This document shows, piece after piece, positions 1-64,000 of a DNA stretch of 64,000 nucleotides. The translations under genes and the position numbers were made by a program. The notes under the pieces were generated by a model, which was given only the letters and a program-made list of their open reading frames with translations, was not told the DNA's origin and ran no database searches. This DNA is from Dyella amyloliquefaciens (GTDB lineage Bacteria; Pseudomonadota; Gammaproteobacteria; Xanthomonadales; Rhodanobacteraceae). Position 1 is the first letter of the stretch; each line of letters begins with the position of its first letter. Location: NCBI RefSeq assembly GCF_004296575.1, contig NZ_SAYT01000002.1, positions 1-64,000 on the forward strand. Reading direction: 5' to 3'.

Positions 1-30
1 GATGTCGATCCCAATGCGCGTAAGCTTCAT
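1..30 (-). CDS. IS110-family transposase, 5' end only (runs off the window)
   Basis: Only the first ten codons are inside the window. They read M-K-L-T-R-I-G-I-D-I, the usual opening of IS110-family DEDD transposases, in which the first Asp belongs to the catalytic RuvC-like domain. A strong ribosome binding site (GAGGAG) lies 7-8 nt upstream of the ATG. The rest of the gene would lie to the left of the window. The family call rests on ten residues plus the structured leader, so it is probable rather than certain. Confidence 0.6.
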   Translation of the reverse strand, partial: MKLTRIGIDI

Positions 31-130
31 GAGTGGACTCCTCCTCACTGTGACTGGTTGTCTCGCAACTCCAGTCTGGCACTCTTAGATGCCGAGGGTG
101 GGGAGGAGTCCATCCCATTGCTTTCGACCC
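31..130 (-). ncRNA. folded leader upstream of the IS110-type transposase; possible bridge-RNA segment
   Basis: Two perfectly complementary 11-nt arms (34-44 and 102-112, TGGACTCCTCC) enclose two smaller hairpins: 52-57 with 71-76 (GACTGG/CCAGTC) and 78-81 with 90-93. On the minus strand the outer stem also buries the ribosome binding site of the transposase. IS110-group elements are known to encode a structured bridge RNA in the noncoding stretch upstream of the transposase. This stretch has the right place and strand, but the element end and the guide loops cannot be defined from what is visible. A simple translation-attenuating leader would look the same. Confidence 0.35.
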
Positions 131-217
131 ATGGCGGACCTTCCACGGTGAACGCTGGATAGCCGAGATAGATCATTCGGAGCTCCGTGATTCCGTGGCC
201 GCGGAAGCTCAGGAAGT

Positions 218-251
218 CTGTGGCAGGGAAGCTGAAATCTCCCTGCCACAG
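218..251. terminator. 12-bp perfect hairpin downstream of the hydrolase gene
   Basis: CTGTGGCAGGGA (218-229) pairs perfectly with 240-251 across a 10-nt loop. It begins 35 nt past the stop of the minus-strand hydrolase gene and fits its transcription terminator, although no T-run follows. It could also be a palindromic target for the neighbouring IS110-type element. Confidence 0.45.
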
Positions 252-285
252 TCAAACGTGAGCACCGCGAGAGAAGAAAGGGCGA

Positions 286-1137
286 TTACGCTTCCCTGAT
301 GAACGCCAATAGGTCCGCGTTGATTTGGTCAGCGTGAGTTGTTGGCATGCCATGAGGCAGGCCGGGGTATGACTTCAGCCTTCCGTGCTTGAGCAGCTTC
401 CACGAGACGGCGCCCGTCGTCGGAAATGGGCAGATTTGATCGTCCTCGCCATGCATGACAAGCACGGGGATATCGATGGCGGCCAGGTCGTCATAGAACT
501 CGGTCTCCGACAGAACGCGAACGCACTCGGTGTGCGCTACGGCGCTCCCCATCATGCCTTGGCGCCACCAATTCTCGCGTACACCTTCGTCGACTTGTGC
601 GCCCGGTCGGTTGTAGCCATAAAACGGAATGGTGATGTCCTTGTAGAACTGAGAACGGTGTTTCGCAGTTCCGTCACGAATGCTGTCCACCACATCTTGC
701 GGCACGCCATTGGGATTCTTTTCGGTCTTCCTGAAAACCGGCGGTATTGCACTGATGAGTACTGCTTTTTTGACTCCCTTTGGGTGGCGAGAAACGTAAC
801 GAGCCACTTCGCCGCCACCAGTGGAATGGCCAATGTGGACCGCATCCTTCAGGCCTAGGTGCTCCGACACGGCGAAGGCGTCGTCCGCGTAGGTATCCAT
901 GTCATGACCGTTCGATGTCTGAGTTGAACGTCCGTGCCCGCGACGGTCATGGGCAACCACGCGGAAACCTTCCTTCAAAAAGAACATCATCTGAGCGTCC
1001 CAGTCGTCGGCGCTCAAAGGCCATCCGTGATGGAAGAATAGAGGTTGGCCGGCTCCCCAATCCTTGTAATAGATTTGAGTTCCATCACTCACCGTCACAT
1101 ACCCACTGCCCGTACTCGAGTCGGCCTTCTGGTTCAT
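286..1137 (-). CDS. alpha/beta hydrolase (chloroperoxidase-like)
   Basis: A 283-residue alpha/beta-hydrolase-fold protein of the non-heme chloroperoxidase/arylesterase group, probably cytoplasmic. The oxyanion segment HHGWP is near residue 36. The nucleophile elbow is GHSTGGG with Ser105, the acid is in the GEDD segment near 231-233, and the catalytic His is in LPHGMP near 262. The ATG at 1137 is preferred over an upstream in-frame start because GAAGGG lies about 8 nt before it and homologues start just before this point. These enzymes hydrolyse small esters and show perhydrolase activity in vitro; the natural substrate is unknown. It is monocistronic, with a strong hairpin after its stop. 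Confidence 0.85.
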   Translation of the reverse strand: MNQKADSSTGSGYVTVSDGTQIYYKDWGAGQPLFFHHGWPLSADDWDAQMMFFLKEGFRVVAHDRRGHGRSTQTSNGHDMDTYADDAFAVSEHLGLKDAVHIGHSTGGGEVARYVSRHPKGVKKAVLISAIPPVFRKTEKNPNGVPQDVVDSIRDGTAKHRSQFYKDITIPFYGYNRPGAQVDEGVRENWWRQGMMGSAVAHTECVRVLSETEFYDDLAAIDIPVLVMHGEDDQICPFPTTGAVSWKLLKHGRLKSYPGLPHGMPTTHADQINADLLAFIREA

Positions 1138-1451
1138 TTTTTCTGCCCTTCTATCTGGATGGATGGGAAGTGCAACCGTTGGCGTTGCTGCGGGCGGCAT
1201 GCGCAACCCTCGAAGGGTTGCCTTGCTTGGGTATAGGATTTGTGAAATGGACTTCCATATGGCCGTTTGGGTCAATGCCTGGCCAAATCGATAGTTTCTC
1301 AGGTAACTGATCGTTGCCCGAGTTTGCGCGCAGTGCGTTAATCCCTAGATCTTGCCGCTGCCTATGCAGCAATTCCGAGTGGTCGCATTCGACCCATGGC
1401 CGGCGTCGCCCATGAGATGCTAAGCGGCGTGACTTGATAAAGGGCGGGCGC
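1138..1451. other. intergenic region, no gene
   Basis: The divergent spacer between the hydrolase and the GFA gene should contain both promoters, but I cannot fix either. A GACCCATGG-centred block at 1382-1403 resembles one at 118-140 and may be a dispersed intergenic repeat common in this bacterial group. Confidence 0.4.
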
Positions 1452-1811
1452 ATGATGAAGGGAAGTTGCCACTGTGGTGCGATTCGCCTGGAGCTTTCAG
1501 CCGGCCCGGATCATGCAATCGACTGTAATTGTTCAATCTGCCGGAGATACGGAGCGCTTTGGGCGTTACTTGAGCCGGAGGCCGTAACGATTTCCGGGCA
1601 GTTGGAGTCGTTACGTACCTACATCTGGGGATCACGAACAATCCGCACCATGCATTGTGCAATCTGCGGGTGCGTAACGCATTGGGAACCTATCGCCGCG
1701 CAAGGCAGGTCGAAGGTGGGAATCAATATGCGCAACTTCGACATCTCGCTGATTGCCGGGTTGAAGGTGCGTCGCTTTGATGGTGCAGATAGTTGGACCT
1801 ATCTGGACTAA
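1452..1811 (+). CDS. GFA-family zinc protein
   Basis: A 119-residue protein of the GFA (glutathione-dependent formaldehyde-activating enzyme / CENP-V-like) fold. The zinc cysteines are visible in order: SCHCG near residue 5, DCNCSICRR near 25, and CAICGC near 72. The ATG at 1452 lies 10-15 nt after AAAGGG; the codon pair ATG-ATG leaves a one-residue uncertainty. Few family members have a proven reaction; a formaldehyde or glutathione role is only a family label. It stands alone, so context does not narrow the role. Confidence 0.8.
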   Translation: MMKGSCHCGAIRLELSAGPDHAIDCNCSICRRYGALWALLEPEAVTISGQLESLRTYIWGSRTIRTMHCAICGCVTHWEPIAAQGRSKVGINMRNFDISLIAGLKVRRFDGADSWTYLD

Positions 1812-2128
1812 AAGGTCCGCTTCAAACCCGGCGCGGACGTTGGCGAAGTCCACGTTGCTCACTCCTCGGAGACCAGGGGGCAGGGCACTGACGTCAAGTC
1901 ATCGAGGCTCGGACAGGTTTGCTTCCGATCTGCAGCGAACACGGCTGCATACACGAATGCGGCGCGGCCGCCAGCTGTGATTAGCGGCGACTAATATGAG
2001 TCAGCGACTTTCCTGCGTGCCCTCATTGCGCGCGATGTTGCGAACGAGTCACCTTGATCCCCTGATCTCGTTGAGGCAAGAATGCATGCTCATCGAAGAT
2101 CGATATCCAACCGGGGGTGGCAGTACCT
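1812..2128. other. intergenic region, no gene seen
   Basis: About 317 bases with no supported reading frame, structured RNA or strong repeat. A run of G at 2112-2116 is the probable ribosome binding site of the next gene. Confidence 0.4.
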
Positions 2129-3712
2129 ATGACGGACGAGTCGAAGATCACGAAAGAGAAGCAGGACTGCCAGGCCGGAGGAACTCCGGGAAGTACGGAG
2201 GCGATCGTCAAGCTCTCGCGCCGCGAATTCCTTACGGGCACGGCCATTGCCGCAGCCGGGCTGATGATTGTGCCTCGCCACGTGCTGGGCGGGACCGGCT
2301 ATACGGCACCCAGCGATCGACTGAACATTGCCGGCATCGGTGTCGGAGGTATGGGCATGCACAACATGCGTGCCCTGGCTGGCGAGAACATCGTTGCCCT
2401 GTGCGATGTGGACTGGGGTTATACGGACAAGTCCTTCCGCGGGATGGTCGATGGCCTGCCGAAAGTGCAGGCGCGCCTTGACAAGGCCCAGACGGCTAAA
2501 GACCGCCTGAGGCTGCAGGGCGAGATCGACCAGTCAAGGCTGCTTGCCAGCAAGTTCAATTCGATCAAGCGCTATACCGACTACCGCCGGATGCTCGAGC
2601 AGCAGAAGGACATCGATGCGGTGGTCATTGCGACGCCGGATCACCTGCATGCGGTAATCGCCAGTGCGGCGATGAGCCATGGCAAGCACGTGTATCTGCA
2701 GAAGCCACTCACCTGGTCGATTTACGAAGCTCGCGAACTGTCCAGGAAGGCTAAGGACAATCCCAAGCTCGTCACGCAGATGGGCAACCAGGGACACTCT
2801 TCCGACGATGCCCGCTTGATCAACGAATACATCGCGTCCGGGGCGATCGGCGAGGTTCGCGAGGTCCACGCCTGGACGAATCGCCCACTTGCCTACTGGC
2901 CGCAGGGCATTCCACGCCCGCAGGCCAGGCCGCAGCCAGACGCCGCGAACTGGAACGAAGGCGCGGTGATGGATCGGCTCGCCAATGCCATGGTCGGCAA
3001 CTATCCGAAGCCGGAAGGGCTGGCGTGGGATCTGTTCCTTGGTCCCGGTCCCGTCGTCGACTACCACCCGGTGTATCACCCGTTCAACTGGCGCGGCTGG
3101 GTGGATTGGGGCGTCGGTGCCATCGGCGATATGGGCGCGCACCTGATCGATTCCTCGTTCTGGTCGCTGGACCTGGGTTTCCCGACATCGGTGGAGACCG
3201 TCTCGACGCCATTCGACAAGACGTCGTATCCCATGGCGACGATGACGTATTTTGACTTCCCTGCGCGCGGCAGCAAGCCGCCAGTGAAGCTCACCTGGTA
3301 TGACGGCGCGTTGCTGCCGCCGGGGCTGGAAGCGCTGGGCGCCGGGCAGATGAGCAAGGATGGCGGTGTCCTCTACGTTGGGGACAAGGGCAAGCTGATC
3401 CACGAGACCTACGGCGCAAATCCGCGCCTGCTGCCGCAGTCGTTGCATGACTCGGTGGGCACGCCTCCCCAAACGTTCGCGCGCATCAAGACCTCGCATG
3501 AGATGAACTGGGTAGACGCCTGCAAGGGGAAGGCGGAAGCGTCGTCGCCGTTCTCGTACGCTGCACGGCTCACGGAGGTCATGTTGCTGGGCATCGTGTC
3601 CCTTCGCGCGGGCGGCAGGATCGAGTACGACGCGGAAAACATGCGCATCACCAACCTGGCGGATGCCAACGCGTTTCTGCGTCGTGAGTATCGCGAGGGG
3701 TGGTCCCTTTAA
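2129..3712 (+). CDS. Tat-exported Gfo/Idh/MocA-family oxidoreductase
   Basis: A 527-residue NAD(P)-dependent oxidoreductase of the Gfo/Idh/MocA family with a twin-arginine signal ([15 protein letters not shown], about residues 30-45), so it is probably folded and cofactor-loaded before export to the periplasm. The Rossmann GxGxxG segment (IGVGGMG) follows near residue 70. The usual EKP catalytic-lysine motif reads QKPLTW here, which is normal for the secreted subgroup. The C-terminal half is the family alpha/beta substrate domain. The ATG at 2129 follows a G-rich ribosome binding site; a GTG four codons upstream is possible. Substrates are usually sugars or cyclitols, but nothing nearby names one. 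Confidence 0.85.
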
Positions 3713-4154
3713 AGCAACAAGACCATTCGCCACGAGCTGACGACGGCTGTTCGCGTCTCAGCTCAGTGGCGGGCACGCTGGTTTCCCGTGCGGCCTGGCA
3801 ACGCAGAGGAGAGTGGTCCTTGGTTGATTGAAAGGGCCGCGACCCGTGCCTGCCGAGACGGCTTTTGGAGGCCAGGAAGTCGACACCATTGCATGAGACA
3901 GCAATAGCGACGCCCCAAATCTGAGGGCGCGAATGCCCGATCCCGATGGTCGTGTTAAGGTACCCCAGTCGGAAAAGGCAGACTTGGTCTGGTAAGCCCA
4001 AGTCCTTTCGGTAACGAAAGCTCTGGTCTTTGGCTTCGTGCTTGAGATCCCCGCGACGAATATCGGACGCCACCTGCGTCCCATCATTCGTCCGCAGGGT
4101 TCTCGAATTCGAGGAACGCTCCGGTCGAACATCGTATCGACACAGGAGTCACTC
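3713..4154. other. intergenic region, no supported gene
   Basis: About 440 bases. A 141-codon minus-strand frame overlaps the end of the oxidoreductase and this spacer, but it has no ribosome binding site and no family resemblance I can name. The ribosome binding site AGGAG (4144-4148) of the flavin monooxygenase closes the region. Confidence 0.4.
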
Positions 4155-5708
4155 ATGCACAGCCACCATCCAACATCCCATGACGTTGTCATTGCCGGCG
4201 CCGGTCCCGTCGGCCTGTTTCTCGCCTGTGAGCTCGCGCTCTTCCGCCTGTCGGTGGTGGTGCTGGAGCAAGCCGAGGATCCAAGTTCGCCCCTGAAACG
4301 GCTCCCCTTTGGCATGCGCGGCCTTTCGGCTCCCACGCTGGAAGCGTTCTATCGCCGCGGACTGCTGGACGCCGTTAAAGAAGCTCAGAAAGCGAATGAA
4401 GTTTCCGGAGCCAGTCGGGCGGCAGCTCACTGGATGCAGGAGACACGGCGCCCGGCCGGCCACTTTGCCGGCATCCCGTTCTTCCATGACCAGATCGACA
4501 GCTCACGCTGGCCCTATCGACTGCCGAGCCCTGCGGGCACCAGCCTGATGGTGGAAATGGAATCCCTGGAAGCGGTACTCGCGGAGCGGGCCATCGCCAT
4601 GGGCGTTGAAATTCGACGCGGCTCTCCAGTGTTGGGTTTCGAGCAAACGGATGATGAGGTGATCGTCCGCACCGAGGGCGAGATCTTTCGCGGCCGCTGG
4701 CTTGTCGGATGCGATGGCGGCCGCAGCACCGTGCGCAAGGCGGGTGGTTTCGAATTTACCGGCACCGATCCGGAGTTCACCGGCTATTCGGTCCAGGTGG
4801 AGATGGAAGACCCGGACGCACTTCAGCCGGGCCGCACATACACGCCGACAGGCATGTACACCTACGCGCGGCCCGGAACCATTGCCATGGTCGATTTCGA
4901 TGGTGGCGCCTTCCACCGCGTCCAGCCGATCACGCTCGATCATGTACAGGCGGTGTTGCGTCGCGTCTCCCAAAGGGACGTGACATTGACCGCCTTGCGG
5001 CTCGCTACCACGTGGACCGACCGTGCCAGCCAGGCAGCCGCCTATCGCAGAGGGAGGATCCTGCTCGCTGGCGATGCCGCGCACATTCATTCTCCCCTAG
5101 GCGGACATGGGCTCAATCTTGGGGTCGGCGACGCGATGAATCTCGGATGGAAGCTCGCCGCCACGATTCGCGGGGATGCACCGGCCGACCTGCTCGACAG
5201 TTATCCGGACGAACGGCAGCCGGTGGGCAAGCAGGTTCTCGACTGGTCGCGCGCCCAGGTTGCCCTTATGCGTCCAAGCGCCAGTTCGCGCGCGCTCGGA
5301 GCCATCATTCGCCAACTCGTCGATACACGCGATGGTGCGACCTACTTCGCCGAGCGCGTGTGGGGTGTTTCGCTTCGCTACGATCTCGGCGCGGATCATC
5401 CACTGGTGGGGCGCAGTGTTCCGGATTTCCTGCTGCCCGCTGTCGGAAGGGTCGGCGGACTGCTCAACCGGGGAAGTGGTCTGTGGCTGGATTTCGGCAC
5501 CCACGCTCCCTACCGAAAGCTTGCGAGCCGCTGGAGCGACCGGATCACCTATGTTGCGGGCGACGCCGAGGATAGCCTCGGCCTGGACGCCGTACTCGTG
5601 CGCCCCGATGGCGTTGTCGCCTGGGCCGGGGAGGGAAGCTTTGACCCTGAGGAAGCGACTCGGGCGGCGTCGCGATGGTTCGGCAATCCCGGGCCAGACA
5701 CGCACTGA
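4155..5708 (+). CDS. FAD-dependent aromatic monooxygenase
   Basis: A 517-residue flavoprotein hydroxylase of the class A (PheA/TfdB, PHBH-fold) type. The FAD dinucleotide motif GAGPVG is at residues 15-20. The second FAD motif GDAAHIHSPLGGHG, with the following NLGWKLA helix, lies near residue 310-335. A thioredoxin-like C-terminal extension is present, as in polyketide and phenol hydroxylases. AGGAG lies 6 nt before the ATG at 4155, which fixes the start. Such enzymes hydroxylate aromatic or polyketide rings with NAD(P)H and O2. A TetR gene and an amidohydrolase follow on the same strand about 300 bases later; joint control is possible but not shown. Confidence 0.85.
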   Translation: MHSHHPTSHDVVIAGAGPVGLFLACELALFRLSVVVLEQAEDPSSPLKRLPFGMRGLSAPTLEAFYRRGLLDAVKEAQKANEVSGASRAAAHWMQETRRPAGHFAGIPFFHDQIDSSRWPYRLPSPAGTSLMVEMESLEAVLAERAIAMGVEIRRGSPVLGFEQTDDEVIVRTEGEIFRGRWLVGCDGGRSTVRKAGGFEFTGTDPEFTGYSVQVEMEDPDALQPGRTYTPTGMYTYARPGTIAMVDFDGGAFHRVQPITLDHVQAVLRRVSQRDVTLTALRLATTWTDRASQAAAYRRGRILLAGDAAHIHSPLGGHGLNLGVGDAMNLGWKLAATIRGDAPADLLDSYPDERQPVGKQVLDWSRAQVALMRPSASSRALGAIIRQLVDTRDGATYFAERVWGVSLRYDLGADHPLVGRSVPDFLLPAVGRVGGLLNRGSGLWLDFGTHAPYRKLASRWSDRITYVAGDAEDSLGLDAVLVRPDGVVAWAGEGSFDPEEATRAASRWFGNPGPDTH

Positions 5709-5972
5709 CGCCACCGCCGAATGAGTGACGGGTGCCGAAGTCGCTCGCGTCATTCATTGGAAGGCGCAACATCTCCTTGGATCAACGTTGCCCCGGGGCA
5801 GGGCTTAAATCATCGACCTTAAAGCGCCTCCGCCACTGAGGGCGGTGCGTAGTCCATGCTATTTGCCAGCGATGGCCGAGCCATCCTGGGCGGCATGAAT
5901 CCGTGACCTGAGCCAGCATGACATGCCTCGCGCCTGGCCTTCTGGGGACAACACATCGCGGATGCCGAAAGG

Positions 5973-6014
5973 CATGTATACGGCGTACGCTAAGAGGCGT
6001 ACGTTGTATACATG
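5973..6014 (+). promoter_or_regulatory. operator of the TetR gene, overlapping its start codon
   Basis: Inverted repeat with 18-nt arms (5973-5990 and 5997-6014, 16 of 18 pairs match) around a 6-nt centre. The inner arms read GTATACGGCGTACGC and GCGTACGTTGTATAC. The right arm includes the ATG of the TetR gene, and no ribosome binding site separates them, so the transcript may be leaderless and autorepressed. Confidence 0.75.
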
Positions 6015-6587
6015 AGCAAAGATCGCATCTTTGATGCAGCAAGGGCCATTCTCGATCACGAGGGATTGGGAGGGCTTTCGGTGCGCAAGGTCGCCACACG
6101 CGCCGGTGTCTCACCCATGGCGATGTATCGGCACTTCGCGGATAAGGATGCCCTCCTGAACGCGCTGATGGACGACGGGCTTGCCGCTTGGGAGAAGATC
6201 GTCCGCGCCATCCGGGCCGACGATCCGATGGAGTGGCTGGAGGCCGTGATCGAGGCCTTCCTCAAGTTCGCACTCAAGCAACCGCACAGATTCGACGCCG
6301 CCTTCTTCCTTCCCGCGCCCGAGGCGCGGCGCTATCCCGATGACTTCGTGGCGGGCCGTTCCCCAGTCATCGCGATGATCATGATCAGAATCGATCAGGC
6401 CAAAGCGGACGGACGACTTGGCGACACGCCGGCGGTGGATGTTGCGTTGGCGCTCGCAGGCATGGCGCAGGGGTTGGTCTCCATGCATCGCGCCAACCGC
6501 TTTTCCAGCGACAAGCAGTTCCGGACGCTATTTCGCGCCCAGCTTCTTCATTGCCTTCAATCCTTTTCTGCAAGGAGAGCTCGATGA
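6012..6587 (+). CDS. TetR-family transcriptional regulator
   Basis: A 191-residue TetR/AcrR repressor. The N-terminal helix-turn-helix spans about residues 5-50, with the typical helix SPMAMYRHFADKDAL; the C-terminal half is a TetR_C-like ligand domain. The ATG at 6012 directly abuts and overlaps a long inverted repeat, which argues for autoregulation. Its stop overlaps the start of the exported amidohydrolase by 4 nt (ATGA), so both are translated from one message and the repressor probably controls that enzyme, with the substrate or product as inducer. The flavin monooxygenase 300 bases upstream is a second possible target. Confidence 0.85.
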   Translation: MSKDRIFDAARAILDHEGLGGLSVRKVATRAGVSPMAMYRHFADKDALLNALMDDGLAAWEKIVRAIRADDPMEWLEAVIEAFLKFALKQPHRFDAAFFLPAPEARRYPDDFVAGRSPVIAMIMIRIDQAKADGRLGDTPAVDVALALAGMAQGLVSMHRANRFSSDKQFRTLFRAQLLHCLQSFSARRAR

Positions 6588-7855
6588 GTGCCATCGCCAA
6601 AGTCACCGCCGCGATAATGGCCGCCACCCTCGCCATGTCGGGGGAGGCTGTTGCCAAGCCGCTTGCTATCGTGAATGCCGAAATCTATCCGTCGCCCAAT
6701 GCTCCCCTGATAAGCGACGGCGTGGTCCTCGTGCAGGACGGCAAGATCATCAAGGTCGGCACTCGCGCAGAGGTGTCCGTTCCCAAGACTGCTCGCGTGA
6801 TTGATGCGCATGGCGCTGTTCTCACTGCCGGCTTCTGGAACAGCCACGTTCACATCATGCCTTCCGACCTTATGGGCGCGAAGGCCTCCAAGGCGGCGAC
6901 CCTCGAAGAGGGCATCCAGGCGATGCTGACGCACTGGGGCTTCACCACGGTCTTCGATCTGGGGTCCTCAACCGAAAACACGTTGGCGTTGCGTAAGCGT
7001 ATTGCGTCCGGCGATATCGACGGGCCCATGATTCTCACGTGTGGCGATCCCTTCTTTCCCGAAGGCGGTACGCCGATCTATGTGCGGCAATACCTGGCAG
7101 ATCACGGCTGGGCCAACGAAGAAGTCTCGACGCCGAAAGAGGCTGCCGATCGCGCGGTTCGACAACTCGACCGCGGCACGGACGCCGTGAAGATATTCGC
7201 TGGCGCCATCGTGGGCGGCGACATCGGCGTGCTGCCCATGCGCCTCGACATTGCCAAGGCGGTAGTGGCCGAAGCGCATAAACGTGGCAAACCTGCTTTC
7301 GCGCATCCTTCCAACTATGCCGGCATCAACGTGGCGATCGACTCCGGCGTGGACGTCCTGGCGCACACCACCGCGACCGAAGACGGCAGCCACGATCCTT
7401 ACGGCTGGACGCCCGAACTTATCGCGCGCATGCGCGCCCACAACATGGCCCTGACTCCCACCATGACGCTATTCGAATGGGAGGCGCACAAAATTCACCA
7501 GAAGCCGGAGGTCACGGCGCAGACGATCAAATTGATTACGTCGGAGGTGAAGGATTTTTCGGCGGCCGGCGGAGAGATCCTGTTTGGCACCGACGTCGGT
7601 TATACCGACGCCTACGACACCACCGAGGAATATCGCCTGATGTCGGGCGCTCTCGACTGGCGCCAGATATTGGCCTCGTTGACCACCACGCCAGCTTCCC
7701 GCTTCGGCTATGCCGCGCATAAGGGACGCATCGCGCCGGGCATGGAGGCTGATCTGGTGCTGCTCGATGGCGATCCGTCCAAGGATCCAACAGCCTTCGC
7801 TCGTGTGCGAGACACTATCCGCGGCGGACGGGTGATCTGGGGTGCAGATCGGTGA
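6584..7855 (+). CDS. exported amidohydrolase-family metalloenzyme
   Basis: A 423-residue amidohydrolase (imidazolonepropionase/prolidase-like branch) with a Sec signal peptide ending near AVA-K at residue 25. The metal ligands are in family order: HxH in NSHVHIM (His88, His90), the VKIF lysine region near residue 205, His in AFAHPSN, His in VLAHTTA, and Asp in FGTDVGY. AAGGAG lies 7-12 nt before the ATG at 6584, and the start overlaps the TetR stop by 4 nt. Family members cleave cyclic amides, lactones or dipeptides. Coupling to a TetR repressor suggests an inducible periplasmic hydrolase of a xenobiotic or signalling amide; the substrate is unknown. Confidence 0.85.
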   Translation: MSAIAKVTAAIMAATLAMSGEAVAKPLAIVNAEIYPSPNAPLISDGVVLVQDGKIIKVGTRAEVSVPKTARVIDAHGAVLTAGFWNSHVHIMPSDLMGAKASKAATLEEGIQAMLTHWGFTTVFDLGSSTENTLALRKRIASGDIDGPMILTCGDPFFPEGGTPIYVRQYLADHGWANEEVSTPKEAADRAVRQLDRGTDAVKIFAGAIVGGDIGVLPMRLDIAKAVVAEAHKRGKPAFAHPSNYAGINVAIDSGVDVLAHTTATEDGSHDPYGWTPELIARMRAHNMALTPTMTLFEWEAHKIHQKPEVTAQTIKLITSEVKDFSAAGGEILFGTDVGYTDAYDTTEEYRLMSGALDWRQILASLTTTPASRFGYAAHKGRIAPGMEADLVLLDGDPSKDPTAFARVRDTIRGGRVIWGADR

Positions 7856-7880
7856 TCACGAACTTTGGGCGGTTGGGTGA

Positions 7881-7897
7881 CCGCGCCTTGGGCGCGG
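7881..7897. terminator. bidirectional hairpin terminator between convergent genes
   Basis: CCGCGCC (7881-7887) pairs with GGCGCGG (7891-7897) across a TTG loop in the 57-nt gap between the convergent amidohydrolase and small secreted-protein genes. Confidence 0.5.
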
Positions 7898-7912
7898 CCC
7901 CATCGGCACTAC

Positions 7913-8203
7913 TTACTTGCCCTCGGGAACGAGGTTGGCCAACTTGCCCTTCTTGTCGAACTGGCAGCTGAAATTCTTCTTGCCGTCCATGCCCGCGTCG
8001 GCGGTACCGGTGATCGAATACCCGGCATCAGCGGCTTGAATCGGCTGCAGCTGGATATAGTCGTTCTTCACGTCGAATTTTTTCGCCGCGGCATCGAGGC
8101 AGCGATTAGTCAATTTGCCTGGGTCGGGTCGGTCGGAAGCAACTGCGTGGGACGTCAGGACAAGCCCGAGGGAAGCGGCCAGAAGCAGGGCAGGGGTGCG
8201 CAT
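7913..8203 (-). CDS. small secreted protein of unknown function
   Basis: A 96-residue protein with a clear Sec signal peptide (MRTPALLLAASLGLVL, cleavage near SHAVA-S at 22-23). The mature part is about 73 residues, charged, with two cysteines that could form one disulfide. The start at 8203 is supported by GGAG 8-11 nt upstream and by the signal peptide; longer in-frame starts would hide it. I do not recognise a named family. Likely periplasmic. It is monocistronic and convergent with the amidohydrolase gene. Confidence 0.7.
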   Translation of the reverse strand: MRTPALLLAASLGLVLTSHAVASDRPDPGKLTNRCLDAAAKKFDVKNDYIQLQPIQAADAGYSITGTADAGMDGKKNFSCQFDKKGKLANLVPEGK

Positions 8204-8452
8204 GGGTTTATCTCCGTACGAGGCACGAGGCAGAAAACACTGCCCAGCGAGTGTGCCTCTGGATTCCTTGCGCCAAGATGAATCGCGTGCACGACCAGTG
8301 ACGATGTCCGACTTAGTCACGTGAGCTTCATCGCCAGTATCACGGAATGAGACTCCACGTGGCGCAGAGCCAAGCCGCATCAGTCATGCGTGTGGTTGCG
8401 GAGCGTGTGCACGGAACGAACTGAACCTCAGCCCGTTACTGTGTGCAGCCCA

Positions 8453-9475
8453 TTACGCCTCCAGCGCCAGCGTTGCGAACGTTGCGAGCCAGTGCTCGCC
8501 CAGGTAGTCGCCCGCGACATGAGGGAGCGCGCTGTCGACGTGTTGCTCCGCTGCATCGATGAGTCGCTTGCGGCGCATGTCACCCTCAGGCAACGCGCGG
8601 GCGATTGCACGCATGCACCATGCGCGACTGAGGTTCAGTCCGTCGAGATGCGTGATCTTGCCGTCGCTGCGGTCGCTGACCGTTGCCGGCGTGAACAGGG
8701 TCGCGGGCTCGCCCTGCGAGAGGTCGGGCAGGAACCGTGTGAACCAATCGCCGAACGCATCCGGCGCCAGCACACGCCGCATCAATTCCGCCTCCATCAG
8801 CGACGGCGACAGGAACTCGTCACCTGAAGGCTCCCATGCCTGGCACGCGGCATCGTTCGCGTACCAGCGTGTTGCAGTCTCCACGATGAGCGACGCCAAC
8901 GACTCACGTCGTGTGACTCGAGCAAAATCGTACGCGAGCGCGAGTGCGAACGCCGTGTTGTAATGCGTCCCGACGCGCAGCGGATAAGTCGCCTTCGGCA
9001 GGAATGCCTCGAAGCGATCCACGATTGCATCGGTCAGTGGAGAAAATGTCGTTCTCCAGCGCGATGCCTGCGGTAGCACGTTGCCCGCCGCGATCCGATC
9101 GAGCTGCGCGGACAGCGCCAGAATCCACGCCCAACCGTACGGCCGCTCGAATCCGCGGTTGTGCGGGTAGTCAAGGTAGGCGCGCTCGCCCTGGACATTC
9201 GCATCGGTGAAATGCGCGTCGACGACGGCTACCACTTGCGCCGCTTCCGGCAGGCCGGGAAAACGTTCGAGCAGATGCAGTATGAGCCAGTAGCCGTGCA
9301 CGCAAGAATGCCAATCGTAGCTTCCGTAGAAGATCGGATGCAGCGCACGAGGCCCCGCGATGTCCTGCGGCCCGGCGAGCACGTGGGCGAGGCTGTTGGG
9401 ATACTCGCGCGTGAGATGCGCAAGTGCGAGCGATGCGAATTTCGAAGCTATCGCGGGCGTGAGTACGGTGTTCAT
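8453..9475 (-). CDS. DUF2891 protein
   Basis: A 340-residue protein matching the DUF2891 family in length and in its W/H/Y-rich segments, such as YGSYDWHSCVHGYW near residue 55 and HYNTAFALALAYDF near 170. The fold suggests an alpha/alpha-barrel hydrolase or epimerase; no reaction is established. It is the last gene of a three-gene minus-strand operon behind DUF969 and DUF979 permease genes, 27 nt after the DUF979 stop. The ATG at 9475 is preferred because GCGAG sits 6 nt upstream of it; starts at 9481 and 9499 are possible. Context points to processing of the solute the permease pair imports. Confidence 0.8.
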   Translation of the reverse strand: MNTVLTPAIASKFASLALAHLTREYPNSLAHVLAGPQDIAGPRALHPIFYGSYDWHSCVHGYWLILHLLERFPGLPEAAQVVAVVDAHFTDANVQGERAYLDYPHNRGFERPYGWAWILALSAQLDRIAAGNVLPQASRWRTTFSPLTDAIVDRFEAFLPKATYPLRVGTHYNTAFALALAYDFARVTRRESLASLIVETATRWYANDAACQAWEPSGDEFLSPSLMEAELMRRVLAPDAFGDWFTRFLPDLSQGEPATLFTPATVSDRSDGKITHLDGLNLSRAWCMRAIARALPEGDMRRKRLIDAAEQHVDSALPHVAGDYLGEHWLATFATLALEA

Positions 9476-9502
9476 TGGCATCTCGCTTATGGAAAGCATG
9501 TT

Positions 9503-10453
9503 TCAGAATCGGAACACAAGCACGGCCATCAGCACCGTGTTGACGACAAGGAGGAGGGTCGCCGTCGGCCATTGCGCCTTGATCACGCCGTTCTTGTCCT
9601 TCAGCTCGAGCAATGCGGCGGGCACGATGTTGAAGTTCGCGGCCATCGGCGTCATCAGGGTGCCGCAGAAGCCGCTCAACATGCCGATTGCACCGAGAAT
9701 CGCCGGGTTGCCGTGAAACTGATGGACGATGAGAGGTAGCCCGATGCCCGCCGTCATCACCGGGAACGCGGCGAACGCGTTGCCCATGATCATCGTAAAC
9801 AGCGCCATGCCGACCGTGTACGCGACAACGATGGCGATCGGCGAATCGATCGGCATCCAGGTCGTCACCAGCCCGGACACGACGCCACCGACGCCAGCGA
9901 CCGCAAACACCGCGCCGAGCGCCGCGAGCATCTGCGGCAGGATCGCGGCCCAGCCGACAGCATCCATCGTGTAACGCGCCTCCCTGAGCCCGTGTACCGG
10001 CGAGTCTCGCAGCATCACGAGCGCGACGCCGAACGCGACAAGCGTGCCGAGAACCAGTGAGATCAGCGTCACGCTATGCGTGTCGATAAACGGCGCGTGC
10101 TTTAACGCGAGTGTTCCTGTCAGCGTAACCGCAGGAATCAACAGCGCGGGAAGGAATAGCCGGTTGCCCAGGCGCGGTGCGCCGGCTTCACGCCGTGCGA
10201 CTGCGGTAGCGCTGCGCTCCTCAATCTTGCCGCGCCCAAGCTTGCCTGAGCCCGCGATCACCGCGAGCGCAATCGCGAGGCAGCCCGTCACGAAATGTGG
10301 CAGCAGCGTGCCAAACAGGAAAGTCACGGCATAGATCATCCAGAACGCGAAGTTCACGACGCGCCGCGGATTCGTTCGGTCGGTCAGGTTGAACACCGCG
10401 AAGGCCGCGAACATCAGGCCCGCAATCGTGTAAAGCGTTTCGAGCCCGATCAT
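9503..10453 (-). CDS. DUF979 membrane permease subunit
   Basis: A 316-residue polytopic membrane protein of the DUF979 family with about eight to nine hydrophobic segments. It starts at 10453 in a 4-nt overlap (ATGA) with the DUF969 gene, so the two are translationally coupled and probably form one transporter. Database annotation links the DUF969/DUF979 pair to 5-oxoproline (pyroglutamate) transport, often beside pyrrolidone-carboxylate peptidase. No such peptidase is in this window, so the substrate is inferred from the family only. Confidence 0.8.
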   Translation of the reverse strand: MIGLETLYTIAGLMFAAFAVFNLTDRTNPRRVVNFAFWMIYAVTFLFGTLLPHFVTGCLAIALAVIAGSGKLGRGKIEERSATAVARREAGAPRLGNRLFLPALLIPAVTLTGTLALKHAPFIDTHSVTLISLVLGTLVAFGVALVMLRDSPVHGLREARYTMDAVGWAAILPQMLAALGAVFAVAGVGGVVSGLVTTWMPIDSPIAIVVAYTVGMALFTMIMGNAFAAFPVMTAGIGLPLIVHQFHGNPAILGAIGMLSGFCGTLMTPMAANFNIVPAALLELKDKNGVIKAQWPTATLLLVVNTVLMAVLVFRF

Positions 10454-11139
10454 CGCGCGTCCTTTTTCACGGGCATAGCGAAGGTCCGCGCGAGCCGGCG
10501 ATCAAACAGGGAGAGCCGCGTGCAGTGGATAAGGAGTGCCGCGATCGCGGTCGGAATGGCCCACACCGATACTTGCAGCGGCTCCACGATGATGCCGTTC
10601 TGCTCGAGGAAGCCCTTGATCAGCAGGATCGATTGGATGGCGATGAAAATGTCTTCGCCGAAAAACACCGCGATGTTGTCCACGGCGGATGCATTCGCCC
10701 GAATCTGCTGACGCTCAGCATCCGGCAACTCGCCGTGCCGGTTTGCGGCTGCGGCCTCGGCCATCGGTGCGATCAGTGGTCGCACCATCTGCGCATGGCC
10801 GCCGAGCGAGGTCAGGCCGAGTGCGGCAGTGACCTGGCGAATCACGAAGTAAAGCATCAGCACGCGTCCCGCCGTGGCTGCGCGTACCCGGCCGATCATC
10901 TGCCGCGCCTGTTCCTTGAGTCCATTGCGTTCGAGTAGCGCAATCACGGGAAGGGTCAGCCAGATCAGGCCCATGTAGCGGTTCTCGGTGAACGCCTTGC
11001 CGATTGCGCTGATGATGCCGACGAGATCCATGCCACCGGCAAGACCTGTCGCGAGACCGGCGACCGTCACCACCAGAAGCGCATTGAAGCGAAGCGCGAA
11101 GCCGATCACGACGATCGCCACGCCAATCAGAACCAGCAT
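10450..11139 (-). CDS. DUF969 membrane permease subunit
   Basis: A 229-residue inner-membrane protein of the DUF969 family, the usual partner of DUF979. Hydrophobic helices open at residue 1 (MLVLIGVAIVVIGFALRF) and continue to the C terminus. It is the first gene of the operon DUF969-DUF979-DUF2891. The start at 11139 has GAGGGG about 5-10 nt upstream. Proposed role: half of an import system, possibly for 5-oxoproline. Confidence 0.8.
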   Translation of the reverse strand: MLVLIGVAIVVIGFALRFNALLVVTVAGLATGLAGGMDLVGIISAIGKAFTENRYMGLIWLTLPVIALLERNGLKEQARQMIGRVRAATAGRVLMLYFVIRQVTAALGLTSLGGHAQMVRPLIAPMAEAAAANRHGELPDAERQQIRANASAVDNIAVFFGEDIFIAIQSILLIKGFLEQNGIIVEPLQVSVWAIPTAIAALLIHCTRLSLFDRRLARTFAMPVKKDAR

Positions 11140-11784
11140 CGCCCCTCCTCGTCATTTAGCGCGCGATGTGCGCAGATGGCGGGCCGACGTTTACCCCTGC
11201 CGCATCAGTCGGCCCCTGGCGGCCAGTCTAGTCTCTGCGATGGGCTGGAGGCCGATTCGCCAAGGCGGATGGTGGCTGATCGCTTGGCGCGCTTCGAACT
11301 TTCCATGGTGTCGTCACGATGAGGCTTGAGTGCCAGTGCGTTGGTGGGACTCCAATCTTCGCTTTCGACCCGGGTAGCCAAAGGGCAGGGCGATCCGCCC
11401 GTGCTATCACGGACAGGGAGCGCACCCGGCATCCTGCCAGAAGCGGATACCGGCCATGACGGCCCCTGATCGATGTGCGTATTCGAGTGCCATGTAGGCA
11501 CGAAACGTCCGCCAGGCCTTCGATCCCCCTCGGGTTGCGACGAGCAGTGGGCCGACATTTTGCTGCCCGGTCGCCGTCACGCTTATCCTCAGCCAGGCGG
11601 ACACCCATCCCGCCCATCCCTGACAGACGATGCCCACCCTGCTTGTTAGGGTCAGGCCGTCATTCGCGCTGTCTTTCTGTCGGGCCTCGCGAATGACCAT
11701 GACTACCAGGTCATGAGGCGCGAGCCGTGAGTGCGACCAACACCCACGACCCGCTGACCATCACCAACTACTTGGAAGTTGATC
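11140..11784. other. intergenic region with only weak open frames
   Basis: About 645 bases. A 97-codon minus-strand frame at 11407-11700 has a plausible amino-acid mix, but I find no ribosome binding site or family; a competing frame covers the same bases. A GCTTTCGACCC block near 11363 resembles the dispersed repeat seen near 118 and 14043. Confidence 0.35.
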
Positions 11785-12129
11785 ATGGCTACCCACGATC
11801 ATACGGGACGCATTCGCCCGTCCGTTCCCCCTGACGGCATCCTCACTCCCTCAACTGGCGACTCGTCACGCACGCGTGTGACGTGGCCGGAAACTCTGCG
11901 TCAGGGCACGCGCGGTGACATCGCCTTGGCGGTGCTCGCACTCACACGATTGCGTCATGACAGCGAGCAGTGCCGCAAGGCACGAGCACGGGGATTCCCC
12001 GGCAGACCGCTGGAATGGCCGCTTCCCGTGGCCGTCACGGCCAGTTTGGGAACCGCTATCCGATGCCTCCAGCAGTACGCGCGCCTGCTCGGTCACGAGT
12101 CTCGAGTGAACCCGCCACGTCTCTGGTGA
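11785..12129 (+). CDS. hypothetical protein
   Basis: A 114-codon frame opening with ATG after a GGAAG about 7 nt upstream. The predicted protein is Arg- and Pro-rich with one amphipathic stretch (about residues 45-60) and no signal peptide or membrane helix. I do not recognise it. It precedes the HigA-like gene by 140 nt on the same strand, but it does not resemble a HigB/RelE toxin. It may not be a real gene. Confidence 0.3.
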   Translation: MATHDHTGRIRPSVPPDGILTPSTGDSSRTRVTWPETLRQGTRGDIALAVLALTRLRHDSEQCRKARARGFPGRPLEWPLPVAVTASLGTAIRCLQQYARLLGHESRVNPPRLW

Positions 12130-12269
12130 TCGCCTTCGCGGCGCATCGGCAAGCATCGCGATGCGCCGCTCCCCGGCAATCACCGACGTAGCCACTAGGC
12201 ATGCACCTACACGAGCGGCTGCAAGCGCCCGCCTGTTCTGCAGTCGCGCCTGACAAGGAAGGGAAACCC

Positions 12270-12575
12270 ATGGAACTGATCCAACTTTCCCCGCATCTGG
12301 ACGTGGATCCTTCACTGCGCCTGCGCTCCCCCGGCGAGGTGCTGCTGCTCGACTACATGCTTCCGGCAACGATGAACCACCAGCAGCTCGCCCGCCGCAC
12401 AGGCATCCGGGCGCCCCACCTCAGGGAGTTCCTCACCGACGCCCGCCCCATGACTCCCCGGCAGGCCATGCGGCTTGCTTTCGTGCTGGACACCTCGCCG
12501 CTCTATTGGCTGGTGCTGCAGGCGCGCTTTGATCTGGCTCGCGAGGCGCAACGCACCGCTTCAGCTCATCGCTAG
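12270..12575 (+). CDS. HigA-like antitoxin / XRE regulator without a visible toxin
   Basis: A 101-residue helix-turn-helix protein of the HigA/VapI group. The family opening SPGEVLLLDYM is near residue 18. The helix-turn-helix spans about 35-65 (QQLARRTGIRAPHLREFL), and the C-terminal YWLVLQARFDL segment matches the FWLNLQAxYDL signature of HigA. The ribosome binding site AAGGAAGGG and the ATG at 12270 agree. HigA normally neutralises HigB from the same operon; no HigB-type frame lies on either side, so this is an orphan regulator or the remnant of a lost pair. Confidence 0.75.
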   Translation: MELIQLSPHLDVDPSLRLRSPGEVLLLDYMLPATMNHQQLARRTGIRAPHLREFLTDARPMTPRQAMRLAFVLDTSPLYWLVLQARFDLAREAQRTASAHR

Positions 12576-12614
12576 TCGCTGGTGCAGCCCTGAAATGAGT
12601 GCCGGCCCCTCGAA

Positions 12615-13835
12615 TCACTTCGGCATAAGGTGGTACAGGCCACCGGGTTCAGCGTCTTCCAGCATCCAGAGCGAACCGTCCGGTGCTTCTTCGATGTCGC
12701 GGACGCGTTTGCCGATACTCCAGCGTTGGACCGCAGTGGCGCCACCTTTGCCATCAAACGTGACGCGAACAATGGCCTCGCTGACAAGCCCGCCGAGCAA
12801 GGCACTGCCATTCCATTTCGGGAACAGGCTGCCCTTGTAGAACATGAGATTGCCCGGCGCGATCACTGGCACCCAATAGATCACGGGCTTGGCGAGATCG
12901 GGGCGCGTATCCGGGTTTGGAATGGGCACACCGTTATAGTTGGCGCCATACGAGACCAGCGGCCAGCCGTAGTTCTTGCCGGGCTGGATCAGGTTCAGTT
13001 CGTCGCCGCCGCGCGGGCCGTGCTCAAGCTCCCACAGTCGACCGTCGGGAGCAAAGGCCAAGCCATAAGGCGTGCGGTGGCCGGTGGTCCAGGTTTCGGC
13101 CGGAGTCAGATTGGGGCCGGGGAACGTATAGGTGCTGACCACAGGTGCCGTCTTGGCTTTCTCGGTATCCGTTGCCGGGTCAATCAGCGAAATGGTTTGG
13201 GCTCCGACCTTGCCTGACCATGGATTTCCGGGCGCGGGTTTACCGTCCAGCGTCAGCCGCAAAATTTTTCCTGCGGGCTGGCTGGGATCCTGCGCGGGAG
13301 TGAAGCGCTGGCGGTCGCCTAGCGTGAGGAAGAGGTACTTGCCGTCTGGTGAGAAGGCGATTTGGCCACCGGGCTGGCCGCCCTTGCCCGTGGGCATCTG
13401 GCGCCACAACACCTGAAAGCCGTCCAGCCGAGGCTGCTTGTCATCCAGCACAAGGCGCCCACGGCCCAGCACTACGCCGCCACCATAATCACCTGGTGCG
13501 ACATAAGTGAGATACACATTGTGGTCAGCGCTGTAATGAGGCGAGAGGAAGACGCCCAGCATGCCGTCCTGACCTTCGAAATAGCTGGGCGGGACGCCGC
13601 CGATTTCGGTTTTTTCGCCCTGCGGAGTCACCAGGGCGACGCGGCCAACCTTTTCGGTCACCAGCATGCGGCCATCGGGCAGGAACGCGATGCGCCAAGG
13701 CAGATCGAGGCTCGCCACCTTGGTCATGGTGAAGGGAAGGTCGGGATCGGGTTTCTGTTCGCCTGCATTGGTCTGCGCATGGGCGGCGCTCGCCAGCACG
13801 GCCGCAACAAAGATCCCGCTTGCCAGCTTCAACAT
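12615..13835 (-). CDS. exported PQQ-type sugar dehydrogenase homologue
   Basis: A 406-residue beta-propeller protein of the soluble glucose dehydrogenase / YliI (Asd) family with a Sec signal peptide ending at AHA-Q (residue 20). Family landmarks include PWRIAFLPDGRMLVTE near 46, LTLGDRQ near 165, GHRTPYGLAF near 260 and HGPRGGDELN near 280. AAGGAG lies about 9 nt before the ATG at 13835. The segment that normally carries the general-base His (N-H-F-G-G-R) reads G-Q-P-G-G-Q here (Gln154), so sugar oxidation by the textbook mechanism is doubtful. It is convergent with the HigA-like gene. Confidence 0.85.
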   Translation of the reverse strand: MLKLASGIFVAAVLASAAHAQTNAGEQKPDPDLPFTMTKVASLDLPWRIAFLPDGRMLVTEKVGRVALVTPQGEKTEIGGVPPSYFEGQDGMLGVFLSPHYSADHNVYLTYVAPGDYGGGVVLGRGRLVLDDKQPRLDGFQVLWRQMPTGKGGQPGGQIAFSPDGKYLFLTLGDRQRFTPAQDPSQPAGKILRLTLDGKPAPGNPWSGKVGAQTISLIDPATDTEKAKTAPVVSTYTFPGPNLTPAETWTTGHRTPYGLAFAPDGRLWELEHGPRGGDELNLIQPGKNYGWPLVSYGANYNGVPIPNPDTRPDLAKPVIYWVPVIAPGNLMFYKGSLFPKWNGSALLGGLVSEAIVRVTFDGKGGATAVQRWSIGKRVRDIEEAPDGSLWMLEDAEPGGLYHLMPK

Positions 13836-14042
13836 TTCCACGTCTCCTTGCGCCCGAATGGCTTGGAACATCCTAGCGCTCTGAATGCCGTATCGGGGTG
13901 ATGGTTTCTATCAACTTTGGATTGCATGGATCCGCTGCCCGCCCGGGCTTCTGGCGCAATTGCTTTTGGCCGAAAGCGAAGCCAGGGCACGGCGCTTCGA
14001 TCAGGGCAGGTTATCGAGGAGCGTCATCGCGAAGACCAGGTG

Positions 14043-14071
14043 GTGTCCGCTTTTTTACCCAAAGCGGACAC
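14043..14071. repeat. dispersed intergenic palindrome
   Basis: GTGTCCGCTTT (14043-14053) is perfectly complementary to 14061-14071 across TTTACCC. Similar GACCC-centred blocks occur near 118, 1382 and 11363. The form is that of a small dispersed intergenic repeat; it may also terminate pyrC, whose stop is about 107 nt away. The rest of the spacer 13836-14177 shows nothing else. Confidence 0.45.
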
Positions 14072-14177
14072 TCGCCGGTCAGCTGCCAAATTGAGCAAGA
14101 ACGATAAAGCGCTCCTGCGCATTCAACGAAGGCGGGACCTCATCGGCTGATGCAGCAATCAAGCTCGCGCTCTTTTC

Positions 14178-15227
14178 TCATGGTGAGACTTCACGCGAGT
14201 CGAGGCGCCACCCCAGGGTTTCTCCAGCGAGGAAGGGCACCACGGCCTGTCCTCCGACTTCGATCACATCGGGCACTTTCCACGGACTGCGCGTCAGCGT
14301 GACCCGGCTCTCATTCAGGGGAAGGCCATAGAAACGGGGCCCATGCTCCGAAGCGAAAGCCTCAAGGCGGTCAAGCGCACCTTCCTCTTCAAACACCTGT
14401 GCATAAGCTTCCAGTGCAACTGGCGCATTGAAGATCCCTGCGCAGCCGCATGCCGATTCCTTCGCTGCGCGCGGATGGGGTGCGGAGTCCGTGCCGAGAA
14501 AAAAGCGGGGCGAGCCAGAGGTCGCCGCCTGGCGCAGCGCGAGGCGATGCTTTTCGCGCTTGGCCACTGGCAAGCAGTAAGCGTGCGGGCGAAGTCCGCC
14601 TTGAAACATCGCATTGCGGTTGATCATCAGGTGGTGCGGCGTAATGGTTGCGGCGACCTGGTCGCGAGACCCGCGGATAAAGTCAGCTGCCTCGGAGGTG
14701 GTGATGTGTTCCAGCACCACTTTAAGTCCCGGGAAGTCCCGCACGATGTGTGAGAGTACGCGCTCAATGAAGATCGCTTCGCGATCGAACACATCCACGG
14801 CAGCGTCGGTCACTTCGCCGTGAATCAGCAGCGGCATCCCGATGCGTTCCATGGTGGCCAGCACGGGATGGATTCGCCGAACGTCCGTCACGCCGTGGCT
14901 TGAATTGGTCGTGGCGTGAGCCGGGTAGAGCTTGCATGCGGCGAAGACACCTGACGCGTAACCCGCCGCCACCTCGTCAGGATCGGTGTCGTTCGTGAGA
15001 TAGCAGGTCACTAGAGGCTCAAACGAAGCTCCCGTTTGGATCGCTGCACGAATTCGGTTCCGGTACTCGCGAGCGGCCTCCACCGTACAAACGGGAGGAA
15101 CCAGATTCGGCATCACGATAGCCCGCGCGAAGCCGTGGGCCGTAGCGGCGACGGTCTGCTCCAGCTGCGCACCATCGCGCAGATGGACATGCCAATCATC
15201 AGGCGTTCGAATCGAAATTGTCGTCAT
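14178..15227 (-). CDS. pyrC: dihydroorotase
   Basis: A 349-residue class II dihydroorotase (PyrC), which closes N-carbamoyl-aspartate to dihydroorotate in pyrimidine synthesis. The zinc HxH motif is in DDWHVHLRDG near residue 12-18. The carbamylated lysine lies in the AACKLYPAHATTNS segment near 100, with further ligands in LIHGEV and VLEHITT. Length matches E. coli PyrC (348). An AGGAGG lies about 10-15 nt upstream of the ATG at 15227. It stands alone, as pyrC commonly does. Confidence 0.95.
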   Translation of the reverse strand: MTTISIRTPDDWHVHLRDGAQLEQTVAATAHGFARAIVMPNLVPPVCTVEAAREYRNRIRAAIQTGASFEPLVTCYLTNDTDPDEVAAGYASGVFAACKLYPAHATTNSSHGVTDVRRIHPVLATMERIGMPLLIHGEVTDAAVDVFDREAIFIERVLSHIVRDFPGLKVVLEHITTSEAADFIRGSRDQVAATITPHHLMINRNAMFQGGLRPHAYCLPVAKREKHRLALRQAATSGSPRFFLGTDSAPHPRAAKESACGCAGIFNAPVALEAYAQVFEEEGALDRLEAFASEHGPRFYGLPLNESRVTLTRSPWKVPDVIEVGGQAVVPFLAGETLGWRLDSREVSP

Positions 15228-15314
15228 AAATTGCGCCCCTCCTGGCGGGGCTAGAGCATCAATCAGCAATTATCGCGAGTATGCGGCCAAGCGAGTAGGG
15301 CGCCAATCGAGTTC

Positions 15315-15608
15315 GTGACTGCACGGGCTTCGCCAGAAGCAGTTCAGGCCGAGCTGGCGAACGAGCGCGAAAACTGGGAAGGTTGGCTGCACGTGGCTGA
15401 AGCCTGTGCGGCACAAGCTCAGGCCGCCCGGGATCGCGCCGAACACGCTCGCGCAACTCGCGATGGCCAACTGCAGGATAGTCATGCGCTGCGTGCTGAC
15501 CTGGTGCAGCAGCACAACTGTATGCAAGACCAGATCGATGTTCAGTCTCTACAAATCCAGTGGCTTCGGACTCGGCTGGGCGAGAGTCAGGCCACTTCGG
15601 GCCGATAG
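15315..15608 (+). CDS. small Ala/Glu/Gln-rich, coiled-coil-like hypothetical protein
   Basis: A 97-codon frame with a GTG start, no clear ribosome binding site, and a strongly helical heptad-like composition (Ala, Glu, Gln, Arg) over nearly its whole length. Third-position G/C preference is moderate, so it could be a small cytoplasmic helical protein or the remnant of a longer gene. I do not recognise it. Confidence 0.3.
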   Translation: MTARASPEAVQAELANERENWEGWLHVAEACAAQAQAARDRAEHARATRDGQLQDSHALRADLVQQHNCMQDQIDVQSLQIQWLRTRLGESQATSGR

Positions 15609-16016
15609 CCAGGAAGCAACGAGGGCTAAAGCAGACGCGGACGCAATGGACTCAGGCGTATATCCCCCGCGCGCACTGCTGACGCGACGACTAGTGAGTC
15701 GCGGGGCGCAAGTCAGGAGGGAAAAAACCCTCTACTTTTCAGCGAGCTATCGCACACCGTATGCATTGGCGATCTGCATGGGGAGCGTTATCGGGGGTAG
15801 GGCAGGTGGGCACCCTGTACGCGTGACCCGTTCACGACCATGGATCAGCCAAATGGATGGCTCTTCGCTGATTCGGCCTGGCTGCATCCATCACCCATTC
15901 AAGAAGGTATCCAGGGTTCCAGGCGCCGGGCTGGGCTTTTCCAGTGGTGTGGGCAGCGTGTCCATGAGAGCCGGCTGCCCCATCGTGGGCCGCTATTGGC
16001 CAATGATGATATCAAA
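15609..16016. other. intergenic region with a weak terminator-like hairpin
   Basis: No supported gene. GAGGG (15717-15721) pairs with CCCTC (15728-15732) around six A, followed by a short T stretch. The right edge becomes AT-rich as it enters the promoter of the S12 hydrolase. Confidence 0.4.
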
Positions 16017-16051
16017 ATACCATTGACACATTTATGGTATGCATATATCAA
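16017..16051 (+). promoter_or_regulatory. promoter block shared with the S12 gene at 46.8-48.9 kb
   Basis: An AT-rich block with a perfect TTGACA (16023-16028) and a TATATC/TATCAA -10 candidate 15-17 nt on. ATACCAT and ATGGTAT flank the -35 box as a 7-bp inverted repeat. Twenty-nine of 35 positions are identical to 48973-49007 read on the minus strand, at nearly the same distance from the start codon, which implies one shared regulator. Confidence 0.6.
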
Positions 16052-16091
16052 CGTACGGTAGGTTGAGCCTGCGCATCCGGGGGAGAATGTC

Positions 16092-18218
16092 ATGCCGCAC
16101 CATCTGCAAAAAAAACGTCACCGTTTATCTGTTTTCGGGCACCAGCCGGCGGCTGAGACCGGCACACGCCGCATTCGCATGAACTTGCGCTCGAGTGTCA
16201 CCAGCTTGCTCTCGATGTTCATGTTCACGATGGCCACCGGTGTCATGGGCGCCCAGGCGCCAATGCCGGAATCCGCCACAACCCCCAACGTTTCCGGCGT
16301 GACCGTGCCTGCGCCGATCACACCCGTCCCGGCCGGTTCTCTCGCTGATTTGCAGGGCGCCTCGACGCATCAGCTGACGAATGAGGATCTGTCCGCCTTC
16401 CTCGATGGTTTCGTACCGATTGCGCTCGCGCGCGGTGATGTCGCCGGCGGTGTCGTCAGTGTGGTGAAGGACGGCAAGGTACTGTTTGCCAAGGGTTACG
16501 GATACGCCGATCTGGAGAAGCGCACGCCGGTCGAGGTGGACCGCACGTCGTTCCGGATCGGTTCGACGTCGAAGTTGTTCACCTGGACAGCGGTGATGCA
16601 ACTGGTCGAGCAGGGCAAGTTGGATCTGGACGCCGACGTCAACCAATACCTTGACTTCAAGATTCCGCCTTATCAGGGCAAGCCGATCACCCTGCGCAAC
16701 ATCATGACCCACACGCCGGGCTTCGAGGACACCGCGAAGAACCTGATCTCGATCGACGGCAAGCCGGTCAACCTCGAGCAGTACATGAAGTCCCACCTGC
16801 CGGAACGGATCTTCCCGGCGGGCGAGGTGGTTGCCTATTCCAATTATGGTTGCGGGCTGGCTGGCTACATTGTGCAGCGCGTGTCCGGCCAGGATTTCGA
16901 CGATTACGTCGACCAGCACATTTTTATCCCGCTGGACATGCAGCACTCCACGTTCCGGCAACCCCTTCCGTCGGCGTTGGCGCCCTTGATGTCCGAGAGC
17001 TACAAGACCGCGTCAGATGGCAAGCAGCAGGCCTTCGAGATCATCAGTCCGGCACCTGCCGGTGCGGTAACCGCCACCGCGCTGGACATGACTCATTTCA
17101 TGATCGCCCAGCTGCAGAACGGCCTTTACGGCAACAACCGTATCTTGCAGCAGGCCACAGCTGTGGCGATGCACGCCCAGCAGCGCACCGAGGCACCCGG
17201 CCTCAACGGCTTCGCGCTGGGCTTCTATCATGAGGACAGCCACGGTCAGCGCATCATCGGTCATGCCGGCGACCTCGATTACTTCCACACTGACCTGCAT
17301 CTGTTGCTGGACTCGAATGTCGGCATCTTCATGTCGTTCAACAGCGCCGGCAATGCGGGTGGCGCCCACGTGATCCGCACGGCGTTGTTCGACGCCTTTC
17401 TCGACAGGTACTACCCCACGGCGCCAGCCAAAAACCTGCCTACCGCTTCCACGGCCAAAGCTGATGCAGCCAGGGTCGCGGGCTGGTACTTGGCCAGTCG
17501 TCGCAACGACAGCGGCATGCGCATGATGTACGCGTTGGGCCAGAACCAGGTCCAGGCACTTCCCGACGGCACGATCATCGCGGGCGGCATTAACAACGCT
17601 GCCGGCACGCCGCTGCACTGGCGCGAAATCGGCCCCTTGCAGTACCAGGAAGTCAACGGTACGCACAAGCTGGATTTCGTCGCGGATGCGAACGGCAATA
17701 TCGACTACTGGGCTACCGATGCGGTAGTGCCGGTGATGATCTTCCAGCGGCTCAATGGGCTGCACGCGCTGGGCTCGATCAAGCTGCTGGGTGCGCTGGG
17801 CCTGCTGGTCACTCTGCTTGCTTTGCTGGTCTGGTTCGGTGGCTGGCTGGTTCGCCGCCACTACAGGCGCACACTTGAGCTTCCGCCGCAGTTGCTGCGC
17901 AGCCGACTGTGGTCACGGCTGGCTACGCTGGTGCTGTTCGGCACGTTGGTCGGCTGGCTCATCCTGCTGATCTGCATGGGTAGCAACCCCTACCTCTTGC
18001 TGCAGGGCACCGCGGTGCCGTGGATGTACCTGCTCTCGGTGCTTGGCGTAGTGGCACTGATCGGTGTGCTGCTGATCGTGATCCACACGACACGTTGCTG
18101 GATGGCAAAGCGCAGCCGGTGGGTGCTGCTGGGTGAGACCGTGCTGGCCTTCTTTGCCGTCTACCTGGCGTGGCTGATCGTGGCATTCGGCATGGTCAGC
18201 TTCAACGTCAGGTTCTGA
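16092..18218 (+). CDS. exported S12 serine hydrolase with four C-terminal membrane helices (D-peptidase-like)
   Basis: A 708-residue serine beta-lactamase-fold hydrolase (peptidase family S12). An unusual 29-residue His/Lys/Arg-rich N-terminal extension precedes a Sec signal (about 30-55). The S12 catalytic set is complete: STSK (Ser158, Lys161), YSN (Tyr249) and HAG (His391). A beta-rich linker follows, then four membrane helices at about 562-587, 608-630, 643-665 and 678-703. The start at 16092 has GGGGGAGA upstream. S12 plus C-terminal helices is the architecture of D-stereospecific resistance peptidases that cut D-residue-containing nonribosomal peptides. DgcA and a POT transporter follow on the same strand. 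I infer a periplasm-facing D-peptidase; an esterase remains possible. Confidence 0.8.
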   Translation: MPHHLQKKRHRLSVFGHQPAAETGTRRIRMNLRSSVTSLLSMFMFTMATGVMGAQAPMPESATTPNVSGVTVPAPITPVPAGSLADLQGASTHQLTNEDLSAFLDGFVPIALARGDVAGGVVSVVKDGKVLFAKGYGYADLEKRTPVEVDRTSFRIGSTSKLFTWTAVMQLVEQGKLDLDADVNQYLDFKIPPYQGKPITLRNIMTHTPGFEDTAKNLISIDGKPVNLEQYMKSHLPERIFPAGEVVAYSNYGCGLAGYIVQRVSGQDFDDYVDQHIFIPLDMQHSTFRQPLPSALAPLMSESYKTASDGKQQAFEIISPAPAGAVTATALDMTHFMIAQLQNGLYGNNRILQQATAVAMHAQQRTEAPGLNGFALGFYHEDSHGQRIIGHAGDLDYFHTDLHLLLDSNVGIFMSFNSAGNAGGAHVIRTALFDAFLDRYYPTAPAKNLPTASTAKADAARVAGWYLASRRNDSGMRMMYALGQNQVQALPDGTIIAGGINNAAGTPLHWREIGPLQYQEVNGTHKLDFVADANGNIDYWATDAVVPVMIFQRLNGLHALGSIKLLGALGLLVTLLALLVWFGGWLVRRHYRRTLELPPQLLRSRLWSRLATLVLFGTLVGWLILLICMGSNPYLLLQGTAVPWMYLLSVLGVVALIGVLLIVIHTTRCWMAKRSRWVLLGETVLAFFAVYLAWLIVAFGMVSFNVRF

Positions 18219-18229
18219 CAAAGCCATTC

Positions 18230-18255
18230 GTGCGGCGGCGATTTCGCCGCCGCAC
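18230..18255. terminator. 12-bp hairpin between the S12 gene and dgcA
   Basis: GTGCGGCGGCGA (18230-18241) pairs perfectly with 18244-18255 across two bases, 12 nt after the S12 stop. It would terminate or partly attenuate transcription before dgcA, lowering its expression relative to the hydrolase. Confidence 0.55.
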
Positions 18256-18276
18256 TATTCATCATCAGGAGTCACC

Positions 18277-19302
18277 ATGAATACCCACGCAAGCGGGCGC
18301 CTGCGCCTGCAAGCCAGCCTCAAGAGCTGGCCGATCACGGCGCCGTTCCACATCACCGGCTATACCTTTACAGCGTTCGACGCACTGATTGTCGAGTTGA
18401 CCGATGAGCACGGTCACGTCGGATGCGCCGAGGCACAGGGCGTGTACTACCACAAGGACACGCCGGTCACGATGTTGGCCGAGATCGAAGCGTTGCGCGA
18501 ACGCATCGAGGCGGGCCTCACACGCGAAGAGTTGCAGCAGTTGCTGCCCGCCGGTGGCGCGCGCAACGTGCTTGACTGCGCCTTGTGGGACCTTGAGGCA
18601 AAGTGCACTGGCACGCCGGTCTGGCAGTTGGCCGGCCTGGAGCCACCGAAGCCGCTACTCACGACTTACACCGTGGGTGCGGAAGAGCCTGGCGTCATGG
18701 CGCAACGTGCAGCTGACTTTGTGGGCGCGCGTGCGATCAAGTTGAAGCTTACCGACGACGACCTCAATGCCGAACGCGTGCTTGCCGTGCGCAAGGCGCG
18801 CCCGGATGTATGGCTGATGGTTGATGCCAACCAAGGCTTCACTCGTGAGTCCCTGGCACACCTGCTGCCTACGTTTGTGGAGGCGCGCGTGGATGTTGTC
18901 GAACAGCCATTCCCGGTCGGCAATGAGGCATGGCTCGACGGATTGGAGCGGCCGATTCGTTTTGCGGCCGATGAAAGCGTGCTGGACCGCAGCGATCTCG
19001 CCAAGATGGTCGGCCGGGTCGATGTCATCAACATCAAGCTGGACAAGTGCGGCGGTCTCACCGAGGCGCTGGCCATCGCTGATGAGGCGCGCAAGCTTGG
19101 TTTCAAGTTGATGGTCGGCAACATGGGCGGCTCGTCGTTGGCTATGGCGCCCTCGTTCGTGGTCGGTCAGCTATGCGACGTCGTGGACCTCGATGGTCCG
19201 ATCAATCTGCGCGAGGACTACTCGCCATCCGTGGTGTATGAGGACGGCAAGATATGGTGCCCCGATAACCTGTGGGGTGGGCCGTCGCCGGCCGCGCCAT
19301 AA
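18277..19302 (+). CDS. dgcA: enolase-superfamily N-acetyl-D-amino-acid racemase / dipeptide epimerase
   Basis: A 341-residue mandelate-racemase/muconate-lactonizing-type enolase-superfamily enzyme. The KxK pair is Lys155/Lys157, metal ligands are Asp183 (MVDAN), Glu209 (EQPFP) and the DES segment near 232, and the partner lysine is in NIKL near 254. Relatives are L-Ala-D/L-Glu epimerases and DgcA, which racemizes N-acetyl-D-glutamate after DgcN acetylates D-Glu. A DUF1611/DgcN gene is in the same locus at 28.5 kb, which favours DgcA over a plain muropeptide epimerase. The start has AGGAG 6 nt upstream; the 13-nt leader TCATCAGGAGTCA is repeated before dgcN. Confidence 0.8.
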   Translation: MNTHASGRLRLQASLKSWPITAPFHITGYTFTAFDALIVELTDEHGHVGCAEAQGVYYHKDTPVTMLAEIEALRERIEAGLTREELQQLLPAGGARNVLDCALWDLEAKCTGTPVWQLAGLEPPKPLLTTYTVGAEEPGVMAQRAADFVGARAIKLKLTDDDLNAERVLAVRKARPDVWLMVDANQGFTRESLAHLLPTFVEARVDVVEQPFPVGNEAWLDGLERPIRFAADESVLDRSDLAKMVGRVDVINIKLDKCGGLTEALAIADEARKLGFKLMVGNMGGSSLAMAPSFVVGQLCDVVDLDGPINLREDYSPSVVYEDGKIWCPDNLWGGPSPAAP

Positions 19303-19339
19303 TGGTTCTGTCCAGGCAGCAGGCAGAGGGGTCCGCGTG

Positions 19340-20659
19340 ATGTCTTTCGCGACGACCTCATCGACCGAGAAAAGCTGGTTCGGCCACCCGCGTGGCCTGA
19401 CCGTGCTTTTCCTGACCGAAATGTGGGAGATGTTCTCCTTCTTCGGCATGCGCGCGATCTTGGTCTATTACATGACCAAGCACCTGGACATGAACCAGGA
19501 GCACGCCTCGCTGGTTTATGGCGCCTACGCAGCCTTCGTCTACTTCACGCCGGTGTTCGGTGGCATGGTCGCCGACCGCTGGCTGGGCAAGGCGCGAGCG
19601 GTGGTGATCGGCGGCGCGACCATGGCGCTCGGCCATTTCATGATGACGTGGGAAGCCTTGTTTTACCCGGCGCTATGCATGATCGCGCTGGGCAACGGGT
19701 TGTTTCTGCCTAGTCTCGCCAGCCAGATCGAGGGTCTCTATCGCGAGGGCGATACGCGTACCAAGAGTGCGTACAACATCTATTACGTCGGCATCAACCT
19801 GGGTGCATTCCTGGCCCCGTTCGTCTGCGGCACCCTCGGTGAGGTCTACGGCTGGCACTGGGGTTTTGCCGCGGCCGGCCTCGGCATGCTGCTCTCGCTG
19901 GTGATCTATCTGGCCGGTCGCCGCTATCTGCCGCCCGACCCGCAGCGCGGGGTGGCCGCGCAAGCGGCCCGTCCACCGCTGGATGGAGCCGCGCGTAATC
20001 GCTTTGCGCTGCTGATCGGTATCGCCGCAATCGTGGTGATCTTCCGCGGCGCCTACGAGCAGGTGGGCAACACGATTGCGCTGTGGGCCGACACCGGCAT
20101 CGATCGCCAGGTAGGTCCCTGGACCATACCGATGACGTGGTTCATATCGATCGACTCACTGGTGGTGTTTGCGTTCACGCCCTTGCTCGTGGCGCGTTGG
20201 GCGCGACTGGCGCGACGCGGTATCGAAACGTCGTTGTTGGGTCGGATGGCATTCGGTGCCGCCGTCGTGGCAGCGTCGTACGTGGCATTGGGGTTGATCG
20301 CCGGATGGCATGAGGCCCACGGAACGCGTGCAAGCTGGCTATGGCTGGCTGGTTGGTTCGTGGTGTTTGCCACGGGCGAGCTGTACATCTTGCCGAGCGG
20401 ACTGGCGTTGTTCGGGCGGATGGCTCCGGACGGGTTTCGTGCCACCAGTATCGCTACCTGGTTCTTCGCCGGCTTCTTCGGAAATCTACTCGCAGGGGGA
20501 TTGGGTACGCTCTGGAGCCAGTTCGCCCATGGCTGGTTCTTTGTGATGATCGGCGGCGTGTCGGCATTGTCCGCCGTGCTTCTTTACATCCTTTCGCTGT
20601 GCACGGGCCATGTGGAAAAGCACGTGACCGTTGACGCTCAAGTCGTGCCTTCGCGGTGA
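19340..20659 (+). CDS. POT-family proton-coupled peptide transporter
   Basis: A 439-residue major-facilitator protein of the POT/PTR2 family, which imports di- and tripeptides with protons across the inner membrane. The N-terminal signature FLTEMWEMFSFFGMRA contains the ExxER-like E-W-E-x-F-S-F-F-G segment near residue 30, followed by YYVGINLGAFLAPFV near 140, the second PTR2 signature region. About 12-14 hydrophobic segments are visible. AGAGGGG precedes the ATG at 19340. It follows dgcA by 37 nt, so the transporter and the racemase are probably co-transcribed; imported peptides would carry D-residues. Confidence 0.88.
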   Translation: MSFATTSSTEKSWFGHPRGLTVLFLTEMWEMFSFFGMRAILVYYMTKHLDMNQEHASLVYGAYAAFVYFTPVFGGMVADRWLGKARAVVIGGATMALGHFMMTWEALFYPALCMIALGNGLFLPSLASQIEGLYREGDTRTKSAYNIYYVGINLGAFLAPFVCGTLGEVYGWHWGFAAAGLGMLLSLVIYLAGRRYLPPDPQRGVAAQAARPPLDGAARNRFALLIGIAAIVVIFRGAYEQVGNTIALWADTGIDRQVGPWTIPMTWFISIDSLVVFAFTPLLVARWARLARRGIETSLLGRMAFGAAVVAASYVALGLIAGWHEAHGTRASWLWLAGWFVVFATGELYILPSGLALFGRMAPDGFRATSIATWFFAGFFGNLLAGGLGTLWSQFAHGWFFVMIGGVSALSAVLLYILSLCTGHVEKHVTVDAQVVPSR

Positions 20660-20706
20660 GCGGCGCGATAGGTCATTGCCGATGCAGGGGCGCTGCTGGG
20701 AGCGGG

Positions 20707-21426
20707 TTACTTCGAGCGCGCGGCTGGTCGCTTTTTCGCCGGTATCACGGGCTTCTTCGTCGACGCGGGCTGCCTGGGCTTGCGCTTGATCGGTGGGCCC
20801 TGGGTGCCTTTATTGCTCCCGAGGGCTTCGGCCAGCCGAGACTGGCTCGCCGTGCAGATCGAGAGCACCCGACAGCGTTTGGGTCCCACTGCGATATAGG
20901 CATGGCCCATGCCGCTGTCGAAATACATCGAATCACCCGCCTCGAGCCGGGTTGGGGCGTAAAGGTCCGTATGCAGGTCGACCGTACCCTCCAGCACGTA
21001 GATGAACTCCTCCCCCTCGTGGCGGATCAGTTCGCCAAACTCGGCCAGCGAACGCGCGTGGGGTTCGGCAATGATCGGAACCAATCGTTTGTTGAGCAGA
21101 TCTGCGTTGGGATAAAGATGGCTATAGTTTTCAGTCTCCACCGAAAGCCCGCTACCAGCACGGGTGATGCTGCGCCGCCCCTGAACCCTGGTTGGCGGAG
21201 CCGCCGAGTCGGGTTCAAACAGCTGCGCAATATCGACTTCCAGGCCCGTACTCAACCGCGCGAGCTTGTCGTAGCTCAACGACATCTTGCCGTTTTCGAT
21301 CTTGGACAAGGTGGATACGGGTAGGCCCGTGCGCTCGCTGACCTCGGCGAGCGTCAGTTGCTTGTGCTTGCGCAGATTGCGCAAGGCAGAGCCTGGTTCG
21401 GGTTTTGCGTGCAGATGTTTGAGCAT
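20707..21426 (-). CDS. XRE-family regulator with a cupin sensor domain
   Basis: A 239-residue regulator. The helix-turn-helix spans about residues 12-65 (LRNLRKHKQLTLAEVSERTG, then STLSKIENG), the cupin-2 domain about 110-190, and a Lys/Pro/Arg-rich basic tail of about 30 residues ends the protein. XRE-cupin proteins are ligand-sensing regulators of amine, amino-acid and peptide catabolism (PuuR, SutR-like). It is divergent from the TonB receptor across about 200 bp containing a 10-bp inverted repeat on the receptor promoter. It is therefore the probable local regulator of the D-peptide locus. The ATG at 21426 is preferred; a GTG three codons upstream is possible. Confidence 0.85.
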   Translation of the reverse strand: MLKHLHAKPEPGSALRNLRKHKQLTLAEVSERTGLPVSTLSKIENGKMSLSYDKLARLSTGLEVDIAQLFEPDSAAPPTRVQGRRSITRAGSGLSVETENYSHLYPNADLLNKRLVPIIAEPHARSLAEFGELIRHEGEEFIYVLEGTVDLHTDLYAPTRLEAGDSMYFDSGMGHAYIAVGPKRCRVLSICTASQSRLAEALGSNKGTQGPPIKRKPRQPASTKKPVIPAKKRPAARSK

Positions 21427-21540
21427 GAATGTCACCGCGGTCGGTCCTGTTCCTGATTTTACGCATGGCGATAGTTGAGCGCACGCCCGCCGAAAACCGA
21501 AGTTTCATTCTTTCGGCGGCTTATCCATTTATCGCAGAAA

Positions 21541-21588
21541 GTTTTCTAATATTGAAAAATTGACAAAATTAGAAAACCTCTCGATATT
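21541..21588 (+). promoter_or_regulatory. promoter and operator of the TonB receptor gene
   Basis: GTTTTCTAAT (21541-21550) and ATTAGAAAAC (21568-21577) form a perfect 10-bp inverted repeat with 17-nt spacing. A perfect TTGACA (21560-21565) lies between the arms, and GATATT (21583-21588) follows 17 nt later as a -10 box. Binding by the divergent XRE-cupin protein would cover the -35 element. Confidence 0.65.
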
Positions 21589-21629
21589 GCTACAATCGAG
21601 GCATTGACAGCCTCTGGGGAGGAGAAGGT

Positions 21630-24077
21630 ATGGCCAAGAACGTCGGAAAATTCACTCCGTTGTTTATTGCTATTGCGGCCGCCATGGCGGTTTCATCGGT
21701 CAGTGCGGAAAGCGCGTCGGGGGCGGCGGCGCAGGGGGTTGCTCAATCGGCACCGGCACAGTCAGGTACAGACGGCCAGGCTGACCAGCAGACGACTGCG
21801 GCGCCCAAGGACAAGGCGGTGGACCAGGCCAATGCGACCCAGCTTGGGACCGTCCTGGTGACGGCGACGAAGCGCAGTGAGTCGCTGGAAAAGGTGCCCA
21901 TGGCCATTTCGGCGGTGACCGATCAGGATATCGATCGCCAGCATCTGCAGAATTTCGCAGACTACGCGGCCAGTGCTCCTGGACTCGTCGCCATGGGTCC
22001 GCCGGGGCAGACGGTGCTTAGCGTCCGTGGCATCGCTTCCGGTTCTGAACAGTCTGTGGCGACGGTCGGCACGTATATCGACGAGACGCCGTTCGGCTCG
22101 AGCAGTGCTTACGCCGGTGGCGCGATGCTGACACCGAACATCGATCCCCATGACTTGCAGCGTGTCGAGGTATTGCGAGGGCCGCAAGGCACGCTATATG
22201 GCGCCGGTGCGCTGGGTGGCGTGATCCGCTTCATCACTACTCCGCCCGACGCCACCAGCGCCTTTGGACGTGTGGAAGTTGGCGCCAGCGACGTTAGTGG
22301 CGGCGGTACCGGTTTCGACGTGCATGGCATGCTGAACGTGCCGCTGATCGCCGACAAGTTGGCATTCCGTGCCAGTGCGTCAACCACGACTACCCCGGGT
22401 TTCATCGATGATGCCGCTCAGGGCACGAAGAACATCAACGAAACCCAGAGCCACGATGGCAATTTCTCGCTGTTGTGGACGCCTACGGACAAGACCTCGC
22501 TGCAGCTGAGCGCGCTGGTACAGAACTTCAGCTTCGCAAACCCCAATGACATCACGGTCGATCCCGTCACGTTGAAACCCTTGTATGGCGATCTGCAAAC
22601 GCGCACCGCCAACTTTGGCGGCGACGCGTTTGTCGAGAAATACCGGCAATACAACGCAACCTTCAAGACCGATTTTGGCTGGGCGAAGCTGACCTCCAAC
22701 ACCGCCTACACGACGCTGGATGCCAAGATCAATACGGACGTGACGTCGATCGCGGCCGCGCAGGGCTGGTATGGTCTGTTGGGGATGGATTTAGGTGCGG
22801 GCACGCCTGGCACGCCCCCCAGCGGAACCTTCGGCATTCTGGAGTTTCAGCCGACAACGCAAACGAAGTTCACCCAGGAATTTCGCCTGGCATCGTCGGA
22901 AGATCAGGCAGTGTCATGGCTGGGTGGCTTGTTCTTCACCCACGAGATCGGCAATGTCGACCAGATCATTCCGTCGACTGACTACTACACCGGACAATTG
23001 ATCAATTCCGGGCTTGGTCCCAATCCTATCGAGGGGACCCACCAGCCGAGCTCGTACATCGGATACGCCGCTTACGGCAGCGCGACCTGGCACATCAACG
23101 ACCAGTGGGCCATCGAAGGTGGCTTGCGCTGGGCCCACGACAAGCAGACGTACCAGGAGTGGCTCTATGGAACGCCGGTTCTAGGCCTCACTGCAGCGCC
23201 GAATCTTCAGGTCGATGGCCACTCGGCCGACAGCAGCACGACCTACTCGTTCTCGCCGCAATTCCACATCAATGACCACAACATGCTGTACGCGCGGGTG
23301 GCATCCGGCTTTCTGCCCGGCGGTCCCAATGTGAAGGTCGTCAATACTCCCAATGTGCCGGCTACGTACTCCCCGACCGACCTGACGAACTATGAGGTGG
23401 GCCTGAAATCCACCTTGTTGGACAACACCCTTCAGTTGGACCTCGCTGCGTACCACATCGACTGGACCAAGATCACGTTGACGACGTATGCCAACGGGTA
23501 CACGTTCCTCGTCGGCGGCGGGCAGGCCAAGAGCAACGGCTTCGAGGCCTCGGCTGCCTATATCCCGGTACGCGGCCTGAAACTCTCGCTCAATGCCGCC
23601 TACAACAAGTCTGAATTGACCAAGGATGCACCGTTCCCGAACAACGGCATGAAGGGCGATCCGCTACCGTATGCACCGGAGTTTGCAGGCGCTGTAAACG
23701 GTGACTATGACTTCGCACTAGGCGGCGGCTGGCACGGCTATGTGGGCGGCAGCTATCAATACGTCGGTGCACGATCGACCGACTTTGCCTTCAGCTTTCC
23801 CATCGCCGGGGTTCCTGGTTTTGCGCCGCTTCCGGCGAGCCCGCGGATTCCGGGATACGGAACCGTCAGCCTGCGCACGGGCGTGAGCAAGGGCGCGGTA
23901 AATATCGACCTGTATGTCAAGAACCTGACCAACAAGCGCGGGATTCTCACCGGCAGCAGCTGGCAGAACTACGTACCTGTCGCCGGTACCCTCAACCCGG
24001 TCACGGGAAATGTGGAAGCCAGCGACGCGATCATTACGCCGCGTACGATCGGTGTTTCCGTCTCCACCACGTTCTGA
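21630..24077 (+). CDS. TonB-dependent outer-membrane receptor
   Basis: An 815-residue TonB-dependent receptor. The signal peptide ends near VSA-E (about residue 28). An Ala/Gln-rich stretch and a TonB-box-like LGTVLVTATKR segment near 72 precede the plug domain (VPMAISAVTDQDI, LRGPQGTLYGAGALGG) and the 22-strand barrel, which ends in V-S-T-T-F with the expected terminal Phe. GGAGGAG precedes the ATG. It takes up large solutes across the outer membrane. Its place between the POT transporter, three S12 hydrolases and DgcN points to peptides rather than siderophores, an inference from context. Confidence 0.9.
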   Translation: MAKNVGKFTPLFIAIAAAMAVSSVSAESASGAAAQGVAQSAPAQSGTDGQADQQTTAAPKDKAVDQANATQLGTVLVTATKRSESLEKVPMAISAVTDQDIDRQHLQNFADYAASAPGLVAMGPPGQTVLSVRGIASGSEQSVATVGTYIDETPFGSSSAYAGGAMLTPNIDPHDLQRVEVLRGPQGTLYGAGALGGVIRFITTPPDATSAFGRVEVGASDVSGGGTGFDVHGMLNVPLIADKLAFRASASTTTTPGFIDDAAQGTKNINETQSHDGNFSLLWTPTDKTSLQLSALVQNFSFANPNDITVDPVTLKPLYGDLQTRTANFGGDAFVEKYRQYNATFKTDFGWAKLTSNTAYTTLDAKINTDVTSIAAAQGWYGLLGMDLGAGTPGTPPSGTFGILEFQPTTQTKFTQEFRLASSEDQAVSWLGGLFFTHEIGNVDQIIPSTDYYTGQLINSGLGPNPIEGTHQPSSYIGYAAYGSATWHINDQWAIEGGLRWAHDKQTYQEWLYGTPVLGLTAAPNLQVDGHSADSSTTYSFSPQFHINDHNMLYARVASGFLPGGPNVKVVNTPNVPATYSPTDLTNYEVGLKSTLLDNTLQLDLAAYHIDWTKITLTTYANGYTFLVGGGQAKSNGFEASAAYIPVRGLKLSLNAAYNKSELTKDAPFPNNGMKGDPLPYAPEFAGAVNGDYDFALGGGWHGYVGGSYQYVGARSTDFAFSFPIAGVPGFAPLPASPRIPGYGTVSLRTGVSKGAVNIDLYVKNLTNKRGILTGSSWQNYVPVAGTLNPVTGNVEASDAIITPRTIGVSVSTTF

Positions 24078-24107
24078 CGGAGCGAGGTTGGCGACAGGTG
24101 GGCGCAG

Positions 24108-24135
24108 TGGCCGCAGAATGCTTGTTCTGCGGTCA
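24108..24135. terminator. hairpin after the TonB receptor gene
   Basis: CCGCAGAA (24111-24118) pairs with TTCTGCGG (24125-24132), extended to 11 of 12 pairs by the flanks, about 30 nt after the receptor stop. Confidence 0.55.
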
Positions 24136-24678
24136 CCGCGCTTTCGCCAGGCGACTGGTCGACTCGACAGCACAGCTTGGACGGCTGATTAGTCCGGGGT
24201 GGTCGTCAAGGGGGCGCTCCATGCAAGCGCCACTCAGATTGCAAGTAATGACACGACCATTCCGCCACGCCTGAACAGCATGTCCCTGTGCGAATCCCCT
24301 GGAGTACGCCGCGAGCTCTCCCGGGGCCATGGTGGTCGGCACTGTTCGGGAGCAACGCTGGTCTTTTTTCTTGAGATCTCGAGATGACCAGCCGCGAAGT
24401 TTGCGTTGCGGGCAATTTATGAGGCCGCTCGGCACATCGCTCGGAGCGGTGGTTGTTGATAGTGCAGGCGAGTGCGACGTTGGCATGGGGTGCACCCGCA
24501 TTACTTCATCAAGAGACTCAAGCAGATTGCGGTGAAGGGATTTTCACCGACCAAAGGCGCTTTGTGCTCGGCCTGCTGGGCTCGCATGCGTTGTCGGGAT
24601 GCATGGTGATCGGCCTGAACCATTTTGCTTACACGTAGTTGCGCGTCATCTCCCAAATTCGATGTACGAGGAAAAAAC
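24136..24678. other. long leader / intergenic region before the second S12 gene
   Basis: About 540 bases without a supported gene. Short open frames on both strands lack ribosome binding sites. It should contain the promoter of the S12-S12-dgcN-M19 operon, but I find no good match to the 35-nt block shared by the other two S12 genes. The ribosome binding site GAGG is at 24669-24672. Confidence 0.4.
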
Positions 24679-26694
24679 ATGTACACACGATTGAAGGCGT
24701 TTGCGGCGACCTTGCTGTTTACGGTCTGCGCTGCCTCGGCCACATCGGTTAACAGCCAGGCTTCCACGCCAGGTTCGGTGGCGAACTCTGCTGCAGCCGA
24801 AGTTGGCGCGGTGGCGCCAGCGCCATTAGCAGTGCAGGGCATCGCAAGCGCTCCCACGATGACCGCGCAAGACGTGCAGACGTTTTTCGACAGTGTGGTG
24901 CCGTACGCATTGCAACGTGGCGACATCGCCGGCAGCGTCATCGTAGTGGTCAAGGACGGCCAGCCCCTGTTTGCTCAGGGCTATGGCTACGCCGATGTCG
25001 CGAACGGCAAGCCGGTTGTCGCGGACCAGACCTTGTTCCGGCCCGGCTCGATATCCAAGACGTTCGCCTGGACCGCGGTGATGCAACTGGTCGGCGCGGG
25101 CAAGATCGACCTGGACAAGGACGTTAACAGCTACCTGGATTTCACGATCCCGGAAAAATTCGGCAAGCCGATCACCATGCGTGACTTGATGACGCATACG
25201 GCCGGCTTCGAAGAATCCGTGGGCGATGAGTTCATGAAGTCGACTGATCAGCTGTTCCCGTATGGCGACTACGTGAAGAAGCATCTGCCGGCGCGGATAT
25301 TCCCACCGGGCAAGCTCGTCGCCTATTCGAACTACGGCGCGACCCTGGCCGGTTACATCGTGGAGCGGGTCTCTGGTCAGCCGTTCAACGAATACGTGGC
25401 CGAGCACATCTTCAAGCCGCTGGGCATGGATCATTCGACTTTCGAGCAGCCCTTGCCGGCGCCGCTGGCAGCGAACATGTCGGTGGGCTATCACTCGGCA
25501 TCGGACAAGAAGACCATTCCGTTCGAGGCGATCGAGGTCGGGCCGGCCGGATCGTTGAGCGCTACCGGCGCCGACATGGCGCATTTCATGATCGCTCAAC
25601 TTGGTGGCGGCCAGTACAACGGCGCCACGATGCTGTCGCCGGCGATGATCGAGTTGATGCATTCGCCGCAATCGACCATGGCGCCGGGCTTGAACGGTTT
25701 CGATCTGGGCTTCTACCAGGAAAACCGTAATGGCCAGCGCATCATCGGCCATGCCGGTGACACCGCGGCTTTCCACAGCGACTTGCATTTGCTGCTGGAT
25801 CAGCATGTCGGCGTGTTCATGTCGTTCAATAGCCCCGGCAAGCAGGCCGAGGTGGGTAGGCTGCGCACCGCCTTGTTCCGCTCCTTCCTGGATCGCTACT
25901 ACCCGTATGCGCCGCCGCACGAAGAAACTGTAGCCAACCCCAAGCCCGACGCGGCTCGCGTGGCCGGCGCCTATGAAGTGACGCGGCGTATCGAAAGCAC
26001 GTTTTCCGTGTTGCAGGCACTGACTCAGTCGAGCGTGATTGCCCAGCCCGACGGCACGATCAAGATCGAAGCGCTCAAGGATCTCAGCGGCACGCCCAAA
26101 ACGTGGCGTGAAGTCGGGCCGCTGGTGTATCGCGAAGTCGGTGGCCAGGCGCATACCAAGTTCATCACCGACAAGGATGGTCGTATCCAGTACTGGATCT
26201 CCGACGACTTCCTTCCGGTCGAATTGTTCCAGCCGGTACATGGCCTGCGCAGCATCGGCATGCTCAAGTCGCTGGGCGTGTTGTTCCTGGTGACCCTGGT
26301 GCTGACCGTGGTGATCTGGTTCGGTGGCTGGGTGGTGCGGCGGCGTTTTCATGCGCCGTTGGTGATGACCCGGGGTCAACGACGCTTGAGGCTGGCTTCC
26401 CGGCTTGGCGCGGTGTTGTTGCTGGTCATGGTGTGCAGCTGGTTGCTGATGATTTCCAGTGGCATCGAGGCATCCAATCACACGATAGGTCTGCTTTTGA
26501 CGGCGTTGTACATCCTGGGCGTGCTCACTGCCCTGGGCGCCATCGCCATGCTGATCCATGCGGTACTTCGTGTGTTGCGCGGACCTGGCGGCTGGCTGGC
26601 TCGCCTGGGCGAGGTGTTCATTGGTCTGAGTGCGCTGTACGGGTTGTGGGCCATTTGTGCCTACGGTCTGGCGAACTTCAACTACACGTTCTGA
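24679..26694 (+). CDS. exported S12 serine hydrolase with four C-terminal membrane helices (D-peptidase-like)
   Basis: A 671-residue paralogue of the S12 protein at 16092. A Sec signal peptide (about 1-28) precedes the S12 domain with SISK (Ser124, Lys127), YSN (Tyr216) and HAG (His358). A beta-rich linker and four hydrophobic helices in the last 130 residues end the protein at F-N-Y-T-F, much like F-N-V-R-F in the paralogue. It lacks the long His/Arg-rich N-terminal extension. It opens an operon-like run with a second exported S12 hydrolase, dgcN and an M19 dipeptidase. I infer cleavage of D-residue-containing peptides at the periplasmic face of the inner membrane; substrate choice cannot be read from sequence. 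Confidence 0.8.
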   Translation: MYTRLKAFAATLLFTVCAASATSVNSQASTPGSVANSAAAEVGAVAPAPLAVQGIASAPTMTAQDVQTFFDSVVPYALQRGDIAGSVIVVVKDGQPLFAQGYGYADVANGKPVVADQTLFRPGSISKTFAWTAVMQLVGAGKIDLDKDVNSYLDFTIPEKFGKPITMRDLMTHTAGFEESVGDEFMKSTDQLFPYGDYVKKHLPARIFPPGKLVAYSNYGATLAGYIVERVSGQPFNEYVAEHIFKPLGMDHSTFEQPLPAPLAANMSVGYHSASDKKTIPFEAIEVGPAGSLSATGADMAHFMIAQLGGGQYNGATMLSPAMIELMHSPQSTMAPGLNGFDLGFYQENRNGQRIIGHAGDTAAFHSDLHLLLDQHVGVFMSFNSPGKQAEVGRLRTALFRSFLDRYYPYAPPHEETVANPKPDAARVAGAYEVTRRIESTFSVLQALTQSSVIAQPDGTIKIEALKDLSGTPKTWREVGPLVYREVGGQAHTKFITDKDGRIQYWISDDFLPVELFQPVHGLRSIGMLKSLGVLFLVTLVLTVVIWFGGWVVRRRFHAPLVMTRGQRRLRLASRLGAVLLLVMVCSWLLMISSGIEASNHTIGLLLTALYILGVLTALGAIAMLIHAVLRVLRGPGGWLARLGEVFIGLSALYGLWAICAYGLANFNYTF

Positions 26695-26798
26695 ATCACG
26701 TCAGAGTCTGGCTGTGCCGCGTGGCGCGGATTCAGGCGCCTCGCGGTCCCCACGCTCATGCCGTCGATACGGCGATCACGACAGAAGGATGGCAACCC

Positions 26799-28439
26799 AT
26801 GGTCCTGGAACCCGGTAAACGCGCCTCGCATCTCAGGCGTAACGCAAGCCGTTGGCTGTTGAGTGGCTGCATCGCACTTGCCGTTCTGCCGTCTGCGTAC
26901 GCGGCGGAACCGTTGCCGCCAGCTGCGGATTCACCCGCATTGGATGCGTTTGCGCAAAAAACCATGCAGACCTTCGATACGCCTGGCATGGCCGTGGTGG
27001 TGGTCGATGGCGGCACGGTTGCCACGCACGGCTACGGTGTGCGCAAGCTCGGTGATCCGGCACGGGTGGATGCGAACACGATCTTCCCCATCGGCTCCAA
27101 CACCAAGGCGTTCACCGCTGCGGCGCTGGCGATCCTGGTGGACGAAGGGAAGCTGCGCTGGGACGATCGCCTGGTCGACAAGCTGCCAGGCTTTCGCATG
27201 TACGACCCGTATGCCTCCAGTGAAATGACGGTGACGGATCTGCTGACCCATCGCAGTGGCTTGGGTTTGGGCGAAGGCGACTTGATGGTCTTTCCCACGA
27301 CGAACCGCACGCGCGCCGAGCTGGTGCATGACATCCGATTCCTGAAGCCGGCCCATTCGTTCCGGGCGGATTACGACTACGACAACGTGCTGTACATCGT
27401 TGCCGGCCAGCTGGTCGAGGCTGTATCGGGCCAGCGCTGGGAGGACTTCGTGCAGCAGCACATCCTCAATCCGGTGGGGATGCATGACACTCAGGTGAGC
27501 ATCGACACGCGCGTGGCCGACCAGGTGTCACTGCATGCGAAGAACACCACGGCGGTGCGCGGGGTGGGCAAACAGGCAGTGCTCACCACGGTGCTGTCAG
27601 GCGACGTTTTCGCGCCGGCCGGTGCACTGCAAGTGAGTGCGACGGACATGGGGCGATGGCTGCAGTTGCAGTTGCGGCATGGCGCGCTGGACGATGGCAA
27701 GCGGGTGTTCAGCGAGGCAGCCGCGCAGGCCTTGTGGACGCCGCAGACCTTGATCCCGATACGTCCCGCGCCGCCGCCGCTTGCGCTGGCGCAGCCGCAG
27801 TTCAGCGCCTATGCGCTGGGGCTGGAGGTGCAGGATTATCGAGGCCACAAGATCATCACCCATGGCGGCGGTGTGCTCGGTGGCATCTCGATCGTGGTGA
27901 TCATTCCAGAGAAAAACGCGGCGTTCGCCATCATGCTCAACTCCGAGGATGCCGGAGCCCTGTTTGCGATGCGCGAACACCTGCTGGATAGCCTGCTTGG
28001 GCTGCCTTCGCCGGACTGGATCACCACCTACCAGCAGGTACTCGACGGGCTACGAGCGAAGGCACTGGCGGCGCTCAAGACCAGTAACGCCGCCACGCAT
28101 CCCGAGCGTGGTCCGTCGCTGTCGCTGTCTCGATATGCTGGCGTGTATCGCGATCCCTGGTATGGCACGGCAACCATCACCCAGGGCAAGGACGGGAAGG
28201 GCGCTTTGAGCATCAGCTTCGATCGCACACCCGGTCTGCACGGCACGCTGGAGCACGTGCAGTACGACACCTTCCGTACCCATTGGGCGATGCCGGATCT
28301 TGAAGACGCGTATGTCACTTTCGCGCTCAAGCCAGACGGCAGCGTTGAACGGATGTCGATGAAATCGGTGTCGCCGCTTGCCGATTTCAGCTGGGACTAC
28401 CAAGACCTGAACTTCACGCCGACAGCGGACAAGAAATAG
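26799..28439 (+). CDS. exported S12 serine hydrolase (beta-lactamase / D-aminopeptidase-like)
   Basis: A 546-residue soluble S12 protein with a Sec signal ending at AYA-A (about residue 35). The catalytic set is SNTK (Ser100, Lys103), YDN (Tyr194) and HGG (His355). The C-terminal 130 residues form a beta-rich domain typical of DUF3471-containing relatives, with no membrane helix, so it should be free in the periplasm. GAAGGA lies about 10 nt before the ATG at 26799. It follows its membrane-bound cousin by 104 nt and precedes dgcN. Family members include D-aminopeptidases, DD-peptidases and esterases; context favours peptide hydrolysis. Confidence 0.82.
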   Translation: MVLEPGKRASHLRRNASRWLLSGCIALAVLPSAYAAEPLPPAADSPALDAFAQKTMQTFDTPGMAVVVVDGGTVATHGYGVRKLGDPARVDANTIFPIGSNTKAFTAAALAILVDEGKLRWDDRLVDKLPGFRMYDPYASSEMTVTDLLTHRSGLGLGEGDLMVFPTTNRTRAELVHDIRFLKPAHSFRADYDYDNVLYIVAGQLVEAVSGQRWEDFVQQHILNPVGMHDTQVSIDTRVADQVSLHAKNTTAVRGVGKQAVLTTVLSGDVFAPAGALQVSATDMGRWLQLQLRHGALDDGKRVFSEAAAQALWTPQTLIPIRPAPPPLALAQPQFSAYALGLEVQDYRGHKIITHGGGVLGGISIVVIIPEKNAAFAIMLNSEDAGALFAMREHLLDSLLGLPSPDWITTYQQVLDGLRAKALAALKTSNAATHPERGPSLSLSRYAGVYRDPWYGTATITQGKDGKGALSISFDRTPGLHGTLEHVQYDTFRTHWAMPDLEDAYVTFALKPDGSVERMSMKSVSPLADFSWDYQDLNFTPTADKK

Positions 28440-28448
28440 AAGGCCCAA

Positions 28449-28467
28449 GCCGGCTACCTGCGCCGGC
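28449..28467. terminator. short hairpin between the S12 gene and dgcN
   Basis: GCCGGC (28449-28454) pairs with 28462-28467 across seven bases, just after the S12 stop. It is a weak terminator or attenuator, in the same relative position as the hairpin before dgcA. Confidence 0.35.
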
Positions 28468-28530
28468 GAATTCACTACAACAGTTGCTGTTCGCTTGATT
28501 GCGCCAGCAGGTCATCAGGAGTCATCTGGT

Positions 28531-29586
28531 ATGAGTACCCCATCGGCATTGTCCGATACACACGTTGGCGCGTTGCCGCAGCCATATCTTTTGTTCCTGG
28601 GCGATACCACCGTGCCGGGCTATGCCAAGACGGCCTATGGCGTGCGCGATTGGGCCGGGGATTTGTGTGTGGGCGAATGGGCTTGCGGCGCAACGGTCAG
28701 CACCGGGCTGCCGGTATTGACGCCCCGTGAGGCGAAGGAACGCGGTGCCAAGGGGCTGGTGATTGGTGTCGCCAATGCAGGCGGCTTCATTCCAGATAGC
28801 TGGGTCGACGCGCTGGTCGAAGCGCTGCACGCGGGCCTCGATATCATCAGCGGCATGCACATGCGGCTGGCCGAGATCCCGCGGCTGGCTGCGGCGGCCG
28901 AGCTCCTGGGGCGGCGTCTGATTGACGTGCGCACGCCGCCGCGAAATATCCCGATCGCCAGCGGCCGCAAGCGTGCCGGCAAACGCCTGTTGACGGTGGG
29001 TACCGATTGCGCGCTGGGCAAGAAGTACACCGCCCTGGCGCTGGCTCGAGCTTTTGCCGTGCGAGGCGTGGCAGTCGATTTTCGTGCCACCGGCCAGACC
29101 GGCATCCTGATTGCCGGAAGCGGCATTCCCATGGACGCCACCATTGCCGATTTCTCGGCCGGTGCGGCCGAAATGCTGAGCCCTGCCGCGCATGCGGAAC
29201 ATTGGGATGTCATCGAAGGGCAGGGCTCGTTGTTTCATCCGGCCTACGCTGGCGTATCGCTGGCCCTGCTGCACGGCAGCCAGCCGGATGTCTTCGTGGT
29301 CTGCCATCAGCCTGGCCGCACGCATGTGCTTGGCCATCCGGAATTCGTCCTGCCGACGATCGAGCAGGTGATCGAGCTGACGATCCAGCTCGGTCAACGC
29401 ACCAATCCGGCCATCCGTTGCGCGGGCATCAGCCTCAATACGGGGCACCTGGATGCAGATGCAGCACAGGAACTTCTGACGCGGACGGCCACGCAGCTGG
29501 GCATGCCCGCGGCCGATCCGATGCGCGGCGGCGAGTCGTTTGATCGGCTGGCCCAGGCAGCTTTGGACGAACCGGCCGGTGCATGA
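28531..29586 (+). CDS. dgcN: DUF1611 N-acetyltransferase DgcN
   Basis: A 351-residue DUF1611 protein with the family P-loop-like segment GTDCALGKKYT at residues 157-167 and the conserved EGQGSLFHPAYAGVS stretch near 230. DgcN was described as N-acetylating D-glutamate (and some other D-amino acids) so that DgcA can racemize the N-acetyl form, giving L-amino acids for catabolism. Both genes are in this locus. AGGAG precedes the ATG at 28531, and the 13-nt leader motif matches the one before dgcA. The stop overlaps a small coupled frame by 4 nt. Cytoplasmic. Confidence 0.8.
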   Translation: MSTPSALSDTHVGALPQPYLLFLGDTTVPGYAKTAYGVRDWAGDLCVGEWACGATVSTGLPVLTPREAKERGAKGLVIGVANAGGFIPDSWVDALVEALHAGLDIISGMHMRLAEIPRLAAAAELLGRRLIDVRTPPRNIPIASGRKRAGKRLLTVGTDCALGKKYTALALARAFAVRGVAVDFRATGQTGILIAGSGIPMDATIADFSAGAAEMLSPAAHAEHWDVIEGQGSLFHPAYAGVSLALLHGSQPDVFVVCHQPGRTHVLGHPEFVLPTIEQVIELTIQLGQRTNPAIRCAGISLNTGHLDADAAQELLTRTATQLGMPAADPMRGGESFDRLAQAALDEPAGA

Positions 29587-29699
29587 ACACCCATCATCCC
29601 GTCAGTCTTCCTGATCCGGATGCAGTCAAAGGCTGGCCCCATCGGCGCGTAGATTTCCTGATCCGCGCGCCCACCCATCATCGGAAAACGCCACGATGA
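29583..29699 (+). CDS. possible 38-residue coupled ORF between dgcN and the dipeptidase
   Basis: The frame starts in a 4-nt ATGA overlap with the dgcN stop and ends in a 4-nt ATGA overlap with the dipeptidase start, so it exactly fills the gap. The peptide is His-, Pro- and Arg-rich (MNTHHPVSLPDPDAVKGW at the start) and predicted soluble. No separate ribosome binding site is seen; it would depend on translational coupling. It could be a true small protein or a device carrying ribosomes to the next gene. It could also be chance. Confidence 0.35.
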   Translation: MNTHHPVSLPDPDAVKGWPHRRVDFLIRAPTHHRKTPR

Positions 29700-31039
29700 A
29701 ACACCGACACTCGACTCAGGCTTTCGCTGCCGCGGCAACCATGCTGTTTGCTGCATGTACGCCGTTGGCGATGGCGAAACAGGATAGTGACGCCGTCCTC
29801 GCAACACGCGTCGAGCATGTGCTGAAGACCGTGCCCCTGATCGACGGTCACAACGATCTTGCCTGGGAGATCCGGCAACGCTACGGCAATGCCTACGGCG
29901 TGGACCTCAGTGCCAGCACCGCGAACCTGTCGCCATCGATGAAGGACGGCAGTTCCTCGCCGCCGCTGATGACCGACATTCCGCGTCTGCACGAGGGGCA
30001 TGTCGGCGGGCAATTCTGGTCGGTATGGGTACCGTCCGGGGTGGCCGGCCCGGAGGCAGTGCAGATGACGGTGGAGCAGATCGACATCGTGCGCAACATG
30101 GTGGCGCGTTATCCCAACGACCTGCAGATGGCGTACTCGGCAGACGACATCATGCGCGCCTTCAAGGCGGGTCGCGTCGCCTCGCTGATCGGCATCGAGG
30201 GTGGACACCAGATCGACAACTCGTTGCCGGTGCTGCGCCAGATGTATGTGCTGGGCGCGCGCTACATGACGCTGACCCATACGCTGGACAATGACTGGGC
30301 CGATTCGGCCACCGATGCACCGAAACATCATGGGTTGACCCCGTTCGGGCGTGCGGTGGTGCACGAGATGAACCGCCTCGGCATGCTGGTCGATCTCAGT
30401 CACGTGTCGCCGGACACCATGCGCGATGCGCTGAAAACCTCGCAGGCGCCGGTCATGTTCTCGCACTCCGGTGCGCGCGCATTGAACGACCATCCGCGCG
30501 ACGTGCCGGACGATGTGCTCAAGATGGTGGCTCGCAATCACGGTATCGTGATGGCGACCTTTGCCACTCCGTACGTGTCGGCCGAGTACCATCGTTGGTG
30601 GGCCGAGCGCAGTGCCGAGCAGACGCTGTTGAATGCACCGCCTTACGCCGGCATCTACATCGGCCAACCAGAGCGGGCCAAGGCGGCGATGGCTGACTGG
30701 GACCGCCAGCATCCCAAGCCTGTTGTCACGCTGGCGATGGTGGCGGACCACATCGAGCACATCCGCGAAGTTGCCGGGATCGACTGTGTGGGCCTTGGTT
30801 CCGACTTCGACGGCATTCCCGATACACCCAAGGGCCTGGAAGGCGTCGACAAATACCCGGCCCTGCTTGAGGAGCTCGCGCGGCGCGGCTGGAGCGACAG
30901 TGACCTTGCCAAGCTGGCCGGTGGCAACATGCTGCGTGTGATGCGCGAAGCAGAAGCTGTGGCGAAACGGCTGCAGGCCTCGGAGCCGCCGTCGTCGGCG
31001 ACGATCGGGCAACTGGATGCCGGTGCTGCGGGCAAGTGA
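29696..31039 (+). CDS. exported M19 (renal-type) dipeptidase
   Basis: A 447-residue peptidase of family M19, zinc enzymes that cleave dipeptides and tolerate or prefer a D-residue at the C-terminal position. Metal motifs appear in order: DGHNDL (His52, Asp54), IEGGHQID near 165, VDLSHVS near 235, MFSHSGARAL near 260, and GLGSDFDG near 365. The N terminus is a Sec signal (LFAACTPLAMA); Cys21 suggests a lipoprotein, though the lipobox is imperfect. It overlaps the small ORF by 4 nt. In this locus it would finish L-D dipeptides released by the S12 enzymes. Confidence 0.88.
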   Translation: MKHRHSTQAFAAAATMLFAACTPLAMAKQDSDAVLATRVEHVLKTVPLIDGHNDLAWEIRQRYGNAYGVDLSASTANLSPSMKDGSSSPPLMTDIPRLHEGHVGGQFWSVWVPSGVAGPEAVQMTVEQIDIVRNMVARYPNDLQMAYSADDIMRAFKAGRVASLIGIEGGHQIDNSLPVLRQMYVLGARYMTLTHTLDNDWADSATDAPKHHGLTPFGRAVVHEMNRLGMLVDLSHVSPDTMRDALKTSQAPVMFSHSGARALNDHPRDVPDDVLKMVARNHGIVMATFATPYVSAEYHRWWAERSAEQTLLNAPPYAGIYIGQPERAKAAMADWDRQHPKPVVTLAMVADHIEHIREVAGIDCVGLGSDFDGIPDTPKGLEGVDKYPALLEELARRGWSDSDLAKLAGGNMLRVMREAEAVAKRLQASEPPSSATIGQLDAGAAGK

Positions 31040-31340
31040 TGTGAGTTGTCGCGCAGGCTGCTCCCGTGGCGATGGTGGTGATCTTCCAGGCCCACGGAAG
31101 TCAGTCGTCAGCTGCGTGTGATTCCGGCGATCTTCCCGCCGCGGGCATGCACCGGCCAGGCAGGTGCGTGCCTTGACGCGGTTGGCTTGCCTTGTGCGCC
31201 AGACCGGGTCCAGCGGGTAAGGACAAGGCATGCGGGCAGATTGCCGGTTGGGCTCCGATGCATGCGGCTAGGTATCTGGCGCCGTTGTGCGGTCACGTCC
31301 GTCGCGTGATCACCCGATTCCCCTTCAGCCAGGATCTTGC
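31040..31340. other. intergenic region between convergent genes
   Basis: About 300 bases between the dipeptidase and the minus-strand TetR gene. Imperfect GCCTTG/CAAGGC arms near 31190-31230 could form a weak terminator. No gene is supported. Confidence 0.35.
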
Positions 31341-31991
31341 CTAGCGCTTCGGTTTGACCCGTTTCGCCGTCGTTTCGACGGGCGAGATGGCCACGCCTGC
31401 CGCGCGTACGCACAGGCTGGCGATGGCCTTGACCAGTTTCTTGTCATCCGCCGGCCGGGCCGCCGGGGCTACTGGTCGGATCAACGCTTCGGTGAACGCC
31501 CCGACGATGCAGGCGGCAGCAACGTCCGGCATTTGGGCGGGGAAGAAGCCGCGCTTGATGCCCGCTCGCAGGATGTCCTCAAAGACCGCGATGAACTGCG
31601 CGCGGCCAGCCATGCGCGCGGCCTCCACATCGGAGTCGATCGGTTCGGCAATGAAGGCATAGGCCAGGTGAGGGCCCTTGAGCGCCCGCGTGGCAAAGGA
31701 CTCGACGGCGGCATACAGCTGATCGACGGGTGATCCCTCGCCCTCGAGGAGGCCGCGCAGGATGGTCACCTCATGCGATACCGCATCGCCGAGCACTTCG
31801 ATGAAGAGCTCGGCCTTGGACGGGAAGTAACGGTAGATCGCCCCGGTGGAGAGCCCCACGTTCTGGGCCACGGCGGTGATGGATGCCTCGCGAAAGCCAC
31901 CGAGCGCGATCAGCCGTCGTGCCGCCAGCTTGATTTGCTGCCGATTGTCGCTGAGCCGCTTTTTCATCAGGGGCGAACGTTGATAAGCCAT
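31341..31991 (-). CDS. TetR-family regulator, probable repressor of the liu operon
   Basis: A 216-residue TetR/AcrR regulator. The helix-turn-helix spans about residues 18-62 (ITAVAQNVGLSTGAIYRYF); the C-terminal domain has a basic end (KRVKPKR). It is divergent from liuA, with an 8-bp perfect inverted repeat about 20 nt from its own start and about 120 nt before liuA. TetR-type LiuQ and similar regulators are known for leucine-degradation operons in some proteobacteria. The assignment here comes from position and operator rather than a diagnostic motif. Start alternatives at 31991 and 31967 both lack a strong ribosome binding site. Confidence 0.82.
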   Translation of the reverse strand: MAYQRSPLMKKRLSDNRQQIKLAARRLIALGGFREASITAVAQNVGLSTGAIYRYFPSKAELFIEVLGDAVSHEVTILRGLLEGEGSPVDQLYAAVESFATRALKGPHLAYAFIAEPIDSDVEAARMAGRAQFIAVFEDILRAGIKRGFFPAQMPDVAAACIVGAFTEALIRPVAPAARPADDKKLVKAIASLCVRAAGVAISPVETTAKRVKPKR

Positions 31992-32010
31992 TTTATGAAT
32001 ATACCTTTTT

Positions 32011-32032
32011 TAAGTGAACTGTGATTCACTTA
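32011..32032. promoter_or_regulatory. TetR operator between the regulator and liuA
   Basis: TAAGTGAA (32011-32018) and TTCACTTA (32025-32032) form a perfect 8-bp inverted repeat with a CTGTGA centre, in the divergent spacer. The size and symmetry are typical of a TetR-dimer site able to control both directions. Confidence 0.7.
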
Positions 32033-32151
32033 TTGGGGCGGGAGGGCTGCTGCCCAGCCGGGACGCTGGTCGGGGCGGGAATCCGATCGAGCCTAAAACA
32101 AACGTCCTGCCCATTTCCACAAACGATGCCTTGCAACGACGGATCAAGCCA

Positions 32152-33315
32152 ATGAGCCATACCTCCCTGAATTTCGACCTGGGCCCTGATATCGAGGCGC
32201 TGCGTGATGCGGTCAGCCACTTCGCCCAACGCGAGATCGCCCCGATCGCTGCCGAGGTGGATGAGCGCAATCAGTTCCCGGCCGCGTTGTGGCCCAAGCT
32301 GGGTGAGCTGGGCATGTTCGGCCTGACGGTTGAGGAGCGTTTTGGTGGCAGTGACATGGGTTATCTGGCTCATGTCGTCGCGATGGAGGAGATTTCGCGG
32401 GCTTCCGGTGCGATCGGCCTTTCGTATGGCGCGCACTCCAACCTTTGCGTCAACCAGATTCACAAGAACGGCAGCGAAGCGCAGAAACTGAAGTATCTGC
32501 CGCGACTGGTCTCCGGTGAGCATATTGGCGCATTGGCCATGTCCGAGTCCGGATCAGGTTCGGACGTCGTGAGCATGCGGCTTCGCGCCGAGAAGAAGGG
32601 CGATCGCTTCGTGCTGAATGGCCACAAGATGTGGATCACCAACGGCCCGGACGCAGATACCCTGGTTGTCTATGCCAGCACCGACCCGGCAGCCGGTTCG
32701 CGGGGTATCACCGCTTTCATCGTCGAAAAGGGTTTTGCCGGTTTCTCCACCGCGCAGAAGCTCGACAAGCTCGGCATGCGCGGATCCAACACCTGCGAAC
32801 TGGTCTTCGACAATTGCGAAGTACCCGAAGAAAACGTCCTCGGCGAGATGAACAAGGGCGTCAAGGTACTCATGTCCGGGCTGGACTATGAGCGCCTGGT
32901 GCTGTCTGGCGGTCCGCTGGGTCTGATGCAGGCGTGCATGGACGTGGTGATTCCCTATGTCCACGACCGCAAACAGTTTGGCCAGAGCATCGGCGAGTTT
33001 CAGCTGATGCAGGGCAAGCTTGCCGACATGCATGTCGGACTCTCGGTCTGCCGCGCCTACGTTTACGCCGTGGCCAAGGCATGTGATCGCGGCGAAACCA
33101 CTCGCAAGGATGCTGCCGGAGCCATCCTGTATGCGGCGGAGAAAGCGACCTGGATGGCCGGGCAGGCGATCCAGGCGCTCGGCGGCAATGGCTACATCAA
33201 CGAATACCCGACCGGTCGGCTATGGCGTGACGCCAAACTCTACGAAATTGGTGCCGGCACCTCCGAGATCCGCCGCATGCTGATTGGTCGAGAGCTGTTC
33301 GCGGAGACGGCATGA
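32152..33315 (+). CDS. liuA: isovaleryl-CoA dehydrogenase
   Basis: A 387-residue acyl-CoA dehydrogenase. The FAD/substrate segments [17 protein letters not shown] (near 120-136) and [15 protein letters not shown] (near 157-171) match isovaleryl-CoA dehydrogenases, as does the C-terminal [20 protein letters not shown]. It oxidises isovaleryl-CoA to 3-methylcrotonyl-CoA in leucine breakdown. It is the first gene of liuA-liuB-liuD and ends in a 4-nt overlap with liuB. The ATG at 32152 fits the family N terminus. Confidence 0.92.
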
Positions 33316-34922
33316 TGAACGTCATCACCTCGAAGATCCGCACGGATTCCGCGGAATACAGTGTCAATCGGGCGGTGATGTCGGATCTTCTCGATGAACT
33401 TCGTCAACATCTGGGCAGGGCTGCGCGTGGCGGATCGGAGACGGCCCGCAAGAAGCACCAGGATCGCGGCAAGCTGCTTGTGCGCGATCGCATTGACGCC
33501 CTGGTTGATCCAGGCACCCCATTTCTGGAGTTGGCTCCGTTGGCCGCGTTTGGCATGTATGGCGGAGAAGTTGCTTCGGCCGGCGTGGTGGCCGGCATCG
33601 GGCGAGTCAGTGGTCGCGAATGTGTGATCGTCGCCAATGATGCGACGGTCAAGGGCGGCACCTACTACCCGAGCACGGTCAAGAAGCATCTTCGTGCGCA
33701 GGAAGTGGCGCGGGAAAATCACCTGCCATGCGTTTATCTGGTCGATTCCGGTGGCGCATTCTTGCCGCTGCAGGACGAGGTGTTTCCTGACCGCGAGCAT
33801 TTCGGGCGCATTTTCTTCAACCAGGCCAACCTGTCGGCTGAAGGCATCCCCCAGATCGCCTGCGTGATGGGCTCATGTACCGCCGGTGGCGCCTATGTGC
33901 CGGCGATGAGTGACGAGTCGGTGATTGTGCGTGAACAGGGCACGATCTTTCTCGGTGGTCCGCCGCTTGTGAAAGCGGCGACCGGCGAGGTGGTCAGCGC
34001 GGAGGAATTGGGTGGCGCGGATGTGCATACCCGGGTTTCGGGTGTCGCCGACCACTTTGCCGACAACGATCATCATGCCTTGGCCATCGTTCGACGCATC
34101 GTGGCCAATCTGAATCGCCGCAAACCTGTTTCGCTGGATTTGCGCGAGCCGGAGGAGCCGCTCTATGACGCCGAAGAGCTCTACGGCATCGTGCCGGCCG
34201 ATACACGCAAACCCTACGATGTGCGCGAAATCATCGCCCGACTGGTCGACGGCTCGCGACTGGATGAATTCAAGGCACGTTTCGGCACCACCTTGGTGAC
34301 GGGATTCGCGCACCTGCATGGCTATCCGATTGGCATCATTGCCAACAATGGCATCCTGTTCTCGGAGTCGGCCCAAAAGGGTGCGCATTTCATTGAACTA
34401 TGCACGCAGCGCAAGATCCCGCTGCTGTTCCTGCAGAACATCAGCGGCTTCATGATCGGTCGCAAATATGAGAACGAAGGCATTGCGCGGCACGGCGCGA
34501 AACTGGTCGCCGCCGTGGCGACCGCCAAGGTACCGAAGTTCACGGTGTTGATCGGTGGCTCATTTGGTGCCGGCAACTACGGCATGTGTGGCCGCGCCTA
34601 TTCGCCACGCTTCCTGTGGAGTTGGCCCAATACGCGTATTTCGGTGATGGGCGGCGAACAGGCTGCTCGCGTACTGGCCACGGTGCGCCGAGACGGTATC
34701 GAAGCGGCTGGCAAGTCGTGGAGCGAGGCTGAGGAGGCGGAGTTCAAGGCGCCGATTCTCGAACAGTTCGAAGAACAGTCCAGCCCGTACTACGCCACGG
34801 CACGACTGTGGGACGACGGCATCATCGACCCGGCGCAGACGCGTCAAGTGCTTGGCCTGGCGCTTTCAGCGGCATTGAATGCGCCGATTGAGGACACGCG
34901 CAGTCCGGTGTACCGGATGTGA
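33312..34922 (+). CDS. liuB: methylcrotonyl-CoA carboxylase, carboxyltransferase (beta) subunit
   Basis: A 536-residue biotin-dependent carboxyltransferase. The N- and C-terminal crotonase-like domains are both present, with [15 protein letters not shown] near 72-86, [17 protein letters not shown] near 185-201, [17 protein letters not shown] near 375 and [16 protein letters not shown] near 415, all typical of MCC beta. It transfers CO2 from biotin to 3-methylcrotonyl-CoA. Start and stop overlap liuA and the next frame by 4 nt each. liuC, often placed between liuB and liuD, is absent. Confidence 0.93.
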
Positions 34923-34954
34923 GCGCGACCACCCCAGCCCGTTCGGAATATCCC

Positions 34955-36949
34955 ATGTTCAGCAAGATCCTGATCGCCAACCGCGGCGAGATCGCCTGTC
35001 GCATTATCGGCACCTGTCGTCGCCTCGGCATCCGCACGGTAGCCGTCTATTCGGAGGCGGATAGCAACGCGCGGCATGTGAAATTGGCCGACGAGGCCTG
35101 GTGCGTGGGCCCGGCGCCGGCGCGTGACAGTTACCTCCAGGCCGAGCGCATCCTTGAGGTGGCGCTCGCGAGTGGCGCCAAGGCGGTCCATCCCGGCTAT
35201 GGGTTTCTCTCGGAGAACGAGAGCTTTGCCAAGGCCTGCAGCGAGGCAGGCATTACTTTCATCGGACCGCCCATAGAAGCCATCCACGCGATGGGTTCCA
35301 AGTCGGCAGCGAAGGCCATGATGGCCGCGGCGGGTGTGCCACTTGTGCCGGGCTATCACGGTGACGAGCAGGGCACGCAGCACCTGCATCAACAAGCGGA
35401 CCGCATGGGTTACCCGGTGCTGATCAAGGCATCTGCCGGAGGCGGTGGCAAGGGCATGCGGGTGGTCGAGCAATCTGCCGACTTTCCGCAGGCATTGGCA
35501 TCGTGCCAGCGTGAAGCACAGGCGAGCTTTGGCGATGACAAGGTACTGATCGAGAAATATCTCGACCGACCGCGGCACGTCGAAATACAGGTGTTCGGTG
35601 ATGAGTTCGGCGACATCATCCATCTCAACGAGCGCGACTGCTCGACTCAGCGTCGGCATCAAAAAGTCGTTGAGGAAGCACCTGCACCAGGCATGAGTGC
35701 CGAACGTCGCGCCATCATGGGCAAGGCCGCCTGTGACGCTGCACGTGCAGTCGGCTACGTCGGTGCGGGCACCGTGGAATTCATCGTTGATCGCGACGAT
35801 GCGTTCTATTTCATGGAGATGAACACCCGCCTGCAGGTCGAGCATCCCGTGACCGAGATGATCACCGGCCTGGATCTGGTGGAGTGGCAGTTGCGCATAG
35901 CAGCCGGCCAGCCTCTGCCGCTCGCGCAGGCCCAGGTTCCGCTGCGTGGTCATGCGATTGAAGTGCGACTGTATGCCGAGGACCCGAACAAGGGTTTCCT
36001 CCCTTCGATCGGACGGCTGGTGCATCTGCGCACTCCGGCGCCGTCGCCCCACATACGAATTGACAGCGGAGTCGAGCAGGGCAGCGTGGTCAGCCCCCAT
36101 TACGACCCGATGCTGGCCAAGTTGATCGTATGGGCTGAAACACGCGCACAGGCGATCGATCGAATGTTGCACGCATTGAGTGAACTTCAGATTGTCGGCG
36201 TCAGCAACAACGTCACCTTCCTGTCGCGCCTGGTCGATCACGCCGATTTCCGCTCCGGTTGCGTCGATACCGGCCTGATTGAACGCGATCGCGAGCAACT
36301 GCTGGCACCGGCGCCATGGGCCAGCGCGGAGGCGCTGGCTGCGGCGGCCATGTTCATGGTGTTGCAGGAGTCCAGCGCTCTGCAGGCACATGCGCAATCG
36401 ATCAATGAACCTCAATCGCCCTGGGCGCGGGCGAATGGCTGGCGCATGCTCGGGCCGCAGATCCGCTGCATCGCGTTTCGTGAAGCAGGGAAGACGGAAA
36501 ACACGGCGATTGCCGTGCATTACACGAACAGCGGAATCGAGATCGCCGGCAAGCGAAGCGGCGGCTATATCGATAGCACGGGCCGCCTGCATTTGAGTTG
36601 GGGTAAGCGCCAGTTGCACGCGGATGTGGTACGCGATGGCAACACCGTGCATGTCTTTATGGATGGCGAGGCGTGGGTGTTGACGCTTGCTGACCCGCTG
36701 ATGCACGCAGGTGAAGAACGTGAAACGCAAGGCGGCCTGCGTGCCCCCATGCCTGGAAACATCATTGCGCTACTGGTCGAACCTGGCTCAAGGGTGACAA
36801 AGGGCGCGCCCTTGCTGGTGATGGAGGCGATGAAAATGGAGCACACCTTGACGGCACCCGCCGACGGGGTGGTGCGCGGATTTTTCTGCCAGGTGGGGAG
36901 TCAGGTGCGCGAAAGCGCTGACCTGGTGGATTTCGAACCCGACGCGTAA
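34955..36949 (+). CDS. liuD: methylcrotonyl-CoA carboxylase, biotin-containing (alpha) subunit
   Basis: A 664-residue biotin carboxylase/carrier subunit. The biotin carboxylase domain begins at the start (MFSKILIANRGEIACRI) with the ATP-grasp segment KASAGGGGKGMR near 152 and EMNTRLQVEHPVTE near 288. The C-terminal biotinyl domain has EAMKMEH with the biotin-accepting Lys at about 627. The ATG at 34955 matches family starts; a GTG at 34919 that overlaps the liuB stop (GTGA) would add 12 residues. It acts with LiuB in the cytoplasm to form 3-methylglutaconyl-CoA. Confidence 0.93.
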   Translation: MFSKILIANRGEIACRIIGTCRRLGIRTVAVYSEADSNARHVKLADEAWCVGPAPARDSYLQAERILEVALASGAKAVHPGYGFLSENESFAKACSEAGITFIGPPIEAIHAMGSKSAAKAMMAAAGVPLVPGYHGDEQGTQHLHQQADRMGYPVLIKASAGGGGKGMRVVEQSADFPQALASCQREAQASFGDDKVLIEKYLDRPRHVEIQVFGDEFGDIIHLNERDCSTQRRHQKVVEEAPAPGMSAERRAIMGKAACDAARAVGYVGAGTVEFIVDRDDAFYFMEMNTRLQVEHPVTEMITGLDLVEWQLRIAAGQPLPLAQAQVPLRGHAIEVRLYAEDPNKGFLPSIGRLVHLRTPAPSPHIRIDSGVEQGSVVSPHYDPMLAKLIVWAETRAQAIDRMLHALSELQIVGVSNNVTFLSRLVDHADFRSGCVDTGLIERDREQLLAPAPWASAEALAAAAMFMVLQESSALQAHAQSINEPQSPWARANGWRMLGPQIRCIAFREAGKTENTAIAVHYTNSGIEIAGKRSGGYIDSTGRLHLSWGKRQLHADVVRDGNTVHVFMDGEAWVLTLADPLMHAGEERETQGGLRAPMPGNIIALLVEPGSRVTKGAPLLVMEAMKMEHTLTAPADGVVRGFFCQVGSQVRESADLVDFEPDA

Positions 36950-36963
36950 ATACAGCCGATTGC

Positions 36964-37365
36964 AAGCCTGGCGAAGTGCGCGTTGTCGAAGTGAATCCGC
37001 GTGCTGACGTGCAGAACGAGAGGGCGCACGTTTCTATACGGCCGCCCGTGCGATTGCGCCATGGCGAATCGTCGGTGGTGGTCGCATGGGCGCCGTTCGA
37101 CCTGGGCTGTCATGAGGTGTGCGCAACGATGCCACGGCAGTGGGTACTGCGGGGCAGGCCTGTAGCCTGATCGAAGCGGTGGCCGTGGATATCGCGCAGG
37201 ATCGCCTTGTGTGCCACTTTCACGAAACCTACGGTCAGGCACTCGCCAACGTATAGGCGGCCCTGATGGAGGGGCGTGTTCGACAGCTCGGTCGAGGGGC
37301 CGGGCCTGCTGCCATGTCGAAAGACTACGCGCAACGTCAAACCATCCCATGCCCTGGACTCCTGA
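36964..37365 (+). pseudogene. liuE: decayed HMG-CoA lyase (liuE/mvaB-like) remnant
   Basis: Starting about 24 nt after liuD, one frame reads E-V-R-V-V-E-V-N-P-R-A-D-V-Q-N-E, the N terminus of HMG-CoA lyase with the catalytic R-D-G altered to R-A-D. The middle of the gene is missing. At 37129-37240 the conserved C-terminal region resumes as GTAGQACSLIEAVAV then CHFHETYGQALANV, followed by an in-frame TAG. From 37276 another frame continues V-F-D-S-S-V-E-G, the lyase VFDSSVAGLGG motif, and runs to a TGA at 37363. Large deletion, stop codon and frameshift show the gene is dead. Confidence 0.85.
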
Positions 37366-37416
37366 GCCAATGGCGCGCTGCGTCGTGCAATGACGGTGTT
37401 CCGAGGGATGCTCATG

Positions 37417-37448
37417 GCGCGCTACGCACCCAGGGCTGCGTAGCGCGC
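37417..37448 (-). terminator. terminator hairpin of the bkd operon
   Basis: GCGCGCTACGCA (37417-37428) pairs perfectly with 37437-37448 across eight bases, 25 nt past the stop of the minus-strand E2 gene. Confidence 0.6.
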
Positions 37449-37472
37449 GCTCTGGTGTCGATCCGGCGTGCT

Positions 37473-38738
37473 TCAGTGCTGCTCGATGAACAGTGTGGCC
37501 GGATGCTCCAGCAACTGCTTGAGCCGTTGCACGAACTGCGCAGCGTCGTAGCCGTCGATGATGCGGTGATCGAATGAGGAGGACACGTTCATGATCTTGC
37601 GAATGGCCACCTGGCCGCGATACACCACCGGTCGTTCGACCAGCTTGTTGGGGCCAATGATGGCCACTTCCGGATGATTGATGATGTGAGTGGCACTGAT
37701 GCCGCCGAGCGCCCCCATGCTGGTAATCGTGATGGTTGAGCCGCTCATTTCTTCGCGCGTCGCCTTGCCTTCGCGCGCTGCCTTGGCCAGCCGCATCACC
37801 TCAGCCGCGTTGTCCCAGAGATCGCGTGCCTGTGCCTGGCGGACCACCGGTACCAGCAGGCCGCTTGGTGTCTGGGTGGCGATGCCGACGTGTACATCGG
37901 CATAACTGCGCAGGATGCCGGCATCATCGTCGTAGCGACTGTTGATCGCCGGAAATTCGGGCAACGCACATGCCAGCGCACGCATGAAAAACGGCAGTAG
38001 CGTGAGCTTCGGCTGCTGCGGTCTGCGTCGCTCGTTGAGATGCGTGCGCAGATCCTCCAATTCGGTCAGGTCGAATTCTTCCACATAGGTGATGTGTGGA
38101 ATCCGATGCTTGGACTCCTGCATGCGCTCGGCGATCTTGCGGCGTACGCCGACGATTTTTGTCTCGGTGATGCCGCCTGCCGCTTGCGCGGTGGGCGGAC
38201 GCGCCGTTGTTGGCGCCCCCGTCGTTGCGGCCGCGGTGTCCCCGAGATGAGCGTCCAGGTCGGCGTGCGTGATGCGTCCGCCGGGACCGCTTCCGGAAAC
38301 GGTGTTCAACGCAAGACCAAGCTCGCGCGCGCGCCGGCGCACGGCCGGCGAGGCAAGCGGCCTGGATAGGCCGTGATCCGGCTCGACGGTGGCGGGCGAC
38401 TGGGCTACCGAACAGGCTGCGACCTCGACTGTGGCAGTGTCTTTCGGCCCGGCCGCAAGAGGCGCATCGCTCGTCGGGCTGGCGCCGACGTCGGCGCTAT
38501 CGAGCTGGAATACCACCAGCGGCGAACCGACCGCGCCCATGCCGCCGGATTCGCCATGAATCGACAGCACCACACCGGCCACGGGCGAGGTGATTTCCAC
38601 CACAGCCTTGTCAGTCATCAGCTCGACCAGAACCTGGTCTTCCTCGACGCGATCGCCGGGCTTGACGTACCAATCGCCGATCTCGGCTTCAGCGGTACCT
38701 TCGCCTACGTCGGGCAACTTGAAAACGTAATCGGCCAT
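37473..38738 (-). CDS. bkdB: branched-chain alpha-keto acid dehydrogenase E2 (dihydrolipoyl acyltransferase)
   Basis: A 421-residue E2 subunit. The lipoyl domain (1-80) has the lipoyl-lysine motif ELMTDKAVVEI (Lys44). A Pro/Ala/Thr linker, the peripheral-subunit-binding domain (about 148-185, SPAVRRRARELGL) and the catalytic acyltransferase domain follow, ending with SSSFDHRIIDGYDAAQF (catalytic His about 391, Asp about 395). It transfers the branched acyl group from lipoate to CoA. The start at 38738 overlaps the E1 beta stop (TGATG). E3 (lipoamide dehydrogenase) is not in the window. Confidence 0.92.
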   Translation of the reverse strand: MADYVFKLPDVGEGTAEAEIGDWYVKPGDRVEEDQVLVELMTDKAVVEITSPVAGVVLSIHGESGGMGAVGSPLVVFQLDSADVGASPTSDAPLAAGPKDTATVEVAACSVAQSPATVEPDHGLSRPLASPAVRRRARELGLALNTVSGSGPGGRITHADLDAHLGDTAAATTGAPTTARPPTAQAAGGITETKIVGVRRKIAERMQESKHRIPHITYVEEFDLTELEDLRTHLNERRRPQQPKLTLLPFFMRALACALPEFPAINSRYDDDAGILRSYADVHVGIATQTPSGLLVPVVRQAQARDLWDNAAEVMRLAKAAREGKATREEMSGSTITITSMGALGGISATHIINHPEVAIIGPNKLVERPVVYRGQVAIRKIMNVSSSFDHRIIDGYDAAQFVQRLKQLLEHPATLFIEQH

Positions 38739-39754
38739 CAGACAGCCTCCACGGCGCGGCGCAACGCTGCGGCGACTCGCGCCGGTGACACGAAATAGTC
38801 CCATTCGAATGCGTGCGGATAGGGGGTATCCCAGCCCGTGACGCGCTCGATCGGTGCTTCCAGGTGATAGAAACAATGCTGCTGGATCAGTGCGATCAAT
38901 TCGCCGGCAAAGCCCGAGGTTTGCGGCGCCTCGTGCACAATCACGCAGCGACCGGTCTTTTTGACGGAAGCCTCAATGGTTTCCAGGTCCAGTGGCACCA
39001 GGCTGCGCAGGTCGATCACTTCCGCATCGATGCCGCTCTCTGCGACCGCGGCCAATGCAACGTAAACCATGGTGCCATAGGCCAGCACCGTCACGGCCTT
39101 GCCACTGCGGCGGATGTCCGCCGAGCCAAGCGGCACCGTGTAATGACCCGCCGGAACCTCGCTGGCGGGATGCATGGCCCAGGGCTGCAATGGCCGGTCA
39201 TGATGGCCATCGAAGGGGCCGTTATAGATACGCTTGGGCTCAAGGAAGATGACCGGGTCATCGTCTTCGATGGCGCTGATCAACATGCCCTTGGCATCGT
39301 AGGGTGTGGACGGAATGACGGTTTTCAGGCCGGGCACATGCGTGAAGATGGCTTCCGGACTTTGGCTGTGCGTCTGTCCACCCATGATGCCGCCGCCGTA
39401 GGGCGAGCGCACCGTGATGGGCGCAGAAAATTCACCGTTGGAGCGGTAACGCAGGCGCGCCGCCTCGGACACCAGTTGATCGTAAGCCGGGTAGATATAG
39501 TCGACGAACTGGATCTCCACCACGGGACGCAGCCCGTTGGCACCCATGCCGATGGCGGTCGCGACGATGCCGCCCTCGGCGATCGGGGCGTCGAAGCAGC
39601 GAGACACGCCGTACTTGCGCTGCAAGCCATCGGTGGCGCGGAAGACGCCACCGAAGTAGCCCGCGTCCTCGCCGAATACCAGCACGGTCGGGTCACGCTC
39701 CATCATCACATCCATGGCCGAATTGAGGGCCTGGATCATGTTCATCGTACTCAT
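38738..39754 (-). CDS. bkdA2: branched-chain alpha-keto acid dehydrogenase E1 beta
   Basis: A 338-residue transketolase-like pyrimidine-binding subunit. Typical segments are VLVFGEDAGYFGGVFRAT near 25-42, FVDYIYPAYDQLVSEAARLRYRSNG near 83-107, and GRCVIVHEAPQTSGFAGE near 270-287. With E1 alpha it decarboxylates the 2-keto acids of Leu, Ile and Val using thiamine diphosphate. It overlaps E1 alpha by 4 nt and E2 by 1 nt, so the three are translationally coupled. Confidence 0.93.
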   Translation of the reverse strand: MSTMNMIQALNSAMDVMMERDPTVLVFGEDAGYFGGVFRATDGLQRKYGVSRCFDAPIAEGGIVATAIGMGANGLRPVVEIQFVDYIYPAYDQLVSEAARLRYRSNGEFSAPITVRSPYGGGIMGGQTHSQSPEAIFTHVPGLKTVIPSTPYDAKGMLISAIEDDDPVIFLEPKRIYNGPFDGHHDRPLQPWAMHPASEVPAGHYTVPLGSADIRRSGKAVTVLAYGTMVYVALAAVAESGIDAEVIDLRSLVPLDLETIEASVKKTGRCVIVHEAPQTSGFAGELIALIQQHCFYHLEAPIERVTGWDTPYPHAFEWDYFVSPARVAAALRRAVEAV

Positions 39755-41052
39755 TGTCCTTCGACCTCCTGGCGCTGGCGTTCAAGGCGCCAGTCGGGCG
39801 CCGTGAATACCTGCTCGAACATCTTGCCGACCGGCGGGCGTGACTGGCCCAGCGTGCCCACAGCCTCGGCTTCGCGCGCCGCGGTACGTACCTGTGCGAA
39901 CAGTTCGGCTTCCATCGCTGCGTGCTGTTCTTCGGACCACTCGCCCAGGGCAATCAGGTGTTGCTTGAGGCGTTTGATCGGGTCCCCCATTGGCCAGTGG
40001 GCGGCCTCGTCCTTTGGTCGGTACTTGGACGGGTCGTCGCTGGTCGAATGGCCCTCGGCGCGATAGGTGTAAAACTCGATGACCGTGGCGCCCAGGCCCT
40101 TGCGCGCGCGCTGGGCGGCCCAGTCGGTGGCCGCATACACCGCAAGAAAATCATTGCCATCCACGCGCAATGCCGGCAGCCCGAAACCTATTCCGCGTGC
40201 CGCAAAGGTGGTCTGCTCGCCGCCGGCGATACCCTGGAAACTGGAAATCGCCCACTGGTTGTTGGTGATGTTGAGAATGACCGGGGCGCGGTAGACGGCC
40301 GCAAAATTCAACGCGTGATGGAAGTCATAGGTGGCGGTTGAGCCATCACCAATGAAGGCCGACGCAATATTCGTGTTGTTCTTGTAGGTGTTGGCCATGG
40401 CCCAGCCCACCGCCTGGCAATACTGGGTGCCGACGTTGCCGGACAGAGAGAAGAAGCCATAGTCGCGTGCCGAATAGAGAATCGGCAGTTGGCGGCCTTG
40501 CAACGGATCGCTGGCGTTGGAGTAGATCTGATTCATCATCTGCACCAGCGGATAGTCGCGGGTGATCAGGATGCCCTGCACCCGGTAGGTCGGAAAGAAC
40601 ATATCGTCCTTGCCGAGCACCATCGCCTGCGCGCAACCGATGGCTTCTTCGCCGGTGCACTTCATGTAGAACGATGTCTTGCCCTGGCGATGGGCGCGAA
40701 ACATACGGTCGTCGAATGTCCGGGTCAGTACCATCGCACGGAGCGCTCGCCGCATGGTTTCGCCGCTCAGCGAAGGATTCCACTCGCCGCCGGCAGCACC
40801 ATCTGCGTCCAGGACGCGGATCAGGCCATAGGCCAGTTCGCGCATCTGAGCGGGTGACTCGTCCACCGCAGGCCGGCGCGCGCTGCCGACGGGGGGGAAC
40901 TCCAGATGGCTGAAGTCAGGCTCGTCGCCGGGACGACCATGCGGTTGCGGCACGGCAATGGCGCCGGTGGGCACCTGGTCAGGGGAGGTATCTGCGGGCT
41001 GGTTCATGGCAATCCGGTGGCCGCTCTCGGGTTCGACAATAGTCGCCATCAT
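39751..41052 (-). CDS. bkdA1: branched-chain alpha-keto acid dehydrogenase E1 alpha
   Basis: A 433-residue E1 alpha subunit. A low-complexity N-terminal arm of about 90 residues is followed by FDDRMFRAHRQGKTSFYMKCTGEEA near 112-135, the thiamine diphosphate motif GDGSTATYDFHHALNFAAV near 224-242 with ITNNQWAIS soon after, and the phosphorylation-loop-like EFYTYRAEGHSTSDDPSKYR near 338. Starts at 41052, 41049 or 41007 are possible; none has a strong ribosome binding site. It is the first gene of bkdA1-bkdA2-bkdB, divergent from the Lrp-type regulator. Confidence 0.93.
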   Translation of the reverse strand: MMATIVEPESGHRIAMNQPADTSPDQVPTGAIAVPQPHGRPGDEPDFSHLEFPPVGSARRPAVDESPAQMRELAYGLIRVLDADGAAGGEWNPSLSGETMRRALRAMVLTRTFDDRMFRAHRQGKTSFYMKCTGEEAIGCAQAMVLGKDDMFFPTYRVQGILITRDYPLVQMMNQIYSNASDPLQGRQLPILYSARDYGFFSLSGNVGTQYCQAVGWAMANTYKNNTNIASAFIGDGSTATYDFHHALNFAAVYRAPVILNITNNQWAISSFQGIAGGEQTTFAARGIGFGLPALRVDGNDFLAVYAATDWAAQRARKGLGATVIEFYTYRAEGHSTSDDPSKYRPKDEAAHWPMGDPIKRLKQHLIALGEWSEEQHAAMEAELFAQVRTAAREAEAVGTLGQSRPPVGKMFEQVFTAPDWRLERQRQEVEGQ

Positions 41053-41071
41053 GGCATCGTCTTACAGGAAT

Positions 41072-41093
41072 ATTTTTGCTGTTTTGCAAAAAT
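41072..41093. promoter_or_regulatory. Lrp/BkdR operator in the bkd-bkdR spacer
   Basis: ATTTTTGC (41072-41079) and GCAAAAAT (41086-41093) form a perfect 8-bp inverted repeat with TGTTTT between, 20 nt upstream of the E1 alpha start and 63 nt upstream of bkdR. An AT-rich centre with symmetric TTGC/GCAA edges is typical of Lrp-family sites. Confidence 0.65.
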
Positions 41094-41155
41094 CTCCGTC
41101 GGAATGTGCAAATTTATCCTATAAAGTCCATTTATTTGAGGATGAGACCACCTCC

Positions 41156-41611
41156 ATGCTGGACGCTATTGATTTGGCACTCCTACGTACCCTTCAAGCC
41201 GATCCCGACTTGTCGATACAGGAACTCGCCGCCCGTATTCACCTCTCGCACACGCCATGCTGGCGACGCCTGAAGCAGTTGGAATCCTCCGGGGTGATAC
41301 GCGGCCGAGCGGTGCTTCTGGATGCAGCCGAACTGGGCTTGCCGATCACGGTATTTGCCGAGGTCAAGCTGAGGCGGCATGACGAGGAGACACTGAGTCA
41401 GCTGGAGGAGGCTGTCGAGAAACGCCCGGAGATCGTCGAGTGTTTCTCGATGAGTGGCGACCGTGATTACATTTTTCGCATCGTCATGGCGAGTGTGGAG
41501 CGGTACGAGCAATTTCTGAAGAAAACCTTGCTGCACCTTCCGGGGGTGGCATCGATCAACTCCAGCTTCGCGCTGAAATGCGTGAAGCTCACGACGAGCC
41601 TGCCCATCTGA
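41156..41611 (+). CDS. bkdR: Lrp/AsnC-family regulator, probable BkdR
   Basis: A 151-residue Lrp/AsnC protein. The N-terminal helix-turn-helix (about 5-55, LSIQELAARIHLSHTPCWRRLKQLE) precedes a RAM amino-acid-binding domain (about 65-148, with SGDRDYIFRIVM near 101). In Pseudomonas the Lrp-type BkdR activates the bkd operon in response to branched-chain amino acids. Here the gene is divergent from bkdA1 across a symmetric AT-rich site. The ATG at 41156 matches the usual Lrp N terminus (LDAIDLALL); GAGG lies about 14 nt upstream. Confidence 0.88.
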   Translation: MLDAIDLALLRTLQADPDLSIQELAARIHLSHTPCWRRLKQLESSGVIRGRAVLLDAAELGLPITVFAEVKLRRHDEETLSQLEEAVEKRPEIVECFSMSGDRDYIFRIVMASVERYEQFLKKTLLHLPGVASINSSFALKCVKLTTSLPI

Positions 41612-42110
41612 GCGGGATTCCTTGCAGCAACGGCAGGCCGCTTGCGAACAAAGCTCGCCCAATGATGCGCGCCACGGCATGTATCGATCGCCACCACGGA
41701 GCCGAACGGCCGCAGCGCCAGCTAACGGCCAAAGGGTCCGGGCCCATCAACGCATACCCTGCCAGGAAGGCCGGTCACGACATCACCAGCATCATGGGTG
41801 ATGTGGGCCATGGCCGGGACGATCCCGCCGCGGCAGGCTAGCTGGCATGCCCAGGGGGGGGGCGCTTTTGCCAGCGCCGTAACCTCTCGTTGGACTATAT
41901 CCGTGCCGATGCCCTGGATTGCATCGAGCGTTTCCACCGTCCTCGCATGCAGTACTGGCTTGATCAGCATGGCCAGGCCGTTACAGCCTTGACTCAAGCG
42001 TCCGGATTGTCAGGGTGGCGCCACTCAAGGCGCCGTGCGCCTGGTGAAAAGCCCTTCGGACCTGCTCTCATGAGATGCCTGTCGCCGAATCAGGACAGAT
42101 GCCGGCTCTC
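41612..42110. other. intergenic region, mostly no gene
   Basis: About 500 bases between bkdR and the M81 peptidase gene. Apart from a transposase-like remnant near 41890-42000 and a run of nine G near 41850 I see no feature. Confidence 0.4.
41890..42000 (+). pseudogene. possible IS3-type transposase C-terminal remnant
   Basis: The frame reads DYIRADALDCIERFHRPRMQ, close in pattern to the end of IS3-family transposases (A-x-x-x-x-DYIERFYNPRR...). No start, catalytic DDE region or inverted repeats are present. The match is short, so this is a tentative trace of an old insertion. Confidence 0.4.
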
Positions 42111-43574
42111 TCAGTCAAACGCGTGTGGATGGTCGATACGTGGCCAGAAGTCGAGCGAGCGCAACTGGTAGGGGATGTTGGCGAAATCAAAGGTGAGCGC
42201 GCCGGGCGTGGTGACATAGATCACTGCCTTGGCCAGCTGAGCGAACTGCGCGTAGAAGTGCTGGGTCGACTTCACCACGATGATGGACTTGTCATGCAGC
42301 GTGAGGCCCATGCCGGTGAATGCGTCGGTACCATACGTCTGCGTGCGGATTGAACAAAGCACGATGTGCAGGCCATTCATTGCCTCGACCCAGACACAGG
42401 TACCCAGCCGCTCGCGCGTCGTCAGCGCACTTTGCGTGTGGTTCTCGACGACGGTTCGAACCGTTACGCGCAAGTCCACTGGCTGGCCGGATGCGGGCCC
42501 GCACTTGCCGCCCACGCGCAGGTCAAGTTGAGCGCCCGCACCGGCATCCTTGCAGATCTGGACGGCAGAAAGATCCCATAGGACGCCGACGACTACGTTG
42601 GAAATCTGACGTTCGATAAGCCGCCGGAGGATGAAGGTGCTATCGCCTGCTGCTCCGCCACCCGGATTGTCGGCGATGTCTGCCAGCACGACGGGCCCGT
42701 CACCGATGGCGAGTGCCTGGTCGAGTGCTTCGTCGACAAAGGTTGCGGCGGGCTGGATTGCCTCGCGCAGATCCCAGAACTCACGCCCCAGCTGGTCAGC
42801 CAGTGCGCGAGCAAGCGCAGGCTGGTTGTCCGTGACTACCCAAAGCCTGGCGCCGGATTCCGGCACGTCACCCCAGGGAAAACCATGGCCAAGCGAGACT
42901 GACAACACGCCTGGCTGGGACTCAACAGCCTGCATCCGCTGCACGAATGACTTCATCGGCTCACGCGTCGTGCGCCAGAGGCCAACCATCTTGCAATCGA
43001 ACACAGCGGTCACCGGTCGCGTCCGGCCTGATGCCGCATCAACCAGCAGGCGGTAAAGCTCCAGGCCACGCTCTTCGGTGTCGATATGCGGGTATTCCTT
43101 GAACGCGATGATCACGTCCGTCGAGCTGCGCATCAGTTCCGTGAAATGGCAGTGCAGGTCAAGTTCGATGCCGATGCTGACATCAGGTCCGACCATCTGG
43201 CGGATGTGCGCGACCAGATCGCCTTCGCAATCGTCATAGCCATCAGCGGCCATCGCGCCATGCAGCAGCAACTGGACGGCATGCACCGGCATGGCGGCGC
43301 GAAGGTCCGCCAGGATCTCGTCGCGCAAGGCCTCGTACACACACCGAACCGTGCGGCCGGCCGGCTGGGCGAGCGAGCAGACGCTTTCCACCACTTCATG
43401 ACCGTCGCCCTCGATCAGGTCGCGCAGGTAACGCATGAATGCGCCGGTGCCGCCAGGCGCTCTGCTGCTGGCATCGCCGTGGAAGATGCCGTACTCCTCG
43501 AACCCGCCAAGGCCGGTGGGCGCGGCGGCAAACGTATTGGTTTCGGTCGCGAGGTGAGCAATGAAAAACTTCAT
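42111..43574 (-). CDS. M81-family metallopeptidase (MlrC-like)
   Basis: A 487-residue M81 protein, the family of MlrC, the last enzyme of microcystin breakdown. Zinc-ligand segments are visible: LLLHGAM (His105), ELDLHCHFTE (Asp139, His141) and EYPHIDTEERG (His163), followed by the conserved ADNPGGGAAGD-like segment near 295-306 and the MlrC C-terminal domain. No signal peptide, so cytoplasmic. It lies 34 nt downstream of an S12 aminopeptidase-like gene and behind an MFS transporter gene, all on the minus strand. M81 proteins cleave small peptides such as linear tetrapeptides; the true substrate here is unknown. The ribosome binding site is weak. Confidence 0.85.
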   Translation of the reverse strand: MKFFIAHLATETNTFAAAPTGLGGFEEYGIFHGDASSRAPGGTGAFMRYLRDLIEGDGHEVVESVCSLAQPAGRTVRCVYEALRDEILADLRAAMPVHAVQLLLHGAMAADGYDDCEGDLVAHIRQMVGPDVSIGIELDLHCHFTELMRSSTDVIIAFKEYPHIDTEERGLELYRLLVDAASGRTRPVTAVFDCKMVGLWRTTREPMKSFVQRMQAVESQPGVLSVSLGHGFPWGDVPESGARLWVVTDNQPALARALADQLGREFWDLREAIQPAATFVDEALDQALAIGDGPVVLADIADNPGGGAAGDSTFILRRLIERQISNVVVGVLWDLSAVQICKDAGAGAQLDLRVGGKCGPASGQPVDLRVTVRTVVENHTQSALTTRERLGTCVWVEAMNGLHIVLCSIRTQTYGTDAFTGMGLTLHDKSIIVVKSTQHFYAQFAQLAKAVIYVTTPGALTFDFANIPYQLRSLDFWPRIDHPHAFD

Positions 43575-43608
43575 GGGCGCAGTGGACGACGAGTCTTGGT
43601 GGAAGGTT

Positions 43609-45276
43609 TCAGTTGGCGATGCGCTGGAAGTGCATGTGCCGTGTACGCAGCGTATTGAAGCGCAGGCCGATCACCTCGCCGTTGCTGCGCTCCACCGTCA
43701 GGCTGCCTCCCAGCTGGGCGAGCTGACCCGTGAAATTCCAGGCGAAAACGTCGCTGGAATGCGCCTTCAGCGTGAGCAGGTTGGGGCCGAAATCGCTCGC
43801 AATTCTCACCACCAGCGCATCGCCGTCGAATTCGATTTTCGCCTGCGCATTCAGATCGGGAACCCGGTAGTTTCCCACCAGAGCCTGGCCTGCGACCGCA
43901 AGCGATGGCGCCGTCTCGGGCAAGCGTTCAAGCACCCATCGCGTGCCGCCGTCGTCCAGCTCTATCGTCGAAGGGGCCGCGTCGCTCGCAGCCAGAGGCT
44001 GCATGGCGACCCGGTACGGACCGGTGACAATGCGGCTGAAATCCAGGCACAGCTCGCCATTTTCTTCACGCACCGGAATCACCGGCGAGTTGTGTATGGC
44101 AAAGCCGAGCTTGCCGTTTGCGTCGCCGAATCCGAACACCATTTGCATGTCCGGTGACGCATAGGTCGCCCCGACCAGAGGCATGAAATCCGCGCTGGCG
44201 GCGGTTTTTTCGGCAGGCAGCGGAAGCAGATCTTCGCCAAGCATGACCTCGATGACGCTGTTGGCCAGTTCGACGACGCTGACCGCGGCTCCGTTCGTGA
44301 TGATGATGATATCCAGAGCATGGCCCGGCACAGTCAGCATCTGGCAGTTGCCTCCAAATACCGTGCCCCCGTGATGGATGATGTCGACGCCGCGGTACTG
44401 CTCCAGTTGCAAGCCCAGCGAGTACTTGCACACCAGTCCATTATTCAGGCGTGCCACCGTCAACATCTGCGCCCAGCTATCGTCACTGCCCACCTTGTGA
44501 GGGCCGCGCAGATTCCGCAGCCAGCAAAGCATGTCGTCAATGGTCGAGACGATGGCGCCTTCACCACGAACTTCTTCGCTGGGAAACATGCCGCGCCGGT
44601 AGCTTCCGTCGGGCTGGGGAACATGCAGCGTGGCCGTACCCGGATGAATCTCGAAATCGCTTGGTACGGATCGGGTATCGAGCATGCCCATCGGATCAAA
44701 GATGCGCTCTTTCAGGAACTGCTCGAACGAAAGCCCACTCACACGCTCGATCGCGAGCGACAGCAACTGGTAGCCGCTGTTGTTGTAGATCATTTTCTCA
44801 CCCGGTGCGAAATTCACTTCGCCCTGGCGCATCTGTATGGCCAGCCCCTCACCCTTGGGTTTGATCACCGGCCCGGAAGCGAGGAAACCCGCGTCAAGAC
44901 TGTCGCGGAAGCCCCCGGTGTGCGTCATGAATTGACGCAGCGTGGGTTCCTGCGGAAATTCGGGCAGTTCCGGTAGATAGGTGCGCACGCCGACGTCGAG
45001 ATCGAGCTTGCCATCTTCCGCCAGCAGCAACGCAGCAAGGCTGGCGAAGTGCTTGCTCGTCGAGCCAATGCGCATGCGTGTCCACGGCGTATTGGCCACG
45101 CCGTGTTCAATGCTGGCAAGTCCAAACGCCCGCCGATAGATGGGCTTGCCATGGCGGGCCACGCCGACGACAAGGCCAGGCGCATCGCTGCGATTGACGC
45201 TCTGGAACAGTCGATCCAGTGCCGTGACGCAGAGATCGTCGGCGGGATAGGTATCGGCCATGCTGGATTGACTCAT
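43609..45276 (-). CDS. cytoplasmic S12 serine hydrolase (D-aminopeptidase / MlrB-like)
   Basis: A 555-residue S12 protein without signal peptide or membrane helix. The catalytic set is STSK (Ser72, Lys75), YNN (Tyr164) and HGG (His302). About 190 residues of C-terminal beta-barrel-like domains follow, the three-domain layout of the D-aminopeptidase of Ochrobactrum. MlrB, which opens the linear microcystin tetrapeptide path, is also S12. AGGAA lies 6 nt before the ATG at 45276. It sits between an MFS transporter and an M81 peptidase gene. I infer intracellular hydrolysis of imported D-residue peptides. Confidence 0.82.
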   Translation of the reverse strand: MSQSSMADTYPADDLCVTALDRLFQSVNRSDAPGLVVGVARHGKPIYRRAFGLASIEHGVANTPWTRMRIGSTSKHFASLAALLLAEDGKLDLDVGVRTYLPELPEFPQEPTLRQFMTHTGGFRDSLDAGFLASGPVIKPKGEGLAIQMRQGEVNFAPGEKMIYNNSGYQLLSLAIERVSGLSFEQFLKERIFDPMGMLDTRSVPSDFEIHPGTATLHVPQPDGSYRRGMFPSEEVRGEGAIVSTIDDMLCWLRNLRGPHKVGSDDSWAQMLTVARLNNGLVCKYSLGLQLEQYRGVDIIHHGGTVFGGNCQMLTVPGHALDIIIITNGAAVSVVELANSVIEVMLGEDLLPLPAEKTAASADFMPLVGATYASPDMQMVFGFGDANGKLGFAIHNSPVIPVREENGELCLDFSRIVTGPYRVAMQPLAASDAAPSTIELDDGGTRWVLERLPETAPSLAVAGQALVGNYRVPDLNAQAKIEFDGDALVVRIASDFGPNLLTLKAHSSDVFAWNFTGQLAQLGGSLTVERSNGEVIGLRFNTLRTRHMHFQRIAN

Positions 45277-45340
45277 TGGAATTCCTGTTGTTTGGATGGC
45301 AGCGGCATGGGTAGTGCCTCGCTGCTGGCAAAGCTGCCGT

Positions 45341-46639
45341 CTAATTCGCTGCCGGGTGCGCAGCGACGCGCATCGCCGAAATGAAGGAGACGGTGCCGAG
45401 CAAACTGGTGACCAGGCCCACGCATGCGAGAGAAATGGCGACGTCGGCACCGTGTGCGAAGGCCTGGGTGGTGAGGCTGACCAGCAGGGGCGCGACACCA
45501 AAGGCTGCCAGTCCCATGACGGCGACTAGCAGGCTCATGCAGATGCCGCGCAGCTCGTTTGGAAGAATCACCATCATGGCCGAGGTTGCGGCGATATTTA
45601 CGCAAGCGCCGCTGGTGAGCAGAACTCCCATCAACACGGCGAACCAGGTTACGTCGGGCATCACGGGAAAGAGCGCGGCAGGTATGGACAGCGCAGCACC
45701 GAGCACCGCACCGAGCAGTGCACCCCCGCGGCCACGCTTGCGCTGGGCGAAATCTGCCGTGGTTCCGCCGATGACGGCACCCACCACATTGGAGCCAAGC
45801 ATAAGCAGCCCCATCCAGGTGCCGAAGTCCGCGGGCGTCTGGTGGAAGGTGCGCGTCAATACCGGTACCGCCCAGACCGATGCGGCAGCATCCGCCATGC
45901 CAACGGTCATCATGCCGCCAAACAACGGCAACAAGAATTTTCGATAACGCCACAATTCACGCAGGGCCGCATGCAAGTTGTCGCCCAGGGCAGCACCCGC
46001 TTCCCGGCGCACGGGCTCACGCATGAACAACAAGGCCGCGCTGGCCACCAATACCGCCGCCGCGAAGGCGAGCTGAACCAGGCGCCAGGGTGCCAAAGTC
46101 GCCAGGCCACTGCCGATGGGCACTACGGTCGGCAGCCAACGCAGCAACGGACCGGCAAGCACATAGGCCATCGTGCCGCCCAATGCTTGTCCAAGCGAGG
46201 TCAGGGTGATCACTCGGCCTCGTTGTCTGGCATCGGTCACGTCGGACACCAGCGACAGCGCGGCCGGTTGCGCCGCCACCACCGCCGCACAGACCAACAT
46301 CCGCGCCACGAAGGCCGTTATGAAGTTGTGCGCGACGACGGTCAGCAAGCTGCCAGCAGCGCAGACCAGTGCCAGGATGATGAGCAAACGGGTGCGATTG
46401 GTGCGATCGACCAGCCGACCAATCGGAATCGAGATCAGTGCGGTCGGCAACGCGATGGCCATCCCTTGCAGCAAGGCCATCTGGTTGTCGCTGAGGCCAA
46501 GGTCCAATCGGACCAGCTCCTGCACGGGGCTCAGTACATAGCGCGTGGCAGTCCCGGTGAACATGGCAAGGGTGATCAACCCGATCACCGCATTGCGGAC
46601 CGCCTTGCGAGGAGCCTCGCCGATGGCAACGGCGCTCAC
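45341..46639 (-). CDS. MFS transporter
   Basis: A 432-residue major-facilitator transporter with about 12 membrane helices. The loop 2-3 motif PIGRLVDRTNRTRLL near residue 71 is the MFS motif A in variant form. The start is GTG at 46639 with a weak GGTGG upstream. It is the first gene of a minus-strand set with the S12 and M81 genes. The position recalls mlrD, the transporter of microcystin clusters. Import of a peptide is inferred from context; efflux is not excluded. Confidence 0.83.
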   Translation of the reverse strand: MSAVAIGEAPRKAVRNAVIGLITLAMFTGTATRYVLSPVQELVRLDLGLSDNQMALLQGMAIALPTALISIPIGRLVDRTNRTRLLIILALVCAAGSLLTVVAHNFITAFVARMLVCAAVVAAQPAALSLVSDVTDARQRGRVITLTSLGQALGGTMAYVLAGPLLRWLPTVVPIGSGLATLAPWRLVQLAFAAAVLVASAALLFMREPVRREAGAALGDNLHAALRELWRYRKFLLPLFGGMMTVGMADAAASVWAVPVLTRTFHQTPADFGTWMGLLMLGSNVVGAVIGGTTADFAQRKRGRGGALLGAVLGAALSIPAALFPVMPDVTWFAVLMGVLLTSGACVNIAATSAMMVILPNELRGICMSLLVAVMGLAAFGVAPLLVSLTTQAFAHGADVAISLACVGLVTSLLGTVSFISAMRVAAHPAAN

Positions 46640-46777
46640 AACGCCACCGCACGTGCGTGCACGAGACCGGCTACCCGGTAAGGCGTGCTGCCTGCGGGGT
46701 CATTGGGGTAATGGCTTGGCATTTTTGAAACCATGGTGAGCAAGACTTTCCAGCGTGGCGATGCAGGTTGCGCGAAA

Positions 46778-46808
46778 GGAGTCGGCAGACAATGACTCTG
46801 CCGACTCC
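46778..46808 (-). terminator. strong terminator of the third S12-helix gene
   Basis: GGAGTCGGCAGA (46778-46789) pairs perfectly with 46797-46808 across seven bases. It lies 10 nt past the stop of the 46819-48927 gene and is followed by TTTC in the direction of transcription, which separates that gene from the MFS operon. Confidence 0.7.
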
Positions 46809-46818
46809 AGCAGCCCAT

Positions 46819-48927
46819 TCAGTAATTGAGATTCCAGCTCATCAGCTGGCCCATCAGGGCGACCCAGGCCACTCCCAGCAGGGCCAATGCAACCAGTACG
46901 CTCCAGATGCGTGACAGACGCGAAGCGTCGATGCGCATCATCCGCCACGCCACCCATGCACCCACTACGGCGGCTGCGATGGCCAGCAGTCCACTGACCT
47001 GCAGAGAGCGCACCACGCCATCGATGGCGCTGTTGTATGCCGCCACGTCACTGTTCAGTATCGGCTGGATCAGCTTGAACCACCCAAGCAGGTAGACCAC
47101 GTCAAACACCACCGCGAGGCGTTGGTAAAGACGCAGCCGCTTCACCTCGGTGGACGTGCCGCTGGTGGCACGATCTGCCCGACGCAGCAAGGCACCGATT
47201 GGCCACAGCAACAACGTAAACAACAGGACAGCCAGCGACAGCGTCAGCACGGTCAGGTTCAGCGGTGCCGAATGCAGGAATGAAGCCTCCTGCAGCACGG
47301 AAATCGGATTCTCGCTGTCGCTGACGGTCTTGACGCCATCAACCAGGCTGAGGGCAAGCTCATGTGTGCCACCTACCTCGCGCCATCGTTGCGGAGCGAT
47401 CTCACGGTAGGTGACCGGTCCACCAAGCAGTTCGTCCGGCACGGTGATCGTGCCATCGGGATTCGCTGCAATCACCGTTTGACTCAGGATATAGAGCGCG
47501 CTCAGGAAGCCATGTTCGATCCGGCGTGAGCTCTGGTAGCGGCCGGCGATCTGCTGTGCGTCGCTCTTGGCCGAGCTCAACGCCGGTGGCTCGACCGTGG
47601 CAGCGGCAGGAAAGTACCGATCCATGAAACCGTCAAAAAGCCGCTTGCGGGCACCATAGACAGCTTGATCCTTGCCGCGGCTGTTGAAGCTGTAGAAGAT
47701 GCCCACGCCTTGCTGCGGCAGCATGTCCAGCTCGGTATGGAAGACGATCGTGTCGCCGCCGTGACCGATCACGGTTTGTCCGTTCTGGGTCGCGGAGAAG
47801 AAGCCGTGCGCCATCGCGGCAAAGCCCGGCGGCTCGGAATCGCTCGGGCTGTGCATCAAGGCCGTGGTGGCCGGGTCGAGGATCGCGTGTCCGTCAACAC
47901 TCCCTTGCTGCAGATGCGCGAGCATGAAGCGGGCCATGTCGGCTGCACTGGCAGAGGCACTGCCTGCTGCCGACGTAATGACCAGTTCGAACGGCGTGGG
48001 TGCCGCGTCGCTCGCCGCGCGATAGCCTTTGGCGATGAAGGGCTCGAACTGGGCGGGAAGTGGCTGGACCATCGTGGAATGCGTCATGCCCAGCGGTTGG
48101 AAGATGTGTTGTGCGACGTATTCCTCATACGGCTCGCCCGACACCCGCTGCACGATATAGCCCGCCAACGCGGCACCGTAGTTGGAGTACGCAGGAACCT
48201 TGCCCGGCGCGAACAACATCGGACGCGGATGATTCTTCAGGTAGGTTTCGTTCGATTCGAAGTGCGTCGGGTCATAGGCGAGAATGTCCTTCAGCCCTTC
48301 TTCGAACCCGGCGCGATGATTCATCAGATCGCGCATGGTGATCGGCTTGCCGAACGTCTCGGGGATCTTGAAATCGAGATAGTCATTGACGTTGCGGTCA
48401 AGATCGATCTTGCCCTGCTGTACCAGCTGCATCACTGCCGTCCAGGTAAAAAGCTTGGACGTCGAGCCGATGCGCATCATGGTCGTGTTGGCGTCCATCG
48501 GCACTTTGCCGGCGACATCCGCATAGCCATATCCCTTTTCGAACAAGACCTGACCGTCCTTGACCACGACCACCACGGCGCCGGCGATGTCGCCACTCTT
48601 GAGCGCAGAGGGAACCATTCCGTCGAGGTAGGCGGACAGATCCTGGTTGGTCAACTCGTGCGTGGATGCACCGTGGAGATCACTGGCTGGTACGACCGCC
48701 GCCGGCACGGCTGGCGAAATCACCGAGGTGGCCGGGGCCGGCGTCGGGATGGGCGACTGGGCCATGGCAGCATCGCTGGCCAGGGTGAGTGCGAACGCAG
48801 CCAGCAGCCTGGCCATGGGCCGCATCCACGCACCAGCCACTAAGTGACGACCCGCGGACGCTTGCTGTTGCTGCTGACTGACAGCGCACGCGCGGCGCCG
48901 CTCCTGCTGCATGTGGTGAAGCTGCAT
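46819..48927 (-). CDS. exported S12 serine hydrolase with four C-terminal membrane helices (D-peptidase-like)
   Basis: A 702-residue paralogue of the 16092 protein. It shares a rare His/Gln/Arg-rich N-terminal extension (MQLHHMQQERRR) ahead of the signal peptide (about 35-57, ending at AMA-Q). The catalytic set is STSK (Ser155, Lys158), YSN (Tyr247) and HGG (His389), and four membrane helices occupy the last 140 residues, ending W-N-L-N-Y. GGGGGG precedes the ATG at 48927. Its promoter block matches that of the 16092 gene at 29 of 35 positions, so the two separated genes are probably co-regulated. Confidence 0.8.
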   Translation of the reverse strand: MQLHHMQQERRRACAVSQQQQQASAGRHLVAGAWMRPMARLLAAFALTLASDAAMAQSPIPTPAPATSVISPAVPAAVVPASDLHGASTHELTNQDLSAYLDGMVPSALKSGDIAGAVVVVVKDGQVLFEKGYGYADVAGKVPMDANTTMMRIGSTSKLFTWTAVMQLVQQGKIDLDRNVNDYLDFKIPETFGKPITMRDLMNHRAGFEEGLKDILAYDPTHFESNETYLKNHPRPMLFAPGKVPAYSNYGAALAGYIVQRVSGEPYEEYVAQHIFQPLGMTHSTMVQPLPAQFEPFIAKGYRAASDAAPTPFELVITSAAGSASASAADMARFMLAHLQQGSVDGHAILDPATTALMHSPSDSEPPGFAAMAHGFFSATQNGQTVIGHGGDTIVFHTELDMLPQQGVGIFYSFNSRGKDQAVYGARKRLFDGFMDRYFPAAATVEPPALSSAKSDAQQIAGRYQSSRRIEHGFLSALYILSQTVIAANPDGTITVPDELLGGPVTYREIAPQRWREVGGTHELALSLVDGVKTVSDSENPISVLQEASFLHSAPLNLTVLTLSLAVLLFTLLLWPIGALLRRADRATSGTSTEVKRLRLYQRLAVVFDVVYLLGWFKLIQPILNSDVAAYNSAIDGVVRSLQVSGLLAIAAAVVGAWVAWRMMRIDASRLSRIWSVLVALALLGVAWVALMGQLMSWNLNY

Positions 48928-48972
48928 GGCATTTCCCCCCGAAATGATCACGTGGTCGACTCAGACTGCCGA

Positions 48973-49007
48973 TTGGTATATACATAACACACATGTGTCA
49001 ATGATAT
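48973..49007 (-). promoter_or_regulatory. second copy of the shared S12 promoter block
   Basis: Read on the minus strand it carries TTGACA (49001-48996) and a TATATA-type -10 region 15-17 nt later, with an internal ACACATGTGT palindrome. It is 29/35 identical to 16017-16051. The distance to the start codon is 46 nt here and 41 nt there. Confidence 0.6.
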
Positions 49008-49633
49008 GTTGGTACCATTCGTGGGGCCGGCGAATCGCTCGGTTGAGAACGACCACGAAAGGGGCAGGTCAGTAGCGGCCGCAGGCGCGGGGGTGTCTGG
49101 CGAACTGCAAGTGGCACACAAACGCATCCAGCCCTGTTCCTTTGGGCGCATCGTGTTCCGTCGGGCGCAGTTACTTGCGGCGGACCCTGCAGGCGGCGTC
49201 CGCGAGGCGAGGGGTTCGTCAGGTGGACTGGTGTTGCTCGAGCGCTATGGGGGATGGGCGTCGGAAGCAGGGGAGGGGGCGTGGATCTCCGTCGGTTCCC
49301 ATACGCAATTTATGGATGCTTGGGCATGCCAGCGAGGCTCGAATCAGGCTTTGGCCGATGACGTCCTGAAGGATGGCGTTACCAGGAGTTGATGGACAGG
49401 TCCTGAAATCCAGCCGATCAGCCGAGGAGTTCAGCCATGCTTTCACGCAAGACGCCAAGTAAAGCCAGGCAGGCTGAGTGGTGTCAGTCCTGATTAGTTC
49501 GAGGCCATGAATCCGCGACGACGATCAGGTGTCCGCTAAATCACGGTAACTCCACCATGGCTTTTCATCGCTTCATTGCGAGCAGTTGCCCACCGAAACA
49601 GACTGCGAAACGAAATCGACATTGAAGCTGACG
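49008..49633. other. intergenic region at the edge of the accessory island
   Basis: About 625 bases. A 128-codon plus-strand frame at 49006-49392 has no ribosome binding site or recognisable family. The only other content is a short IS66-like remnant at 49437. Confidence 0.35.
49437..49493 (+). pseudogene. possible N-terminal remnant of an IS66-type accessory gene
   Basis: After GAGGAG, an ATG opens MLSRKTPSKARQAEWCQ and then stops. The S-R-x-T-P-S-K-A-R-Q-x-x-W pattern resembles the N terminus of the small IS66-type TnpA protein. The frame has only 18 residues, so this is a weak trace. Confidence 0.3.
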
Positions 49634-49650
49634 CCTGATGCTGCATCAGG
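49634..49650. promoter_or_regulatory. 17-bp palindrome upstream of the YkvI-like gene
   Basis: CCTGATGC and GCATCAGG flank one T, a perfect dyad 57 nt before the start codon at 49707. The position suits an operator for an unknown regulator. Confidence 0.45.
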
Positions 49651-49706
49651 GCCGTAACCAAGGGCTGGTTTCGCGACAGTCCAGACGCTAGACAGGGGAC
49701 CGAAAG

Positions 49707-50831
49707 ATGGCACCGAAAGCAGATTGGTTCCGCCGGCTATGGCTGCCAGGGCTCGCGTTCAAGGCGGTAGTGATCGGAGGAGGGTACGCGACCGGCCGAG
49801 AGCTGGCTACCTTCTTTATGGCGAGCGGCCCGCGTGGCGGTTTGCTGGGAATGGCTCTCGCAATGACTGTATGGAGTGTCGTTTGCATAGTTACATTCCT
49901 GTTTAGCGTGCAAACGGGAAGTACAGACTACCGAACATTCTTTCGTCACCTCCTTGGGCCGTTCTGGCCGGCGTTCGAGATCACTTTCATTTTCGCAATG
50001 ATCGTTATTCTGGCTGTCTTCGCAGCCGCTGCAGGAGCGATTGGTCACGCACTTTTTGGATGGCCCATGTTGGCCGGTTCTTTGATGTTGATCGCCTCAA
50101 TCACGCTGTTTGCGACTTTTGGAAACGAGTCGGTTGAGCGTTTGTTCAAGTACGTCTCGTTTTTTCTCTACGCAACATACGGTGTTTTTCTGGTCCTATC
50201 GCTGACCCACTTCGGCGGTCGTATCTCGAGCGCGTTTGGTGAAAACGCTTTAAAAGCAGGTTGGTTTGCAGGTGGCCTGAGTTATGCCGGGTATAACGTG
50301 ATCGGTGCCGTGATCATTCTTCCCGTGATGCGCCACCTGAGAAGCCGAAAGGACGCCGTGGTTGCAGGGCTCTTGGCCGGCCCGCTCGCCATGCTTCCAG
50401 CGATCCTGTTTTTCGTTTCGATGACGGCGTTCTATCCAGCGATACAGACTCAAGTACTGCCTTCCGATTTCATGTTGAAGCAGCTCGACATTCCTTTGCT
50501 CAGGCTCATCTTTCAAGCCATGATCTTCGCGGCTCTCCTGGAGAGCGGCACGGGGCAAATTCACGCCATCAACGAGCGCATTGCACGTACCTACGAGGCC
50601 GGCGGCCGAAAGACTCTCTCCAATCGTGCCCGCCTCTGCAACACGGTGATCATTCTGATCGGATCTGTATTTGCAGCCGATAGAATCGGTCTCGTTGCAC
50701 TCATCGCGAACGGCTACCGCTGGCTTTCCTTCGCGGTCCTCGCAATTTTTGTCCTTCCACTCATGACAGTGGGGCTCTGGCGTGTTTGCCGGCGCCCACC
50801 CTTGCCGGCAAGCACACTGGTGTCGCTGTAG
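49707..50831 (+). CDS. YkvI-like inner-membrane transporter
   Basis: A 374-residue protein with about ten membrane helices. The N-terminal AFKAVVIGGGYATGRELATFF near residue 17 contains a helix-1 break like that of LeuT-fold transporters, and the whole resembles YkvI-type membrane proteins of the APC superfamily. GGGGAC lies about 8-13 nt before the ATG. Codon use is less GC-biased than in the metabolic genes to the left, which suits an accessory origin. Substrate unknown. The gene stands alone between IS traces and the Wadjet operon. Confidence 0.75.
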   Translation: MAPKADWFRRLWLPGLAFKAVVIGGGYATGRELATFFMASGPRGGLLGMALAMTVWSVVCIVTFLFSVQTGSTDYRTFFRHLLGPFWPAFEITFIFAMIVILAVFAAAAGAIGHALFGWPMLAGSLMLIASITLFATFGNESVERLFKYVSFFLYATYGVFLVLSLTHFGGRISSAFGENALKAGWFAGGLSYAGYNVIGAVIILPVMRHLRSRKDAVVAGLLAGPLAMLPAILFFVSMTAFYPAIQTQVLPSDFMLKQLDIPLLRLIFQAMIFAALLESGTGQIHAINERIARTYEAGGRKTLSNRARLCNTVIILIGSVFAADRIGLVALIANGYRWLSFAVLAIFVLPLMTVGLWRVCRRPPLPASTLVSL

Positions 50832-50910
50832 CCGCGGCAATTCCGGCGATCTTGACTTCGCCGAAAACGGGGTGGCTCCCCCTATCAGGGTGCGGCTCCC
50901 CAGTCAGCTT

Positions 50911-50985
50911 TACACGCGCATCGAGATCGAAGCCTGGCGTCGGCAATACAACGAGGAGCGCCCAAGCGAGCCCTTGGCGGGCTGA
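50911..50985 (+). pseudogene. IS3-family transposase C-terminal remnant
   Basis: The frame reads RIEIEAWRRQYNEERPSEPLAG and then stops, almost the standard end of IS3-family OrfB (IEAWRxDYNxxRPHxxLG). Only about 25 codons remain. It marks an old insertion at the left border of the Wadjet island. Confidence 0.6.
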
Positions 50986-51584
50986 CACCTGCCGTCCATG
51001 CGAAATCCCAGACTCCAATTCGTCCCGCTACTGAAGGCGAGGGCGCCGGATCAAGATACTTGTCTCTTCAACGACGAATGAGCCTGGCACCAAGAAGTGA
51101 CGCGAAGGCAGCGTGTCCGGCGGGTGATTAGGGTGTGTTATCGAGGGTAGGGAAAGTACTTGCTTTCAGCAATTGATGCCGTTCGTGACCAAAAAGCAAG
51201 TAAACGGGTTACCACTAATGGCCGCGTCACCCCTGGCAAACCTTGAGTTTCCGCGAAAGAACGCGCGCCGCGAAGTTACACTGCAGCGCACGGAAACATG
51301 CCATTCGGGTCGTCCTTGATTTGGTATGCGCTGCAAAGATGGCGACGGGCATCGTCACGGCCCTGCTCACGTCTTCCCTCGACAAACTGGACCTGTTTGG
51401 CGTGGAGGCGAAGGCACAGGGAGAACGCCTGCAGCTGACGCTCGACCAGGATCTGCAGCGCTCGTACGACGAGTGAGACAGGATGCTTGACGCTCTGGAG
51501 TTGCAGCTGCCCGCCGCGCTGTCTGCCTGACCTGTGAAGGACTTGATGGACCCCTGCTATCTCGCAGGGGCCCGGCAGCCGGGA
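50986..51584. other. intergenic region left of the Wadjet operon
   Basis: About 600 bases. TACTTGCTTT (51157-51166) and AAAGCAAGTA (51193-51202) form a perfect 10-bp inverted repeat with a 26-nt loop. A 45-codon ATG frame at 51339-51476 (MATGIVTALLTSSLDKLDLF at the start) looks protein-like but has no ribosome binding site and may be a gene remnant. Nothing else is supported. Confidence 0.4.
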
Positions 51585-52754
51585 TCAAACAGGTGGCAAA
51601 GCCACCCTGATTCCTTCCTGCTCCACCGCCTCTGGGATCATCGCTTCAGAAAGATCATCCCAGCCCGCTGATGACGCGGCTCTCGCCATGGCGTTTCGAG
51701 TTGCCTCGTTAACGCTGGCGCGCATTTCCGTCGATACGCCTCTCGCATCCATCAGCCACGGACTGAACGGGCGATCGCCAACGCACGTTGTACGGATGCG
51801 AGCTGCGATCCGGAAACCTCCGACGTCGATATCGCCCCAGTGATATAGCTGCACGTCTTTCGGCAAAGCGCCCAGGATGTGGAGGTAAGCTGTAACCCAA
51901 CTAGGTGATGGCATGCCCCCGGTATAGACGAGCAGCGCACGCTGACCATTGAGCAATTGGCTGGCTTGGTGGAAGGTCGTCAGGTTCTCGATTGTCATGA
52001 CCCATGCCGGCGATCCGATGTACCCGGTGACAGCACAGTTGGCGACACCGACATACGGGACAACGATGGGGCACGCGTCCCCCTGAGCCAACTGCAGATG
52101 ACCGGTGCCGGCGACCAGGAACGGCTGCGGCTCCTTCTTGATGCCGAGCCTGCTGAAGACCTCCTCCCAGTGGCGCGCCGGCGCACCGGTGCTATCCGCC
52201 GTCAAAAGGTCCAACGGAACGCGAAGGGCTTCGATGCGCTTGGAGTCGCCAAACAGGCGCACACTCAGGGGTCGGGCGATGAGGTCGTCATCTTCTTCCT
52301 CGCGAGCTGCATCGAGAACCCGCAGCGCATCAGCGATGTCACCCGCCGCTTCGGGCTCCAGGCCGCGCACGGCTTTTCGGGACTCCCAGGCAGCCAAGAT
52401 TTCCTGCACCCGAAGAAGGTCGCTCCATGGTTCAAGTTGGGTGCACGCACGCGCGACACGGCCTTCCAGCGAGTCCACGCCCAGGAATAGGGCAAGCGCA
52501 CGCCGGTCCTCAACACGGACGGTCGTCAACGGCCGGTCCTCGCCGCCTTGCTTGGCCCACACGAGGGACACACCACCGCATGCGGCAGCTTCCCGCATCC
52601 GGTGGTGGAAGGCATCGCGTTCGTCGAGGCTTAGCTTCCAGTAGGGCGAATCTTGGCTTGCGAATCCTTCCTGGACTGCGCGCGTCGACCGCCGCACCGC
52701 GGCCCCCTCCGCGCGATCCAGCAGAGCCCTCAGTACGGAATCAGCCAGCGGCAC
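51585..52754 (-). CDS. jetD: Wadjet protein JetD (Toprim/TOPOVI-A-like nuclease)
   Basis: A 389-residue protein with the DUF3322-like N-terminal arm and the DUF2220 Toprim domain. The Toprim acidic residues are visible as Glu256 in MTIENLTTF and Asp308/Asp310 in HWGDIDVGGF. JetD is the nuclease that cuts circular plasmid DNA after JetABC extrudes loops. The GTG start at 52754 overlaps the jetC stop by 14 nt, with GAGG about 9 nt upstream. Last gene of the operon. Confidence 0.9.
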   Translation of the reverse strand: MPLADSVLRALLDRAEGAAVRRSTRAVQEGFASQDSPYWKLSLDERDAFHHRMREAAACGGVSLVWAKQGGEDRPLTTVRVEDRRALALFLGVDSLEGRVARACTQLEPWSDLLRVQEILAAWESRKAVRGLEPEAAGDIADALRVLDAAREEEDDDLIARPLSVRLFGDSKRIEALRVPLDLLTADSTGAPARHWEEVFSRLGIKKEPQPFLVAGTGHLQLAQGDACPIVVPYVGVANCAVTGYIGSPAWVMTIENLTTFHQASQLLNGQRALLVYTGGMPSPSWVTAYLHILGALPKDVQLYHWGDIDVGGFRIAARIRTTCVGDRPFSPWLMDARGVSTEMRASVNEATRNAMARAASSAGWDDLSEAMIPEAVEQEGIRVALPPV

Positions 52755-55700
52755 GACGGTTGGCCTCGATGTCCTGGATCTTCTGCTCCAGCAGTTCCGG
52801 ATGCAGCATGAAGTTGTCGCTCCGCAGAAGCTCGCGGGCCGCTTCCTCCACGAGATTCATCGTCATCTGCACCGTGCGAGACCCATATCTGGCCATGTCG
52901 TAATAGATGTCCAGGAACGAGGACATCTTGGACTGTTCGCCCTCCGGACCCGCCATGACCAACTGGAGGCCGAGTGAGTTCAGGTATTCGGCCGTAGCGC
53001 GCACGTTCTGCGGATCCATCTTCTCGAAGGCTTCGTCTAGCATCATGACGCCGCCCGATCCTTCAGTCCCACGGGCCTTTCCGTAAGCCGCCGCAAGCGC
53101 CGCGCCAAAGATCACGTAGAGGGGCGTGCGGTGCTCACCGCCGGAGCCCGGCCCCAGGCGCTTGCTCAGCCAGCCCACCGACTTCGATTCCCGGAAGATC
53201 TCCACGTCGTAGCTGAAAAAGCGACGATGATCGTTGAGCGGGCTGGTGTCATGCAGTAGCTCGGAATCGGCCGAGCCGTCCACCAGCGCGCGAAACTCTT
53301 CCGGCACCTTACCGGAGCCACCGAACATGTCCTCCTCGACATCCCCGTGCTCGCGTACGCGCTTGAGGAAGTCGTACAGCGCCTGATGCTGTGGAACAAC
53401 CTTGTACCGGAACTGGTACCGCTCTCCGTTGGAGAACTCGGGCGCGTGGCGAAGTACCTGGTTGAGGCTATCGATCTGCTCTTCCACGGCGTCGAAGCCT
53501 TCCAGAATCGCCTGGGCGACGTCCGTCCGGAAAACCTTCACCGCGGCCGCATAGGCCTCTTCGGCACGTGCCATTTGCTCGACAAGTTCAAGCTCCTCCA
53601 GTCGCTGCCTGTCTGCCATGACGTAGGCGTAGGCGCGCTCCCACTGGGCATTGGCGACATCGTGGTTCCGGATGTCGTTGTCCGCCACGTACTGGCAGAA
53701 CAGCTGCCAACCCTCGCGGTCCGCATTCAGCGCCGTCGCTCCCGCCTTGTCGGCTAGCGTGGAGCACGCTTCGAGCTTGGCATCCCAGTCGTCACCAAAG
53801 CGGCCGTCGTAGCGCTCACGGTAGGTGTTGACCTGCTTCGCGTCATACATCGGCTTCTGGCGATTTCCCGCTTCCGCCTGGTTCGCCAATGTGAGCAGCT
53901 TCTCCAGAGTGGCGCGCTCTTTCTCCGTGGACTGGATCATGGTGTCGAAGCGTGCAGCCTCTTGCCCATGGGTGCGCTCGGCGACCATAGCCGCTTCAAG
54001 CTTGGCACCAGCCTCATTCATGGCAGCCCGAAGGGCAGTGAGGCGATCGGACTGGGACGCTACCAAGGCGCTTGACAGATCACCCACAAGGGCACGCGAT
54101 TCGGCCAGCGACGCAAACTGCCCCTCGAGCATGACCTGGGTACCATCGCCGTCGGCGAACTGCGCCAGGCGCGAGTGGACGGCCTGAAGCTGAGAGGCAG
54201 CCTCCTCGGCGGCCTTCAGAGCACCTTCCGCATCCCGTACCTCTTGCTCAGCCTGGGCGCGCAAGTTGCCCTCCTGAGCTCGACCGATCTTCATGTCGCT
54301 GGCGGCGGGCAGTCGCAGGCGCTCGATGCCACCACCCGTGCTGAGCATGCCTTCGACGGAGATGGCGCGTGCGCCGATCTGAAGGTCGTGGCTCGATTCC
54401 GCTAAGGCCAAACGACCAAGTTCCCCCTGCAGGTAGCGAACCGCGGCATTGTTCTCGCCATCAATGAGCTGCGCGGCATAGCGACCGCCCCCGGGTGCCT
54501 GCCACGGTTTGCCGCGGGAAGGCAGGGCGAGCTTCACACCGTAGATAGCCTGAGAACCCTTCAGCCCCTTGTAGGCATCGATCGCCTCCAGCTCCTTGTC
54601 CGCCGGCACCAGCAACGCCTCGACATTGGTGGCAAGGTACCCCTCGATGGCTGGCTGCCACTTCGGGTCCTTGATGGAGACGACGTCACATACCGGGGTC
54701 GTCTGGATGCCTGCGTCTTCCAGCACGCGCTGGAGCATCACCACCTGGGGACGGAGGGGACTGAGACCACACTGTGCTCGTTCCAACGCCGTCTTGGCGT
54801 CGCGGCGACGTTCCTTGGCCTGGCGTGCATCTGCCTCAGCCGCATACAGCGCCTTGCGCACCACATCGTGGACGCGTGCCGCCGCGCGGCCTGCCGCTAG
54901 CAGGACGGTTGGCTCCGGTCTGTGCGCGGTCTTCAGCGCCCGCTTGAGGTCGTCGACGACAGCAAAGGCTTCCTCGAACTCGCCCTGATGGTCCAACAGG
55001 GCTGGGATGCGACCGGCCTGGCCCAGCAGCGCCAGCAACGCATCCAGCGTCACCGTCAACTGCTTCTCGACCGATGACAGTCGCTCTTGCTGGTCCTTCA
55101 GCCGGTCAGCTTGTCCAGCTTGGCTGGTGTACTCCGGGTCGCGGTTCAGCGCCTCCACGGCGCGAATGCGCGCGGCGTCGGCTTTGACTCGATCATCGGT
55201 GGCGCGCGCCAAGGCGAGGCCTGCCGCTTCCAGCTGCTCGCGATACGTCTCAAGCAGTTCCTCTGTCTCACCCAGCTTCTCGGCGACACGTTCTGACTCG
55301 TACACGGCTTTCAGCGCCAGCAGGTTCGTCTGTGCAGTGCGCTCGCGATGGACAACGGCATATCGATCTTCCACCCGCCGCGCACTCTCGATGCGAGCGG
55401 TGATACGCCGGATCAACGCGGTCACTTCACGGAACTGGTCCAGTCGCGCACGGAACTGGCGAACATTGATCGGGCGCGCCTCGATGAGGTGTTGGCGAAG
55501 GGTCTCGTCGAGATCTTCAACATCTTTGTTGAGCTTGAGCGACCTGGCAAACGATGAGCGGATCGACCGAACGTTGGGCTTTTCGCCTGGTGATGCCAGG
55601 TGCTCCAGGTACAGTCGACGCGCGAAATCGCTACCGTTCGTCGTGAAGAAGGGCGTGGCCCCTTCCTGTCGGCACAGATCGGCAGCCACGTGCATGAAGC

Positions 55701-56160
55701 GGCGCCAGGGGATCACGGCTTCGCGTCCGCCTTCCTTTTCGATATGCGAGGCGGTGGTGAGCGCAACGCCGGGAAGGATGTAGAGGTTTCGGATGACATC
55801 CAGCGAATCAGTAGAGGCGCTGGCGGACACGCCAACGGTGACCGGGATCTGGGTCTCGGGATCACGGAACACCAAGTTGATGTACGTGTTCGCGGCTGAT
55901 CGCGCGCGTTCATCGTCCGTCTGACCATACACGCCGAGGCAGTACTCGCGGAGCGTGCGTGCACGCTTCTTGCCTTCGCCGGCCGCGTTGAAGTTCATCA
56001 TGTTCGCGTCTGCCGCGAGGAGCACGATCTGCAGGGCGTCGAGCAGGGCGGTTTTACCGGTGCCGTTAGGGCCGAGGAACGCGGTGTTGCGCCCTACGCG
56101 GAGGTCTATCCGTTCGTACAGGAAGTACTGAACCAGGCCGATCGCTTCAAGGTGCTTCAC
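52741..56160 (-). CDS. jetC: Wadjet protein JetC (SMC/MukB-like ATPase)
   Basis: A 1139-residue SMC-type ATPase. Walker A GPNGTGKT is at residues 30-37, a long coiled coil runs from about 250 to 850 with a hinge-like globular segment near 490-600, and the ABC signature region LGPGSGGEHRTPL and Walker B VMMLDEAFEKMD (Asp about 1042) are near the C terminus. It is the loop-extrusion motor of Wadjet. The GTG at 56160 has GAGGAGG 6 nt upstream and matches family starts; ATGs at 56166 and 56175 are alternatives. It overlaps jetB by 14 nt. Confidence 0.92.
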   Translation of the reverse strand: MKHLEAIGLVQYFLYERIDLRVGRNTAFLGPNGTGKTALLDALQIVLLAADANMMNFNAAGEGKKRARTLREYCLGVYGQTDDERARSAANTYINLVFRDPETQIPVTVGVSASASTDSLDVIRNLYILPGVALTTASHIEKEGGREAVIPWRRFMHVAADLCRQEGATPFFTTNGSDFARRLYLEHLASPGEKPNVRSIRSSFARSLKLNKDVEDLDETLRQHLIEARPINVRQFRARLDQFREVTALIRRITARIESARRVEDRYAVVHRERTAQTNLLALKAVYESERVAEKLGETEELLETYREQLEAAGLALARATDDRVKADAARIRAVEALNRDPEYTSQAGQADRLKDQQERLSSVEKQLTVTLDALLALLGQAGRIPALLDHQGEFEEAFAVVDDLKRALKTAHRPEPTVLLAAGRAAARVHDVVRKALYAAEADARQAKERRRDAKTALERAQCGLSPLRPQVVMLQRVLEDAGIQTTPVCDVVSIKDPKWQPAIEGYLATNVEALLVPADKELEAIDAYKGLKGSQAIYGVKLALPSRGKPWQAPGGGRYAAQLIDGENNAAVRYLQGELGRLALAESSHDLQIGARAISVEGMLSTGGGIERLRLPAASDMKIGRAQEGNLRAQAEQEVRDAEGALKAAEEAASQLQAVHSRLAQFADGDGTQVMLEGQFASLAESRALVGDLSSALVASQSDRLTALRAAMNEAGAKLEAAMVAERTHGQEAARFDTMIQSTEKERATLEKLLTLANQAEAGNRQKPMYDAKQVNTYRERYDGRFGDDWDAKLEACSTLADKAGATALNADREGWQLFCQYVADNDIRNHDVANAQWERAYAYVMADRQRLEELELVEQMARAEEAYAAAVKVFRTDVAQAILEGFDAVEEQIDSLNQVLRHAPEFSNGERYQFRYKVVPQHQALYDFLKRVREHGDVEEDMFGGSGKVPEEFRALVDGSADSELLHDTSPLNDHRRFFSYDVEIFRESKSVGWLSKRLGPGSGGEHRTPLYVIFGAALAAAYGKARGTEGSGGVMMLDEAFEKMDPQNVRATAEYLNSLGLQLVMAGPEGEQSKMSSFLDIYYDMARYGSRTVQMTMNLVEEAARELLRSDNFMLHPELLEQKIQDIEANRRAAG

Positions 56161-56746
56161 TGGCATCCTCCTCATCAATGGCGGTTGCGTACGCGGCGAG
56201 TTGCAGGAGTGCGGTTTCGCCCAGCACATCCACGATGCCGGGGCGGATCACGATCACGAAGGGTTGTTCATCTTCCGTGTCCTCCCGGCGGACGATCCCG
56301 TATCGCTTCAGCGCATCGACCTGATCGCGCAACGAGGCTTGGTCGGGGAGTTCGCGACCGAGCAGCTCCTTGAAGGAGCGCTCCAGCTCGATGAGGTCGA
56401 TGAATGCCTCGCCAGCGACGACCTCGGTGGCGTGCATCTTGTCGTCGTAGAGCCGTCGAAGCACCAGCGCCAGGCGGGTCTCCGAAAGGCGCATCTTTTC
56501 GGCCACCGCCTGATTGGGTAGGGCGACGAGATAGGACATATGCGCGTTGTGGAGAATCGACACACCCAGCTGTCCAAGAAGTTCGCGGTAAGCCCCGAGA
56601 TGCTTGACGACCAGATCGTATGCCGTTCGGCTGCGACGGTCGCTGGCGTACAGCACCTGCTCCAGCAGGAGCCGGTACCCTGCGCTCTCGTAGTCCCCAG
56701 CGACGTAATGTGGGTTCTGTTCCGCCAGTCGTTCCCAATTGGCCAT
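56147..56746 (-). CDS. jetB: Wadjet protein JetB (DUF4194, MukE-like)
   Basis: A 199-residue DUF4194 protein, the winged-helix MukE-like kite subunit of the Wadjet condensin complex. Conserved features include LLLEQVLYASDR near residue 26, the HNAHMSYLVALP segment near 66, and a winged-helix region about 85-170 (LRRLYDDK, LKRYGIVRRED). The start overlaps the jetA stop by 1 nt (TGATG); its own end runs into jetC. Confidence 0.88.
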   Translation of the reverse strand: MANWERLAEQNPHYVAGDYESAGYRLLLEQVLYASDRRSRTAYDLVVKHLGAYRELLGQLGVSILHNAHMSYLVALPNQAVAEKMRLSETRLALVLRRLYDDKMHATEVVAGEAFIDLIELERSFKELLGRELPDQASLRDQVDALKRYGIVRREDTEDEQPFVIVIRPGIVDVLGETALLQLAAYATAIDEEDASEAP

Positions 56747-58224
56747 CAGCTTGCCTCCCTGGTGATGATGAAGCGCTGATGCGCCAGGTATCCGTTGTGT
56801 GTCATGGCCTCAGGTTCGAACTCAACGCGCACCTTGCGGAGCATGAGCAGCTGGGGATCGGATCGCCGCATCGAAGCGGGTGCGTTGCCGCGCGAGGCAA
56901 TCAGCAGCAGACGCTGGTAACAGCACAGGTCATTGATCGACTCGATCACCAGGTCATCGGACGTGACCGATCCTGGCTCCTTCAGGTGCCGTGCGATGTA
57001 GTTGTCGAGATTCGCCGGCCTGACCATGCGGTTCTCGGTCATCTGGCGCCGGAGCATTTCCATCGCAATTTCACGATCGGTCGGCGGGCGCACATCGACG
57101 CTGGTTTCCATGGGTGGGCGCGGCGCCTGGCGTGGTTTGGCCAGGCTCCATTCGGACGCGTGCCGCTCCAACGGGACAGCCGGCAGGGCGATGTGGTCGT
57201 CGGGCAGGTGGCTCGTTGCCGCGAGTGCCTTGGAGATCAGCTTGTCCAGCTGCTTGGGCGCACGAAGCTGGTAATCGAAGAACACCATCGCGCGGTGGTT
57301 GGCATCGCGAATCAACTCATCAACGCGGCGGAGCTGGATATCGACCTCGCGCAGGCGCAACAGCATCTGGGTATCTCGCTCAAAGCGGATCTCCGCCTTC
57401 TCACGATTGCCGCCCGTGATCTTGGCCTGGTACCAGCCGATGAGCTCTTCGCGGCGCGACTCGTGGTGCTGGAGTTGCAGGGTCAGCTGCACAATTGCGG
57501 CGCGGTGCTGCAGAGGGTGATCCTTGGTCCGCAGCTCACTGTAGTCGGCGATGAACACCTTCTCGACGTAGTCCTCGAAGAACCCGCGGACAAATTCCCT
57601 CGCGGAGGTGTGCTTGACCAGGGCTGCCATCAGGTCCTGCACGCGCACGCCGGTGTTCACGATATGGGCCATGCAGTGCTTGGCCTGTTTGGCGGCTTCA
57701 GCGTACTGATCACCGCCAGCCTCACCGGTCTCCACCGCCCGCAGGTTGAGGAAGATTGAGCGGACCTTGCTGCCAAGGAACTCAGGCTCCTGGACCGCGA
57801 ACTCGCACAGCACTGAGTAGAACTGGGCAACCACTGGCCGGACGGTGATCTTCTCGACCGCACCGACCTTGCTGGCGGACAGCCAGCCGGTACCGATGAG
57901 GCGGTTGAGGATGCCGTGCGCCCGAACCGTGATGGGGGAGTCCCGGTCTTCGTCCCACGGGTCATGGGCCGCCAGGAACGCTTCGATCGCACGAACCACC
58001 CGCGGCTTGGCCGCGTCCTCGCCCGGGGACATGGCGTGGTCGCCCCACATTTCATCCATGAGGGAGTCGAGTACCGCCCAGTAATGCCGCGCATTTGGGC
58101 TCCCCAGAAGGCTGAATAGCTCCGGGGTCAGGCGGTCAAACAGAGGTGCGGCGGCGGTTTCCAAGCGTTTCGTGCTCTCGGTGCGGGCCGGCTGGCGACC
58201 ATAGCATAGAGCCAGCAATAGCAC
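56746..58224 (-). CDS. jetA: Wadjet protein JetA (MukF-like kleisin)
   Basis: A frame of up to 492 residues for the kleisin-like subunit. The opening LFDRLTPELFSLLGSPNARHYW near residue 28 fits the JetA family associated with DUF5716 rather than the DUF3375 type, which would place the system outside type I. Helical segments and a C-terminal winged-helix-like region follow. The start is uncertain: GTG at 58224 lies inside a 10-bp inverted repeat, and TTG codons at 58218 and 58164 are in frame; family starts suggest one near 58164. First gene of jetA-jetB-jetC-jetD. Confidence 0.85.
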   Translation of the reverse strand: MLLLALCYGRQPARTESTKRLETAAAPLFDRLTPELFSLLGSPNARHYWAVLDSLMDEMWGDHAMSPGEDAAKPRVVRAIEAFLAAHDPWDEDRDSPITVRAHGILNRLIGTGWLSASKVGAVEKITVRPVVAQFYSVLCEFAVQEPEFLGSKVRSIFLNLRAVETGEAGGDQYAEAAKQAKHCMAHIVNTGVRVQDLMAALVKHTSAREFVRGFFEDYVEKVFIADYSELRTKDHPLQHRAAIVQLTLQLQHHESRREELIGWYQAKITGGNREKAEIRFERDTQMLLRLREVDIQLRRVDELIRDANHRAMVFFDYQLRAPKQLDKLISKALAATSHLPDDHIALPAVPLERHASEWSLAKPRQAPRPPMETSVDVRPPTDREIAMEMLRRQMTENRMVRPANLDNYIARHLKEPGSVTSDDLVIESINDLCCYQRLLLIASRGNAPASMRRSDPQLLMLRKVRVEFEPEAMTHNGYLAHQRFIITREAS

Positions 58225-58233
58225 TATGCTATG
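58200..58233. promoter_or_regulatory. operator between jetA and the WYL repressor gene
   Basis: CATAGCATAG (58200-58209) and CTATGCTATG (58224-58233) form a perfect 10-bp inverted repeat with 14-nt spacing, at the junction of the divergent Wadjet operon and regulator gene. BrxR/CapW-type repressors bind inverted repeats of this scale next to their own gene. Confidence 0.7.
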
Positions 58234-58255
58234 TGCCGGTCAATGCGCAGTGCAC

Positions 58256-59101
58256 ATGCCCATGCCTCGAGGTAACGCCGCCCCTGAAGAACGCCTGCGG
58301 GCGATTGAGATCCTTCTCCTATGGGAGGGGCGAGTTTCGCGCGGCCGTCTCCTGGACCTCTTTGCGGTGCATGAGACCATCGCCAGTCGAGACCTCCTCG
58401 CTTTCCGGCGGCAGTATCCGCGCGCCTTGGAAGGGGACCCGTCGGGCAAGGCCTACGACGCGAGCATTGGCCTCAGGCCAGAACTCACTCAAGGAACCTT
58501 TGCTGAGTATCAGCAGCTGATTGGTATCAATGGGGAGGGGGTGAGTGGATCCACTATCCCTATCGAGTCATCGCGACTCGATCACACTCAAATCGACTAT
58601 CGAAGTTTCTCTCGACTCCATTCGGCAATACGAATGGGAACTAGCGTGCTTATCGAATATCGCTCGATGAGTCATCCAGAGAAGCATCAGAGGCTCATTC
58701 GCCCTCATAGCTTTATTCAAGCAGGGCCGCGTTGGCACGTTCGAGCTTTCTGCAAAGAATCCGATGATTTTCGCGACTTCAATCTAGGACGCATTAGCTC
58801 TATTAAGCAGGACTTAGATCTCTCTCTTCCTGGCTTAGTTGATGATAGAGATTGGAATACTTTTGTCAGATTGAGGCTCGTTCCTCATAGAGGTCTGAGC
58901 GCGCTCCAGCAAAAGTTAGTGAGAGACGAATACATGGCAGGAACGACAGCTCATGTCTTTGAGGTTCGAAAACCCATGGCTCACTACTTAATGCAATCTT
59001 TCCGAGCGGCTGTCGATCCTTTGAAGGAGACGCCGCCGGACTTCTTACTTATGGTTGATGAGTCAGAACCACTGCCCGAAGGGGCGCTTTGGCGCGCCTA
59101 G
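58256..59101 (+). CDS. BrxR/CapW-type WYL-domain repressor
   Basis: A 281-residue regulator. An N-terminal winged helix (about 10-60, RVSRGRLLDLFAVHETIASRDL) is followed by a WYL-type ligand domain whose core reads RPHSFIQAGPRWHVRAFC near 150-167, the variant found in BrxR/CapW repressors of phage-defence islands, and a C-terminal WCX-like part. It is divergent from the Wadjet operon across an inverted repeat and probably represses both sides until an invasion signal binds. Start at 58256 or 58262; no good ribosome binding site. From about 58540 on, base composition is clearly more AT-rich than in the first third. Confidence 0.85.
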   Translation: MPMPRGNAAPEERLRAIEILLLWEGRVSRGRLLDLFAVHETIASRDLLAFRRQYPRALEGDPSGKAYDASIGLRPELTQGTFAEYQQLIGINGEGVSGSTIPIESSRLDHTQIDYRSFSRLHSAIRMGTSVLIEYRSMSHPEKHQRLIRPHSFIQAGPRWHVRAFCKESDDFRDFNLGRISSIKQDLDLSLPGLVDDRDWNTFVRLRLVPHRGLSALQQKLVRDEYMAGTTAHVFEVRKPMAHYLMQSFRAAVDPLKETPPDFLLMVDESEPLPEGALWRA

Positions 59102-59488
59102 CACAACCTGCCTGGCGATAAAGGTCAGCGCGACTAGCCTGCACCTACTTGTGGTTAAAAGGCGACGATTACTTGCCAAAAGGGCCGACAATTAGTTCCA
59201 CAACCTCCGCGCTACGGGCCGTAGCGTGCACCTGGAAGTCGATCGTGTCGAAAGCCGCGCGCCAAAAGATGACCGAATAAGCGCACATGACACGATTAGC
59301 GGTTCGGCGACAGAATTAAGAGGGCCGCGACACCAAGCCCAAAAGGGAGCCCCTGCGACGACGCGTTCCGTAATTTCGCATAATGTATATTATGTAAAAT
59401 ATGAGAAATTACTTTAAATTTCTCATTTAACAGTTTGATTTTTCAGCAACTTACCGGCTAGTGATGGGTCCAGAATTGGACCCGATGT
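59102..59488. other. intergenic region with three palindromes
   Basis: No gene is supported. CGCTACGG and CCGTAGCG (59210-59226) form a 17-bp dyad. ATGAGAAAT and ATTTCTCAT (59401-59426) form a 9-bp inverted repeat in a strongly AT-rich patch (about 59375-59450). GGGTCCA and TGGACCC (59466-59483) form a dyad directly before the recombinase start. These are candidates for recombinase arm or core sites, operators or a terminator. Confidence 0.5.
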
Positions 59489-60502
59489 GTGATACCGCGC
59501 CGTTACAGTCAAATCAAGCGCTCTGCTCCAGATGGACAAGCGCTGCATGTGGATCGTCAGGATGCGCTGGCGCGGTTTGAGCGCTTCCTGTCCGGTATTC
59601 GTTCGCCAACGACGATGCGCCTGTACCTCGGCATCATTCGTCGCTGGCTTGCCTACGGTGGCGCCGCTGACCGGCTGCATACCGATCTGCTGCATCGTTG
59701 GCTGGCCGACCGGCGAAACCAAAAGGCATCGCCGGCCACCATCAATGTGGATTTGAAGGCGCTGCGCGCCTTCTACGACACGATGACCGTTCTGGGCATC
59801 GCGCCGCAAGGAGAATCGAATAATCTTCCGTCCAATCGTCATGTGCCGGTGCGCGTGGTCCGTGCCTTCACCGATGACCAGGTGCTCGCCATGCTTGCGG
59901 CGCCTGACGTATCGACCTTCATTGGCTATCGCGACAGCGTGCTGATGCGCGTGCTGTGGGAAACCGGATTGCGCGCCACCGAACTCGTCAGCCTGGGCGT
60001 GGGCGATGTATTGCCGGACGCTATTTATGTCGCCGCCGGCAAGGGTGGACGTAGCCGATGGGTGCCGATCAGCGAGGAGCTGTACCAGCTCCTGCAGGGA
60101 TATCAGGCGCTTCGATCCGCGACTCGTCCCGGAAAGCGCAACGCATTGTGGGTCACGGCGGCTGGCTTGGCGCTGCGCAGTCGTCGAAGCGTGTGGTTCA
60201 TCGTCAGTCATTGGGCACGCGCCACGCTGGGCAACGCCGTTGGATACGACCGCGTGCGTCGGGCGGCTCGACAGCGTCCGTGGAGCGGGCAGTACCCGCA
60301 CCTGCTGCGTGCAAGCATGGCCACCACCCTGCTCCGCCATGGCTGCCCCCTGCCCGCCATCATGCAGATGCTCGGCCATGACAGCCTCGACAGCACGGCG
60401 CGATACCTTGGCGCCGACATCAGCCATCTGCAGGCCGCGATTCGGAAGCACCCCCGTTTCCACGCGTCAGGCCGCTCGCTTGGCGCTACGACTGAGGAAT
60501 GA
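59489..60502 (+). CDS. tyrosine recombinase / integrase
   Basis: A 337-residue tyrosine recombinase. The N-terminal SAM-like core-binding domain spans about 22-105. The catalytic domain has Arg162 (WETGLRATEL), Lys185 (AAGKGGRSR), the HxxR box His271/Arg274 (YPHLLRAS), His297 (MLGHDSL) and the nucleophile Tyr306 (TARYLG). The set is complete, so it should be active. GTG start at 59489. Its 3' end overlaps the convergent prophage operon by 36 nt. It is the likely integrase of the element carrying the prophage genes, and possibly of the neighbouring Wadjet island. Confidence 0.9.
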   Translation: MIPRRYSQIKRSAPDGQALHVDRQDALARFERFLSGIRSPTTMRLYLGIIRRWLAYGGAADRLHTDLLHRWLADRRNQKASPATINVDLKALRAFYDTMTVLGIAPQGESNNLPSNRHVPVRVVRAFTDDQVLAMLAAPDVSTFIGYRDSVLMRVLWETGLRATELVSLGVGDVLPDAIYVAAGKGGRSRWVPISEELYQLLQGYQALRSATRPGKRNALWVTAAGLALRSRRSVWFIVSHWARATLGNAVGYDRVRRAARQRPWSGQYPHLLRASMATTLLRHGCPLPAIMQMLGHDSLDSTARYLGADISHLQAAIRKHPRFHASGRSLGATTEE

Positions 60503-60760
60503 CGGGCAATCGGGCAATGCACGCAGGCCTGCAAGCAGCTGGTGAAACTGCTCGCGACTCAGAGCCAGTGATGTGGTGACACCAACGGCGCCCAGGCGCA
60601 TGCGGTATTCCTCCTCGGTCAGGCCTTTCCGTGAGCGGGCGAGCACATGCACCAGTCGCACATGATCCTTCGTCATGCGCCAACGCTTTCGCACGGACAA
60701 ATCGAGCCCGCAGCACCATCGCGCGGTCGTCGTCGACTGGCACAACGGGCACGTGTGCAT
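60467..60760 (-). CDS. phage GemA-like protein with an N-terminal zinc ribbon
   Basis: A 97-residue protein. A four-cysteine motif (CPLC near residue 4 and CC near 16) is followed by a segment like Mu gp16/GemA (LVHVLARSRKGLTEEEYRMRL near 39), in which phage proteins of this group share the K-L-I-H-V and Y-R-x-x-L pattern. GemA affects host gene expression and replication in Mu, but the role here is unproven. It overlaps the methyltransferase stop by 1 nt (TGATG), so it belongs to the prophage operon, of which it is the last gene. Confidence 0.6.
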   Translation of the reverse strand: MHTCPLCQSTTTARWCCGLDLSVRKRWRMTKDHVRLVHVLARSRKGLTEEEYRMRLGAVGVTTSLALSREQFHQLLAGLRALPDCPSFLSRSAKRAA

Positions 60761-62277
60761 CAGGCTGCCATCCTCTCGGCCGAATAGATGGGCTCAAGGT
60801 TGGCCCGGGCTATTGCCGCGAGCGGCGGCGGGCTAACGCTATTCCCGACCATGCGAACGCTGGCACTGATGCTCAGCGGGCGGCCATCGGCGGTGCGATC
60901 GATGATGTAGTCGACAGGGAATCCCTGGGCGCGATACAGCTCCTCGCGGCGAAGCATGCGAAGGCCAATGTCGACGATCACATAGGGCGTGCCCTTGATG
61001 GTGACCGTGACAAGCGCCAGGCGGTCCTTGGTGGTAACCGTCGTCAGTGGCTCGCCCAGCTCGGCATGTTGGCCGCCACAGCTGTGATAGCGCATGAGGA
61101 AGGCGGCCACGCGCAACGCGCCATCCTCGTGGGTGGCGCTCAGCGTGCATTGAACAACGCGCTGCTGGCTTCCGGTACCTGTTATTGAGCTCACGGGCTC
61201 CATGGCACCCCTGGCACGCGCGGGGTTTCCGTTCTCGCCGCCACCGTTGGCCTGCTCGAGGAAGGCAGACACCAATGCGAAGTGGCCACCCTTCACGCCT
61301 GCACATTGTGTTCGCAGTGGCTCGCGGGCGGACCAGCTGCGTTGGTTCGAGCCGTTCGCATGCTCCGTAATAAAGAATGGCTCAGCTGCGTCCAGCACAT
61401 AGCGTTTCACGCCCTTGGCGATCCGCCGGCACGTTGCATCGGCCAGCGGACGCTTGCGTTCGAAAATGGATGGGCATGGCACTGACCAGTCGATGCAATC
61501 GGCGGCGGTAGCCACGGGCTGCGCGCGGCCGGGACCATGCGTCGGCTCAGGCCAGCGCGGCGCCTCGCCATCGCATCGAGCCAGCAGGAACAGACGCTCG
61601 CGGCTGGTGCCAGCGCCGAAGTCGCTGGCGACCAATAGCCGATGCTCCACCAGGTAGCCGAGCGCGCGCAGCTCCGAGAGAAACCGCCGCCAGGTGCGGC
61701 CGGCGTGGCGCTTGTCCGGGATCAGGAATTGCTGGTCGACGGGAACGCGCTCGCCCTTGGCGGAAACGGTGCCATCCAGCTTCATCACCCGGCCCGTCGC
61801 CTTGTCGCGCTTGGCGACCAGCGGCCCCCATGAACGGATCTGCTTTACGTTCTCGAGGGTCACGATGCGCGGCTGCAGACCGGCCTTGCGAAGGCTTCCG
61901 CACCACTTCAACACGACCCAGCTGAGCGAGCGCGTGGCGCGATCACGCGGCTGGCCGCCCTTCGCTTGCGAAAAGTGAGTGCAGTCGGGCGATGAATGAA
62001 ACCAGCCAGGGCGTCGGCCAGCGCACTCGGCGACCGGGTTCGCCTGCCACACGTCTTCACGCATGTGCTTCGTGAACGGGTGGTTCGCCGCATGCATGCC
62101 GATGGCCTGCTCGTCATGGTTGATCGCGATGTCGGGATCACGACCAAGCGCCTGGCGAAGGGCCTCACTGGCGCCGCCGCCACCGGCGAAAAGATCGACA
62201 ATGATTTCGCCAGGATGCAATGCAGACGCGCCGGCCTTCCGTGGAAAGTTGAAGCCATGCTGCGTTCCATCAGCCAT
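60760..62277 (-). CDS. phage C5-cytosine DNA methyltransferase
   Basis: A 505-residue m5C methyltransferase. Motif I is VDLFAGGGGASEAL near 27-40. The catalytic loop, usually PCQ, reads SSPDCTHFSQAKG here with Cys99 as the probable nucleophile. The ENV motif is TLENVKQI near 150, and motif X is VGNSVSPPPLAAI near 480. The SPDC variant is found in phage enzymes. No restriction partner is present, so it probably protects phage DNA or marks replication rather than forming an R-M pair. The start at 62277 overlaps the upstream gene by 8 nt. Confidence 0.88.
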   Translation of the reverse strand: MADGTQHGFNFPRKAGASALHPGEIIVDLFAGGGGASEALRQALGRDPDIAINHDEQAIGMHAANHPFTKHMREDVWQANPVAECAGRRPGWFHSSPDCTHFSQAKGGQPRDRATRSLSWVVLKWCGSLRKAGLQPRIVTLENVKQIRSWGPLVAKRDKATGRVMKLDGTVSAKGERVPVDQQFLIPDKRHAGRTWRRFLSELRALGYLVEHRLLVASDFGAGTSRERLFLLARCDGEAPRWPEPTHGPGRAQPVATAADCIDWSVPCPSIFERKRPLADATCRRIAKGVKRYVLDAAEPFFITEHANGSNQRSWSAREPLRTQCAGVKGGHFALVSAFLEQANGGGENGNPARARGAMEPVSSITGTGSQQRVVQCTLSATHEDGALRVAAFLMRYHSCGGQHAELGEPLTTVTTKDRLALVTVTIKGTPYVIVDIGLRMLRREELYRAQGFPVDYIIDRTADGRPLSISASVRMVGNSVSPPPLAAIARANLEPIYSAERMAA

Positions 62278-62659
62278 GGGATACCCCAGTGGCTTTAGCG
62301 ATCGCGGCATCCGCATTTGCCTTTGGGCTACCTTCGCGACCTTCCGCAGGGTTGAAGCCAAGGCCGCACATTAGATCGAACAGATCGCGCATCTCGATCA
62401 GCGATGCAAGAAGGTCCGGAGCAGCTGCGATCAGACGTGCATCAGGATGGAGGCGAATGTCGATCTCATCGGCGCCATGCATGACCCCGCCGAGCTTTTC
62501 GCGTTCCTCACCTTTCCAGACGGCGAACCGTGGCTGCGCGCCCTGCATGCCTTTCCGCACAAAGTCCATGATGTAAAGGCCGCCGCGATTAACTGTGCGC
62601 AAGTACACGCGACCCGCATTTGTGCGCCACTCCCATGGTCCGGCGGTGTGCTTAGCCAT
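62270..62659 (-). CDS. small phage protein (HTxGPW type)
   Basis: A 129-residue protein starting MAKHTAGPWEW and containing DARLIAAAPDLLASL near 80, the two hallmarks of a very common small phage family of unknown function. AAGGAG lies 8 nt before the ATG at 62659. It overlaps both neighbours by 8 nt in the prophage operon. Confidence 0.72.
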   Translation of the reverse strand: MAKHTAGPWEWRTNAGRVYLRTVNRGGLYIMDFVRKGMQGAQPRFAVWKGEEREKLGGVMHGADEIDIRLHPDARLIAAAPDLLASLIEMRDLFDLMCGLGFNPAEGREGSPKANADAAIAKATGVSHG

Positions 62660-62906
62660 TGGCCTGCTCCTTGCGCTCGATCTTTCGCGCAATGCGCCGC
62701 CGGCTATGTTCGGCACCCACCACCACACGGTCGAGCAGTTCGAGCGCCTTATCGAGATCCTTCCGGAGCGTGCCGTCGATGCGCGCATGCTTCGCGTGGT
62801 TGATGGCATATTCGACGTGGCCCTTGGCGGTCAGGGCGCTCACACCGGTCTGGATGGCCAGTCGCGCCCGGTTCTCCAGGCGCTGGATATCTGCGTCTGC
62901 ACTCAT
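62652..62906 (-). CDS. small phage protein, helical, unknown function
   Basis: An 84-residue, mostly helical, charged protein (RLENRARLAIQTGV near residue 9, LRKDLDKALELLDRVV near 48). GAGGAG lies about 8 nt before the ATG at 62906. It overlaps the next genes by 8 nt and 4 nt. I do not recognise a family. Confidence 0.65.
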   Translation of the reverse strand: MSADADIQRLENRARLAIQTGVSALTAKGHVEYAINHAKHARIDGTLRKDLDKALELLDRVVVGAEHSRRRIARKIERKEQANG

Positions 62907-63688
62907 GCTGCTTTCTCCTCGTCAAGCAGCATTGCGGCACCTTCGTCTTTCATGGCGCCCATCAGTGCATCCGCCTGATCGGCGAACCCACGAAACTGGT
63001 GCGCAAGCCGTTCCAGCCCGCTGTAGCTCAGCGATTGCTTGAACTTCCGATATAGCGCGAAATCCGGGCCCGCTTCCTTGCCAGACCAGCACGTCAGATC
63101 GATGCCCGTTGCCTCTTTGAATTTGCTGACGGCAACCATCGCTTTTCCATTGAGCTCCATGCGCCGATCGACTTCGCTTTTCACGCGCTCGTCGATCCGC
63201 GCTCGCGCCTCTGCAACGGCGTTAGAGACCTGAGCGTTAATAAGCTCGGTACCGGCTTGGTGCGCGCGTCGCAATAGCGCAGCCACAAACGACGGCTCCA
63301 AGGCATCAGGGGTCAGTAGCGGAGGTGCAACACGCGGCACAAGCTTTCCACCGGCCAGCTCCATATGGCCCCATGTCGACGGCAACTCGCCATCCAACAA
63401 CACGCCTGGTGCGGTGATCAGCAGCCAGTGGTGACAAAAGCGCTGAATGGCAACCGACTTCTCCGGCTTCTTCTTTTCGCGAAGCCAGTCAGATCGGCTT
63501 GCCTTGATTTCGAAACCGGAGATGCGCAGGCCGCGCGACGGCCAGCACGCCATCGACACGGCGTCGGCCCAGCGTGAATGGCGGCCACCGGTGGCATCGC
63601 CAACCTCAAAGAAAGTGGCGTATTCGGGCAGCGGGAAGGCTTTCAGCAATGCCGCTTGTAGTTTTGCGGTGGTGGCAGCGTCGCTCAT
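62903..63688 (-). CDS. phage protein with a PD-(D/E)XK-like core
   Basis: A 261-residue protein. The segment from WADAVSM near 41 to ISGFEIKASRSDWL near 57 has the D...ExK spacing of restriction-endonuclose-fold (MmcB-like) nucleases, followed by a hydrophobic strand HHWLLITAPG near 86. A helical, charged C-terminal half follows. This suggests a DNA-processing role beside rdgC in the phage early operon; activity is inferred from motif spacing only. It starts in a 4-nt ATGA overlap with the rdgC stop. Confidence 0.6.
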   Translation of the reverse strand: MSDAATTAKLQAALLKAFPLPEYATFFEVGDATGGRHSRWADAVSMACWPSRGLRISGFEIKASRSDWLREKKKPEKSVAIQRFCHHWLLITAPGVLLDGELPSTWGHMELAGGKLVPRVAPPLLTPDALEPSFVAALLRRAHQAGTELINAQVSNAVAEARARIDERVKSEVDRRMELNGKAMVAVSKFKEATGIDLTCWSGKEAGPDFALYRKFKQSLSYSGLERLAHQFRGFADQADALMGAMKDEGAAMLLDEEKAA

Positions 63689-64000
63689 GCGGCCTCCGGG
63701 CGCGGCAGCGCAAAGATGGCGGCGAGACGTCCAAGCAGGCGCTCCAGTTCCAACGCCATCAGTGCGAACGCGGCCGTCGTCTCAGACGTGGCATCTTCAT
63801 GGCTGTCGCCCAGCTCATCGACCACCACATCACCGAAGCGCAACTTGCGGATGACCAGGTCTTCGCCCAGCACGAAGCTCAGGCGCTCGTCGTACACAAG
63901 GCCGAGGCGAAACACCTGCTTGCCGTTGCGCAGGTGCTCGCGCATTTCCTCGCTGTCCATTTCCTGATTGCGGAAGCGCGCGATGGCGCCCGTGGCGCTC
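63685..64000 (-). CDS. rdgC: RdgC-type recombination-associated protein, 3' part (cut by window end)
   Basis: About 105 C-terminal residues are visible and the frame is open to the window edge. The sequence MREHLRNGKQVFRLGLVYDE, then LSFVLGEDLVIRKLRFGDVV and the final helical FALMALELERLL, matches the C-terminal third of RdgC, a ring-shaped DNA-binding protein that limits RecA. A phage-borne copy probably tunes recombination of phage DNA. Internal Met codons are not the true start. Confidence 0.8.
   Translation of the reverse strand, partial: SATGAIARFRNQEMDSEEMREHLRNGKQVFRLGLVYDERLSFVLGEDLVIRKLRFGDVVVDELGDSHEDATSETTAAFALMALELERLLGRLAAIFALPRPEAA

Follow-up and report, generated by a model that had tools for sequence, protein, structure and literature searches.

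The 64,000-nt stretch of Dyella amyloliquefaciens DNA analysed here (the window) carries a gene cassette that is best read as a TonB-driven system for using D-residue peptides, most likely with non-acidic substrates and a path of two arms, a reading to which we assign a probability of roughly 55%. Peptides with D-residues, such as nonribosomal lipopeptides, cyanobacterial toxins and wall fragments, withstand ordinary proteases, and to our knowledge their complete consumption by bacteria is poorly known; no description of this cassette was found in the literature searched. Pfam and NCBIfam profile searches recovered, at 16092-31039, all nine genes of a sequence-only reading of 16017-31039 (three S12 hydrolases, racemase, POT transporter, XRE-cupin regulator, TonB receptor, DUF1611 protein and M19 dipeptidase). 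This gene set is real, and related genes missing from that reading continue as far as 50.8 kb: an MlrC-like M81 gene, an MFS transporter, a YkvI-like APC-fold transporter and two more S12 genes. The features are as follows.

16092..18218, plus strand: S12a, S12 hydrolase (PF00144) with signal-like N-terminus, beta domain and four C-terminal membrane helices; ATG start at 16092 behind GGGGAG, alternative start at 16179
18277..19302, plus strand: DgcA-like dipeptide epimerase/N-acyl racemase (MR_MLE) of the Arg-less class G28 F31 Y58 N282
19340..20659, plus strand: POT/PTR2 peptide:proton symporter (Pfam, NCBIfam)
20707..21426, minus strand: XRE-cupin regulator (XRE HTH plus cupin); a GTG start at 21435 is also possible
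21541..21577, no strand: perfect inverted repeat GTTTTCTAAT-N17-ATTAGAAAAC, a candidate operator
21560..21588, plus strand: promoter-like TTGACA-17-GATATT before the TonB receptor gene, read by eye, overlapping the inverted repeat
21630..24077, plus strand: TonB-dependent receptor (Pfam, NCBIfam)
24679..26694, plus strand: S12b, second S12 hydrolase with C-terminal membrane stretches, 47% identical to S12a
26799..28439, plus strand: S12c, soluble S12 hydrolase plus DUF3471, signal-like N-terminus
28531..29586, plus strand: DgcN-like DUF1611 protein of the Ala40/Ala159 class
29696..31039, plus strand: M19 dipeptidase with hydrophobic N-terminus
42114..43574, minus strand: MlrC-like M81 protein of a satellite cluster, putatively linked to the cassette
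43612..45276, minus strand: soluble S12 hydrolase, satellite
45344..46564, minus strand: MFS transporter, satellite
46822..48927, minus strand: S12e, third S12 hydrolase with C-terminal hydrophobic stretches, satellite, 44% identical to S12b; N-terminus uncertain
49707..50828, plus strand: YkvI-like APC-fold transporter, single copy in the genome

Five of the 18 PF00144 matches in the genome fall within 32.6 kb of the window where 0.12 are expected (Poisson P = 2e-7, a post-hoc figure).

Conservation of the neighbourhood had been set beforehand as a refuting test, and the cassette does recur in related genomes, with representatives in Lysobacterales, Steroidobacterales and Sphingomonadales. 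Of 573 named DgcN relatives, the nearest 80 were sampled and their partners sought within 10 kb by tblastn, from which all locus counts were taken because the ORF caller missed genes. Beside these 80 lay the epimerase (68), XRE-cupin (64), S12c (60), TonB receptor (55), M19 (37, some of them distant) and POT (32). The membrane S12 (S12-TM) and POT genes, whose co-occurrence with the DUF1611 gene had been put forward as a check, stand at 61 and 29 of 68 cassette loci, respectively, compared to none of 32 canonical DgcN loci. YkvI (57/68 cassette loci), M19 (32/68) and the XRE-cupin gene, too, are absent from all 32 canonical loci; conversely, the latter carry LysR (28/32 versus 1/68) and the glutamate symporter GltS (17/32 versus 0/68). 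Cassette-type DgcN is patchy, occurring in three of 20 genomes of the genus and 11 of 233 of the family, and the epimerase is encoded in 50 family genomes, 21 of which lack a DgcN relative altogether. At nine loci of the genus it is accompanied by POT in the absence of DgcN, with the receptor adjacent in eight. For the survey of additional genes, those present in at least five loci were clustered; ten cluster representatives were inspected visually, and some of these were assigned a name. This yielded YkvI-like transporters, DUF819 (which replaces POT in seven loci, none of which has POT), an Amidohydro_3 amidohydrolase resembling D-aminoacylases, and other hydrolases. The amidohydrolase is found in 34/80 loci and in 12/12 loci of a third DgcN class.

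The racemase and the DUF1611 protein had been proposed to convert D-Glu to L-Glu via the N-acetyl form, as DgcA and DgcN do. These remain their best-named NCBIfam models, yet the racemase scored 364.3 bits on the DgcA equivalog NF042940, below the cut-off of 400 (Ruegeria DgcA, 507.9), and 238.9 on the L-Ala-D/L-Glu epimerase model NF011708, whose cut-off of 343 it did not reach; the DUF1611 protein scored 442.7 on the DgcN equivalog NF041892, below 480 (S. meliloti DgcN, 496). The catalytic residues of the racemase (K155, K157, D183, E209, D232, K254) are kept in 86/86 cassette rows, as is the DxD motif (D304/D306), which in dipeptide epimerases holds the substrate alpha-ammonium and fits a free N-terminal ammonium group. 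At positions 28, 31 and 58, however, the cassette rows have Gly (85/86), Phe (82/86) and Tyr (84/86) in place of the arginines of Ruegeria and Pantoea DgcA, which we take to contact the substrate side chain in D-Glu-type racemases. A neutral epimerase pocket could still bind D-Glu in another way.

The DgcN-like protein keeps the P-loop GTDCxxGK and the core of its family (45 invariant columns in 105 rows, including G155, T156, D157, C158, G161 and K162) and is 48-53% identical to 16 canonical-set rows, one of which, L151, is of the cassette-like class. It has Ala at canonical R40 and at P-loop S159. Judged from these alignments, epimerase and DgcN variant differ from the D-glutamate pair at residues that possibly sense the side chain. 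Pairing of these residues was tallied across the 113 loci that have each gene as a single copy, other loci being dropped and some genomes being represented by both a named and an unnamed locus (e.g., L032/L035 and L036/L146). Exceptions to the pairing are three R40 DgcN with a G28 epimerase and one A40 with R28. Trees were built by a quick method from 63 of the 113 loci (all 36 non-cassette loci and 27 of the 77 cassette loci, a random choice plus the window). On them the change at DgcN position 40, and its co-change with the epimerase, is a single event.

The D-Glu assignment is thus not supported: the racemase arginines, DgcN Arg40 and the P-loop Ser are lost, GltS is found at 0/68 loci and the epimerase occurs without DgcN, which also makes D-Glu-rich muropeptides less likely. 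We consider it unlikely that the cassette scavenges wall fragments as food, with DgcN and DgcA carrying out the D-Glu reaction and the carboxylate held otherwise. The best NCBIfam models, the retained DxD and the D,D-carboxypeptidases among S12 proteins would be in line with such a role, as would an RpiR protein with a SIS domain, a sugar-phosphate-binding domain, in the DgcN-less module of the genus. Against this stand the lost arginines and the missing GltS. In addition, the same genome has a separate LysR-DgcN-GltS locus (L030), although no epimerase was found beside its DgcN. Moreover, the additional clusters present in at least five loci yielded no recognisable murein gene, an absence that weighs little since the ORF caller missed many genes (DgcN itself in 58/80 loci). 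As for the RpiR protein, a role as MurNAc sensor was rejected: its best NCBIfam model is SapR, at 139.8 of 500 bits, and the MurR/RpiR model is far weaker.

The membrane S12 proteins had been suggested to be D-type peptidases, and here sequence comparison is favourable. S12a and S12b carry SxxK (GSTSK and GSISK, respectively), YSN and a hydrophobic C-terminal quarter, which in the predicted model of S12a forms four helices (530-561, 569-601, 612-641 and 646-668). Together with the S12 domain and signal-like N-termini, the latter judged by eye, these two proteins thus show the features of DL-/D-stereospecific S12 peptidases, namely S12 domain, SxxK, YxN, signal-like N-terminus and membrane-anchored C-terminus. 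No S12 model reached its NCBIfam cut-off among the best 25 of 45-47 matches per protein. The top PDB match of the S12-TM family profile was the DL-peptidase Lip3 (9sn1; E = 1.6e-40), likewise an S12-type serine hydrolase, aligned over 437 residues (model residues 64 to 678) at about 22% identity. In fold comparison Lip3 ties with S12-fold esterases and AmpC.

Lip3 shares its name with a lipopeptide-induced DL-peptidase (PMC13188892), and three S12-TM genes lie within the window, so a cassette devoted to resistance first, in which S12 DL-peptidases inactivate competitors' nonribosomal peptides and the rest disposes of the pieces, has to be weighed. Stenotrophomonas maltophilia P373 breaks down iturin, fengycin and surfactin, in its authors' view as far as free amino acids (PMC12516957), and the cassette occurs in another S. 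maltophilia strain (L073). However, the P373 activity is not tied to particular genes, the Lip3 fold match is a tie, and nutrient acquisition is what the TonB receptor, POT, epimerase and DgcN suggest, which makes resistance as the primary function improbable. We give the least credence to the S12 proteins being esterases or lactamases of a cassette for N-acyl amino acids or esters, as the structural tie and the frequent amidohydrolase might suggest, because POT and M19 are peptide families and the DxD motif suits a free N-terminal ammonium group.

For the XRE operator, a home-made search of 67 regions, including the window, returned the cross-cassette motif TTGACAATTnTCTRATCAGGATCATTAT, with a likelihood of 1593.5 in 12 restarts, whereas a single shuffled set reached 440.6 in 6. 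TTGACAATT is present in 29 of the 67 regions, the window having TTGACAAAAT instead. The highest-scoring place in the window, at 21535, reaches 7.2, compared to 4.2 for the next separate one, which is weak evidence for the window since the place at 21535 is out of register with the TTGACA there and the window was among the training regions.

From genes, their order, conservation, residue classes and folds, we infer the reactions, substrates and directions of a D-peptide utilisation path. The receptor would deliver an oligopeptide or lipopeptide to the periplasm, for cleavage by the membrane-anchored S12 peptidases (of DL-peptidase type), by soluble S12c and by the M19 dipeptidase. In a first arm, POT would import dipeptides, whose D-residue the epimerase would invert directly, allowing ordinary dipeptidases to finish. 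In a second, free D-amino acids would enter through the YkvI-like or another carrier, the DgcN variant would N-acetylate them into N-acyl substrates for the same epimerase, and deacetylation would yield the L-amino acid. The XRE-cupin protein would control the divergent promoter. Despite a distance of 18.7 kb to the cassette, the YkvI-like transporter at 49.7 kb is a probable carrier of the second arm: it is 60% identical to one encoded after dgcN in another cassette (L062), and its predicted model has an amino-acid-carrier fold. YkvI occurs in six of 233 family genomes, five of which have cassette-type DgcN (P = 5e-7 if genomes are treated as independent), and is absent from six of the 11 genomes with cassette-type DgcN, where the second arm therefore needs another carrier.

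If this reading is right, the cassette is a readable marker of D-peptide consumption in soil and water genomes, DUF1611 variants, DUF819 and YkvI-like carriers gain testable roles, and 'DgcN/DgcA, D-glutamate' may prove a misnomer for a whole class. Among known systems, the DL-peptidases Lip3 and Lip7 of Paenibacillus and the D-stereospecific peptidases BogQ/TriF appear without a TonB, POT or racemase partner in the published descriptions consulted. E. coli YcjG, an L-Ala-D/L-Glu epimerase, is homologous to the window epimerase and shares its catalytic D, E, D, K and DxD, but has Arg at all three class positions, and ycjG sits between tpx and mpaA, away from S12, TonB or POT genes. The microcystin-degradation cluster mlr of sphingomonads (MlrA-F) comprises, by the descriptions consulted, MlrB (a 59-kDa periplasmic serine hydrolase resembling beta-lactamases), MlrC (M81), MlrD (a PTR2 transporter), MlrE (a dipeptidase) and MlrF (a D-aminoacylase). 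Each of MlrB to MlrF is matched, by description, either within the cassettes or in the window at 42.1 kb, where the M81 protein scored 346.8 bits on the MlrC model NF041767 and did not reach the cut-off of 999. The relation rests on family descriptions because a published mlrA primer, sought in 20 records and in 80 genomes from the L089 genus, gave matches with two to three mismatches only, taken as chance. The DgcN-DgcA D-glutamate pathway, finally, draws on the same two families, with P-loop and racemase catalytic residues invariant in both, but its loci mostly carry LysR and about half of them GltS, whereas the window class has Gly/Phe/Tyr/Ala for Arg and other neighbours. A wider and more tentative proposal, against which we put the odds, is that DgcN-DgcA pairs make up a family of D-amino-acid inverters, divided into three or more substrate classes that are each coupled to their own uptake; the window class would be non-acidic, with an epimerase that also acts as dipeptide epimerase, serving imported dipeptides as well as acetylated D-amino acids, and mlr would be a specialised offshoot of such D-peptide cassettes.

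Pfam and NCBIfam scans of the window recovered all nine genes that the sequence-only reading had assigned to this cassette: the S12 hydrolases S12a and S12b with membrane-type C-termini (S12-TM), the soluble S12c, an epimerase, a POT transporter, an XRE-cupin regulator, a TonB receptor, a DgcN-like protein and an M19 dipeptidase. S12a and S12b share the SxxK and YSN motifs, a signal-like N-terminus and a hydrophobic C-terminus, which in the S12a model forms four helices. Five of the genome's 18 S12 matches fall within 32.6 kb of the window, as compared to 0.12 expected (P = 2e-7, a post hoc figure).

Directly downstream of the cassette (32152-41052) lie genes for an acyl-CoA dehydrogenase, a carboxyltransferase, a biotin carboxylase and a 2-oxoacid dehydrogenase complex. 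Their family names are generic only, and they could serve to degrade branched-chain amino acids, a role that would go well with hydrophobic residues. A DUF2891-DUF979-DUF969 trio (8456-11139, minus strand) is presumably linked to 5-oxoproline, which would be in keeping with the metabolism of glutamyl peptides as well. A type I Wadjet system with all of its four genes, JetABCD (51588-58059, minus strand), adjoins an integrase (59615-60499) and a C5-methylase (60763-62316).

A contig scan with one genome per species returned 573 relatives of the window DgcN, and neighbourhood counts refer to the closest 80 (37 Sphingomonadales, 25 Lysobacterales, 7 Steroidobacterales, 11 other or unassigned). 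Searching no more than 10 kb away from dgcN (less at contig ends), tblastn detected the epimerase in 68 of these loci, XRE-cupin and S12a-like genes in 64 each, S12c-like genes in 60, the TonB receptor in 55, M19 in 37 (some at just 25-31% identity), POT in 32 and S12b-like genes in 21. An S12-TM gene directly precedes 49 of 71 epimerase genes, while POT directly follows 29 and DUF819 seven. The DUF819 membrane protein, predicted to be a dipeptide or D-amino acid carrier, takes POT's place in L060, L070, L081, L082, L088, L092 and L108, and no locus carries both. Hence, the conservation whose absence had been named as grounds for abandoning the proposal is present among the closest 80 DgcN relatives. 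The patchiness of cassette-type dgcN (3/20 genus and 11/233 family genomes) counts against conservation. Overall, this is a genuine and coherent cassette with a wide distribution.

As a control, 32 loci encoding canonical DgcN, i.e. the known D-glutamate type (L120 and L152 left out), were set against the 68 cassette loci that span 17 kb or more, which excludes 12 shorter ones. The canonical flanks are uneven and often shorter (~3-15 kb per side, 4 kb in L148-L150), biasing these loci towards absence, and loci from within a clade do not count as independent observations, so that P values for the comparison are overstated. Cassette versus canonical counts were 61 vs 0 for S12-TM, 60 vs 0 for XRE-cupin, 57 vs 0 for a YkvI-like gene, 56 vs 9 for S12c, 46 vs 0 for the window-type TonB receptor, 32 vs 0 for M19, 31 vs 2 for a D-aminoacylase-like gene, 29 vs 0 for POT, 7 vs 0 for DUF819 and 2 vs 0 for RpiR, as opposed to 0 vs 17 for GltS and 1 vs 28 for LysR. 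Cassette-class genes thus neighbour peptidases, carriers and a TonB receptor, and canonical ones LysR and often GltS. The window's own genome has an additional canonical LysR-DgcN-GltS locus (L030), beside which no epimerase was found.

The two proteins were classified by DgcN residues 40 and 159 and epimerase residues 28, 31, 58 and 282.

DgcN/epimerase residue classes among 113 one-to-one loci
AA/GFYN (window): 75
RS/RKRC: 14
RS/RRRC: 5
RA/HYFC: 7
RA/RYFC: 4
RA/SYFC: 1
RA/GMYN: 3
GA/GFYN, AA/GFFN, AA/GLYN, AA/RRYC: 1 each

All 86 cassette epimerase rows retain the DxD motif and every catalytic residue, but Arg28 is replaced by Gly (85/86), Arg31 by Phe (82/86) and Arg58 by Tyr (84/86), unlike Ruegeria DgcA, Pantoea DgcA and E. 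coli YcjG, which have all three arginines, and chain 4gfi, with Arg at 28 and 31. These positions would belong to two loops that set specificity in the enolase superfamily, the 20s and 50s loops. The dipeptide epimerases 3jva and 3rit, which presumably act on non-acidic dipeptides, likewise lack Arg at 28 and 31 (3rit has Arg at 29). In DgcN, position 40 is Arg in 15/16 canonical-set rows and Ala in 85/89 cassette rows, and P-loop position 159 is Ser in 15/16 and Ala in 89/89, respectively; Bradyrhizobium L151 is the exception at both canonical positions, and its epimerase likewise falls in the Gly/Tyr class. By these residues, the window pair is a class distinct from canonical DgcN/DgcA. With Arg28/31/58 of the epimerase and R40/S159 of DgcN replaced, the D-Glu step of the sequence-only reading is doubtful, an argument that draws in part on general structural background.

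In trees of 63 of the 113 loci, the classes cluster for both proteins, not all as clades; Dyella-type GFYN, GMYN plus GLYN, and other GFYN epimerases form separate branches of one group. Because DgcN position 40 changed a single time on the tree, residue coupling between DgcN and epimerase is no more than suggestive. A third class, RA/[HRS]YFC, is accompanied by RpiR and a D-aminoacylase-like gene in 12/12 loci (L154-L160, L162, L164, L165, L171, L172) and is perhaps dedicated to N-acyl-D-amino acids.

The epimerase can occur without DgcN. At E <= 1e-90 it is present in at least 50 of 233 family genomes, a lower bound since G107 and G117, if not more, escaped this search although tblastn shows the gene in both (L166, L167). 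Of the 50, 41 lack cassette-type DgcN and 21 have no relative of DgcN at all. Nine loci in the genus combine S12-TM, epimerase, POT and RpiR without DgcN, eight of them adjoined by a receptor (L141 is not). Two such modules, L141 and L143, lie in the window's own genome (contigs C13 and C14), their epimerases being 67% and 63% identical to that of the window. That an epimerase with DxD neighbours a peptide importer suggests dipeptides brought in from outside as its substrates.

The missing carrier, for free D-amino acids, is probably a YkvI-like protein, whose gene directly follows dgcN on the same strand for 49 of the 62 DgcN genes with one in the locus. The three members scanned matched neither a Pfam nor an NCBIfam model. 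The window protein (49,707-50,828), single-copy in the genome, is 60% identical to its L062 counterpart, and its structural model, at pLDDT 89, is similar to those of amino-acid carriers, AdiC and y+LAT1 among them. Six of 233 family genomes carry the gene, five of them with cassette-type DgcN; its absence from 6/11 family genomes with cassette-type DgcN counts against it as the missing carrier. Its window neighbours are S12e (another S12-TM), an MlrC-like protein, an MFS protein and one soluble S12. MlrC was found in 0/80 cassette loci, placing this satellite cluster outside the general cassette.

The intergenic region separating XRE-cupin from the receptor holds a perfect 10-base inverted repeat, which overlaps a promoter-like sequence. 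In other cassettes, the DNA ahead of the XRE-cupin gene has 8-mers in common (up to 30/67 regions; the maximum across 20 shuffled sets was 11). Together these make up a promoter whose spacer is conserved, and which the window matches only partially.

Taken together, a cassette for a predicted D-peptide diet is the best reading, with a probability of roughly 0.55. Judged from published descriptions, the mlr microcystin cluster offers a functioning parallel to the route proposed here. In these descriptions, MlrB is periplasmic and beta-lactamase-like, MlrD PTR2-type and MlrC an M81 protein (PMC12474180), with MlrE a dipeptidase and MlrF a D-aminoacylase (PMC4520899, PMC6256522). The Sphingopyxis m6 work reports that mlrB, mlrC and mlrD mutants all still degrade microcystin, with linearised microcystin raised 4.3-fold, 7.9-fold and 5.3-fold in the respective deletions (PMC12474180).
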